A stretch of 37,346 nucleotides of DNA from Desulfonema limicola (GTDB lineage: Bacteria; Desulfobacterota; Desulfobacteria; Desulfobacterales; RPRI01). The position numbers were made by a program, and so were the translations under genes. Position 1 is the stretch's first letter. The number at the start of each line of letters is the position of its first letter. Positions 1-37,346 of the stretch are shown here, piece after piece. The notes beneath the pieces were generated by a model. The model was not told the DNA's origin, did not search any database, and saw only the letters and a program-made list of their open reading frames with translations. The DNA lies in contig DYJH01000014.1 of NCBI GenBank assembly GCA_020723255.1, positions 1 through 37,346 on the forward strand. The letters are read 5' to 3'.

Positions 1-294
1 GTCTTGCTCAATAATAAGTTTTCTCCCAGCGCCCTTTCTCCTTATCCTGCGGGCTTCTTGTTCTTTTAGTATTCTTGAAGAACGTGCAATTTCAGATTGG
101 CCAATCCTTATCGTGCTTTCAGCAAGACCGGTAGCCTTTGATACAGCTCTGATCCCTCCATGTCCTAATGAATTGGCTTCAGTGGCTGCCCAAAGGCGAC
201 GTGCTTTTTCATTAAGTTCAGACCTTAGAGTTTCATACTTGGCTTTGATTGTATTGCCTATGTTTGACGGAATCATACAGCAAACATGGCACAT
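1..294 (-). CDS. ISAzo13-family transposase, N-terminal part (runs off left edge)
   Basis: The reverse strand gives an uninterrupted frame of 98 codons from ATG at 294 (alternative ATG at 276) to the window edge; it is absent from the ORF track because it has no stop inside the window. The translation contains RRLWAATEANSLGHGG and AVSKATGLAESTIR, the conserved N-terminal DNA-binding region of ISAzo13-family transposases (DDE family, formerly grouped as Rhodopirellula transposase), followed by an arginine-rich stretch ending in RRKGAGRK. The catalytic DDE domain would lie to the left of the window, so intactness cannot be judged. Family assignment is from recognised motifs. The element sits beside a truncated molybdo-enzyme remnant, which suggests IS activity helped to rearrange the left end of the locus. 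Confidence 0.75.
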   Translation of the reverse strand, partial: MCHVCCMIPSNIGNTIKAKYETLRSELNEKARRLWAATEANSLGHGGIRAVSKATGLAESTIRIGQSEIARSSRILKEQEARRIRRKGAGRKLIIEQD

Positions 295-376
295 GTAAAA
301 TTTTAAACAAGCTATATCTTTATGAATAATTTATTTCCAGGCTCTAAGGTCAGAGTAGTTCGCCGATAAAATGGTT
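1..376 (-). mobile_element. End of an ISAzo13-type insertion sequence (boundary approximate)
   Basis: The transposase start lies near 294, and such genes usually begin close to the element's end. Between 295 and about 376 there is only AT-rich non-coding DNA, and just beyond it an in-frame HcrA-like remnant begins, so the IS end must lie in or near 340-385. I cannot identify the terminal inverted repeat or a target-site duplication because the other end is outside the window. Confidence 0.4.
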
Positions 377-483
377 GGGAGCAGGGAGATCATGACACCG
401 GCACCGCCTTAGTCAAGATCGGCGAGGACGGCAAGATTTTCCTTTACACCGGATTGCCCGACATGGGCCAGGGGTCCCATACC
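376..483 (+). pseudogene. Remnant of a third HcrA-like molybdopterin subunit
   Basis: About 36 codons read DHDTGTALVKIGEDGKI followed by PDMGQGSHT. This is clearly homologous to the Mo-cofactor region of the two intact catalytic subunits downstream (compare DHDTGSAMVRIGEDGKI and DMGQGSHTTM in the 6406 gene). Homology stops abruptly at about 483, 28 nt before the regulator's stop codon. On the left it extends to about 388 with confidence. The preceding WEQGD could be native or could be a fusion to the upstream NAWEQGD motif of the same family, which would mean an internal deletion. There is no start codon and no downstream continuation, so it is a decayed fragment. It implies that another Hcr-like gene once stood on this side of the regulator. 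Confidence 0.75.
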
Positions 484-510
484 CAAGTTGACTTAAGCAT
501 ACAGTCCCCC

Positions 511-2133
511 CTATTCCTCTGTAAGAGACTTATTTTTAGTTTTGAAAAGAAGCGCTCTTTTGTGAAGTGAATTGGTTCTGACAAAGGTCCATAATAAATC
601 TAAATCATTCCGGGAAATATCCTGCTCATTTATCAACATAGTATTGATTTTATCGCTATGGGCGGCTGCAATTTGAAGCCAGTGGCGTATCGTGTCGGGT
701 TTTGCTCCAAGAGATTTTGCTACACGTTGCACCGGCATTCCCTTGACCAATAGTTTTATTGCATTAAATACTTTTTCTTCCGAAGTCCGGAGATCATAAA
801 AGATGGTTTTTGTCCTGCTGCAAAAAGATTTGCCGCATTGTTTGCATAAAAAACGGCGGACTGGGTTACCTTTCTTTGTGCGGTAGGTTCCATTGAAAAC
901 AATATTGCCTTTTTCTATTTTACCATAAAGAATGCATTTTGGATTTGTGCAAAATTCTGTTTTTAAAATATTGTTGCGGGCATTTTCGTTATGAGTGTCT
1001 CGATTTCTTTCATCAACGATTGCAGGCAAATTATCAACGATTGCAGGCAATCTAATTTCTGATAGTGTTACCGGTGAAGGTCTTTCATCTGGATGATTGA
1101 GTTTATCAGCATCTTTATCAGTAATAGCCGGTAATTTTTTCAATCGGGATTTTCTGATCGTATTCTCTTCCAACCCTTTTTCATAAACAGGTTCAATCAA
1201 CCACCCAAATGGCCCGTCCGGTCTTAGAAGAAAATCCAATTTTGTCTCATAAATTGCCGGACATACTTCATTTTGCATATGAGCATAATCCCTTACAAAA
1301 GTCATATTTAAATTATTCTGTATAATTGATGACTCTTTTGTAACTGTATGACTAGCAAGAATATAGTTATCTTTATGTTTAATTTTTGAAAGGACTCGTA
1401 TATCGCCTGAGATCAGCCTGTAAGCTGTACTGATATTTGAGGAAAATGTAGAATATAAGAAAAAAACGCCTTCGTCCAGAGCTATAATATCGCTAATCAT
1501 TTCAGTAGTCAGATAATTTTCAAGTACGTTTTGTTTTTTGAGCACTTGATATATATCCGTTTTTATAGGCAAACAAATCCGATGAGCTACATAATGACCC
1601 CAATAATCAAAGACAATGATATTAAGGTCGGGAACTATACCTGTGGCTGCCTTGATTATATCTTTTTGTAAAGGGTTTTTTGTGCCATAAAGATCCCGGT
1701 GACATGAAAGGATCATATCTATCTGTTTTTCTGTTGAAATTGTTGCTGTCTTTATCAGCGTACAGTCTTCAGATATTTTACCGGATATGAACAACTCTTT
1801 AGAGGAAAACTGTGCGTTTTCTATCAATGAATAAGTAAAGAACCGTTTTCGCAGGGAATACCAGACAGGCTGGTCTGCATTGAGAGCAACTAATGCTTGC
1901 ATCGGGATTCCTGTTAATTCAGACACATCGTGAAGATTTTCAATTCGTGCACGCCGACGATTGGCTTCCCAGTTCTGTAATTCTCTGACACTGATTTTGA
2001 TTAATTCTGCGAATGTTTCCTGACTTATCTCCCGCCATTCCCGGTATTCCTTAATGAGAGATCCAAGTGATTTATAGAGATTGGCGTTATCGGACGAAAG
2101 CTTTTTTCGTGGTAAAGAAATCTCAGATGACAT
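511..2133 (-). CDS. Putative regulator: XRE-type HTH + unknown central domain + InsA-like zinc ribbon/HTH
   Basis: This encodes a 540-aa protein. ATG at 2133 is chosen over the track's TTG at 2172 because it has a spaced AAAGGG and matches the start of the paralog at 36687. Residues ~23-80 form a Cro/C1-type HTH (ISQETFAELIKISVRELQNWE). The central ~250 residues are not recognised, but a conserved CHRDLYGT and a GHYVAHRICLP segment are shared with the paralog. Residues ~395-433 form a zinc ribbon (C395, C400, C430, C433), followed by a second HTH (~454-490, GMPVQRVAKSLGAKPDTIRHW). The ribbon plus HTH resembles the InsA part of IS1-type transposases, but no DDE/integrase domain follows. It diverges from the operon starting at 2605, suggesting that it controls it. 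DNA-binding function is inferred; the effector is unknown. Confidence 0.7.
   Translation of the reverse strand: MSSEISLPRKKLSSDNANLYKSLGSLIKEYREWREISQETFAELIKISVRELQNWEANRRRARIENLHDVSELTGIPMQALVALNADQPVWYSLRKRFFTYSLIENAQFSSKELFISGKISEDCTLIKTATISTEKQIDMILSCHRDLYGTKNPLQKDIIKAATGIVPDLNIIVFDYWGHYVAHRICLPIKTDIYQVLKKQNVLENYLTTEMISDIIALDEGVFFLYSTFSSNISTAYRLISGDIRVLSKIKHKDNYILASHTVTKESSIIQNNLNMTFVRDYAHMQNEVCPAIYETKLDFLLRPDGPFGWLIEPVYEKGLEENTIRKSRLKKLPAITDKDADKLNHPDERPSPVTLSEIRLPAIVDNLPAIVDERNRDTHNENARNNILKTEFCTNPKCILYGKIEKGNIVFNGTYRTKKGNPVRRFLCKQCGKSFCSRTKTIFYDLRTSEEKVFNAIKLLVKGMPVQRVAKSLGAKPDTIRHWLQIAAAHSDKINTMLINEQDISRNDLDLLWTFVRTNSLHKRALLFKTKNKSLTEE
1012..1053. repeat. Two 21-nt in-frame tandem repeats in the regulator linker
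   Basis: ATCAACGATTGCAGGCAA occurs twice in succession with a 21-nt period. On the minus strand it encodes adjoining LPAIVD units between the central domain and the zinc ribbon. A more distant LPAITD lies upstream in the protein, and the paralog has LPLLVD then LPSIVD at the same place. It looks like a repeated linker motif. Confidence 0.7.
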
Positions 2134-2604
2134 AATAATTCCCTTTGAGGGCACAAGCATGATTTGTGTCAAGAAATCAGAACCAACTGAATAGATCAGC
2201 AGTAATTAATTTTTGGATCCGGGAAGCTGATTTTTACTGTGAAAATATCCTGTTGTCAATCTTATTTATTCCTGGCGCTCAAGGTAAATACGTTTGATTT
2301 TATTGACGATGGAAACACCATCTGAACCAACGATCACGATCTGCAAATTTTGGAGTATAATCATCATATCGACACATTCTGTAAAATATAGACAGGCATT
2401 TACAGACGCTGTTACAAGTACGGAACATTCCGAGCTTGATATGCTATCCGAGGCTTGGTCTGATGATCTCTTGGAGACCAACCGGAAACTTCAGAAGATC
2501 ATCAAATAAAAAGCAAATGTTGAGAAGTCGCTGATTGAGAGTGAAAAACGATTTAAAAGGGTTCTTGATAATATAATACTATATTTTCCGAAGGGAGGTT
2601 TAAA
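2134..2604. other. Divergent intergenic region between regulator and operon
   Basis: This 470-nt region lies between the divergent regulator and the HcrB gene. It must hold the promoters for both directions, but I find no convincing sigma-70 or sigma-54 promoter by eye. A GAAGGGAGGT Shine-Dalgarno sequence lies just before the ATG at 2605. Part of the region carries a decayed sensor-protein remnant (separate entry). The plus-strand ORF 2294-2509 and the minus-strand ORF 2266-2481 are not considered intact genes. Confidence 0.6.
2294..2575 (+). pseudogene. Decayed sensor fragment (coiled-coil/PAS start)
   Basis: Reading the 2294 frame through its TAA stop gives LLETNRKLQKIIK, stop, then KANVEKSLIESEKRFKRVLDNI. 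Linker-plus-PAS junctions in sensor histidine kinases typically read as E-x-N-x-x-L...ALxESExRFRxLxEN, so the stop lies in the middle of a recognisable segment. The N-terminal part has no clear family match and the PAS domain is cut off at about 2575 by the promoter and RBS of the next gene. I read it as a remnant of a two-component sensor gene rather than a functional small gene. The evidence rests on about 35 residues. Confidence 0.4.
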
Positions 2605-3585
2605 ATGCGTCTTCCGAGGTTTGAGTATCTGAGACCGTCTTCACTATATGAATGCCTGGAGCTATTGGAAGGATCAGGCCATGAGTCAAGGATTATGGCA
2701 GGCGGAACAGACTTTCTGGTCAGTCTTAAGCAGGGTGTAATTTCTCCTCAAAAGGTCATAAGCATCCGTTCTGTTCCTGAGCTTGGCTCTGTATCTGAAG
2801 ATGCGGAAGGGAATCTTCAGATTGGAGCCTGCGCAAATCTATCGGATCTTGTCAAGCACAGTCTTGTTTTAAAAAAATTACCTGCCCTTCATGATGCCAT
2901 AAGCTCCGTCGGTTCCATGCATATAAGAAATATGGCCACCATTGGAGGAAACCTCTGCCTTGCGCCGCGGTGCTGGTACTATAATCAGTCAAAGCAATGG
3001 CGTCACGCCGTAGAAGGATGCTACAGGACGGGAGGAAAAGTGTGTCATGCAATCAGCGGCTCAAAGCGATGCCATGCGATTAACAGCTCTGATACGGCGC
3101 CGATGCTGATCGCCCTTGGCGCGAGAGTATGTCTTCAAAAGAAAGATAACAAAAGATGGATTTCTCTCCGGGAATTTTTTCGGGATGACGGCAGACATCA
3201 TACGGTTCTGGAAAAGGGAGAAATGCTGACTTCTGTGATTATTCCTTGTGAAACCGGAAAGGATCGCTCAACTTTTATAAAGATACAGCACCGGAAGGGG
3301 CTCGATTTTGCGATAGGCAGTATAGGCGCATCGGTCAAGGGCAACGGCAGGAAAAAGGAAATATCGCTTATCATAAATTCCATAAGTTCCGTTCCACTGT
3401 TTCTTGCCAAGGCAGCGGAGACTGTAATGGAATCGGGATTTAATGAATCAGCCATTGGCAAGGCAGCAGAAATTGCCCGCGGGGAAACCGGAGCCGTTAC
3501 CAATCTTTTTACCTCGGCTGGTTACAAGCGGCAGATCGTTGAGGTGCTTGTAAAACGGGCCTTATCAAGCCTGAAACGGAAGTAG
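2605..3585 (+). CDS. hcrB: 4-hydroxybenzoyl-CoA reductase-type beta subunit (FAD + extra [4Fe-4S])
   Basis: This 326-aa FAD subunit belongs to the xanthine dehydrogenase/oxidase family. FAD-binding motifs are AGGTDFL (~32-38) and TIGGNL (~112-117). Between them and the rest of the domain is the insert that distinguishes 4-hydroxybenzoyl-CoA reductase from other family members. It carries CWYYNQS and Cys123, Cys139, Cys147 and Cys156, with the same spacing as the four ligands of the additional [4Fe-4S] cluster of Thauera HcrB. In that enzyme electrons flow from ferredoxin through this cluster, FAD and [2Fe-2S] to Mo to remove a phenolic hydroxyl. It is the first gene of the long plus-strand run, with a strong GGGAGG RBS. 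The 2Fe-2S and two Mo subunits follow directly. The enzyme class is well supported; the actual substrate is not known. Confidence 0.88.
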   Translation: MRLPRFEYLRPSSLYECLELLEGSGHESRIMAGGTDFLVSLKQGVISPQKVISIRSVPELGSVSEDAEGNLQIGACANLSDLVKHSLVLKKLPALHDAISSVGSMHIRNMATIGGNLCLAPRCWYYNQSKQWRHAVEGCYRTGGKVCHAISGSKRCHAINSSDTAPMLIALGARVCLQKKDNKRWISLREFFRDDGRHHTVLEKGEMLTSVIIPCETGKDRSTFIKIQHRKGLDFAIGSIGASVKGNGRKKEISLIINSISSVPLFLAKAAETVMESGFNESAIGKAAEIARGETGAVTNLFTSAGYKRQIVEVLVKRALSSLKRK

Positions 3586-3603
3586 AAAAAGGAGGAAAAG
3601 GCA

Positions 3604-4080
3604 TTGAAAAGTATCATAACGCTTAATGTAAATGGCGAGGTGCATGAAATTGCTGTGAATCCTTGGCGTACCTTAGTTGATGTACTGCGGGAGGATTTGA
3701 AACTCACGGGGACGAAACGCGCTTGCGAGCAAGGCGCCTGCGGCGTTTGCACGGTAATCATGGACGGTAAAGCCATCCTGTCGTGCCTTGCCCTGGCTGT
3801 GGACTGTGCGGGGCATTCTATTACAACCATTGAATCTTTGGGAAGTTCCGATGGATTGCATCCTTTGCAGCAGTCTTTTATTGATAACGGCGCTGTGCAA
3901 TGCGGATTTTGCACCCCCGGAGTAATAATGACCGCCAAAGCCCTGCTCGATGAAAATCCCAATCCTGACGATACCGCGATCAAGGAGGCTTTAGCCGGGA
4001 CTTATTGCAGGTGCACAGGCCATATCAAGACCGTTGAGGCAGTCAAAAAAGCCGTCCAGGCCGGCAGGGAGGTGAAATAA
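3604..4080 (+). CDS. hcrC: HcrC-like 2x[2Fe-2S] subunit
   Basis: This 158-aa small subunit of a xanthine dehydrogenase-family enzyme has the usual length. The plant-type [2Fe-2S] cluster is bound by C41, C46, C49 and C61 (CEQGACGVC), and the second, all-helical cluster by C100, C103, C135 and C137 (CGFCTPG, CRCTGH). It starts at TTG 3604, about 10 nt after AGGAGG. Its TAA overlaps the ATG of the Mo subunit by one base (TAATG), so the two are translationally coupled. It relays electrons between the FAD/[4Fe-4S] subunit and the molybdenum site. Family certainty is high; the specific Hcr assignment follows from the HcrB neighbour. Confidence 0.9.
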   Translation: MKSIITLNVNGEVHEIAVNPWRTLVDVLREDLKLTGTKRACEQGACGVCTVIMDGKAILSCLALAVDCAGHSITTIESLGSSDGLHPLQQSFIDNGAVQCGFCTPGVIMTAKALLDENPNPDDTAIKEALAGTYCRCTGHIKTVEAVKKAVQAGREVK

Positions 4081-6329
4081 TGCCGCGCAGCAGCAATGAC
4101 TATAGCGTTATAGGAAAAAGGCAGCCCAAGCTTGACGGACCGCTTAAAACCACCGGCCGGTCGCAATTTACTGATGATATAGATTTGCCGGGAATGCTTC
4201 ATGGAAAGATAGTCAGAAGCCCGGTGGCAAGAGGTAAAATTATCAGTATTGATACAACAAAGGCCGAAGGGTTAACCGGTGTAAAAGCAATCGTCACACA
4301 CGAAGACTGCCCGGGGCTTATGGTAAGCCCTGACCGTAAAATTCTGTGCAGCGACAGGGTGAATTTTATAGGCGATGAAGTTGCCGCAGTTGCAGCGGTT
4401 GATGAAGATACGGCGGCAGAAGCGGCGGAGTTGATCAGAGTAGAGTATGAACCGCTTGAAGCTGTCTTTTCCATTGAAGAGACAAGCGCCAAGGGGGCGC
4501 CGGTTATTCATGAGGGATATGAAAAAAACATCATGGATGATTACAATATTGATTTCGGAAATGTGGAGAAGGCATTTGCCGAGGCCGATCATGTGAGAGT
4601 CGGTGAATGTACTTTTAACCCGAATCACAATTGTTTTGCAGAACACCATGTGGTGATTGCTGACTATTCACTGCCCGGAAAACTAAGCATTTGGACTCCC
4701 AATCAGTCGCCTCTTTATATCCAGAAAAGCATGGGGAGCATACTGGGCATTTCGGAAAGCAATGTGAGGGTCTTTAATCTTAACACCGGAGGGGCCTTTT
4801 CCGGCCGGATAGGGCCAAGACAACACAATTTCATAGCGGCGATCCTTTCCAAAAAAGCATCCCGCCCCGTCAAGATAAGATGCGCAGCGGATGAAGAATT
4901 TGTTGTTTACCCCGGCGGCGGATATTTCAAATATATTATCAAAACAGGGGTAATGAATGATGGAACCCTTAAAGCAATGGAAGCAACCTATCTGTTTGAT
5001 TGCGGCGCTTATTGGAATTCTTCATTTAATGTTCTGCTCCGCTATAAATATCATCTGATTCCACAAAATTACCATATGGAAGCAATGCGATGGAAGGAGA
5101 AAACGGTTTATACCAACAATCCTCCGAACATGTATCCGCATGGAGCTGCTTTTCTGCAATTGAAGCTGGCACAGGAGACAGAGCTTGATATTATTGCCGA
5201 AGAAATTGGGATGGACCCGCTCGAACTCAAATTCAAGAACGCCGTTGCCAAAGGTGATACTACCCTGACAAATGTGCATTATACAAGCTGCGGTTTGAAG
5301 GAATCGATCAAAAAAGTTGCTAAAAAGTCATCGTGGAAGAAAAAGTTTAAAAAGCTGCCGCCGTTCAGAGGAATTGGCATTGGCTGCGGAGCCATGAACA
5401 GCGGTGGTCCTGATAAATCCGGAGCTTTAATAAAAATCGGGGAAGACGGGAAGATTTCTCTATTTATCGGCCTGCCCGATATGGGTCAGGGTTCCCATAC
5501 GGCAATGGCCATGATAGCAGCGGAAACTTTAGGAATCGCCGTAGAAGATGTTGAAGTAGTAGCAGGAGATACGAATGCCGCTCCATTTGACATCGGGGCA
5601 TTCGGTCAGCGGGGCACGTTTTTCACAGGGAATGCCGTAAAACTTGCCTGCCTTGACGCCAGAAAACAGCTTGCGGAAACAGCGGCAAAGAAACTTGGCG
5701 TTAAGACTTCTCTTCTGGTCTTCCGCGACGGGAAAGTATTTTACGGAGAGGAGCCGGAAAAAGCAGTACTATTTAAGGATGTAGTTTCCCAAACATTGCA
5801 TTCCGAGGATGGCAAACATATCATGGGAAAGGGGTTTTATCATACACCAACTACCTCCAGGGAGCCTTGGGTTTCAACACTTGCCTATTCCTTTGGCGCT
5901 CAGGTAGCCGAGGTTGAAGTGGATCCCGATACAGGGATCGTGACGCTGCTTAAAGTTACTCACGCCCATGATGTTGGTCGCGCCATTAACCCGCTTGCAA
6001 TCGAAGGCCAGATAGACGGTCAGGTTTTCAGCGGAATGGGCCAGATTCTGTCGGAGGAATGCGTTATGGAAAAGGGCAAGATACTCAATCCAACAATGCT
6101 TAATTACCGCCATGCCCGCTCTTTTGAAGTTCCTGAGATGGAATATATTATTGTTGAGACAAATGATCCCTATGGGCCATACGGAGCTAAAGAAGTGGGA
6201 GAAGGCCCGATTGTCTGCACTATGGCTATCTCCAATGCAGTGAACAACGCCATCGGCAATCCGGTAAGGGAATTTCCTATTACGCCGGAAAGGATTCTGC
6301 AAGCTATCAAAGCAAAAGGGAAGAAATAA
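4080..6329 (+). CDS. HcrA-like molybdopterin catalytic subunit 1
   Basis: This 749-aa large subunit of the xanthine dehydrogenase/HcrA family is full length. The N-terminal a/b-hammerhead begins VIGKRQPKLDG. Mo-cofactor binding segments include GGAFSGRIGPR, DMGQGSHTAM and AFGQRGTFFTG. The C-terminal active-site segment is GAKEVGEGP, with Glu705/Glu708 in the region of the family's catalytic glutamate. In 4-hydroxybenzoyl-CoA reductase this subunit removes the para-hydroxyl group reductively; other members hydroxylate heterocycles or aldehydes. It overlaps the 2Fe-2S gene by one base. It has a close tandem paralog downstream, so the FAD and FeS subunits may serve two alternative catalytic subunits or form a mixed complex. 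Substrate unknown. Confidence 0.88.
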   Translation: MPRSSNDYSVIGKRQPKLDGPLKTTGRSQFTDDIDLPGMLHGKIVRSPVARGKIISIDTTKAEGLTGVKAIVTHEDCPGLMVSPDRKILCSDRVNFIGDEVAAVAAVDEDTAAEAAELIRVEYEPLEAVFSIEETSAKGAPVIHEGYEKNIMDDYNIDFGNVEKAFAEADHVRVGECTFNPNHNCFAEHHVVIADYSLPGKLSIWTPNQSPLYIQKSMGSILGISESNVRVFNLNTGGAFSGRIGPRQHNFIAAILSKKASRPVKIRCAADEEFVVYPGGGYFKYIIKTGVMNDGTLKAMEATYLFDCGAYWNSSFNVLLRYKYHLIPQNYHMEAMRWKEKTVYTNNPPNMYPHGAAFLQLKLAQETELDIIAEEIGMDPLELKFKNAVAKGDTTLTNVHYTSCGLKESIKKVAKKSSWKKKFKKLPPFRGIGIGCGAMNSGGPDKSGALIKIGEDGKISLFIGLPDMGQGSHTAMAMIAAETLGIAVEDVEVVAGDTNAAPFDIGAFGQRGTFFTGNAVKLACLDARKQLAETAAKKLGVKTSLLVFRDGKVFYGEEPEKAVLFKDVVSQTLHSEDGKHIMGKGFYHTPTTSREPWVSTLAYSFGAQVAEVEVDPDTGIVTLLKVTHAHDVGRAINPLAIEGQIDGQVFSGMGQILSEECVMEKGKILNPTMLNYRHARSFEVPEMEYIIVETNDPYGPYGAKEVGEGPIVCTMAISNAVNNAIGNPVREFPITPERILQAIKAKGKK

Positions 6330-6405
6330 TAAAAGCAAAAGGATTATTTTTAACCGTAAATCCTGAGAAGCAGGCGGATGAAGCTCGCTGCATGGAGGTG
6401 AAATA

Positions 6406-8688
6406 GTGCCGGACAGAAGCAATGGCTATAGCGTTATAGGTAAAAGGCAGCCCAAGCTTGACGGACCCCTCAAAACCACAGGCCGGTCACAGTTTACCGA
6501 TGACATTGCTTTACCGGGGATGCTTTACGGCAAGATAGTCAGAAGCCCCGTGGCCCGGGGGAGGATCATAAGCATTGATACCGGCAAGGCAGAAAGGTTA
6601 GCAGGTGTTAAGGCTGTCATTACTTATCAGGACTGCCCGGGTCTTATGGTTGGCCCTGATGAGCAATTGCTTTGCCGGGAATTTGTCAATTACATAGGTG
6701 CAGAGGTGGCTGCCGTGGCAGCGGTTGATGAAGACACGGCAGCCGAAGCGGCGGAACTCATCAGCGTTGAATATGAAAAGCTGGAGGCGGTCTTTTCCCT
6801 GGAAAAGGCCCTTGCTGAGGGGGCGCCGGTAATTTGTGAGGGTCGCAAAAACAACTGCGCGGATGAGTTCGAAATCGATGTCGGCGATGTGGATAAGGCT
6901 TTTTCGGAAGCTGAACATGTGCGGGTGGACGAGTACAAGCTGAACCATAATCACAATTGTTATGCCGAGCATCACGTTGTGGTGGCCGATCATTCACTGC
7001 CGGGAAAACTGAGCGTCTGGACGCCCAATCAATCGCCGCTTTTTGTGCAGAAGGGGTTGGCCGCACTTCTTGGCTTTTCGGTGAGTGATGTACGAATCTT
7101 CAATCTTAACACCGGAGGTTCCTTTTCCAGCAGGGGCGGACCCCGTAATCACCATTATATTGCAGCGCTTCTTTCCCGAAAAGCAATGCGGCCCGTAAAA
7201 ATTTTTTGTGCGGCGGATGAGGAGTTCCTTATGCCCCGGGATAGTGGCGAGCATAAGTATACAGTGAAAATAGGGGTGATGAAAAACGGGAAACTCAAGG
7301 CCATTGAGGTAGTTTCTTTGTTTGACTGCGGCGCCCATTGGAACTCCATATTAACCGGCGTCTTTCGGGGTTTTTCCAACGTGCTGGCTATGAATTACCG
7401 ATACGATGCGATGCGGCGGCTGGGAAAGATTGTCTATACCAATAATCCCCCGAATATTGGACATCATGGCGGAGAAATTCGCCAATTGAATTTGGTAGCA
7501 GAAGCCGAGCTTGACCTGATTGCTCAGGATATCGGAATCGACCCGTTGGCGTTAAGGTATCAGAACGCATGGGAACAGGGTGATACCACCATTGCGGGTG
7601 TCCATTACGGAAGCTGCGGCCTGAAAGAATGCATGGAAAAAGCGGCTAAAAGCTCGGGCTGGAAGAAAAAGCAGGGGAAACTCCCTCCCTATAAAGGAAT
7701 TGGCATTGGCTGCGGGGGGATATTTTCCGGCGGTAAGTCCGGGATGAAGGACCACGACACCGGCAGCGCCATGGTTAGGATCGGAGAGGACGGCAAGATA
7801 TTTCTTGATATTGGATTTTCTGATATGGGCCAGGGGTCCCATACGACCATGGCCATGATTGCCGCGGAGACACTGGGAATAGCGGCAGGAGACGTCACGG
7901 TGATCGCCGGGGATACTAATTTGGTTCCTTATGATGTTACGGGAAGCAGCCAAAGGGGAACGTTTGTTGTGGGTAACGCCGTGAAGGCGGCCTGTCTTGA
8001 TGCCAGGAACCAGCTTGCGGAGGGGGCCTCAAAAAAACTTGGCGTGGCCGCTGCACAGCTCGTATTCCGTGATAGAAAGGTATTTCCTCGCAAGACACCG
8101 GCTAAGGCCATATCTTTTCAAAGCGTGGTATCCTCCCTGCTTCATTCCGATGAAGGACGGCATGTCATGGGAAGAGGCTTCTATAACTCGCCCACGAAAT
8201 CCCGGGAAATCTGGGTATCATCCCTTGCCTTTTCCTTTGGCGCTCAGATTGCCGAAGTAGAAGTGAACCCGGAAACAGGAGTCGTTAAGCTGATCAGGAT
8301 GACCGTTGCCCATGATGTGGGTCGCGTTATCAACCCATTAGGAATGGAGGGCCAGTTGGACTCGCAGGTGTTTGGAGGCATGGGGCAGCTTCTGACAGAA
8401 GAATGTATCATGGAGAAGGGGCTCATACTTAATCCCTCACCTCTCGACTACAAACTGCCCCGTCCCTTTGAAGTACCGGAAGTAGAGCGTATTTTCGTGG
8501 AATCGAATGATCCCGATGGACCCTTTGGAGCAAAAGAGGGGGGCGAGGGACCGATAGTATGCACAGTAGCTATTGCCAATGCTGTGAGCAATGCGGTCGG
8601 TTATCCGATCAAAGAATATCCTATTACCCCGGAAAGAGTTCTGCATGCTCTCAGGGAAAAGGAAAATAAGCAGGAAACTAAGGCCTGA
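6406..8688 (+). CDS. HcrA-like molybdopterin catalytic subunit 2
   Basis: This 760-aa protein is a close paralog of the preceding subunit, sharing GKRQPKLDGPLKTTGRSQFTDD near the start and most Mo-cofactor motifs (GGSFSSRGGPR, DMGQGSHTTM, GAKEGGEGP). The GTG start follows GGAGGTGAAATA. The 76-nt gap to subunit 1 ends in a copy of the GGAGGTGAAATA-type start context that precedes subunit 1, as expected for a tandem duplication. Differences are concentrated around residues 300-360 and 440-460, which flank the substrate pocket in this family, so the two may differ in substrate. An extra remnant of the same family lies at the left edge. It is probably cytoplasmic and probably assembles with the HcrB/HcrC-like subunits. 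Confidence 0.87.
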   Translation: MPDRSNGYSVIGKRQPKLDGPLKTTGRSQFTDDIALPGMLYGKIVRSPVARGRIISIDTGKAERLAGVKAVITYQDCPGLMVGPDEQLLCREFVNYIGAEVAAVAAVDEDTAAEAAELISVEYEKLEAVFSLEKALAEGAPVICEGRKNNCADEFEIDVGDVDKAFSEAEHVRVDEYKLNHNHNCYAEHHVVVADHSLPGKLSVWTPNQSPLFVQKGLAALLGFSVSDVRIFNLNTGGSFSSRGGPRNHHYIAALLSRKAMRPVKIFCAADEEFLMPRDSGEHKYTVKIGVMKNGKLKAIEVVSLFDCGAHWNSILTGVFRGFSNVLAMNYRYDAMRRLGKIVYTNNPPNIGHHGGEIRQLNLVAEAELDLIAQDIGIDPLALRYQNAWEQGDTTIAGVHYGSCGLKECMEKAAKSSGWKKKQGKLPPYKGIGIGCGGIFSGGKSGMKDHDTGSAMVRIGEDGKIFLDIGFSDMGQGSHTTMAMIAAETLGIAAGDVTVIAGDTNLVPYDVTGSSQRGTFVVGNAVKAACLDARNQLAEGASKKLGVAAAQLVFRDRKVFPRKTPAKAISFQSVVSSLLHSDEGRHVMGRGFYNSPTKSREIWVSSLAFSFGAQIAEVEVNPETGVVKLIRMTVAHDVGRVINPLGMEGQLDSQVFGGMGQLLTEECIMEKGLILNPSPLDYKLPRPFEVPEVERIFVESNDPDGPFGAKEGGEGPIVCTVAIANAVSNAVGYPIKEYPITPERVLHALREKENKQETKA

Positions 8689-8723
8689 TAAAAGTTTATT
8701 TTAAAATGTGAAGGAAAAAAAAT

Positions 8724-10049
8724 ATGGAACATAATATACAACCTCCATCATTGTCGGAAGGTTTTGAACAAGGTGTAAAGCACTTTGTGGAAGAGTGCAC
8801 ACTTTGTGGCCAATGCCTCGAGGCCTGCCCTTCATTTAACGATCCCAAGCTTGAGCTGATTGATAAAAATCCGGCAGAAGTTATTGAAAAAATTGTCGAA
8901 TTGTTAAAAGGGGGACCGTCATCGGAAGAGGCTTATAAGATGGGATATGGCTGCTTGATGGGGTGCACAAATATATGCAAACCGGCCTGCCCGAAGGGGC
9001 TGAATATGCAGCAGGCTTTTATGCTTGCCGGACACCGGCTTCGGGCAGCGGGTGAAGGCTTGCCGCCACTTGCCTTTATTCACCTGGCCGAACACCGCTA
9101 CAATTTCGGCCATGTTTTCGGTGACCTGCAGATGAAAAAATCAGAAGTCCCCTGGCTTACTGAAATACCGTCAGACCCGGCAGTTGTCGATATAGTTCTT
9201 TTTACCAGTTGTGTCGGTCGGGGCTTTCCTAACCTGGTACTTGAAGCTATGGATATCCTGAGTAGTATGAAAATTAATTTTGTAGCGATTGGCGCACGTG
9301 ATCTCTGTTGCGGAGGAACACCTCTTCTTTTGGGAAATATGAAAGACGTCTCAAGAGTTTCCGAAAAATATATTTCCACCATGTCCAGGTTCGGCGCCAA
9401 AAAAGTTGTCGCACTTTGCCCGGCCTGTAGTGTCGTAGGTAATGATATGCTTTCAAAATTCATCCAGGTTCCATTTGAAACCATTCATATAACGGAGTTT
9501 TTAGCCGACAACATAGACAAGCTACACTTCACTCAGCCCCTCAATAAGACGGTCACAATTCACGATGCCTGCAGCCAGCGACAGCGGGGTAGCTGGGGTA
9601 TATCACGCAAACTGCTTGAAGCTATACCGGGATTGACAATAGTAGAGATGGAACACAGCAGGGAGAATAGCCTCTGTTGCGGTGCTCAGGCCAACGCCAA
9701 CTTTCCCGGTTTGATGATTGAAAGGAACATAGCCCGGTTGAATGAAGCGATGGCTGTGCGCGCTGATATCATGACAACGATCTGTCCCGGTTGCCAGCTT
9801 GCTTTCTGCGGCTATGAAAATCACTATCCTTTTGAGATCAAACATACCATCAGTCTTGTTGCCGAAGCCATGGGCATTCATCACGAGGATAAAGTAAAGA
9901 AATATCTTTTAACCGGAGACCCGGAGAAAGTGCTGGAAGCAGCCAGCGAGTATGTCGAAGCCAGCGACCTGAGCCTGATTGAATTTCAGCAGATTCTGCC
10001 CCGCTATTTTCAAACCTTGTGCGTGAGTCGCGGTTTCCCTATCCGCTGA
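8724..10049 (+). CDS. (Fe-S)-binding CCG-domain oxidoreductase (HdrD/GlcF-like)
   Basis: This 441-aa protein has an N-terminal ferredoxin-like part: C25-x2-C28-x2-C31-x3-C35, then C77, C81, C85 and C89 in GYGCLMGCTNICKPACP. Two complete CCG domains follow (C163, C195-C196, C232/C235; C283, C318-C319, C354/C357), as in the HdrD, GlpC and GlcF families. Such proteins pass electrons between ferredoxin, quinone or thiol partners and a dehydrogenase. It lies 35 nt behind the Hcr-like subunits, so a likely role is electron donor or acceptor for that complex. No membrane subunit lies next to it. Family assignment is strong; the partner is inferred from position. Confidence 0.85.
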   Translation: MEHNIQPPSLSEGFEQGVKHFVEECTLCGQCLEACPSFNDPKLELIDKNPAEVIEKIVELLKGGPSSEEAYKMGYGCLMGCTNICKPACPKGLNMQQAFMLAGHRLRAAGEGLPPLAFIHLAEHRYNFGHVFGDLQMKKSEVPWLTEIPSDPAVVDIVLFTSCVGRGFPNLVLEAMDILSSMKINFVAIGARDLCCGGTPLLLGNMKDVSRVSEKYISTMSRFGAKKVVALCPACSVVGNDMLSKFIQVPFETIHITEFLADNIDKLHFTQPLNKTVTIHDACSQRQRGSWGISRKLLEAIPGLTIVEMEHSRENSLCCGAQANANFPGLMIERNIARLNEAMAVRADIMTTICPGCQLAFCGYENHYPFEIKHTISLVAEAMGIHHEDKVKKYLLTGDPEKVLEAASEYVEASDLSLIEFQQILPRYFQTLCVSRGFPIR

Positions 10050-10150
10050 AGAAAGCTTTCAGATGTAAATTGAGCATTTAACCTAGTAAAATATATACCT
10101 GTGTTTGTTTAAGCAACAGATGATATTTTAAATTATAAAAGGAGAAAAAA

Positions 10151-11683
10151 ATGAAAGCAAAACGGATAAGAGCTTTGGTTTGGCTGGGGTGGTCATTTAT
10201 TGTGATAGCTGTTTTGCTTTTTAGTTCCGGTACGGTTCAGGCCGGAACTAAAAAGATGAAACCGCCGGTTACAAAAACAGGGGCAGAGATTGCCAAATAC
10301 GACGCCATTGTTGTTGGTGCAGGATATAGCGGCCTCATTTCCGGAGCAATTCTGGCAAAAAACGGGCTCAAAATTTTGGTCGTAGAGCAGGCGGACCAGA
10401 TAGGGGGGCGTCTGGGAGCAGTCAATTATAACGGATACTGGCTTGAATGGGGGCCCAGCAATGCCAAGGATTTCGAGGATAATTTTGTGATCATTACCGA
10501 TAAAGGACAATACGGTTTTAAAGCAGCCAAAGAAGCCGGAGCCGATGTTGCCTGGGTGGGGCCTATCGATCCTCTTGTGCTGATGCATAATGTGTCCGAT
10601 GGCAAGGTTGTGGTTTTGAATGCTGATGCGGAGGGAGGGAAAAAATTCTATACCGAAGTGCTTAAACTCACTCAGGAGCAAACAAACAAGGTTACGGCTA
10701 CGTTAAAGAGTTTGGCAGCGGAAGATCCAGAAAAATGGATAGATGTTCCCATGAAAGATTGGCTGGCCACCATAAAGGACAGGGATGAAGCATTTGACAA
10801 AGCCATAAATTGGCTGGCGATAGTACACCTTGCCCTGCCTCTGGAGGAGACCTCAACCGGCCGCTGGATTCAGATGTTTAAGAATCCACATCGACTATAC
10901 AGGATCAATGATTCCAAGGTTGGTGGTCTGCAAGGATTGGCCGAAGCCTATGCCAGGGTCATAAGAAAGAACGGCGGTGAAATTAAGCTGGGTCTCGAAC
11001 CCGTTGAGATCACGACAGAAGGCAATAAAATAACGGGTATTGTAGTCCGGGATAAAATTAATGTTATTCAGGAGTTTCAAGTTCCTGTGATTGTTTATGC
11101 CGAGCCTGTCTGGGATATATTCAGTATTTTCAATGAAAGTCATTTCCCCAAGCAGATGGTAGAAAACGCACGAAAGCTTAAAACCGGGTACAAAGGCGAC
11201 TTCTGGTGTAAAAATATCGGCGTCAGCCGTCTGCCCACCATAAGAGCCACAGGAAAACCCGATCAGTACATTGGCTATAACCAGGTGCTCTTTAATAAAA
11301 CCATAGGGTGGAGTATCCCTTCCCTAAGCTCAAAGAAAGCAGCGCCGAAGGGCAAGCATGTTTTGTGTCTTAATGGAACTACTGAAATTCCTGGCAATTT
11401 TGCATCTGCAAAAGCCGATGCGGACGCCCTGATGAAATACATGCGCCGCTATTACTCGGATCTCGATGAAATTATCGAATGGGAAAATTACCAGTGGCCC
11501 AAGGTGTGGGGAACCGGCAACACCTGGCTGCCAATGCACCGCAGCCCGATAGAAGCGCCAGGGGTTGAAGGGCTCTATTTTGTAGGCAATACTGTCGAAG
11601 CCGATGGAACATTTGCCGATATCGGCGCAAATTCAGCTATGCAGGCTAGTCAACTTATATTACAGAAACGAATTAAAAAGTAA
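10151..11683 (+). CDS. FAD-dependent oxidoreductase (phytoene-desaturase/amine-oxidase fold) with signal peptide
   Basis: This 510-aa flavoprotein starts at ATG 10151 with a strong AAAGGAG RBS. Residues 1-31 look like a Sec signal (KAKRIR, a hydrophobic core, then a VQAG cleavage-like site). The Rossmann motif VVGAGYSG lies at ~55-61 with E79 for ribose binding, then QIGGR (~83-87). The C-terminal FAD segment is GLYFVGNTVEADG. This is the fold of phytoene desaturases and amine oxidases, which oxidise C-C or C-N bonds. A Sec-type leader is unusual for a protein that binds FAD non-covalently, and no twin-arginine motif is seen. It may be a membrane-anchored or periplasmic dehydrogenase. It precedes an MFS transporter, which fits handling of an imported substrate. 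Substrate unknown. Confidence 0.75.
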   Translation: MKAKRIRALVWLGWSFIVIAVLLFSSGTVQAGTKKMKPPVTKTGAEIAKYDAIVVGAGYSGLISGAILAKNGLKILVVEQADQIGGRLGAVNYNGYWLEWGPSNAKDFEDNFVIITDKGQYGFKAAKEAGADVAWVGPIDPLVLMHNVSDGKVVVLNADAEGGKKFYTEVLKLTQEQTNKVTATLKSLAAEDPEKWIDVPMKDWLATIKDRDEAFDKAINWLAIVHLALPLEETSTGRWIQMFKNPHRLYRINDSKVGGLQGLAEAYARVIRKNGGEIKLGLEPVEITTEGNKITGIVVRDKINVIQEFQVPVIVYAEPVWDIFSIFNESHFPKQMVENARKLKTGYKGDFWCKNIGVSRLPTIRATGKPDQYIGYNQVLFNKTIGWSIPSLSSKKAAPKGKHVLCLNGTTEIPGNFASAKADADALMKYMRRYYSDLDEIIEWENYQWPKVWGTGNTWLPMHRSPIEAPGVEGLYFVGNTVEADGTFADIGANSAMQASQLILQKRIKK

Positions 11684-11701
11684 TTGATAAGGAGGAACAC
11701 T

Positions 11702-13000
11702 TTGGCTCAAAATAAAATATTTTACGGCTGGATTCTGGTTCCCGTTTTGGGGATAATTTATCTGATAGATGCCGGCTTCCCATTCATCGGGGCAAGTGTT
11801 ATGAATACTTACATGGCCGAATCCCTTCATTTAGGGCGAGGCACTCTTGGACTCGGGTTCACCGTTTGCGGGCTCTTGAGCGGGCTAATCTCACCGATTA
11901 TTGGTTATAGCATAGGTAAAAAAGGGATCAGGTTTACAATGCTTTTAGGTTGTCTGCTGCTGATAGCCGGAGCTTTCTTAATGGCCACGGTGGTTACAAA
12001 AGGCTGGCATTATATTGCAGTTTTTGGTGTGATTGTGGGGATCGGCTCCGGATTTGGCGGCTTGATACCTGTACAGGCCGGAGTTACCCTCTGGTTCAGG
12101 AAAAAAAAGGCGCTGGCCATGTCCTTTGCTGTTACAATAGGCAGTTTGGGGGGATTAATTGCTCCACCCTTATTAAATAAGATCATTTCTTCTTTTAACG
12201 GTAATTGGCAGGTTGCCTGGTTTTTCATTACCGGCTTGCTGGTTCTCTCCTTTGTTTTGATGTTTTTCTTTGTTAAGAACAAGCCCTCAGATATTGGGTT
12301 ACTCCAGGATGGCGCAGATGAAAATGATGAATCTGGCCCGGATGCCGGTGTTAAAAAACCTGGAGCCGGAAAAGTATTTTGCAGCACCGAAGAATGGAAA
12401 ACGGCGGATGCGATAAAAACCCTTACTTTCTGGATGTTATTTATCTCTTCCTTAGCCTTTGTGGGGCCGATGATGATCTTTATTGCCCACGCCGTCATTT
12501 ATTTGCGGGATATGGGGCATCCGGCCGGTATATCGGCCATGGCTATGAGCTATTACATGCTTTTCAGTCTTGGCGGAAGGATGCTCGGCGGAGTTCTGGC
12601 AGACCGGTTTGAACCTCGTTATATATGGGCTGTAGGACTTCTGCTCGAGACGGTAGGCATACTTTGCTTTCTTGATGCCAGGAGCGTGTCCAATATCTAT
12701 CTGTTTTCCATTTTTGTCGGAGTTGGAGTCGGTGCGGCTTCGATCTGCTGGCCAACATTGATCGGTAATTATTTCGGTTCGAATTCATTTGCCGCCATTA
12801 TGGGAATACTCTTTCCTATCGTTCAGCTCTTTGGAGCTTCCGCCCCGTATTTAGCCGGACTGGTATATGATGCCCAAAAAAGTTATTACAGCGTGTTTGC
12901 CGGTTCAGCGGCTTTGGCATTCGTTTCCAGTATTATTATATTTTTTACCAAACCTCCAAAAACATCGGCATATGGAAGTAAACCCGTATCTGTTCCGTAA
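11702..13000 (+). CDS. MFS transporter (oxalate/formate-antiporter-like, OFA type)
   Basis: This 432-aa membrane protein has about 12 predicted helices in two halves, separated by a charged, likely cytoplasmic loop (DENDESGPDAG...). The helix 2-3 loop contains GYSIGKKGIR, and the matching loop in the second half contains GRMLGGVLADRFEPR, both versions of MFS motif A. The start is taken as TTG 11702, six bases after GGAGG; the track start at 11684 includes the RBS in the coding region. It follows the FAD protein by 18 nt. The likely role is uptake of the pathway substrate or exchange of a carboxylate product. The specificity cannot be read from sequence. Confidence 0.85.
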   Translation: MAQNKIFYGWILVPVLGIIYLIDAGFPFIGASVMNTYMAESLHLGRGTLGLGFTVCGLLSGLISPIIGYSIGKKGIRFTMLLGCLLLIAGAFLMATVVTKGWHYIAVFGVIVGIGSGFGGLIPVQAGVTLWFRKKKALAMSFAVTIGSLGGLIAPPLLNKIISSFNGNWQVAWFFITGLLVLSFVLMFFFVKNKPSDIGLLQDGADENDESGPDAGVKKPGAGKVFCSTEEWKTADAIKTLTFWMLFISSLAFVGPMMIFIAHAVIYLRDMGHPAGISAMAMSYYMLFSLGGRMLGGVLADRFEPRYIWAVGLLLETVGILCFLDARSVSNIYLFSIFVGVGVGAASICWPTLIGNYFGSNSFAAIMGILFPIVQLFGASAPYLAGLVYDAQKSYYSVFAGSAALAFVSSIIIFFTKPPKTSAYGSKPVSVP

Positions 13001-13064
13001 GAATGTGAATAAATATTTCACAGCGTGAAAATAAAAAATTATTATACAATAGGAGGGTGAAGCA

Positions 13065-14123
13065 ATGAAAACGGAAAGAAAAGGCATCAGCGATGTGCAA
13101 CTGCATGAGGACGCAAGCCATGTTACGGATCTGCCTCCCGGTAAAGATTTTATGGAGATTAACGGCACGCTCTTTATGGGCGAAGCCCAGGGATACGACA
13201 TGTGTCTTGTAACAATTAACTGGCATGTGGGAGGCGGAAAAAAAGGAAAATGGATGGTAGACAGGGCAAATATCGGACATACTACTTTTCAGATGATTCC
13301 ACATGACGAAAGATACCGGATGCATGATAACGACTATATCGGCAACCGTCAGGACGCAAGAGAGTGGCCGGACGATATTCAGATTACGCAGGAAAGCGAC
13401 AGGGTAGTATGGAAAAACGGAAACCGTATATTTATAAACCATCCTCCCTACTGGGAAGTAAAGGGCGAGCATATGGGGGTGGAGTGCGACCTTATAGCGG
13501 GGGGAATGGGAAAAGCCACCCGTGTATATGGGCCATTGTCGGATTTGAAGAAAACCCTATGGGCAGGCTATGAGCAGCAATGCTGGGCGGAAGGCACCAT
13601 AACAGTGGGAGGCAAGAAATATACCTTCGAGAAGGCATATGCCGCTCACGATTTAATTACCTTCGGCGAGACCTATGACCATATGAAAAATATGGTCGAT
13701 CCATACTACTACATATGGGCTATCGATGACACGATCCAAACTTATATCTGGAGGCAGCGTGGTTCGGGAATAGAATATAGTCGTGTTTATGTGGATGGTC
13801 AAGAAACTCCCTTCGGAAAAGGTGAGATCACCATAGACGAACTGGAATGGTGGCTTGATCCCAAGACAGGCATGCAAATTCCAATCCGTTGGCATGTCAA
13901 CCTGAACTCGGCTGCTGGCGTTGTTGATATGAACATGGTTGCCGGCGGACGGGGTTCTTTTTGCGTCATGACACGTAACGGATATACGATTCGTCACGGA
14001 TTTTTGGTACGTTCCAATGGTCATGCTTTTTTTCCTGATGGACGAAATATTCCTATCAAAGATATGATGACCTATTTGGAATGGGGCCGGAGCGCAATGC
14101 CCTTGGCGAGCGGAGCTCCCTAA
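13065..14123 (+). CDS. Lipocalin-like (AttH/CrtC-type?) protein of unknown function
   Basis: This 352-aa protein has no signal peptide. It starts at ATG 13065 with AGGAGGGTGA. It is rich in Gly and aromatic residues in a beta-strand pattern. A central stretch, GYEQ...AEGTITVGGKKYTFEKAY-AAHDL, resembles the second lipocalin-like domain of AttH/hydroxyneurosporene-synthase proteins, where a G-x-V-x-V-x-G-K-x-Y strand leads to a conserved His/Asp. That assignment is tentative. A collapsed copy occurs at 18902, and each copy directly precedes a molybdo-enzyme gene (34-36 nt). This pairing suggests a linked function, such as binding a hydrophobic substrate or isomerising a cyclic intermediate. No catalytic role can be demonstrated. 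Confidence 0.6.
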   Translation: MKTERKGISDVQLHEDASHVTDLPPGKDFMEINGTLFMGEAQGYDMCLVTINWHVGGGKKGKWMVDRANIGHTTFQMIPHDERYRMHDNDYIGNRQDAREWPDDIQITQESDRVVWKNGNRIFINHPPYWEVKGEHMGVECDLIAGGMGKATRVYGPLSDLKKTLWAGYEQQCWAEGTITVGGKKYTFEKAYAAHDLITFGETYDHMKNMVDPYYYIWAIDDTIQTYIWRQRGSGIEYSRVYVDGQETPFGKGEITIDELEWWLDPKTGMQIPIRWHVNLNSAAGVVDMNMVAGGRGSFCVMTRNGYTIRHGFLVRSNGHAFFPDGRNIPIKDMMTYLEWGRSAMPLASGAP

Positions 14124-14157
14124 TCTACTGGCTGTCGAATTCCAGAAGGAATTTTGT

Positions 14158-16374
14158 ATGGATGAGATGAGTAAAAGTAAAGTAGTGCGCACGGCGTGTG
14201 CTCTGGGTGATGGCGTAACATGCGGTCTGGCAGTAGAGGTGATCAACGGTGTTATGACTAAAGTCAGTGCTGCTGATATGCCCAACCCGGCAGATCGGGG
14301 TGCCTGCAGTAAAGGACTTGCCTCAATGGAGCTGGTTTATCATAAAGATCGCCTCCGTTATCCCCTTAAACGCACAGGAAAACGGGGAGATGGCAAGTGG
14401 GAACGCATTTCCTGGGAGGAAGCTCTGGATGACATTGCGTGCAAACTAAAAGAAATTGCAAAAAAATACGAATCAAGATCAATTGCCTGGATCACTAGAG
14501 GTTCTCCGGCAGAGCTCAAAGGAGGAGGGTATATACGGCTGGCAAGTCTGATCAAGGGGAGCAGGGTTAGTATTATTGGTTTTGGTGACTCGGCTGCCCC
14601 CTGTGCCGATCTTGCTAACTTTGGATGTATTTTCGGAGACGCCCATCTTAGCCGTATAGAAGAACCTGAACTTACAATCGTTTGGGGGCAAAATCCTGAT
14701 GTAACCGATTGGAGGCGTATGCACCGGATCATGCAGTCCAGGAAAAAGGGCTGCAAAGTGATAGTTATCGATCCTCGCCGCACGAGCACGGCTTCCAAAA
14801 TTGCTGATGAGTATATCCCCATAAGACCAGGAACCGATGCCGCGCTGGCTCTGGCAATGATTCACGTAGTTTTGGAACAAGAACGTCAGGATAAACGGTT
14901 TATAACCGATAATACCGTTGGCCCTTTGCTGGTGAGGAGTGATAATGGTTTTCTGTTGCGGGAGAGCGACCTGACAGAGCTTGGAAGTTGGCAGCGATTC
15001 ATGGTTTTTGATGCAAACACCGAGACCGTGCAGCCCTGCGATGCTCCTGGCATCATGCCTTCGATTTACGGCTGCTGTTCCATCGCTGGTATTGAATGCC
15101 GACCGGCATATCAGCTGTTGGCAGACATGGTTAAAGAATATACACCGGCAAGGGTGTCTGAAATCACTGGTATTCCACATGATGTCATTATACGCCTGGC
15201 AACAGCCTATGGTGTCAAAAAACCATCGTCTATCCATCGAGGTTGGGGATTCCAACGGACTTTTCACGGCGATCTGACGTGCCGAGCGATAAATACTTTA
15301 GCTGCGATCACCGGCAATATTAATCTACATATACCATCACGTTTTACTCTTAATATGGATTTTTCTGTCCCGGGCGGGCCCTATACGAATATACCGATAA
15401 TGTCTCTCTATAATCAGATTGCCAAACAGAAGCCCTTTCCTATTAAGGCAATATGGTTTTCCGCTAAAAACTTTGTCAGTCAGTTGCCAAACCAGAATAG
15501 GATCGTGAACGAGCTATTTCCTATGCTGGACCTTATAGTGGTTTCCGATATCTTTATGACAGCAACGGCGAAATATGCTGATTATGTATTACCGGCAAGT
15601 TCACCGTTCGAATATACAGATTTGCTTTGCGGCCTGGTTAATTGGACCAACTATCTGCATTTGCAGCAGAAAGTAATAGAGCCTTTATACGAAACCAAGC
15701 CAGATTTTCAAATAGCAGCCGAGTTGGGCCGGAAGATGGGATTTGGGGAGTATTTTGACAAGACTGAGGAGGAATATTTAGAAGGGATCCTGACTTCGGA
15801 TCATCCGACTATGGAAGGCATATCATTGGAGAGGTTGAAAGCAGGTCCTGTGGCGGAAAGACTAATTGACAGCCCACAGAAATTTGCTACTTCCACCGGC
15901 AGAATCGAATTCTATGTGGAAAAGCTGAAAGAGTTTGGCCAGGAACTGCCGGTTTACCTTGAACCGGTGGAGAGCGCTCGCAGTGCGAAAGCAAAAGTAT
16001 ATCCCCTTTCTCTTCTCACTTCCCATCCACGCTATCGGGTGCATACTGCAATGGCCAATTGCCCCAGTCTTCTGAAAAATGATCCCGAACCCACGCTGCA
16101 GATCAATCCGGAAGATGCCAGAAAGCGGAATATAAAGGATGGAGATGTTGTTCGTGTTTTCAACAACCTGGGGCAGGTCAAGGTAAAAGCGTTACTAAGT
16201 GAGGATATAAAGCCCGGGGTGGTTAATATCGATCAAGGCTGGTGGCCTGAACACTATATTGAAGGCCATATAAACGAATTAACCCACGATATGATAAATC
16301 AGGCGCAAGCGGCTATTTTCGAACCCAATGCTGCCTTTTGCGATGTCCTTGTGGAAGTGGAAAAGATGCTATGA
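14158..16374 (+). CDS. DMSO-reductase-family molybdo/tungsto-enzyme A (Asp-substituted FeS motif)
   Basis: This 738-aa molybdopterin oxidoreductase is full length. The N-terminal Fe-S region reads C14-x3-D18-x3-C22-x27-C50, so Asp replaces one of the four usual Cys. Typical family segments follow: LRYPLKR, KWERISWEEALDDIA, VWGQNPDVTDWRR, VIDPRRT and IRPGTDAALALAM. The C-terminal molybdopterin-dinucleotide-binding domain contains TSHPRYRVHT and INPEDARKR. A Cys in GDSAAPCADL (~157) is a candidate metal ligand. No dedicated electron-transfer subunit is adjacent, as in monomeric acetylene hydratase and unlike most respiratory relatives. No Tat signal is present, so it is cytoplasmic. It could be a redox enzyme using free ferredoxin or a non-redox hydratase/transhydroxylase-like enzyme. 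Closest relatives in the window are C and D. Confidence 0.85.
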   Translation: MDEMSKSKVVRTACALGDGVTCGLAVEVINGVMTKVSAADMPNPADRGACSKGLASMELVYHKDRLRYPLKRTGKRGDGKWERISWEEALDDIACKLKEIAKKYESRSIAWITRGSPAELKGGGYIRLASLIKGSRVSIIGFGDSAAPCADLANFGCIFGDAHLSRIEEPELTIVWGQNPDVTDWRRMHRIMQSRKKGCKVIVIDPRRTSTASKIADEYIPIRPGTDAALALAMIHVVLEQERQDKRFITDNTVGPLLVRSDNGFLLRESDLTELGSWQRFMVFDANTETVQPCDAPGIMPSIYGCCSIAGIECRPAYQLLADMVKEYTPARVSEITGIPHDVIIRLATAYGVKKPSSIHRGWGFQRTFHGDLTCRAINTLAAITGNINLHIPSRFTLNMDFSVPGGPYTNIPIMSLYNQIAKQKPFPIKAIWFSAKNFVSQLPNQNRIVNELFPMLDLIVVSDIFMTATAKYADYVLPASSPFEYTDLLCGLVNWTNYLHLQQKVIEPLYETKPDFQIAAELGRKMGFGEYFDKTEEEYLEGILTSDHPTMEGISLERLKAGPVAERLIDSPQKFATSTGRIEFYVEKLKEFGQELPVYLEPVESARSAKAKVYPLSLLTSHPRYRVHTAMANCPSLLKNDPEPTLQINPEDARKRNIKDGDVVRVFNNLGQVKVKALLSEDIKPGVVNIDQGWWPEHYIEGHINELTHDMINQAQAAIFEPNAAFCDVLVEVEKML

Positions 16375-16473
16375 AATGATTTCAAGCTTGAATGCACAAG
16401 AGCAAAGAGGACAGAGCATTGTCATGAATAAATATTCTAATGCTTGTTACAATTATCCTGAAAGCGAACAGTG

Positions 16474-18849
16474 ATGGCAAAGAAAACAGTGATAACTTCT
16501 TGTGCAGGTGAAGGATGTCACGGTGGGTGTCTGCACAAGGCTCATGTTGAAGACGGGAAGATCCTAAAGATAAAACGTCTAATTTATCCTGATGGTCAAC
16601 AGGATACTATATGTATGAAAGGCTTGGCTGGGGCCCGTTTCCCTTACAATCACGACAGATTAAAGTATCCTCTCAAGCGGGCAGGCAAGAGAGGGGAGGG
16701 GAAATGGGAAAGAATCACATGGGAGCAGGCGCTTGATGAGATAGCCGATAAGTTGAAGAAGATCAGGGCGGAACATGGGCCACAGGCGATCGGTATGATG
16801 CCTTGTCCAAATAGCATGTCTCCATTTAATGGAATCCAACATATTCTGGGAAAAAGGTTTCTGCATCTTATGCAGGCTGTCAACTTGGATAATACATTGG
16901 GGATAGACTCCAACTCCTATTTTGCCGATTACTTCACCATGGGTTCAATAATCGGCGCTTACCAGGATCCTGAATCTCTTTTAGAGGGTAATACAAGTTA
17001 TATGATCGTCTGGGGAACCAATCCGGCGGAAATGGCTCCCAGGTGTTGGGAATGTATCCGGAAAGCCCAGAAGAAAGGAGCAAAATTGGTCGATATCGGT
17101 TTGCTCTTCGACCGGACGGCAAAGGCGTCCGATTGGTGGATTCCGGTTCAGGCAGGCAGCGACGGAGCGATAGCCCTATCCATGATTAATATCATTATTA
17201 GCGAAAAACTCTATGATGAAAACTATATCATGAAGTATACCAATGGTTCTTTCCTTGTTCGGACGGATAATGGAAAATTGTTGCGGGAGAGCGATTTATC
17301 CTCTGGAGGATCAGAGAAGAAATATCTCGTTTGGGATACGATCTCGGATTGTGTCCGATCCATCGAACCACGGCTAAGTAATCCAGAGGGAATAAAACCA
17401 GCATTGATGGGCACTTATAGACTGGCCATGATCGAGTGCAAGCCGGCCTTCCAACTATTGTCGGAGCTGGCCGCCGTTTATCCGCCAGAAGAGGCGGCAG
17501 CCATAGCAAATGTTTCCGCCGCTATAATAAAGACTCTGGCACAAGAATACGCGGCAGCAAAACCGGCTGCGATTTTGGTGGACCATGGTTTGCGCTATCT
17601 AAACAGCGGTAATACCCACCGTGCAATAAACACCTTAGGAGCTATAACCGGCAATACAGGACAATTAGGTGGAGGGACAGTGCGCGGGTTGTGGGCATCG
17701 CCAAAAAGGCTTGTGAGACCTAACCTTTTTTCAATTTTGCATGCCACCGATGCGCGAGCCGCCTCTGCCCCTTTATCGCATATTCTCCAATCCATAATTA
17801 ATGGCAATAGTGATTCAATCAAGGCGTGGATAAATTACGGCTGGAACTTTCTGCATACCTATCCTAATCCGAGGCGGTGGATCGAAGAGATATTGCCAAA
17901 TATTGATCTTTTAGTAGTTAACGATATCTTTATGACTGCAACTGCGGAATATGGTGACTACATTCTGCCGGACTGCACTCTCTTTGAACGGGAAGATGTG
18001 GTCATTGGCAATAAAGGGCATATCGTTTACCTGGAGAAGGCTATCGACCCTCTCTATGAATGCAGGCCGCCTCTGTATTTTTGGAGTGAGCTTGCTAAAA
18101 GAGTAGGTTTGGGAGAGTATTTTGACAAGACATTTGAAGAATGGCTTTCATTATGGCTGGATTCCCAAGATCCATCGATTGCAGGAATACAGCCGCCACT
18201 AAGTGTAGAACGGCTCAAAAGCGAGAAGATTGTCCGGGCAAATGTATCAGAATGTCCCTCCAAGCCATGGTTTTCCACTAAATTTATGACTCCTTCTGGA
18301 AGACTGGAGTTTTATAACGAAGATCTCTTGCAGGCAGGTGATGCTTTGCCGGTATTTCGCGAGCAGATGGAGAGCCCCCGCTCGGCTCTGGCTGAGAAGT
18401 ATCCCCTGGTATTTAACACGGCAAACAACAGACACTTCATGCACTCTTTATTTGCCAACGATTCAGATATGCTGGTTCGGTACCTGAAGGAGCCTTATCT
18501 CAGTATTAACAATATTGATGCGCGAAAACGAAATATTATGAACGGCGACGTGGTAAGCGTTTATAACGACCGGGGTAGTTTTAAAGTGAAAGCACGAATC
18601 TGTGATGACGTTCCTGCGGGAGTGGTCAATATTCCCCATGGATGGTGGCCGAAGCAATTTATTGAGGGCCATCTTCAGGATATCATCCCTTCTCTTGCTA
18701 CTCCGAGCATAAGGGATGAGGCCCGGGAAGTCTATTGGTCAGTGGCCCGTGAGCGAGAAATGATCAGTCCTATACCTATACTTGACAGCCAATTCGCCTA
18801 TTCCCCGGATACCATCTTCGATTGCCTTTGCGAAGTCAAAAAGTGCTGA
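16474..18849 (+). CDS. DMSO-reductase-family molybdo/tungsto-enzyme B (complete 4-Cys motif)
   Basis: This 791-aa protein starts at ATG 16474 (GTG 16471 is immediately in front); the RBS is weak. It belongs to the same superfamily as A, C and D but is more divergent. It keeps all four cluster ligands (C10-x4-C15-x3-C19-x27-C47). Conserved segments include LKYPLKRAGKRGEGKWERI, VWGTNPAEMAPRCWE and AGSDGAIALSM. The region aligned with the candidate metal-ligand Cys of the paralogs reads DSNSYFADYF and lacks Cys, so the metal ligand may be Ser or absent. The C-terminal domain has NNRHFMHS and GDVVSVYNDRG. It is inserted between the two lipocalin/molybdo-enzyme pairs. Cytoplasmic (no leader). Reaction unknown. 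Confidence 0.84.
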   Translation: MAKKTVITSCAGEGCHGGCLHKAHVEDGKILKIKRLIYPDGQQDTICMKGLAGARFPYNHDRLKYPLKRAGKRGEGKWERITWEQALDEIADKLKKIRAEHGPQAIGMMPCPNSMSPFNGIQHILGKRFLHLMQAVNLDNTLGIDSNSYFADYFTMGSIIGAYQDPESLLEGNTSYMIVWGTNPAEMAPRCWECIRKAQKKGAKLVDIGLLFDRTAKASDWWIPVQAGSDGAIALSMINIIISEKLYDENYIMKYTNGSFLVRTDNGKLLRESDLSSGGSEKKYLVWDTISDCVRSIEPRLSNPEGIKPALMGTYRLAMIECKPAFQLLSELAAVYPPEEAAAIANVSAAIIKTLAQEYAAAKPAAILVDHGLRYLNSGNTHRAINTLGAITGNTGQLGGGTVRGLWASPKRLVRPNLFSILHATDARAASAPLSHILQSIINGNSDSIKAWINYGWNFLHTYPNPRRWIEEILPNIDLLVVNDIFMTATAEYGDYILPDCTLFEREDVVIGNKGHIVYLEKAIDPLYECRPPLYFWSELAKRVGLGEYFDKTFEEWLSLWLDSQDPSIAGIQPPLSVERLKSEKIVRANVSECPSKPWFSTKFMTPSGRLEFYNEDLLQAGDALPVFREQMESPRSALAEKYPLVFNTANNRHFMHSLFANDSDMLVRYLKEPYLSINNIDARKRNIMNGDVVSVYNDRGSFKVKARICDDVPAGVVNIPHGWWPKQFIEGHLQDIIPSLATPSIRDEAREVYWSVAREREMISPIPILDSQFAYSPDTIFDCLCEVKKC

Positions 18850-18901
18850 AGATATGCCATGAGGTCCGAAGGATATTTGGGAATTAAATAAGGGTGACGC
18901 A

Positions 18902-19245
18902 ATGAAAACTGAAAGAAAAGGCATCAGTGATGTAAAACTGTATGAGGACATGAGTCATGTGGAGGAATTGCCCAAAGGCGGTGACTTCATGGAACTGAAC
19001 GGCACCCTGATAATGGGTGAGTCACAGAACTATGATATGTTTTTGCTTGTCATTGCTTGGCGCGTTGGTGGAGGAAAAAAAGGCAGATGGATGGTTGATG
19101 ATGTTCTTATGGGACTGACCACGTTTGCGATGACTCCTCAGGCCGTATTTTTCTGCAAGATGGTCATAATGTCGCCATTGATAATACATTGACCTATGCA
19201 GAGCGGAGTATGGCTTTTGTGCCCTTCGGAGCGGGAGCACCCTGA
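18902..19245 (+). pseudogene. Collapsed second copy of the 13065 lipocalin-like gene
   Basis: The first ~80 codons match the 13065 protein closely (MKTERKGISDV, DFMELNGTL, VGGGKKGRWMVD). The frame then runs out at 19192. In the next frame GRIFLQDGHN to FGAGAP and TGA (19243-19245) aligns without gaps to the last 34 residues of the 352-aa protein (GHAFFPDGRN to ASGAP). Residues ~81-318 are therefore missing (about 714 nt) and the junction is frameshifted. The 96-aa ORF in the track is this broken N-terminus. It still stands 35 nt in front of a molybdo-enzyme gene, mirroring the intact pair at 13065/14158. Confidence 0.85.
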
Positions 19246-19280
19246 TCCCCTGATTGTCCTATTTTTGGAGGTATCTTGTT

Positions 19281-21497
19281 ATGGATGTGGTGAGTGAAAA
19301 TAAAGTAGTCCGCACGGTCTGCACTGTAATGGATGTGTTTGCATGTGGATTATCTGCGGAAGTTAAAAATGGGGTTATTACCAAAATAAGACCTGCTGAT
19401 ATACCTGACCCGGATTACCGGGGCGCCTGCAGAAAAGGACTTGCCGCCGCTGAACTTGTTTATCACAAGGACCGTCTTCGTTACCCGTTGAAACGTATCG
19501 GGAAAAGGGGAGAAGGCAAGTGGGAACGAATCTCCTGGGATGAAGCCATGGATGATATTGCAGGCAAGCTTAAGGAGATTGCACAAAGATACGAATCCAG
19601 GTCAATTGCATGGGCCGTTAAAGGATTTCCGGAAACACTCAAAGTTGGTGGATATTTAAGACTGGCAAGCCTGCTTAAGGGAAGTAGGGTGAGCCTGGTC
19701 GGCTTAGGAGACTCGGCCGCACCATGTGCAGATTTTGTTTCCTTCGGCTGTATGTTTGGTGATGCTCATCTTAGCCGCGTAGAAGACCCAAAATTTACCA
19801 TCGTTTGGGGCCAGAATCCCGATATAACTGATTGGCGGCGTATGCGCAGGATAACCGAATCCAGAAAGAAAGGCTGCAAAGTAGTTGTTATTGATCCCCG
19901 CCGCACAAGTACAGCTTCCAGAGCTGCCGATGAGTATATCCCCATAAGACCTGGAACTGATACGGCGCTGGCCTTGGCAATGATCCACGTAATTTTGGCC
20001 CAGGGACTGCAGGATGAGCGATTTATTGCTGAGAATACTATAGGCCCTTTGCTGGTGAGGAGTGATAATGGTTTGCTGCTGCGGGAGAGCGATATAGTTG
20101 AGGGTGAAAGCCAGCAGCGGTTCATGGCGCTTGATGCAAATACCGGGGCAGTGCAAGTCGCTGACACCCAGGAGGTAAAGCCTGTGCTCACGGGCATCTG
20201 TTCTCCGGAAGGCATTGAATGCCGGCCGGCATATCAGTTGCTGGCCGACATGGTCCAGGAATATACCCCGGAAAGGGTATCTGAAATTACTGAGATTCCG
20301 GTTGATGCTATCAGACGTCTGGCTGTTGATTATTCCGTCCAAAAGCCGGCTTCTATCCATCGGGGATGGGGATTGCAGCGGACTTTCCATGGCGATTTGA
20401 CTTGCCGGGCGCTGAACACATTGGCGGCAATTACCGGTAATTTAAATATGCATATACCGTTATCCTTTATTGAGATAAGCAGTGCTTTCACCATCCCTGA
20501 CGGACGCTGTACGAGTATCCCGGCAATGAAGATATACGACCAGATAGATAATCAGAAGCCTTTTCCCATAAAGGCGCTATGGTTCGCATTTAATAACTTT
20601 ATCAGTCAGGCTTCCAATCAGAAAAGGATTGTGAATGATTTGTTGCCGAAGCTTGAACTTGTTGTTGTTTCCGACTTGTTTATGACTGAAACTGCCAAAT
20701 ATGCCGATTATGTATTGCCTACATGTTCGCCCTTTGAATGTTCGGACCTGCACTATGGCCTATTGAGTTGGACAAACTATATGCATTTACAGCAGAAAGT
20801 AATAGAACCATTATATGAGTCAAAGTCCGATTTTCAGATAGCGGCCGAACTGGGCAGAAAGATGGGTTTTGGAAAGTACTTCAATAAGACCGAAGAACAA
20901 TATATGGAGGAAATTCTTTCTGCGGCTCATCCTTTGTTTGAAGGCATCTCTCTGGAGAGGTTGAAGGCAGAGCCCGTGCCGGAGAGGATCATGGATAAAG
21001 CTCATAAACTTAGGACTCCCACCGGCAGGGTAGAATTCTACGTGGAAAAACTGAAACCGGTCGGTCAGGAGTTGCCGGTTTACATTGAACCGTTAGAGAG
21101 CGTCCGCAGCAAAAAGGCTAAAGAATTCCCTCTTTCTCTTCTGACATCCCATCCCCGTTATCGGGTACACACAATGATGGGTAATTACCCCAGTCTTCTA
21201 AAAAACGACCCCGAACCTACGCTTCAGATCAATCCGGCTGATGCCAAACAACGCAAAGTAAAGGATGGAGATGTAGTTCGTGTTTTCAACAACTTAGGGC
21301 AGGTCAAAGTAAAAGCGGTGCTAAGTGAGGATATAAAGCCAGGTATTGTCAACATCGATGAAGGTTGGTGGTCTGAACAGTATATAGATGGACATATAAA
21401 CGAATTGACCCACGATATGATTAATCCTGCGCAAGCGGCTATTTTCGAACCGAATGCCGCATATTGTGATGTTCTCGTAGAAGTGGAAAAAATATAG
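19281..21497 (+). CDS. DMSO-reductase-family molybdo/tungsto-enzyme C (Asp-substituted FeS motif)
   Basis: This 738-aa protein is the same length as A and its closest relative. ATG 19281 is chosen (GGAGGT upstream, alignment with A); the track start at TTG 19254 lies before the RBS. The N-terminal motif is C14-x3-D18-x3-C22-x27-C50, again with Asp for Cys. GDSAAPCADF retains the candidate metal-ligand Cys. Shared blocks include VWGQNPDITDWRR, VIDPRRTSTASR, HRGWGLQRTFHGDLTCRA and the C-terminal TSHPRYRVHTMMGNYPSLLK. It is paired with the collapsed lipocalin-like gene, so the pair is a duplicate of 13065-16374. Divergence from A is spread throughout, indicating an old duplication rather than a recent copy. 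Cytoplasmic; reaction unknown. Confidence 0.85.
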   Translation: MDVVSENKVVRTVCTVMDVFACGLSAEVKNGVITKIRPADIPDPDYRGACRKGLAAAELVYHKDRLRYPLKRIGKRGEGKWERISWDEAMDDIAGKLKEIAQRYESRSIAWAVKGFPETLKVGGYLRLASLLKGSRVSLVGLGDSAAPCADFVSFGCMFGDAHLSRVEDPKFTIVWGQNPDITDWRRMRRITESRKKGCKVVVIDPRRTSTASRAADEYIPIRPGTDTALALAMIHVILAQGLQDERFIAENTIGPLLVRSDNGLLLRESDIVEGESQQRFMALDANTGAVQVADTQEVKPVLTGICSPEGIECRPAYQLLADMVQEYTPERVSEITEIPVDAIRRLAVDYSVQKPASIHRGWGLQRTFHGDLTCRALNTLAAITGNLNMHIPLSFIEISSAFTIPDGRCTSIPAMKIYDQIDNQKPFPIKALWFAFNNFISQASNQKRIVNDLLPKLELVVVSDLFMTETAKYADYVLPTCSPFECSDLHYGLLSWTNYMHLQQKVIEPLYESKSDFQIAAELGRKMGFGKYFNKTEEQYMEEILSAAHPLFEGISLERLKAEPVPERIMDKAHKLRTPTGRVEFYVEKLKPVGQELPVYIEPLESVRSKKAKEFPLSLLTSHPRYRVHTMMGNYPSLLKNDPEPTLQINPADAKQRKVKDGDVVRVFNNLGQVKVKAVLSEDIKPGIVNIDEGWWSEQYIDGHINELTHDMINPAQAAIFEPNAAYCDVLVEVEKI

Positions 21498-21603
21498 CAA
21501 CGATATACAACTATAGAATATTTTGGTGCTAAATGTAACAAGCCGTTAAAATATATTGTGAATGATTACATTAAAAACTTTCTATAGAACAAGGAGGTGG
21601 ACT

Positions 21604-22662
21604 ATGGCATATCGGGTCATCCAATGGGCAACCGGGCACATGGCTAAAATGGCTGCTAAAGCTATGGCACAAAGGCCTGAATATGAAATTGTCGGCGGCT
21701 TTGTATACAATAAAGAAAAAGTTGGAAAAGACCTGGGTGAAATATGCGGCACCCGCAACCTTGGTATTAAGGCAACGAATAACCGGGAAACGATCTTTAA
21801 TACGGAAGCAGATTGTGTGCTTTTCCTGGCGGGAGCGGAAAACGATAATTTGGCTGCCCTGCAGGATGTCTGTGATCTTCTTTCGTCGGGGAAAAATGTT
21901 ATAACAACATCGGTTGAATTTATTTATCCCAAAGCCATGGGTGCTGAATTTGAACAACGGATAGTGAATGCATGTAAACAGGGGCGCAGTACCTTTCATG
22001 GTCTTGGCGTGGCTCCCGGCTTTGGGGCTGAATCTATGGCGCTGTTGCTGACGAGGCTGTCAAACCGTATTGATCAATTAATATTTTATGAAACATTTCA
22101 TTATGACAAATACCCGAGTAAATTCCAGATGTTTGACCTTATGGGGTTTGGTTACGCTCCTGATGACCCTGCTCCATTATTTAGCAACCTTGAGATTGTT
22201 GGCCACGTATGGAAACATTCGGCAATGTTGGTGGCAGACACTGTCGGCCTTAAGATTGATAAGATAGAGAACTTTCGTAATGTTGCTATAGCGGACAAGG
22301 ATTTTAATGTGGCAGCAGGTTTGATTCGCAAGGGAACCGTGGGAGCAATGAATTTCGGTACACGGATCATATCCGGAGGAAAACCACGAATTATCATGCA
22401 GCATTATACGCGAATGGACCCAAATCTTGCGCCGGAATGGCCTGTTGGCGATGGTTACTGGACAATTGTTATCGAAGGGCTTCCTTCAATTTCCGCAACA
22501 ATTGAAATCGGTATTCACGGCGAAATTCATTCGGACCAGGCCTGTTTGGCGACAGCCATGCATGCGGTACACGCTGTTCCTTACGTCATCGAAGCTAAAC
22601 CTGGTATTCTCACTTTGGCGGAGACACCTCCTGTGTGGGGAGGAGAAGCTTTCCACAGTTAA
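21604..22662 (+). CDS. DapB-like NAD(P)-dependent dehydrogenase (amine-dehydrogenase-like)
   Basis: This 352-aa protein starts at ATG 21604 behind AAGGAGGTGG; the upstream track start at 21562 is rejected. It begins with VIQWATGHMAK, a Rossmann fold whose glycine motif is of the dihydrodipicolinate-reductase N-terminal type (W-x-T-G-x-x-A/G), followed by IVGGFVYNKEK. The C-terminal domain resembles that of 2,4-diaminopentanoate dehydrogenase and related NAD(P)H-dependent amine dehydrogenases (GLGVAPGFGAE, LPSISATIEI, TAMHAVHAVP). Members of this family recur in steroid and terpenoid catabolic clusters without a defined reaction. It lies 106 nt after enzyme C, a larger gap than most in the run, so an internal promoter is possible. 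A dehydrogenase role is likely; the substrate is unknown. Confidence 0.75.
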   Translation: MAYRVIQWATGHMAKMAAKAMAQRPEYEIVGGFVYNKEKVGKDLGEICGTRNLGIKATNNRETIFNTEADCVLFLAGAENDNLAALQDVCDLLSSGKNVITTSVEFIYPKAMGAEFEQRIVNACKQGRSTFHGLGVAPGFGAESMALLLTRLSNRIDQLIFYETFHYDKYPSKFQMFDLMGFGYAPDDPAPLFSNLEIVGHVWKHSAMLVADTVGLKIDKIENFRNVAIADKDFNVAAGLIRKGTVGAMNFGTRIISGGKPRIIMQHYTRMDPNLAPEWPVGDGYWTIVIEGLPSISATIEIGIHGEIHSDQACLATAMHAVHAVPYVIEAKPGILTLAETPPVWGGEAFHS

Positions 22663-22728
22663 TTTTATTTGAACCATAGGAAATAGCCCCGGTTGGAGGT
22701 AACAAGCTGGTAGAGATCAAAAGGAGGT

Positions 22729-23457
22729 ATGATTGTGATAAAGTCGATCGGATTCGGAAGAAAGCGAATCGGCATGAGCCACGACGAGTCATGTAGATAC
22801 CACAGAGAGGTTCATGCGCCTATGGCTAAACGGACACTTGGCGCTCGCGGTCTTAAAAAATATGTCGGCTACTATGTTGACAAGGCCTTCACCCTTTCGG
22901 GGGATGCTTTACCGGAACTGCCATGGGATAGGGTTGTCCTTGAGTGGTTAACGGATGAATTGTGGAAAGAGATGTGGACTTGGAGAAAGACAGATCCTGA
23001 GGGCATGATGTTGGCAGAGGATGAAAAGAGATACGGAGACGGAAAAACAGGGATGATGTTGCTGTATAAAGAAAACGTAATCGTAAGTTCTGAAGATGAT
23101 CGTACCGGGGTTAACGTGATTGTCCTTGCTGCCAAGAGGAGCGATTTGAGCCGTGAGGAATTTGTGAAATACCACAGTGAGAAACATGCCCCGATGGTGG
23201 CGCGGATGCTCGGCTCCCGTCTCAAAAAATATATAGCAAACTATGTATATGAGGGTCTTTCATTGGCAGATGGCATTATGCCGGCTCCACCCTACGATGT
23301 GATTGCGATTACTCAATTTGATGAAGAAGGCTGGAAGGGCATGGATGCCTGGCGAAAGACTCCTGACGGCGTGAAGTTAAAAGAGGATGAAGAGCGTTTA
23401 ATAGATCGGAATCTTGCGATTGTTCTGATCTGCCAAAAATACGCGTATATTTTATAG
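22729..23457 (+). CDS. Tandem EthD-domain protein
   Basis: This 242-aa protein contains two consecutive EthD/dimeric alpha-beta-barrel (ferredoxin-like) domains, roughly residues 1-115 and 122-242. Each has a repeated pattern: SHDESCRYHREVHAPMAKRTLGARGLKKYVGYYV versus SREEFVKYHSEKHAPMVARMLGSRLKKYIANYV, the conserved H-x-P segment of EthD. Each domain ends in a WRKTDPEG / WRKTPDG motif. EthD was named for its requirement in ethyl tert-butyl ether degradation; relatives include small cofactor-free isomerases, cyclases and oxygenases of polyketide and steroid metabolism. AAAGGAGGT abuts ATG 22729 with almost no spacer, so GTG 22735 (8 nt from the SD) is an equally good start. Function unknown. 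Confidence 0.8.
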   Translation: MIVIKSIGFGRKRIGMSHDESCRYHREVHAPMAKRTLGARGLKKYVGYYVDKAFTLSGDALPELPWDRVVLEWLTDELWKEMWTWRKTDPEGMMLAEDEKRYGDGKTGMMLLYKENVIVSSEDDRTGVNVIVLAAKRSDLSREEFVKYHSEKHAPMVARMLGSRLKKYIANYVYEGLSLADGIMPAPPYDVIAITQFDEEGWKGMDAWRKTPDGVKLKEDEERLIDRNLAIVLICQKYAYIL

Positions 23458-23529
23458 CAAAGCAAAGTTAGGGGAAGAAGGTAAGAATATTTTGAAAGTC
23501 GAACGAGCATTCAAAAGGAGGAGATTATC

Positions 23530-24396
23530 TTGAAAAAAAGAAAAGTTGCTTATACTGAAAATTATCAAAAATTAATGGCCAACCTTGCCGCAGGGAGAAC
23601 ATTCGAAGAGCAGTTAAAATGCATCGACGATACCGGAAATCATGCCCCTGTTTGGTTTTTAAGGGTTGGATTGCTAAAAGCCCTTGGTGTTCCTGAACCC
23701 AGGAAGAATTCAGAAAACTTTATAACATTCGGTTGTTATGTTCCATTTATGAGCTTATCAAAGTTTGGCGACACGCTCAAGCTTTTGGATCTGCTGGGAA
23801 TTGAATATAACTACTCGCCGGACAAGGAGATCTGTTGCGGCGCCCCCCCGTTTCAGGACTGTGTCGAATTTGAGGAAGTCACAGAAGAAGAAAGGCAAAA
23901 AATACAGGCAAGATGTAAAGAATATATGCAATTTAACTGGGATCTTGGAAAGCAGGCGGGAGCAAAAAACATGGTCTATGTTTGTCATGCATGCGCTGCT
24001 CTGGTGAAAATGACGTTCCCGGAAGATGCCAACATTCACCGATGGGTCTATGATCCGATTATGGACAAGCTGGAAGAGAAAACCCTTGAGATTGCTCCAA
24101 CGGTGATGGGGTATTTTGAAGGATGCCACAAACATTTCCCATACTTCGGAAGTCTTGATTGGCCGAGATATCGTAAGGTGTTGGGCAGCATAAAAGGATT
24201 AACGCTTGTAGACCTGGATAACCGTTTTTGCTGCAAACAGCATCCTGATCGCATTTTAGAGGATGCTGAAAAAAAGAATTTGAAAACCATTCTGGTTCCC
24301 TGCGGCGATGGTCATTATTTTCTTAAGCAGGCATTCCAGGAAAAAATGGAAGTCAAAAATTTATCGGAAGTATTGCTGCAGGTATTGAGAGGCTAA
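23530..24396 (+). CDS. HdrB-like CCG-domain protein
   Basis: This 288-aa protein starts at TTG 23530 behind AAAGGAGGAG. The first CCG motif is complete: C69, C102-C103 (ICCGAPP) and C152-x2-C155 (CHAC). The second is degenerate: C199, C234-C235 (FCCK) and C258, where the expected second Cys of the CxxC is Gly261, followed by His262. HdrB of heterodisulfide reductase holds two non-cubane [4Fe-4S] clusters bound by two full CCG motifs, so here the second site would be incomplete or use His. Without HdrA or HdrC next to it, this is probably a stand-alone thiol/electron-transfer protein serving one of the neighbouring oxidoreductases. It lies 72 nt behind the EthD gene. Confidence 0.75.
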   Translation: MKKRKVAYTENYQKLMANLAAGRTFEEQLKCIDDTGNHAPVWFLRVGLLKALGVPEPRKNSENFITFGCYVPFMSLSKFGDTLKLLDLLGIEYNYSPDKEICCGAPPFQDCVEFEEVTEEERQKIQARCKEYMQFNWDLGKQAGAKNMVYVCHACAALVKMTFPEDANIHRWVYDPIMDKLEEKTLEIAPTVMGYFEGCHKHFPYFGSLDWPRYRKVLGSIKGLTLVDLDNRFCCKQHPDRILEDAEKKNLKTILVPCGDGHYFLKQAFQEKMEVKNLSEVLLQVLRG

Positions 24397-24424
24397 AAGC
24401 AATATCTAAAAGAAAGGATAAAAA

Positions 24425-25234
24425 ATGGATCTGGGGATTAAGGGGAAAGTAGCTGTTGTTACAGCGGGTTCACACGGCATAGGTCGCAAGATCTCGGAAG
24501 AACTTGGTCGCAATGGCTGCCGTGTTGTGGTTGTTGCACGAGGGCAGGAACAACTTGAAAGTACGGTCAGCGCAATACAGAAAGAAGGTGGAAAGGCTAT
24601 TGCTGTTTCGGCTGATATAAATGATTTTAACAACCATCCAAAAATCATTGAACAGGCAACTGCAGCCTTCGGTATTCCTGATATAGCCATCTTTTCTCCG
24701 CTGGGGCCGCCGGCAGGAACATTCGATGAATTCAATGATGCTGATTTTGATCAAGCTTACGCCTATGTTGTCAAGGGGTTTGCCAATTTTGCCCGTACCG
24801 TTGCACCCGGCATGAAGGACAAGAAATGGGGGCGCATCGTAACGATCGGTTCCGGTCATGCCAAGCTTCCAGGCCGCCTCGCCGGATTCGGATTTGATTA
24901 TGTGCTGGCCAATACTGTTCGTCCCGCCTCTTTGGGACTGAGCCGCAGCCTGGCCGATGAACTAGCCCCGTTTGGAATCACCGTAAACATGATTGCGCCC
25001 GGATTCATAGAAACAGGTGAAAGGTTTGATGCATTTTTTCAAAAACGCGCCAATATCGCTGGGCTGACCTACCAGCAATTTATGGATCGGATCATGGACC
25101 GGATTCCGATGAAGCACTTTGGCCGTCCCGAAGAAGTTGCTGATTTATGTGTTTTTTTGTGCTCGGCTAAAGCCAGTTATATTACCGGACAATATATTGT
25201 CGTTGACGGCGGCCATATGCAAACCTACTTCTAG
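24425..25234 (+). CDS. Short-chain dehydrogenase/reductase with atypical active site
   Basis: This 269-aa classical-size SDR has the cofactor motif TAGSHGIG (13-20), an acidic SADIND segment (62-67), Ser143 in TIGSGHA, and a C-terminal PxEVADLCVFLCSAKASYITGQ...VDGG block, as in FabG-like reductases. At the active site the usual Tyr-x3-Lys reads Tyr159-V-L-A-Asn163, so the catalytic Lys is replaced by Asn. A sub-group of FabG-like SDRs shares an SN-x-x-R-type segment here, so the protein may be active on an unusual substrate or may have lost oxidoreductase activity. It starts at ATG 24425 with AAAGGA and is followed immediately by molybdo-enzyme D. Confidence 0.82.
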   Translation: MDLGIKGKVAVVTAGSHGIGRKISEELGRNGCRVVVVARGQEQLESTVSAIQKEGGKAIAVSADINDFNNHPKIIEQATAAFGIPDIAIFSPLGPPAGTFDEFNDADFDQAYAYVVKGFANFARTVAPGMKDKKWGRIVTIGSGHAKLPGRLAGFGFDYVLANTVRPASLGLSRSLADELAPFGITVNMIAPGFIETGERFDAFFQKRANIAGLTYQQFMDRIMDRIPMKHFGRPEEVADLCVFLCSAKASYITGQYIVVDGGHMQTYF

Positions 25235-25270
25235 ATGCTTGGTTCCCCATTGTTGACAAGGAGGCAGATG

Positions 25271-27484
25271 ATGTCTGAGACAGATAAAAGAGAAACAATT
25301 CGTACTGTATGTGCTTTAAGAGACGGTGCCATGTGCGGGATTATGGCGCACGTAGAGGACGGCAGGATTACAAAGGTGACTCCTGCTGACTTTCCCGACA
25401 GTTTTGATCGCGGTTGTTGCACAACAGGCCTTGCTACACCGCAATGGATATATCACCCTGACCGTATTCGTTACCCGTTGAAGCGCATAGGTGAACGGGG
25501 GGAAGGCAAATGGAAGCGGGTGTCCTGGGAAGAGGCGATGGATGGCATTGCAGATAAACTAAAAGAACTGATTAAGCGTCATGGCCCTAGTTCAATTGTC
25601 TGGAATGCGGATCCAAGTGCTGTAGGGAACCTGAAATGGGCAGGTTATTCAAGGGTGGCAAGCCTCACAAAGAGCACATGGCTTGATATTGTCGGCTTTG
25701 GCGATTCCGCGGGACTTTGTGCCAACCTGGCAACTTTTGGGGCACTTGGAGGGCGATATCTTGTTCCCAATAAAGATCCTAAATTCAGTTTCGTTTGGGG
25801 CATCAATCCGGCATCCACCAGTTGGCGCACCATGCGAACAATAATGAGAGACAAAGAAAACGGCTGTAAACTAGTTTGCATTGATCCGCGCTATTCCAGG
25901 ACAGCTTCCCGCTGTGATGAGCATATCCCGATCAGACCAGGGACAGACGGTGCCCTGGCCCTTGCAATGATACATGTGATTATAGAACAGGGGCTTGTAG
26001 ATAAACGGTTTATAGGTGACCATACGGTAGGCCCTTTACTGGTAAGAGATGATAACGGAATGTTTCTCAGAGAAACTGACCTGATCAAAGATGGTAAAGC
26101 TGATCGATTCATGGTCTTTGACGAGGCTGCCGGCAAGGCTCAGGCAGTTGATATGGCACAAACACCGGCTCTTAGCGGCAGCTATTTGATTGACGGCATC
26201 GCCTGCAAGCCGGCTTTTGTGTTGCTGGCTGATATGGTTAAAATCTATACGCCTGAAAAAGCATCGGAAATCACAGATGTTCCGGCTGAAACAATACATC
26301 GTCTGGCTGTTGATTACGCAACCGGAAAACCGGCTGTTATACGTTTGGGGCTGGGTTCGCAAAGAAGTTTTTATGGGGATCTTTCCTGGCGGGCTATCAA
26401 TACACTGGCAGCAATTACAGGAAATATAAACCTGAAAGAACTTTCCCGTTTTGTATTGAATTCGTCTGCCGTTATGATGCCGGGTGAGACATATTATCAT
26501 CTGCCGGTTATGAAGCTCGATGATGCCATTACCAAAGGTGATCCCTTTCCGGTAAAAGCCCTATGGATTGCAAGCGAGAACTTTCTCAATCAAATGCCGG
26601 ATATGAACAGGATTGTTAATGATCTTCTGCCTTGTCTGGAGCTGATTGTGGTTGTCGATCTTGCCATGACGGTCACGGCAAAATATGCAGACTACGTTCT
26701 GCCGGAGGCCTCATTCTTTGAATATGTTGATCTGCTTGATAGTTATCCTGTCTACACTCCGTATTTACAACTCCAGCAGAAGGTCATCGAACCGCTTTAC
26801 GAATCTAAATCCGATTTTCAGATCGCAGCCGAACTAGGCAGAAGAATGGGTTTTGGTGAATACTTTAATAAGACTGAGGAACAATATTTAGAGGAGTTTC
26901 TTGCTTCAGATCATCCTTCCATGGAAGGTATTAATCTGGAAAGATTGAAACAAGGTCCGGTAAAAGCAAAACCGACAGAAAAAATTCAGGAATTGAAAAC
27001 GCCGACAGGCAGGATTGAATTCTATGTTGAAAGGCTGAAACCCTTCGGCCAGGAGTTGCCTGTTTATATAGAACCCATAGAAAGCGTTAGGAGCGAAAAA
27101 GCAAAAATCTATCCATTAAGTTTTATAACTTCACATCCAAAGTACCGGAAAAGCTCGGCAATGGGTAATGTTGAAGCTCTGACAAGGCATGATCCCGAAC
27201 CGTTTCTCAATATTAACCCAAAAGATGCTGAACCAAGAAAAATTATTGATGGAGATGTGGTCCGGGTCTTTAATGATCGTGGAAAAGTAAAACTGAAAGC
27301 TAAACTCAACCCGAATATAAAGCCCGGTGTTGTTGATATACAGCAGGGTTGGTGGCCCGAACATTATCTGGAGGGCCACCACAACCAGTTGACGCATGGG
27401 ATAATTAACCCGGCCCAGGCAGCGATTTTCCAGCCCAATGCCGCATTATTCGATGTGCTTGTTGAGGTGAAAAAGGCACAGTGA
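25271..27484 (+). CDS. DMSO-reductase-family molybdo/tungsto-enzyme D (Asp-substituted FeS motif)
   Basis: This 737-aa protein uses ATG 25271, because AAGGAGG lies six bases upstream and this start aligns exactly with A and C; the track start at 25235 precedes the RBS. It shows C14-x3-D18-x3-C22-x27-C50 (with an extra Cys at 49), conserving the Asp-for-Cys substitution. GDSAGLCANL keeps the candidate metal-ligand Cys. It is more distant from A and C than they are from each other (for example VWGINPASTSWRTMR and CIDPRYSRTASR). The C-terminal domain has TSHPKYRKSSAMGN. A lipocalin-like gene follows it instead of preceding it. Cytoplasmic, no dedicated partner subunit. Reaction unknown. Confidence 0.85.
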   Translation: MSETDKRETIRTVCALRDGAMCGIMAHVEDGRITKVTPADFPDSFDRGCCTTGLATPQWIYHPDRIRYPLKRIGERGEGKWKRVSWEEAMDGIADKLKELIKRHGPSSIVWNADPSAVGNLKWAGYSRVASLTKSTWLDIVGFGDSAGLCANLATFGALGGRYLVPNKDPKFSFVWGINPASTSWRTMRTIMRDKENGCKLVCIDPRYSRTASRCDEHIPIRPGTDGALALAMIHVIIEQGLVDKRFIGDHTVGPLLVRDDNGMFLRETDLIKDGKADRFMVFDEAAGKAQAVDMAQTPALSGSYLIDGIACKPAFVLLADMVKIYTPEKASEITDVPAETIHRLAVDYATGKPAVIRLGLGSQRSFYGDLSWRAINTLAAITGNINLKELSRFVLNSSAVMMPGETYYHLPVMKLDDAITKGDPFPVKALWIASENFLNQMPDMNRIVNDLLPCLELIVVVDLAMTVTAKYADYVLPEASFFEYVDLLDSYPVYTPYLQLQQKVIEPLYESKSDFQIAAELGRRMGFGEYFNKTEEQYLEEFLASDHPSMEGINLERLKQGPVKAKPTEKIQELKTPTGRIEFYVERLKPFGQELPVYIEPIESVRSEKAKIYPLSFITSHPKYRKSSAMGNVEALTRHDPEPFLNINPKDAEPRKIIDGDVVRVFNDRGKVKLKAKLNPNIKPGVVDIQQGWWPEHYLEGHHNQLTHGIINPAQAAIFQPNAALFDVLVEVKKAQ

Positions 27485-27582
27485 ATCGACAGACCAAAGT
27501 CACCCGGCTGCTGTCTTGTGAATATCAATGTAATATAATGCTAAGTGAATACACACAATGATTATTCCAAAGGAGACTGAAC

Positions 27583-28674
27583 ATGCTCACTAAAAACGAT
27601 GAATTGCTTTGCCACCAGATTCCCTCAACCTTCGACCATGTTGTGGACAGCGGAGATAACTGGCGAGAAAATGTATGGTGTGGGGCATTTGACATCTCGG
27701 GGAAAATTTTTTTGAGTTCCGTATTTGGTGTCTCTACCAACCGCAATGTAATGGATTCCTCCGGGTTATTAACAATCGACAAAAAAACACAATATAACGT
27801 TAGAGCATCAAGAGAACTAAGGCCCAAAAACGATGAGGTTAAGGTAGGTCCGCTTTCCTATCATATAGTTGAGGGTCTGAAACGGGTCACCTGGGTTTTG
27901 GCGGAAAACGACTACGGTATCAGCTGGGAAGTGGATTTTGAAGGCCGGATGAGACCCCATGAAGAAATTCCCCAGTTTGCCAGAAACCGGGGCCGTGTAA
28001 TAGAGAATATCTGCCGTTTCGGACAAACGGGACGAGCAAAGGGCTGGGTTAAAGTGGAAGGAAAAACCTATGACATCAAGCCCGATACATGGTGGGCTCA
28101 CCGGGACCATTCCTGGGGAATCCGCTGGCACCATAATCTGTACACTGAAGATCATGGTTTTCAGCCGCCGGAACCGCTAAAAGGTTTTTTGATGAACTGG
28201 AATATTTTACAGTTCGATAAGTGGTCTATCTGCTCAACTCTCAGAGAAGACCATAACGGCAAAGTGCTGGATTTCAGCGGTACCGCCAGCTATGCTTACA
28301 GCGAAGCCAAACCTGAACTAAAACTTATACGCGAGTTTCACGATTTCGAACTTGTGCCGGGAACCAAAAGATTGCAGTCGGGACGTATCGTTTACACGGA
28401 CGCTGATGGGCAGGAAATAGAAATTACTGTTCGGGCAGTTACCATTATTTACTTGCAGGCAGGCGGTTACTGGCCTTACAAGGGCTTTCGCCTCGGCAGG
28501 TGGATGGGACATGACTGGATAGATGGTGAGAAACTGGATCTTTTGAATCCGGGGGCTGTCAAAGAGGTGTCCGAGGCGCCGACATACATGGTTGAATGCC
28601 GTTGCGGCGATGAGGTCGGTTACGGAATGATGCAGTTTGGTGTCTATGGGAAACACCCCCGTTATGCACCTTGA
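27583..28674 (+). CDS. AttH/DUF7064-type lipocalin-like protein
   Basis: This 363-aa protein starts at ATG 27583 (CAAAGGAG). Its pattern of beta-strands, with a C-terminal domain entry GRAKGWVKVEGKTYDI followed by WWAHRDHSWGIR, is characteristic of the AttH/hydroxyneurosporene-synthase-like and DUF7064/DUF7065 proteins common in steroid and terpenoid degradation clusters of actinobacteria and proteobacteria. In related CrtC-fold proteins this region surrounds a hydrophobic pocket. No catalytic reaction has been assigned. It is distantly similar in layout to the 13065 protein but not a close paralog. The next gene, an APH-type kinase, overlaps the track ORF end and lies 14 nt downstream; such kinases commonly accompany this family. 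Confidence 0.7.
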   Translation: MLTKNDELLCHQIPSTFDHVVDSGDNWRENVWCGAFDISGKIFLSSVFGVSTNRNVMDSSGLLTIDKKTQYNVRASRELRPKNDEVKVGPLSYHIVEGLKRVTWVLAENDYGISWEVDFEGRMRPHEEIPQFARNRGRVIENICRFGQTGRAKGWVKVEGKTYDIKPDTWWAHRDHSWGIRWHHNLYTEDHGFQPPEPLKGFLMNWNILQFDKWSICSTLREDHNGKVLDFSGTASYAYSEAKPELKLIREFHDFELVPGTKRLQSGRIVYTDADGQEIEITVRAVTIIYLQAGGYWPYKGFRLGRWMGHDWIDGEKLDLLNPGAVKEVSEAPTYMVECRCGDEVGYGMMQFGVYGKHPRYAP

Positions 28675-28688
28675 CAGAGGAGGCGATA

Positions 28689-29750
28689 ATGAAGGAAGAA
28701 TTAGATCTGGAGGCTATGCGGGTTAATCTGCTGGATTGGTTTAAAAGCAAGCTGCCCCGTGATAGCGAACTTATACTTTCACCGTTGAAAAGACCTGGCG
28801 ATGGCATGAACGAGACTTTTTTTATCGACCTACAGTGGCGGCAAGGGGTGGAGACGATACAGGAAAAGCTGGTGATTCGTTGGCCTCCCCGCGGCATCTC
28901 GGTGTTTCCCAAGTATCATTACGACATGAAAAAGCAGTATATGCTGCTCGAAAGGTTATGGGGTACAGCAGTGCCTGTTCCCCGTGTCCGTTGGCTGGAA
29001 GAGAATGAGTCAGTGCTGGGCGGCCCTTTTTACATTATGGAGCGGGTTGAGGGATGGATTCCTGGAGAATTTCCTCCCTATCATATTGCCGGCCCGCTTT
29101 TTGAGGCGACAGAGGAAGAAAAAGCCCGGATTTGGTGGAAAGCCGTGGATGCGATAGCCAATATTCATACCCTCGACTGGGAGAAAGCCGGCCTGAGCTT
29201 TTTGGGTGTTCCACGAGGAGGCACGGACTTCATGGAGCGGCAGATCGCATATTTTGAGGAGATTTATGCGCTCAATAAAGAGCCGATGCCACAGATACTG
29301 GAAGCAACCAGAGACTGGCTTTTGCAGAACAGTTTTGCGCCGAAGCACCTTTCGTTATGCTGGGGTGATGCCCGATTGGGAAACATGATCATCAACAAAG
29401 GTGAAATAGCCGCGGTTCTTGACTGGGAAATGGTTCTTATCGGGGATCCTGAATCCGACCTTGGCTGGTTTGTCCATATGGATTGGGCTACCAGTGTGGG
29501 GCGTCCCGATTCGCCTTTTCCTCGCCTGGCTGGACTTCCCGATATGGGAGAGACCATTGCCCGCTACGAGAAGGTAACGAACAGAATTGTTGAGAATCTC
29601 TTTTACTACGAGGTTTTTGCCACCTGGCGCATGGCTATCTTTTTTACCCGTATGGAGCAGGATGCAAGATATATTGCCAGATCGAAAAGAGCAAAAGGCT
29701 TTATTACCAGGACTCATTATGAAAAGTTGCAAAACCTTCTATGCCTGTAG
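28689..29750 (+). CDS. APH-family phosphotransferase
   Basis: This 353-aa protein uses ATG 28689, six bases after AGAGGAGG, instead of the track's TTG 28671. The kinase fold is shown by the catalytic loop CWGDARLGNMI (D227, N232) and the metal-binding LDWEM (D245), followed by IGDPESDLGW. The usual HGD of aminoglycoside phosphotransferases is WGD, as in a subgroup found with acyl-CoA dehydrogenase and steroid-degradation genes. It probably phosphorylates a hydroxyl group of a pathway intermediate. No antibiotic-resistance role is suggested by the context. It is tightly coupled to the lipocalin-like gene. Confidence 0.82.
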   Translation: MKEELDLEAMRVNLLDWFKSKLPRDSELILSPLKRPGDGMNETFFIDLQWRQGVETIQEKLVIRWPPRGISVFPKYHYDMKKQYMLLERLWGTAVPVPRVRWLEENESVLGGPFYIMERVEGWIPGEFPPYHIAGPLFEATEEEKARIWWKAVDAIANIHTLDWEKAGLSFLGVPRGGTDFMERQIAYFEEIYALNKEPMPQILEATRDWLLQNSFAPKHLSLCWGDARLGNMIINKGEIAAVLDWEMVLIGDPESDLGWFVHMDWATSVGRPDSPFPRLAGLPDMGETIARYEKVTNRIVENLFYYEVFATWRMAIFFTRMEQDARYIARSKRAKGFITRTHYEKLQNLLCL

Positions 29751-29786
29751 TTATTACATATCAATGCATTAATAAAGGAGAAATTT

Positions 29787-30017
29787 ATGGCTGAACCACA
29801 AATAGAGATAAAAGCTGAGAACTGCTCGGGGTGTCTTCGTTGTTCCCTCGCGTGTTCATTTTATAACACAAAGGAGAGAGTTTTCAGTTTAGCTGAAGCA
29901 CAGATAGTGGTGAGGCCGGATGAAAGCAATGCCTGGTTTAATGTGGAATTTCGTGAAAACTGTACAAGCTGCGGTATTTGTGTGGAGCATTGCGATTTTG
30001 GCGCATTAACCTGGTAA
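29787..30017 (+). CDS. 2x[4Fe-4S] ferredoxin (AOR partner)
   Basis: This is a 76-aa small ferredoxin-type protein with two C-x2-C-x2/3-C-x3-C blocks: CSGCLRCSLAC near residues 13-23 and CTSCGICVEHC near 60-70. It starts at ATG 29787 behind AAAGGAG and lies 24 nt before the AOR gene, an arrangement usual for the ferredoxin-like small subunit (AorA-type) of bacterial tungsten aldehyde oxidoreductases. It is the likely electron acceptor or donor of the AOR and possibly of the Hcr-like complex and molybdo-enzymes, which lack dedicated carriers. Confidence 0.88.
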   Translation: MAEPQIEIKAENCSGCLRCSLACSFYNTKERVFSLAEAQIVVRPDESNAWFNVEFRENCTSCGICVEHCDFGALTW

Positions 30018-30041
30018 TGATGGTTTTATAGTGGGGGTATT

Positions 30042-31910
30042 ATGAAAAAGATTGGCGGCTATACAGGAAAAATCTTGAAAATAGATCTGGGAGAAAAACG
30101 AATCTTCACAGAGCCGCTTCCCGAAGAGTGGATCTCCAGCTTTACCGGCGGACTTGGGATAAGCTTTAAATTAGCCTATGACAATGCCTGTCCCAAAGAA
30201 GATGCTCTGGGACCGAAAAATGTTCTCATTTTTGGCGCCGGTCCTTTTGTCGGCACATTAATTCCGGGTGCCTGCAAGACTACTGTTGTCGCTAAGACTC
30301 CTGTATCGGGGTTTCTCGGAATTTCCGGCACCGGACATCTGGGGATGTTAAAGTTTACCGGTTATGACAATTTAATGATCACAGGCGAAGCAGATCGCCC
30401 TGTTTATCTGAAAATCGATGACGATGTAGAAATATGCGATGCAGGCGATCTCTGGGGGAAAGATACGTGGGATACTACTGAGGCGCTGTGGCAGAAACTT
30501 GGCAAGCAATTTGTAGTTGCCTGTATAGGGCCTGCCGGGGAAAATATGGCCGTTCAAGCCAGCATCATTGTCAACAAGTATTCCGCCTATGCACAGTCGG
30601 GTATGGGAGCAGTTATGGGATCTAAAAATCTCAAGGCAATAGCTCTTTCCGGTTCCAGGTCCATTTCTGTGGCTGATCCAGGCAGATTTTCCGAATTAAT
30701 AGATAAGGCTTATCATCAGTCTATTGAAAGTCAGAAAGAAACCATCAATGTTTTCAGAGAATGGGGGACTCTCCGTGCTATGGGTCCGCCTATCTCTCAA
30801 TTCGGTCCCCATGAATACAAAAATTACAGTGAGGTTGTTCCTCCTGATCTGCCTTACAAGTTTCCTCTCGACAGATTTATGAGCGAAATAAAAAGAGGAG
30901 ATATTTCCTGTATGGCATGTCCTATCGGCTGCAAACACCTTATTCGTATGCTTAAAGGAGACAAGGCCGGGGACAGCATGGCTGTTTCCTGTCTTGTTGG
31001 TGGTTTTCACGGATTTGCCGCCCACTGTGCGGTTGAAGGATGGGAAGACGCCATAAGGTGTGATGAATTATGCAACCGTCTGGGTATGGATTATCTGTCT
31101 GCCGGATCTGCTATTGCTTTTGCCATAGAGCTGTATCAGAAAAAAATCATAGATAAAACAGATACCGATGGCCTTGAGTTAAAATGGGGAGCAGCGGAAG
31201 AAGTTCAGGAACTGCTCCGGCAGATGGCATTAAAGCAGGGGTTTGGCAAGATACTTGCGCAAGGACTGATCAAAGGGCCTCAGCTTATCGGAAAAAACTC
31301 GGAAAAATATGCTGTGCATACCCGGGGGCACGCGATTTATTACGATCCGCGGCGGGCAATGTCTCCTGACTTGTTCAGCGATATGATTAACGCTTCGGGA
31401 GACAGGTTTCACGCACCGGGCTGGGCCGGCAAAACGATAACCAAAGAGTTTTTAGAGAGGCATTTAGGAATGCCCCCGGATCAGGCCGAACAAGCTGTAA
31501 CGGATATGAAAGGGTACGGGCTGGCGCGGTTTGCCAAGTGGGCGGAGGATAATGCTACAATGTTCGAGTGTCTGGGTTTGTGTCAGATGCCGCCCCATCA
31601 GAAGGTGGAATTAAGCGTGTGGGCCGGTCTCTATGAAGCTTTGACAGGGATAAAGACGGACGGGGAAAAGCTCTTGCATGCTGCAGTGCGTGTTTGGAAT
31701 ATCAGAAGGAAGTTTGACCTTCTGGAAGGCCGCACAAGAAAAGATGATAGCTTCATCGCCTGGCGCTTTGTTACGGAGCGTTTGGCCTCAGGTGGTGAAG
31801 ACCACGATCCTGTAAGCGAAGAGAGTTTTGATGCCCTGCTGACGGAATATTATAAAGAAAGAGGATGGGATCCCACAGAAGGATCTGTGAGGCAAGAAAG
31901 CAATGTTTAA
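30042..31910 (+). CDS. Tungsten aldehyde:ferredoxin oxidoreductase family protein
   Basis: This 622-aa protein has the normal length for the AOR family. The N-terminus GGYTGKILKIDLGEK, the pterin-binding-region QSGMGAVMGSKNLKAI (~186-200), and the [4Fe-4S] ligands C290-x2-C293-x3-C297 (CMACPIGC) with a fourth Cys in FECLGLC (C510 or C514) are all present. AOR enzymes interconvert aldehydes and carboxylates with ferredoxin; the family also includes BamB, the catalytic subunit of class II benzoyl-CoA reductase. The adjacent small ferredoxin and the lack of other bam genes favour an ordinary AOR-type enzyme, though the CLGLC-region context cannot exclude other substrates. The RBS is GGGGGT, 8 nt upstream. 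Confidence 0.88.
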   Translation: MKKIGGYTGKILKIDLGEKRIFTEPLPEEWISSFTGGLGISFKLAYDNACPKEDALGPKNVLIFGAGPFVGTLIPGACKTTVVAKTPVSGFLGISGTGHLGMLKFTGYDNLMITGEADRPVYLKIDDDVEICDAGDLWGKDTWDTTEALWQKLGKQFVVACIGPAGENMAVQASIIVNKYSAYAQSGMGAVMGSKNLKAIALSGSRSISVADPGRFSELIDKAYHQSIESQKETINVFREWGTLRAMGPPISQFGPHEYKNYSEVVPPDLPYKFPLDRFMSEIKRGDISCMACPIGCKHLIRMLKGDKAGDSMAVSCLVGGFHGFAAHCAVEGWEDAIRCDELCNRLGMDYLSAGSAIAFAIELYQKKIIDKTDTDGLELKWGAAEEVQELLRQMALKQGFGKILAQGLIKGPQLIGKNSEKYAVHTRGHAIYYDPRRAMSPDLFSDMINASGDRFHAPGWAGKTITKEFLERHLGMPPDQAEQAVTDMKGYGLARFAKWAEDNATMFECLGLCQMPPHQKVELSVWAGLYEALTGIKTDGEKLLHAAVRVWNIRRKFDLLEGRTRKDDSFIAWRFVTERLASGGEDHDPVSEESFDALLTEYYKERGWDPTEGSVRQESNV

Positions 31911-31932
31911 GATTAAAGAAGAGGATAATAGA

Positions 31933-33048
31933 ATGCATGCCGAGACAAGAAATAAAAAGAAATTTTTAAGAACCGAAAGGCTTCCTGTAGATATTAAAGA
32001 TGTTACGGCGGATTGGCTGTCCCGCACACTGCGGTTGCAATACCCCGGTATCGAAGTAAACGAAATGGAAATCGTTGAATTCATCGGCGGCCATGACACA
32101 AAGTTGCGTTTAAAACTTGGCCTCAATCAGGCAGGTATAGATGCAGGCATTCCGGAACACGTCTGTCTGAAGTCGAATCTGGAAGGGCATGCGCCAAGCC
32201 TTCCGGTCGGTGTAAACGAAGCGCGGTTCTACAATTTTTACAGAGAATCAAAAGATGTCTTTACTATACCGGCTCCTGCTTGCTACTTTGCCGACTGGGA
32301 TGACGATGCACAGGGCCAACAAGGCCTCATGATAATTGACGACCTTATTGAAATAGGTGGAACTTTCGGGACTTCGGCGAACCCGATTGGCGTGGATGAA
32401 ATGGCACGGTCACTGGAAGGGCTTGCGGCAATACATGGCAGTACCTGGGCAAGTAAGGAACTGGCGAAACAAACCTGGCTGCAAACGGCCATGGCGCCGG
32501 AGACGGTGACCGATGACTACTGGAGCATGATACCGGATTATTTTGACGCCCATAATAAGATTCCGGAACGCGTTGCTTTGTTTCCCGAATGGATGGCCGA
32601 TGATCCTTCCCGGCTGAGAAAAGCTTCCGCTGCATTGCGCGCTCATGAGACAAATTACAAAGGTCCGCGTTGTCTCATCCACGGCGATGCACATCTGGGC
32701 AACAGTTACCTGCGGCAAGACGGCAAACGTCTTTGGTTCGATTGGCAGATAGTGCGAAAAGGTCTTCCCTGGCGCGATGTTACATATTTTATAATCGGCT
32801 CTATTGAGATTGAGGATCGCCGCAAGGCGGAACGCGATCTTCTGCGTCATTACCTTGATTACTTTACCGCTAAAGGCGGCAAAATATTTACTTTTGATGA
32901 AGCATGGACCGAATATCGCCGCATGGTAATCTGGGGGCTTGTGGCCTGGCAATCCAATATTAATCCGGGAGAAAAAACCATGCCGCCGCTTGAGCGGTTC
33001 TGTATGGCTGCAAAGGATCTTGAAACACATAAATTATTGGATTTTTAA
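31933..33048 (+). CDS. Second phosphotransferase (EcKL/CHK-like kinase)
   Basis: This protein is ~371 aa from ATG 31933 (AAGAGG upstream); the alternative ATG 31903 overlaps the AOR stop by 8 nt and would add 10 residues. The catalytic loop is LIHGDAHLGNSYL and the metal-binding motif LWFDWQIV, followed by WRDVTYFIIGS, the layout of the ecdysteroid-kinase-like/CHK branch of the APH superfamily. Upstream, DVTADWLSRTLR and LMIIDDLIEIGG are also typical. It shares only the fold with the 28689 kinase. Two different small-molecule kinases in one catabolic cluster suggest that phosphorylated intermediates are part of the pathway. Substrate unknown. Confidence 0.8.
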   Translation: MHAETRNKKKFLRTERLPVDIKDVTADWLSRTLRLQYPGIEVNEMEIVEFIGGHDTKLRLKLGLNQAGIDAGIPEHVCLKSNLEGHAPSLPVGVNEARFYNFYRESKDVFTIPAPACYFADWDDDAQGQQGLMIIDDLIEIGGTFGTSANPIGVDEMARSLEGLAAIHGSTWASKELAKQTWLQTAMAPETVTDDYWSMIPDYFDAHNKIPERVALFPEWMADDPSRLRKASAALRAHETNYKGPRCLIHGDAHLGNSYLRQDGKRLWFDWQIVRKGLPWRDVTYFIIGSIEIEDRRKAERDLLRHYLDYFTAKGGKIFTFDEAWTEYRRMVIWGLVAWQSNINPGEKTMPPLERFCMAAKDLETHKLLDF

Positions 33049-33092
33049 ATGTAGAATTGCCTAAGAATATAGCAAAATAAATTTGGCGGGGC

Positions 33093-33109
33093 GCAACGGA
33101 CATCGTTGC
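33093..33109. promoter_or_regulatory. Small hairpin before the esterase gene
   Basis: GCAACG-GACAT-CGTTGC is a perfect 6-bp inverted repeat with a 5-nt loop, 30 nt before the esterase start. It is not followed by a T-run, so it is unlikely to be a terminator. It could be an operator or an mRNA structure limiting read-through or protecting the downstream message. Function not shown. Confidence 0.35.
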
Positions 33110-33139
33110 AGTAACAAAACATGAAAAAGGAGAAATGGA

Positions 33140-34765
33140 ATGAAAAGAAAGCGAAAAAGTATTTTTAGCTTGCTAAGTTGTTTTCTGTTGTTTTTTGTGA
33201 CATTTTTTTGTTGGATGGATGATTCCCATGCAGGCGCGCCGGATGGTCCTGTCCTTAACTGTGATGTAGCAAGCATCCAGGCGCTCTTTCCTCCGGAAAC
33301 CGAGGTAACCATTGACAAAGTGACAAAGGAAACAAGGGCGAACTTTCCGATGCCATTCTGCCTTGTTGACGGCAATGTCATTACCCATGGGCCAGGCGCT
33401 GAAGACGGCCTGGTCAAATTCAGGGTTTCTCTTCCCGATAAATTCAGCAACCGGTATCTCTTCAGCGCTCTTGGCGGCTCGGCAGGGGATCTCCACGATC
33501 CGATTACAGATCCTGTGTACGCCTATTACCATAGCACTGCCCTCCACTTGGCTGAAGGTTATGCGATTGCCACCTCCGACACAGGAAGCCAGACCCCTGG
33601 TTGCGAATACGGATTCGCCTGGAATCGCGCCAAGGCGTTCGACCATGACCAGCGGGGCGTCCACCTGAGCGCGGTTATAACGCAAACTATCACGACGGCT
33701 TACTATGGACTCGATGACAAGCAAAAAAAGAATAATTGCAAACCGAAGAAACTATACCGTTATATCATCGGCGGCTCAGGCGGCGGCCGCAGCGGGATGG
33801 TTTCGGCGATTCATTATCCGGAAGATTTTGACGGATATATTGTCGGCTGGCCGGGGCTCAACCCTTACAACCAAATTTTCTTCGGCAAAATCGCCAACTT
33901 CATTATGAATGATCACACAGCCTGGGTTTCTCCCGTTGAGACCCGCGAGCTGGAAGACGCTGTAGTAGAACAGTTTGACGGTTCCGACGGTGCGATGGAC
34001 GGGCTTATCTGGGATTATACCAAAATAAGTTTTGATCCGGCGTCTCTCGGTATCTTCACTCCGCAGCAGATAGAGACAATTGACATCATAACGGGCGGAA
34101 TCAACTTTGACGGAAAGAGTTATTATCCTGGGTTTCCCCTTACCAATCCAAGCGGATGGTCTATGCTCCTCATCGGAATGACGCACCCCGATACATGGGT
34201 CGGCTTGCCGGGTGTGTTGCAGTGTTTCAATACTTCATCGAAGGGGCTGTACGGACCGGGTTATGACTTCTCGACGGAGTTCGACTTCAATAACAAACAA
34301 GATTATTTCGACTGGGCTCAAAAATATGGAGAGGTGTTCCCAGGATCCGGGACGCAGGACCCCTCTGAACTGGATGGCTTAAGGAGATCCGGCGGCAAAA
34401 TGTTGATCTTCCATGGCGTAAGCGATAACGCTATAGCGGTCGGCGACACCATCCGTTTCTACGATGAACTGGCGCGCCTGCAACACGGCTATGGACATGC
34501 CCAAACTTTCGCCCGGTTGTTCCTTGCGCCAGGCGTGTTTCACGGTTGGGGTGGACCTGGAGCTGCGCCTCAAGACATTTACGAGCAAGCATTGAAGGCG
34601 GTAGTGCGATGGGTGGAAAACGGAAAACCTCCGAAAGAACTTAAGCCAAAATCCAGCCTGCCTGCTACACCCCGGACATACCTGCTCTGCCCCTATCCGG
34701 AAAAATCGGTGTTCCTCGGCGGTGACGTAAACGATGCATCAAATTGGGTTTGCAGGAAGCCATAG
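33140..34765 (+). CDS. Exported tannase/feruloyl-esterase-family hydrolase
   Basis: This 541-aa protein has a Sec signal peptide (KRKRK, a hydrophobic stretch, SHAG near 29-32). The family fold is recognisable: nucleophile motif GGSGGGRSG (Ser213), a calcium-site-like D-x-S-D-G-x-x-D-G-L-I segment (~280-290), acid HGVSDNAI (Asp429) and HGWGG (His468). Tannases, feruloyl esterases and MHETase carry a CS-D-HC motif in which the Cys before Ser and the Cys after His form a disulfide; here both positions are Gly. It probably hydrolyses an ester outside the cytoplasm, supplying a phenolic or other acid/alcohol to the pathway. It has a strong AAAGGAG RBS, is the last gene of the plus-strand run, and faces the second regulator. 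Confidence 0.82.
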   Translation: MKRKRKSIFSLLSCFLLFFVTFFCWMDDSHAGAPDGPVLNCDVASIQALFPPETEVTIDKVTKETRANFPMPFCLVDGNVITHGPGAEDGLVKFRVSLPDKFSNRYLFSALGGSAGDLHDPITDPVYAYYHSTALHLAEGYAIATSDTGSQTPGCEYGFAWNRAKAFDHDQRGVHLSAVITQTITTAYYGLDDKQKKNNCKPKKLYRYIIGGSGGGRSGMVSAIHYPEDFDGYIVGWPGLNPYNQIFFGKIANFIMNDHTAWVSPVETRELEDAVVEQFDGSDGAMDGLIWDYTKISFDPASLGIFTPQQIETIDIITGGINFDGKSYYPGFPLTNPSGWSMLLIGMTHPDTWVGLPGVLQCFNTSSKGLYGPGYDFSTEFDFNNKQDYFDWAQKYGEVFPGSGTQDPSELDGLRRSGGKMLIFHGVSDNAIAVGDTIRFYDELARLQHGYGHAQTFARLFLAPGVFHGWGGPGAAPQDIYEQALKAVVRWVENGKPPKELKPKSSLPATPRTYLLCPYPEKSVFLGGDVNDASNWVCRKP

Positions 34766-34934
34766 TTCCGGCATCTGTCTGTTTGACAATCAACATCAGT
34801 ATGCATCTTCTTTGAATTTCTAAACGAATGGGGGCATGCGGCTGGTAAATAGTCCTAAGATTAAAAAGGGGGCAGGAATTTTACATAGCTTTCAAGAAGC
34901 GCCTGTTCTCCTTCCTTGCCCCGCCAAAAAACAG

Positions 34935-34975
34935 GGAAAGCGGCCATTGTTTTTTTTACTTGATGGCCGCCTTCC
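34935..34975. terminator. Probable bidirectional transcription terminator
   Basis: GGAAAGCGGCCAT pairs with ATGGCCGCCTTCC (12 of 13 positions, one A-C mismatch) around a 15-nt loop containing eight consecutive T. It lies between convergent genes, where a shared terminator is expected. A clean T-tract after the stem is missing on the plus strand, so the assignment relies on stem strength and position. Confidence 0.5.
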
Positions 34976-35012
34976 TTACGCTTAAAGATAAGGAGCTTTT
35001 GATTAAATTAAA

Positions 35013-35030
35013 ATCGCTAATGTTAGCGAT
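35013..35030. repeat. Inverted repeat ATCGCTAA-TG-TTAGCGAT
   Basis: A perfect 8-bp inverted repeat with a 2-nt centre, 32 nt beyond the regulator's stop codon. It could be part of the terminator region for the minus-strand gene or a dimeric protein site. The tight centre makes it a poor RNA hairpin. Confidence 0.5.
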
Positions 35031-35061
35031 GGTTGTATCAAGCAAGGGAAAGACGCCTCTC

Positions 35062-36687
35062 CTATCCCGTTGTATACGATTTATTTTTTGCCCTGTAACG
35101 AAAAGCCCTCTGGCGAAGTGAATTTGTTTTGACGTAGCTCCATAAAGTATCCAACTCCGTCCGGGAAATATCCGGCTCATTGATCAGAATAGCATTTATT
35201 TTGTCATTTTGTAAGGCGGCGACTTCGAGCCAGTGGCGGACAGTATGGAACTTAACTCCCATGAATTTTACTATGTGCTGCAAAGGCATTCCTTTGGCTA
35301 AAAGCTTAAGCGCCTTTAGAACCTTTTCTTCCGGAGAACGTATGTCATAAAAGATAGTCCCTGTCCGGCTGCAGAAAGATTTTCCGCACTCTTTGCATAG
35401 AAACCGACGACCGGGTGTTCCTTCCTTCGTTCGGTATGTTCCATTGGAAACAACATTGCCTTTTTCTGCATTGCCAAAAAATTTGCATTTTGGGTTTGTG
35501 CATGTTTCGGTTTTTAAATTGAAGCATTGTGTATTCTCATATTGTTTATCATGCTTCATTATATCAACGATTGAAGGCAATCTGTCAACCAGTAAAGGCA
35601 ATTCATTTTCCGGTATTTTTGATTCCGGAGGGCTTTTTGTTTGATGGCAGAATTTGTCTGAGGCTTGAAAGGCAATGGCCTGCGATTGTTCCCTTTTAGT
35701 TTTATTTTTTATGTTTTTTGTCGGCGCTTTTTCCTTGTCTTGACAAAGCATCCATCCAAATGGCCCGTCAGGTCTCAATTGAAAATCCAGTTTTGTATCA
35801 TAAATTACCGGGCAAATTTCATCATCATTCGGATTGGCATAATGCCTTACATAATTCATTTGCATATTATTCTGTATGATAGCAGTTTCTTTTGTGACTG
35901 TATGGGTGGCAAACATGAATCTTTCTTTTTGTTTTATTTTTGTGAGTGATCCAATGCCATCTAAAATCAGCTTGTATAATGCGTTTACATTTGCAGCAAA
36001 TGTCGAATAATTAAAAAAAACCCCTTCGCCCTTCGATATAATATCACTGATCATATTTCTGGTCAGATAATTTTCAATTGTATTTTGTTTTATAAGTTCT
36101 TGATACACAACAAATTTTAAAGGCAAACAGATTCGATGTCCCACATAATGACCAAAATAATCAACCATTATGATATTCACTTCAGGAAGTATTCTTGTTG
36201 CTGCTATGATTATATCTTTTTGCAATGTTTTTTCGGTGCCGTAAAGATCCCGGTGACATGAAAGGATCATATCAAGGTGTTTATCTTTTTTAATGGTGAT
36301 TGTGTTAAGCAGACTATTGTCTTCAGGTTTTTCCTTTGGTTTGAATAAGTTATCAGAATAAAACTGTTCTGTTTCAATTAAAGAATAAGTAAAACGACGT
36401 TTCCTTATGTAATACCATACAGGCTGATCAGAATTAAGAGCTACCAAAGCCTGCATAGGGATTCCGGTAAATTCGGAAATGTCGTGCAGGTTCTCAATTC
36501 TGGCACGGCAACGTTTTGCTTCCCAATTTTGCAATTGCCGAACGCTGATTTTGATTGATTCTGCAAATAATTCCTGGCTTATCCTCCGCCATTGCCGATA
36601 TGCTTTGATGATAGCCCCGAGAGATTTAAAAAGTTTGACATTATCAGGCGAAACTTCATTTCGTGGTAACGAAACATCATGTGGCAT
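35062..36687 (-). CDS. Paralogous regulator: XRE-type HTH + unknown central domain + InsA-like zinc ribbon/HTH
   Basis: This 541-aa protein is co-linear with the 511-2133 regulator. It has an XRE-type HTH at ~23-80 (ISQELFAESIKISVRQLQNWE), the same central CHRDLYGT and GHYVGHRICLP segments, an LPLLVD/LPSIVD linker, a zinc ribbon (CTNPKC...CKECG) and a second HTH (GMPLQHIVKFMGVKFHTVRHW). It starts at ATG 36687 with CGGAG 7 nt upstream. Most of the N-terminal domain and the zinc ribbon are near-identical between the two, while the linker between them differs most. It diverges from a sigma-54-type promoter and a gene leaving the window, so it probably regulates that next operon, just as the left copy faces the 2605 operon. 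Regulatory role inferred from domains and position. Confidence 0.7.
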   Translation of the reverse strand: MPHDVSLPRNEVSPDNVKLFKSLGAIIKAYRQWRRISQELFAESIKISVRQLQNWEAKRCRARIENLHDISEFTGIPMQALVALNSDQPVWYYIRKRRFTYSLIETEQFYSDNLFKPKEKPEDNSLLNTITIKKDKHLDMILSCHRDLYGTEKTLQKDIIIAATRILPEVNIIMVDYFGHYVGHRICLPLKFVVYQELIKQNTIENYLTRNMISDIISKGEGVFFNYSTFAANVNALYKLILDGIGSLTKIKQKERFMFATHTVTKETAIIQNNMQMNYVRHYANPNDDEICPVIYDTKLDFQLRPDGPFGWMLCQDKEKAPTKNIKNKTKREQSQAIAFQASDKFCHQTKSPPESKIPENELPLLVDRLPSIVDIMKHDKQYENTQCFNLKTETCTNPKCKFFGNAEKGNVVSNGTYRTKEGTPGRRFLCKECGKSFCSRTGTIFYDIRSPEEKVLKALKLLAKGMPLQHIVKFMGVKFHTVRHWLEVAALQNDKINAILINEPDISRTELDTLWSYVKTNSLRQRAFRYRAKNKSYTTG

Positions 36688-37000
36688 AAAATTCTCCGAA
36701 TATTACAAAGTGCAGTTGATGCCAAGCAAACAGGAACCACAGGAACAATTGAATAAATCTAATACAATGATTTTCTCGAGCATGTGCTTTGTTTATCACA
36801 TACCAAAAGGAAAACTTCGTGTCAAGGTGAGATGCAACCGCTCAATATTTTCGGTTGGTTTTTTTTCGAAACAGCAAGAGTACAAAAAGAATTTTTAATA
36901 ATCTAATGCTTTTTGCCAATTAATCATGAATTTACATCAAATGCATTATTTGATTATTTTTTAAAATATATTACAATAATACTGTCAAATATTAACAATA

Positions 37001-37020
37001 AATTGCAACAGTTTGCAATT
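37001..37020. promoter_or_regulatory. Perfect inverted repeat AATTGCAA-CAGT-TTGCAATT (candidate operator/enhancer)
   Basis: An 8-bp perfect inverted repeat with a 4-nt spacer lies 60 nt upstream of the sigma-54-type -24 element and about 314 nt from the divergent regulator's start. The geometry suits a dimeric activator or repressor site. The neighbouring XRE/InsA-type regulator is the natural candidate ligand, but this is inference. Confidence 0.5.
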
Positions 37021-37079
37021 TGAAAGATAACAAACTTAAAGCAATTTATAATATTCTGATATTACTACACAAAATATAA

Positions 37080-37095
37080 TGGCACGATCTATGCT
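37080..37095 (+). promoter_or_regulatory. Sigma-54 (RpoN) -24/-12 promoter
   Basis: TGGCACG-ATCT-ATGCT matches the consensus TGGCACG-N4-TTGCW at all but one base, with exact GG-to-GC spacing. It points toward the gene starting at 37309, giving a predicted transcript start near 37107 and a ~200-nt leader. It needs an AAA+ enhancer-binding activator, and none is encoded in the window; the adjacent regulators lack the AAA+ GAFTGA domain. Confidence 0.65.
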
Positions 37096-37308
37096 GATAA
37101 TTTTATAAACTCATTTGGGGCATATATAACAGCAAAGCAATAAATCATAGATAAAGATAACTATAAAAAAGATAAATGAATTCTCTTTAGTGTGTCAAAT
37201 CAATGGAAAGCCTGAAAAGAGGTTAAATCTATGTAAGCTGACATTGAACATTACTTACAAGAAAGGAGGGTTCTTTGTATGGACAAAGGAGGAGGATAAG
37301 AGGGGGGT

Positions 37309-37346
37309 ATGAAAGTAAAGGCGCATATCTGTAAGCTTGTTTTGTA
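37309..37346 (+). CDS. Start of a gene running off the right edge
   Basis: ATG 37309 opens a frame (MKVKAHICKLVL) that continues to the window end without a stop. It is preceded by GGAGGAGG and AGGGGGG and lies downstream of the sigma-54-type promoter. Only 12 codons are visible, so no family can be named. It is probably the first gene of the operon divergent from the second regulator. Confidence 0.45.
   Translation, partial: MKVKAHICKLVL

Follow-up and report, generated by a model that had tools for sequence, protein, structure and literature searches.

Predicted in-gene operators and apparently captured transposase DNA-binding modules in a clade-specific family of XRE regulators

What kind of regulator joins an XRE-type helix-turn-helix (HTH) to part of an insertion-sequence transposase, and which DNA might it bind? 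The question is raised by two genes in the stretch of DNA analyzed here (the window, 37,346 bp), which is an entire contig (G000:C168, positions 1-37346) of a 3.67-Mb draft genome that is 87% complete. The sequence-only reading of this locus had described two proteins of ~540 aa with an XRE HTH, a central domain, and an IS1-InsA-type end, and this architecture was borne out by the lengths of the open reading frames (540 and 541 aa), by Pfam HTH_3, and by NCBIfam IS1 matches. The features relevant to the following analysis are:

511-2133, minus strand: regulator 1, 540 aa (XRE, central domain, IS1/InsA-like module; from ORF, Pfam, and NCBIfam)
568-957, minus strand: IS1-transposase-derived C-terminus of regulator 1 with its zinc ribbon and HTH (residues 393-522)
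1186-1878, minus strand: central domain of regulator 1, residues 86-316 (a low-confidence model of it shows GNAT-like topology)
1897-2055, minus strand: XRE HTH of regulator 1, residues 27-79 (Pfam HTH_3)
1972-1977, minus strand: Gln53 and Asn54 codons of regulator 1, which track operator bases 1/15 and 4/12
2095-2109, no strand assigned: predicted operator of regulator 1, CGAAAAAAGCTTTCG, in its own early codons (palindrome analysis)
2134-2604, no strand assigned: divergent intergenic region between regulator 1 and a xanthine-dehydrogenase (XDH)-type operon
2230-2259, minus strand: promoter-like TTGACA-18-AAAAAT upstream of regulator 1 (consensus match only)
2605-8688, plus strand: first genes of the divergent operon, encoding FAD, [2Fe-2S], and two molybdopterin subunits of an XDH-family enzyme
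35062-36687, minus strand: regulator 2, 541 aa, architecture as in regulator 1
35122-35457, minus strand: IS1-transposase-derived module of regulator 2, residues 411-522
35737-36432, minus strand: central domain of regulator 2
36649-36663, no strand assigned: predicted operator of regulator 2, CGAAATGAAGTTTCG (palindrome analysis)

The two regulators are 60% identical over their full length and share the order XRE HTH, central domain of ~230 aa, and C-terminal zinc ribbon/HTH homologous to IS1 transposases. Regulator 1 has its ATG at 2133, and an alternative TTG start at 2172 is likewise open. Both proteins carry the HTH_3 domain expected of XRE members, matched by Pfam on residues 27-79 above the curated cut-off (E-values of 4e-10 and 7e-7 for regulators 1 and 2, respectively); HTH_23 was matched on residues ~451-487, and nothing was found by Pfam on residues ~86-390 of either. 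The NCBIfam IS1 transposase model covers residues 413-522 of regulator 1 (E = 1e-7) and 411-522 of regulator 2 (E = 2e-9); for lack of the catalytic domain, both score well under the curated cut-off of 100 bits. As the sequence-only reading had stated, regulator 1 faces a divergent operon, which is of the XDH type and starts at 2605 on the plus strand. The upstream side of regulator 2 is the contig end (37346), and the gene is convergent with the large operon of the window; its closest relative, L059 (4386-6002) in a sister genome, has a divergent operon 230 bp away. Between both regulators lie genes for molybdopterin oxidoreductases, an aldehyde ferredoxin oxidoreductase, FeS proteins, an SDR, and others. 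This region, 2605-34765, is a single long co-directional run and an unusual catabolic cluster in its own right, with four DMSO-reductase-type molybdopterin enzymes, an XDH-type enzyme with two large subunits, and an aldehyde ferredoxin oxidoreductase; DUF7065/DUF7064, EthD, and APH-like kinases are among its weakly annotated genes.

A whole-genome search revealed that the two regulators belong to a large family. The genome that contains the window (G000) has 52 matching stretches, corresponding to about 30 near-complete family genes plus fragments, and about 15 members were among those extracted from each of the two sister species (G005 and G007). Seven of nine other genomes of the genus that were searched, one of these seven being only 63% complete, had no family members. 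When 291 genomes from the class and a partly overlapping set of 395 from the phylum were searched with a central-domain profile built from 60 members, nothing was found outside the three species; viral contigs gave nothing either, and a search of plasmids with the full protein matched only a C-terminal stretch in Deinococcus. Among the genomes searched, the family thus appears to be confined to three related, apparently uncultured anaerobic species, in which gene duplication and decay seem to drive its turnover. Literature searches found no description of an XRE-transposase-module family, and the family is previously undescribed. All of this is drawn from draft genomes of three species, by simple gene calling and sequence comparison. 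Separately, we noted an 861-aa member with two central regions, an apparent tandem gene fusion (L068:9578-12163), as well as frameshifted or truncated family genes (L055:1645-2656, L037:7759-8025, L052:5549-5785, and similar ones), several of which retain the palindrome near the start that is described below.

With genes called as the longest non-overlapping ORFs, 50 of the 52 members with a resolvable upstream neighbor are divergent to an adjoining, mostly catabolic operon; the figure for the remaining genes of these loci is 58 of 405 (14%). These operons hold genes for DUF1329 and DUF1302 proteins, SDRs, old-yellow-enzyme-like proteins, aldehyde ferredoxin oxidoreductases, DMSO-reductase- and XDH-family enzymes, and URO-D-like and glycyl-radical enzymes. 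Three related regulators from the three species (L062, L079, and L047) have the identical gene order opposite, and likewise L035 and L061. The divergent pairing, together with the shared gene order, fits local, pathway-specific transcription regulators. On this genomic evidence the pairing is strongly supported, a role as local regulators is probable, and the position of the genes suggests that they control the operons they face.

The predicted binding site of these regulators was found inside their own genes. An alignment of the start regions revealed a 15-bp inverted repeat at a near-fixed place, at about codons 8-12 of most members. Of 55 members, 27 have C-G and 22 have G-C as the outer pair (1/15), with GG and CA as exceptions in three members each; at pair 4/12, A-T occurs 46 times and C-G eight times. 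The covariation at these two pairs was never matched in 2000 one-arm shuffles; position 3/13 is without covariation. The encoded peptide differs by class (LPRKxxS versus LQGTKxS), and the symmetry of the DNA is kept. The third base of the Ser/Ala codon at bases 13-15 is a synonymous position, and it follows the operator class: every one of the 22 Arg53 genes has C there, and the 33 Gln53 genes all have G or A, although TCG is the rarest Ser codon in the family genes. Since the palindrome lies in transcribed, mostly coding DNA near the start codon, it might instead form an RNA hairpin in the mRNA leader or early coding part that controls translation. We regard this as extremely improbable, as the stem would comprise at most five pairs and pairs 1-5 do not contain a single G-U in 55 copies, which favors DNA over RNA; moreover, a hairpin would not yield the perfect match to two residues of the XRE recognition helix described in the following.

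In the recognition helix (SVREL-53-54-WE), the two variable residues correspond exactly to the operator classes. Arg53 occurs with G..C and Gln53 with C..G at the operator ends (56/56 concordant), and base 15 is G (or A) with Gln53 and C with Arg53, with zero exceptions. Residue 54 corresponds in the same way to base 4, with C for Arg/Lys54 and A for Asn/Tyr54 (again 56/56). When residues 20-89 were compared with bases -7 to +22, a normalized mutual information of 1.00 was reached only by the combinations 54-4, 54-12, and 53-15. From 434-repressor structures, we take residues 53 and 54 to be equivalent to positions 32 and 33, of which position 33 would be a base contact. Correlated residue-base pairs have often turned out to be direct contacts (PMC5045206). 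The family hence displays the second feature expected of XRE members, a palindromic operator apparently read by the recognition helix, as the arms of the 15-bp palindrome covary and its classes go with residues 53 and 54.

Within each gene, some 120 bp separate operator and helix, and part of the family consists of close relatives; the coupling could accordingly be a mere consequence of linked inheritance. This explanation is very improbable in our view. On a tree built from the central domain only, with the HTH left out, at least seven (53/15) and at least four (54/4) independent switches are required; these counts were stable across bootstrap trees, and every switch was concerted. Among 1845 simulated neutral traits with similar numbers of changes, the best reached 48/56 compared to the observed 56/56, and residues 53 and 54 are unique among residues 20-89 within the same linkage block. 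Gene conversion of short tracts might, with low probability, also contribute to the coupling. Four sequences outside the fit (L055, L068, L058, and the L052 fragment) all follow the code, L055 being the informative case: it has Gln53 with CG..CG, and its relatives L083 and L084 have Arg53 with GG..CC. In two of the members with an IS630-type part (L070 and L088, see below), CGACAAAAAATGTCT has been kept in noncoding DNA, 111 and 169 bp ahead of the new start, a site that escaped an initial stricter pattern; it has C4/G12, as expected for Arg54, but T at base 15, against the code for Gln53. An operator was also looked for in the third such member, L054, and none was found. Overall, the residue-base code and the concerted switches indicate that the XRE domain very probably binds the operator within its own gene.

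As for the targets of this binding, nine of ten CGAAA-N5-TTTCG sites in G000 are at family genes or remnants, which makes autoregulation the best-supported role; the GG operator class is too degenerate for a genome-wide site count. A second copy of the palindrome was not found in most divergent intergenic regions. In the window, the stretches 2134-2604 and 36688-37308, which the sequence-only reading had singled out for DNA binding, exclude both predicted operators, which lie inside the genes. Furthermore, operator classes are widely shared within a genome (in G000, 13 paralogs are Gln53/Asn54 and nine are Arg53/Asn54), so the code alone cannot separate 30 regulators.

Most members carry an additional DNA-binding part. 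Among 60 members placed on the tree, 49 have the IS1 module, seven have no extra part, three have an N-terminal IS630 transposase domain, and one (L053) has a different C-terminus that is weakly similar to replication O-like winged helices. The zinc-ribbon cysteines 395, 400, 430, and 433 are present in all 50 module-bearing members. The sequence-only reading had noted the lack of a transposase catalytic domain, and indeed the family matches to the IS1 model NF033558 start at ~5 and end at about position 110-128 of 199, so that the DDE catalytic domain is absent. An alignment with transposases from the same order (G046 L091 and G057 L090) continues up to ELDxLW and then stops. We take this motif to be the location of the first catalytic Asp of the IS1 transposase; the module would then be cut just after it. 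These data support the view that the C-terminal module is a captured DNA-binding part of an IS1 transposase without the full catalytic domain. In L070, L054, and L088, the N-terminal ~130 residues match the IS630 model NF033545 (residues ~35-158), with E-values from 1e-14 to 2e-17. On the tree, which has no outgroup, the module labels are clustered, with five changes for the IS1 type, three for none, and one for IS630. L053 and the groups without a module sit among IS1-type members, which makes loss or replacement of the extra part likely in them. There is strong support for the proposal that bacterial transposase DNA-binding domains were recruited into pathway regulators at least twice and from different transposase families, a process that is better documented in eukaryotes (e.g. 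PMC9062482 and PMC12062965). As separate observations, the nearest transposase relatives of the module among those compared are in G057 and G046, and one contig of the same-order genome G057 (C1) has about 20 IS1-family matches, many apparently with a catalytic part.

The IS1- and IS630-derived domains, the fragments and pseudogenes, and the several contigs that end near family genes would also be compatible with cargo or accessory genes of IS1-like mobile elements that do not regulate the adjoining operons. We consider this reading quite improbable, because all IS1-model matches in G000 are family genes or fragments with no separate catalytic part, and because of the divergent pairing and the gene order that is in part conserved across species. 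Homologs mostly lying within IS elements would have spoken against the domestication of a transposon DNA-binding module proposed in the sequence-only reading; given 50 of 52 resolvable relatives divergent to an adjoining operon and an IS1 homology that is cut at ELDxLW, this proposal gains in strength.

A further possibility is that the XRE domain only autoregulates and that the operon is controlled by the transposase-derived module or, where present, the IS630-type or winged-helix part. The near-exclusive location of CG-type operators at family genes in G000 is in line with this division of labor, and so are the retention of all zinc ligands in the extra domain and its replacement elsewhere by other DNA-binding domains. 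On the other hand, seven members lack the extra domain, and those of them with a resolvable neighbor still face divergent operons. We consider this division of labor a serious alternative, though a somewhat doubtful one. A search for a binding site of the IS1 module by gapped 8-mer enrichment of intergenic regions found none and gave mainly TTGACAA, a -35-like box.

The sequence-only reading had called the central domain unrecognized, and this still holds: Pfam gave no match worth naming for 60 central domains, a PDB sequence search gave nothing significant, and the profile search of the class and phylum genomes gave matches in the three species only. A nuclease or integrase fold, which would have contradicted the regulator interpretation, was likewise absent from the Pfam and PDB sequence matches. 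An AlphaFold model of the central domain from five sequences (mean pLDDT of 48) has a GNAT-like order of elements; a full-length model (pLDDT of 38) was left unused. The longer non-HTH matches of the former in Foldseek include the GNATs 6r45, 5c88, 4e8o, 4evy, and 7q3a, with E-values of 0.016-0.05. The acyl-CoA pyrophosphate-binding motif R/Q-x-x-G-x-G/A was found in none of the 60 central domains, a profile comparison with GNAT proteins of the same genome gave no signal over controls, and a Foldseek search against viral structures named no GNAT among the best 50 matches, which were mostly HTH proteins. Based on the model, we give a GNAT-like sensor fold about even odds; a sensor role of the domain is plausible.

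In the course of this study, we also observed, upstream of several family regulators, an inverted-repeat element of ~91 bp with a long stem and a conserved loop that reads GTTTCATGTCTTGCCTGACAG in the orientation of the downstream gene. Copies are located outside the window in G000, G005, and G007, e.g. at L048:1772-1862, and are absent from three other genomes of the genus. Each of the 43 analyzed copies is located on the 5' side of a gene oriented away from it, the usual case being a DUF1329-sized gene at a distance of ~35-55 bp, and two-sided compensatory changes occur in 10 of 24 pairs. Rfam assigned no family at its cut-off, and we consider the element a candidate new leader RNA. Its interpretation as transposon ends bound by the IS1 module was rejected because all 43 copies are 5' of an outward-pointing gene, whether a regulator is near or not.

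Taken together, the results suggest the following model, to which we assign a probability of roughly 0.77 as a whole. The proteins would be pathway-specific regulators, locally placed and expanded to about 30 per genome. The N-terminal XRE domain, presumably as a dimer, would bind the 15-bp palindrome in its own first codons and control its own gene, probably by blocking transcription begun upstream. Residue 53 would set the outer base pair (Gln for C..G, Arg for G..C) and residue 54 the fourth (Asn/Tyr for A.T, Arg/Lys for C.G). The IS1-derived module probably serves as a second part that binds or bridges DNA in the divergent promoter region, and the central domain probably senses a pathway metabolite. 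By sequence comparison, the family, its divergent pairing, the predicted operator, the code, the transposase origin, and the swapping of extra domains are strongly supported, and we infer dimer binding, repression, a second site, and a ligand. A broader interpretation, on which our judgment is evenly balanced, is that of a clade-specific platform, in which an XRE-sensor core stands beside dozens of catabolic operons with an in-gene operator and an exchangeable second part derived from mobile elements, the sources being IS1 and IS630 transposases and a replication O-like protein.

Four findings go beyond the sequence-only reading: the family expansion, the predicted in-gene operator, the code that links it to the recognition helix, and the replacement of the transposase module by other DNA-binding domains. 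In importance, an operator-reader code in a large clade-specific family outweighs the domesticated transposase. How paralogous regulators gain new DNA addresses without loss of function is a long-standing question. The about 60 natural reader-operator pairs from three species, in which two residues govern at least 11 concerted switches, provide matched reader-address pairs and thereby a ready-made test of specificity change. As operator and reader are located so close together in one gene, copies would bring their operator along and could switch specificity in concert; an operator travelling inside the gene suggests a simple route for regulators to multiply.

Several known systems share individual traits with the family. 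The closest functional precedent by analogy is BzdR, an XRE protein in which an enzyme-like domain senses benzoyl-CoA (PMC3602430). Like the family, the BzdR/BoxR type (NF006015) combines an XRE HTH with an effector domain, and BzdR controls an anaerobic catabolic pathway. In contrast to the family, which is massively expanded, the effector domain of BzdR is shikimate-kinase-like, binds benzoyl-CoA, and is not accompanied by a transposase module. NF006015 matches only the HTH of the family, with 20 bits where the cut-off is 204; the central domain has no sequence relationship to that of BzdR, and no Pfam match to a shikimate-kinase-like domain was found in the 60 central domains.

The IS1 proteins InsA and InsAB' (NF033558; PMC12428005) resemble the C-terminal module, with a zinc ribbon and HTH that align along positions ~5-118 of the model. 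InsA is known as a repressor that binds inverted repeats (PMC12428005) and, as in the family module, consists of a zinc ribbon and HTH part. In the family, however, the module is fused behind an XRE and a sensor-like domain and is encoded divergently to metabolic operons, and compared to InsAB' the catalytic domain is missing after the presumed first Asp. The IS630 transposase (NF033545) shares its N-terminal domain with L070, L054, and L088, three members outside the window in which only this DNA-binding part is present, ahead of the XRE domain. Finally, mutual information between residues and operator bases has served as evidence for MerR regulators (PMC5045206) as it does here. Unlike that study, the present case concerns one clade-specific XRE family with its predicted operator inside the regulator gene and an apparently complete two-residue switch.

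What the first reader, a model, noticed from the sequence alone, without database searches (positions are those of the whole stretch)
2605..8688. HBCR-specific [4Fe-4S] insert combined with two tandem catalytic subunits
The FAD subunit has Cys123/139/147/156 in the insert diagnostic of 4-hydroxybenzoyl-CoA reductase, which allows ferredoxin-driven reductive dehydroxylation. One FAD and one 2Fe-2S gene are followed by two different Mo subunits (749 and 760 aa), with differences clustered near the substrate pocket. This suggests one electron-delivery module serving two dehydroxylases, or a mixed complex.
Basis: partly seen in the sequence, partly recalled or inferred. Interest (0 to 1): 0.62.

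Follow-up and report, generated by a model that had tools for sequence, protein, structure and literature searches.

The report
Two catalytic subunits sharing one module
[quoted passage not shown] it is not a classical 4-hydroxybenzoyl-CoA reductase but belongs to an unnamed branch with an unusual active site, in which such pairs arose at least twice.

Summary
The window encodes an FAD subunit with C123-x15-C139-x7-C147-x8-C156 (the spacing of Thauera HcrB), one 2x[2Fe-2S] subunit and two full-length Mo subunits (LSU1 749 aa, LSU2 760 aa; 66% identical). Both are under purifying selection (dN/dS about 0.09) and have syntenic orthologues in two congeneric genomes. Their fixed differences are enriched at pocket loops.

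The HBCR reading is only partly right. The four-Cys insert is not HBCR-specific: related inserts occur in aldehyde oxidases (E. coli PaoB) and in many other FAD subunits here. All subunits score far below HBCR family cut-offs. Both LSUs fall in a separate clade lacking two near-universal active-site residues (Arg880-equivalent to His, 19 of 19; Gly799-equivalent to Ser/Cys, 19 of 19).

New: 8 of 10 genomes with this clade have at least two such LSUs; in six, one FAD and one 2Fe-2S gene lie with the pair. Pairs arose at least twice. In other families one partner has the catalytic Glu replaced by Gln, and those operons carry YqeB/YqeC/XdhC, markers of selenium-dependent molybdenum hydroxylases. 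Best reading: an uncharacterised, possibly Se-dependent XO-family enzyme with interchangeable catalytic subunits; substrate and direction unknown.

The parts
2605..3585 (+). FAD subunit with four-Cys [4Fe-4S]-type insert (C123, C139, C147, C156)
   Evidence: TIGR03195 215.5 bits against cut-off 404.55
2971..3072 (+). codons 123-156 of the FAD subunit: the cysteine insert
   Evidence: spacing identical to Thauera HcrB
3604..4080 (+). 2x[2Fe-2S] small subunit
   Evidence: cysteine pattern
4080..6329 (+). LSU1, Mo catalytic subunit, 749 aa; catalytic Glu708 kept; GGAFSGR loop; His354 at the Arg880-equivalent position
6406..8688 (+). LSU2, Mo catalytic subunit, 760 aa; catalytic Glu kept; GGSFSSR loop; His at the Arg880-equivalent position
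8724..10049 (+). Fer4_8 plus CCG-domain (HdrD/GlpC-like) protein, candidate electron-transfer partner; 91% identical orthologue in G072, not found at this place in G165
10151..34765 (+). Co-directional downstream genes: CrtI-like flavoprotein, MFS transporter, lipocalin-like, four DMSO-reductase-family proteins, DapB-like dehydrogenase, EthD, CCG protein, SDR, Rv3169-family, two APH/EcKL-type kinases, AFOR-like protein, tannase/feruloyl-esterase family
   Evidence: part of it syntenic in G072 and G165
376..483 (+). 31-36 codon relic of a third LSU of the same clade (77% identical to LSU2 over 31 aa), truncated on both sides

Best explanation
The locus encodes a xanthine-oxidase-family molybdo-iron-sulphur flavoenzyme of an unnamed clade with a remodelled Mo site. 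One FAD/[4Fe-4S] subunit and one 2x[2Fe-2S] subunit form a shared electron-transfer module. Either of two catalytic subunits with different pockets, LSU1 or LSU2, docks on it, so one module serves two related substrates. Electrons pass between Mo, two [2Fe-2S], FAD and the [4Fe-4S] cluster on one side and a low-potential carrier (ferredoxin or the CCG/Fer4_8 protein encoded next door) on the other. Because clade members in other families sit in operons with YqeB, YqeC, XdhC and MocA, the Mo ligand is plausibly selenium rather than sulphur. The likely setting is anaerobic turnover of phenolic or other aromatic compounds. Shown by sequence: gene content, cysteines, clade signature, selection on both LSUs, recurrence of pairing. 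Inferred: cofactor, sharing of the module, substrate class, electron carrier. Not determined: reduction or oxidation.
For: Cysteine spacing as in HcrB. One FAD and one 2Fe-2S gene with two LSUs in the window genus (G000, G072, G165) and in three genomes of other families (G676, G462, G657). Both LSUs selected, dN/dS about 0.1. Fixed differences enriched at pocket loops and in 268-400 while residues 1-60 stay 87% identical. Clade signature: His at the Arg880 column in 11/11 against Arg in 56/58 others, Ser/Cys at the Gly799 column in 11/11 against Gly in 58/58, also in the eight further members read later. YqeB 346-354 bits (cut-off 220), YqeC 198-208 bits (cut-off 73) and XdhC-type genes next to clade members; YqeB also in the window's genome at C90 (338 bits). 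LSU:FAD:FeS counts of 22:10:12 in the window's genome and 10:5:6 in G165. No CoA ligase among the window genes scanned.
Against: No biochemical data. The two LSUs could form separate complexes with electron-transfer subunits from other loci, or sit together in one complex. In the window's genus YqeB is not next to the LSU genes, selD and YqeC were not searched there, and YqeB also occurs in 6 of 18 genomes without the clade. Some of the excess of LSUs over FAD genes may come from the fragmented 87% complete assembly. The AU test does not exclude a sister relation to Thauera HcrA. Tannase and other downstream genes are not all conserved in relatives.
Confidence: 0.5

Rival explanations
1. Mixed complex: LSU1 and LSU2 sit together in one assembly (alpha-alpha' with shared beta and gamma subunits), as a catalytic pair or a catalytic/regulatory pair.
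For: Pairs of this clade arose at least twice: AU tests reject grouping LSU1 or LSU2 with either of the other families' paralogue types. In those families one partner has the catalytic Glu as Gln together with a Cys in the Mo loop in 5 of 5 cases, the other keeps Glu in 5 of 5; Glu to Gln abolishes activity in mouse AOX1 (PMC2671166).
Against: Both window LSUs keep the Glu and differ at pocket loops, which fits two separate activities as well. G042 has one LSU only and the own paralogue cluster C86 has an LSU1-type subunit alone.
Confidence: 0.25
2. A true 4-hydroxybenzoyl-CoA reductase (HcrABC) with an extra alpha paralogue, driven by ferredoxin.
For: Best NCBIfam hit of FAD subunit and both LSUs is an HBCR model; best PDB hit 1rm6 for the FAD subunit and LSU1; identical cysteine spacing.
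Against: 611 and 577 bits against 994.55, 215.5 against 404.55, 168 against 257.8; about 34% identity to HcrA (same clade); outside the HcrA clade; HcrA GGGFGAR and MRGHG loops replaced; no CoA ligase in the window.
Confidence: 0.08
3. An oxidative molybdenum hydroxylase or aldehyde oxidoreductase that hands electrons outward through the [4Fe-4S] cluster, as PaoABC does.
For: Aldehyde oxidases carry a related insert; known selenium-dependent molybdenum hydroxylases are hydroxylases, some reversible (PMC11448449).
Against: HcrB-type and not PaoB-type spacing; FAD subunit outside the PaoB group; anaerobic gene neighbourhood.
Confidence: 0.25
4. A plain recent duplication in which one LSU is redundant or decaying.
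For: Relics of further LSU copies exist in the window (376-483) and elsewhere in the genome.
Against: dN/dS 0.08-0.12 for both, conserved order in three genomes; the paralogues are only 66% identical.
Confidence: 0.03

Closest known systems
4-Hydroxybenzoyl-CoA reductase HcrABC of Thauera aromatica (PDB 1rm6)
   Same: Three-subunit make-up, FAD subunit insert with identical cysteine spacing, XO-family LSU with catalytic Glu
   Different: About 34% LSU identity, scores far below equivalog cut-offs, two LSUs, Mo-loop Gly to Ser and Arg880-equivalent to His, no CoA ligase nearby
Urolithin C dehydroxylase Ucdh of Enterocloster bolteae (PMC12771579)
   Same: XO-family enzyme distantly related to HBCR (32.7% identity to it) that acts on a free phenolic compound
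   Different: One LSU; sequence not available here, so no direct comparison; insert not checked
Selenium-dependent molybdenum hydroxylases (nicotinate and xanthine dehydrogenases of clostridia; PMC2276186, PMC11448449)
   Same: Clade members in other families lie next to YqeB, YqeC, XdhC and MocA
   Different: In the window's genus these genes are not adjacent; selenium not shown; known SDMHs are not reported as LSU pairs in what I read
PaoABC aldehyde oxidoreductase of E. coli
   Same: FAD subunit with a four-Cys insert
   Different: Different spacing, separate FAD-subunit group, one LSU, aldehyde oxidation

Membership tests
4-Hydroxybenzoyl-CoA reductase (HcrABC) | Four-Cys [4Fe-4S] insert in FAD subunit | tested here: met
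   C123/C139/C147/C156, spacing identical to 1rm6_B; the feature is not specific to HBCR
4-Hydroxybenzoyl-CoA reductase (HcrABC) | Scores above NCBIfam equivalog cut-offs TIGR03194/03195/03193 | tested here: not met
   610.9 and 577.3 / 994.55; 215.5 / 404.55; 167.8 / 257.8
4-Hydroxybenzoyl-CoA reductase (HcrABC) | LSU inside the HcrA clade | tested here: inconclusive
   Outside in the best tree; AU p 0.072 for window clade plus HcrA
4-Hydroxybenzoyl-CoA reductase (HcrABC) | HcrA-type Mo-site loops (GGGFGAR, MRGHG) | tested here: not met
   GGAFSGR/GGSFSSR and PHGAA/HHGGE
4-Hydroxybenzoyl-CoA reductase (HcrABC) | Reduction of 4-hydroxybenzoyl-CoA with reduced ferredoxin | not testable with these tools
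   Needs enzyme assay
Selenium-dependent molybdenum hydroxylase | Accessory genes YqeB/YqeC beside the LSU | tested here: inconclusive
   YqeB beside clade members in G676, G462, G747, G765, G695, YqeC confirmed in three of them; not beside the window LSUs
Selenium-dependent molybdenum hydroxylase | YqeB in the same genome | tested here: met
   G000:C90:3520-4281, 337.8 bits over cut-off 220
Selenium-dependent molybdenum hydroxylase | selD in the same genome | not tested
Selenium-dependent molybdenum hydroxylase | Labile selenium ligand on Mo | not testable with these tools
   Needs purified enzyme
PaoABC aldehyde oxidoreductase | PaoB-type insert spacing and FAD-subunit grouping | tested here: not met
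   Different spacing; PaoB and 5y6q group apart
Xanthine oxidase family (broad) | MoCoBD, FAD_binding_5 and Fer2_2 domains, catalytic Glu | tested here: met

The most novel reading that the evidence does not exclude
This clade is a new kind of XO-family enzyme that works as an obligate pair of unlike catalytic subunits on one electron module. In several families one partner is a Glu-intact catalyst and the other a Gln/Cys variant; in the window's genus a pair with two intact sites evolved anew. With a selenium-dependent Mo site, the two Mo centres would exchange electrons internally, for example to couple dehydroxylation at one site with hydroxylation at the other.
Probability: 0.12. Interest if true: 0.8.

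Novelty: new variant of a known kind. Interest (0 to 1): 0.5.

Why it matters
Only two XO-family reductive dehydroxylases are described as such in the literature read here (HBCR and Ucdh, PMC12771579). A clade with two near-invariant active-site residues replaced, repeated pairing of catalytic subunits and a link to selenium cofactor genes gives a concrete place to look for new chemistry. It also warns that the four-Cys insert should not be used alone to annotate HBCR.

Tried and rejected
Insert as HBCR marker: rejected. Redundant or decaying second copy: rejected. Single ancient duplication giving LSU1/LSU2 and the E/Q types: rejected by AU tests. A second AU test (window clade plus HcrA plus the insertless group) did not finish. 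The Ucdh source paper PMC11760930 is not held. The plasmid search gave only relatives of at most 38% identity. Rfam gave no match, and promoter or terminator patterns are at chance level. Structure prediction was not run because no coordinates are returned for pocket mapping.

Full report
Observation. The FAD subunit has Cys at 123, 139, 147 and 156, spaced exactly as in Thauera HcrB. The 2Fe-2S subunit keeps both cluster motifs. LSU1 and LSU2 are 66% identical full-length Mo subunits.

Is it more than chance? Both LSUs, the FAD and the 2Fe-2S gene have syntenic orthologues in two congeneric genomes, G072 (the contig of L033, JAHIFE010000096; matched by length 135,729) and G165. dN/dS is 0.08-0.12 for both LSUs. 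Fixed differences between LSU1-type and LSU2-type are enriched at pocket loops (17/38 against 169/711, p 0.006; 15 of 748 circular shifts) and strongest in residues 268-400. The pocket columns were chosen by motif mapping from memory of bovine xanthine oxidase numbering, so the p value is indicative.

Is it HBCR? The HBCR models are the best hits for LSUs and FAD subunit but every subunit is far under the curated cut-offs. LSU identity to HcrA in this clade is about 34%, lower than for most other XO-family paralogues of the same genome. In a 57-row tree the LSUs form an 11-row clade outside the group with Thauera HcrA; holding them together with HcrA is not rejected (AU p 0.072). The FAD tree puts all insert-bearing subunits, HcrB-like and PaoB-like, on one side of one branch (SH-aLRT 95), with PaoB and the 5y6q aldehyde oxidase among them. 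The LSUs closest to HcrA in the order (about 900 bits) have FAD subunits without any insert. So the insert marks a broad class, and a preprint likewise calls a four-Cys motif characteristic of PaoABC (PMC13404670).

What sets the clade apart. At the column of bovine Arg880 all 11 members have His (Arg in 56 of 58 others); at the column of Gly799, in the loop next to Mo, they have Ser or Cys (Gly in 58 of 58 others). The catalytic Glu is kept in both window LSUs. Eight more members from other families show the same signature.

Pairs. Of ten genomes found with the clade, eight have two or three such LSUs. One FAD and one 2Fe-2S gene lie with two LSUs in G000, G072, G165 (FAD-FeS-LSU-LSU), G676 (FAD-FeS-LSU-LSU), G462 and G657 (LSU-FAD-FeS-LSU). 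In the other families the two LSUs are old paralogues: five of five of one type have Gln in place of the catalytic Glu and Cys in the Mo loop, five of five of the other keep Glu. In mouse AOX1 the same Glu-to-Gln change gives an inactive enzyme (PMC2671166). AU tests reject any grouping of LSU1 or LSU2 with either type (p below 1e-4), so pairing arose at least twice. More than one LSU per module also occurs in unrelated clusters of the same genome (C129, C196), and the genome has 22 LSU, 10 FAD and 12 FeS matches.

Selenium link. In G676, G462, G747, G765 and G695 the LSU cluster is accompanied by YqeB (346-354 bits where scanned, cut-off 220), with XdhC-type genes, YqeC (198-208 bits, cut-off 73) and, in L035, a MocA-like gene just under its cut-off; in L035 YqeB is fused to a ModC-like domain. 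These are proposed markers of selenium-dependent molybdenum hydroxylases (PMC2276186), and yqeB is needed for good growth of C. difficile on xanthine and urate (PMC11448449). The window's genome has YqeB on another contig. Eight of ten clade genomes have YqeB over the cut-off against 6 of 18 others, a sample that was not random. For the window's own enzyme the selenium link is therefore an inference.

Mechanism. Inferred path: low-potential carrier, [4Fe-4S], FAD, two [2Fe-2S], Mo, or the reverse. The adjacent CCG/Fer4_8 protein is a candidate carrier, but G165 lacks it at this place. The neighbourhood (DMSO-reductase-family proteins, AFOR-like protein, tannase-family protein, and in relatives two HGD-D dehydratase-family proteins) suggests anaerobic aromatic or polyphenol metabolism. 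There is no CoA ligase among the window genes, which speaks mildly against a CoA-thioester substrate.

Verdict. Real, conserved and selected; misnamed as HBCR. A new variant of the XO family with paired catalytic subunits.

Noticed in passing
window 376-483: Relic of a third LSU of the same clade (77% identical to LSU2 over 31 aa; 81% DNA identity over 95 bases), cut on both sides, close to the contig's left end.
   Followed up: partly
window 511-2172 (-) and 35062-36687 (-): Two 60% identical regulators (HTH_3 N-terminus, zinc-ribbon-like and HTH_23 C-terminus) flank the gene run on both sides; similar ones lie beside LSU clusters on C86, C1 and in G072 and G165.
   Followed up: partly
window 14158-27484: Four DMSO-reductase-family proteins in one co-directional run (73-36% identical), without obvious beta or gamma subunits; acetylene hydratase and type II enzymes among the nearest solved structures.
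   Followed up: partly
L033 5591-8188; also L097 and L098: Two HGD-D (2-hydroxyacyl-CoA dehydratase / benzoyl-CoA reductase family) genes directly upstream of the FAD gene in G072, with same-sized genes at this place in G165, absent from this place in the window.
   Followed up: partly
L111 11305-13584 and L112 8475-10763: A related LSU group that has lost both the Gln767-equivalent (Gly) and the catalytic Glu (Met), yet sits with FAD and FeS genes.
   Followed up: no
L035 617-2188: Fusion of a ModC-like ATPase with YqeB in a molybdenum-selenium type operon.
   Followed up: no
G657:C342:10105-10850: YqeB appears split over three open frames, a pseudogene or poor sequence.
   Followed up: no
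window 28671-29750 and 31903-33048: Two APH/EcKL-type small-molecule kinases beside the AFOR-like and tannase-family genes.
   Followed up: no
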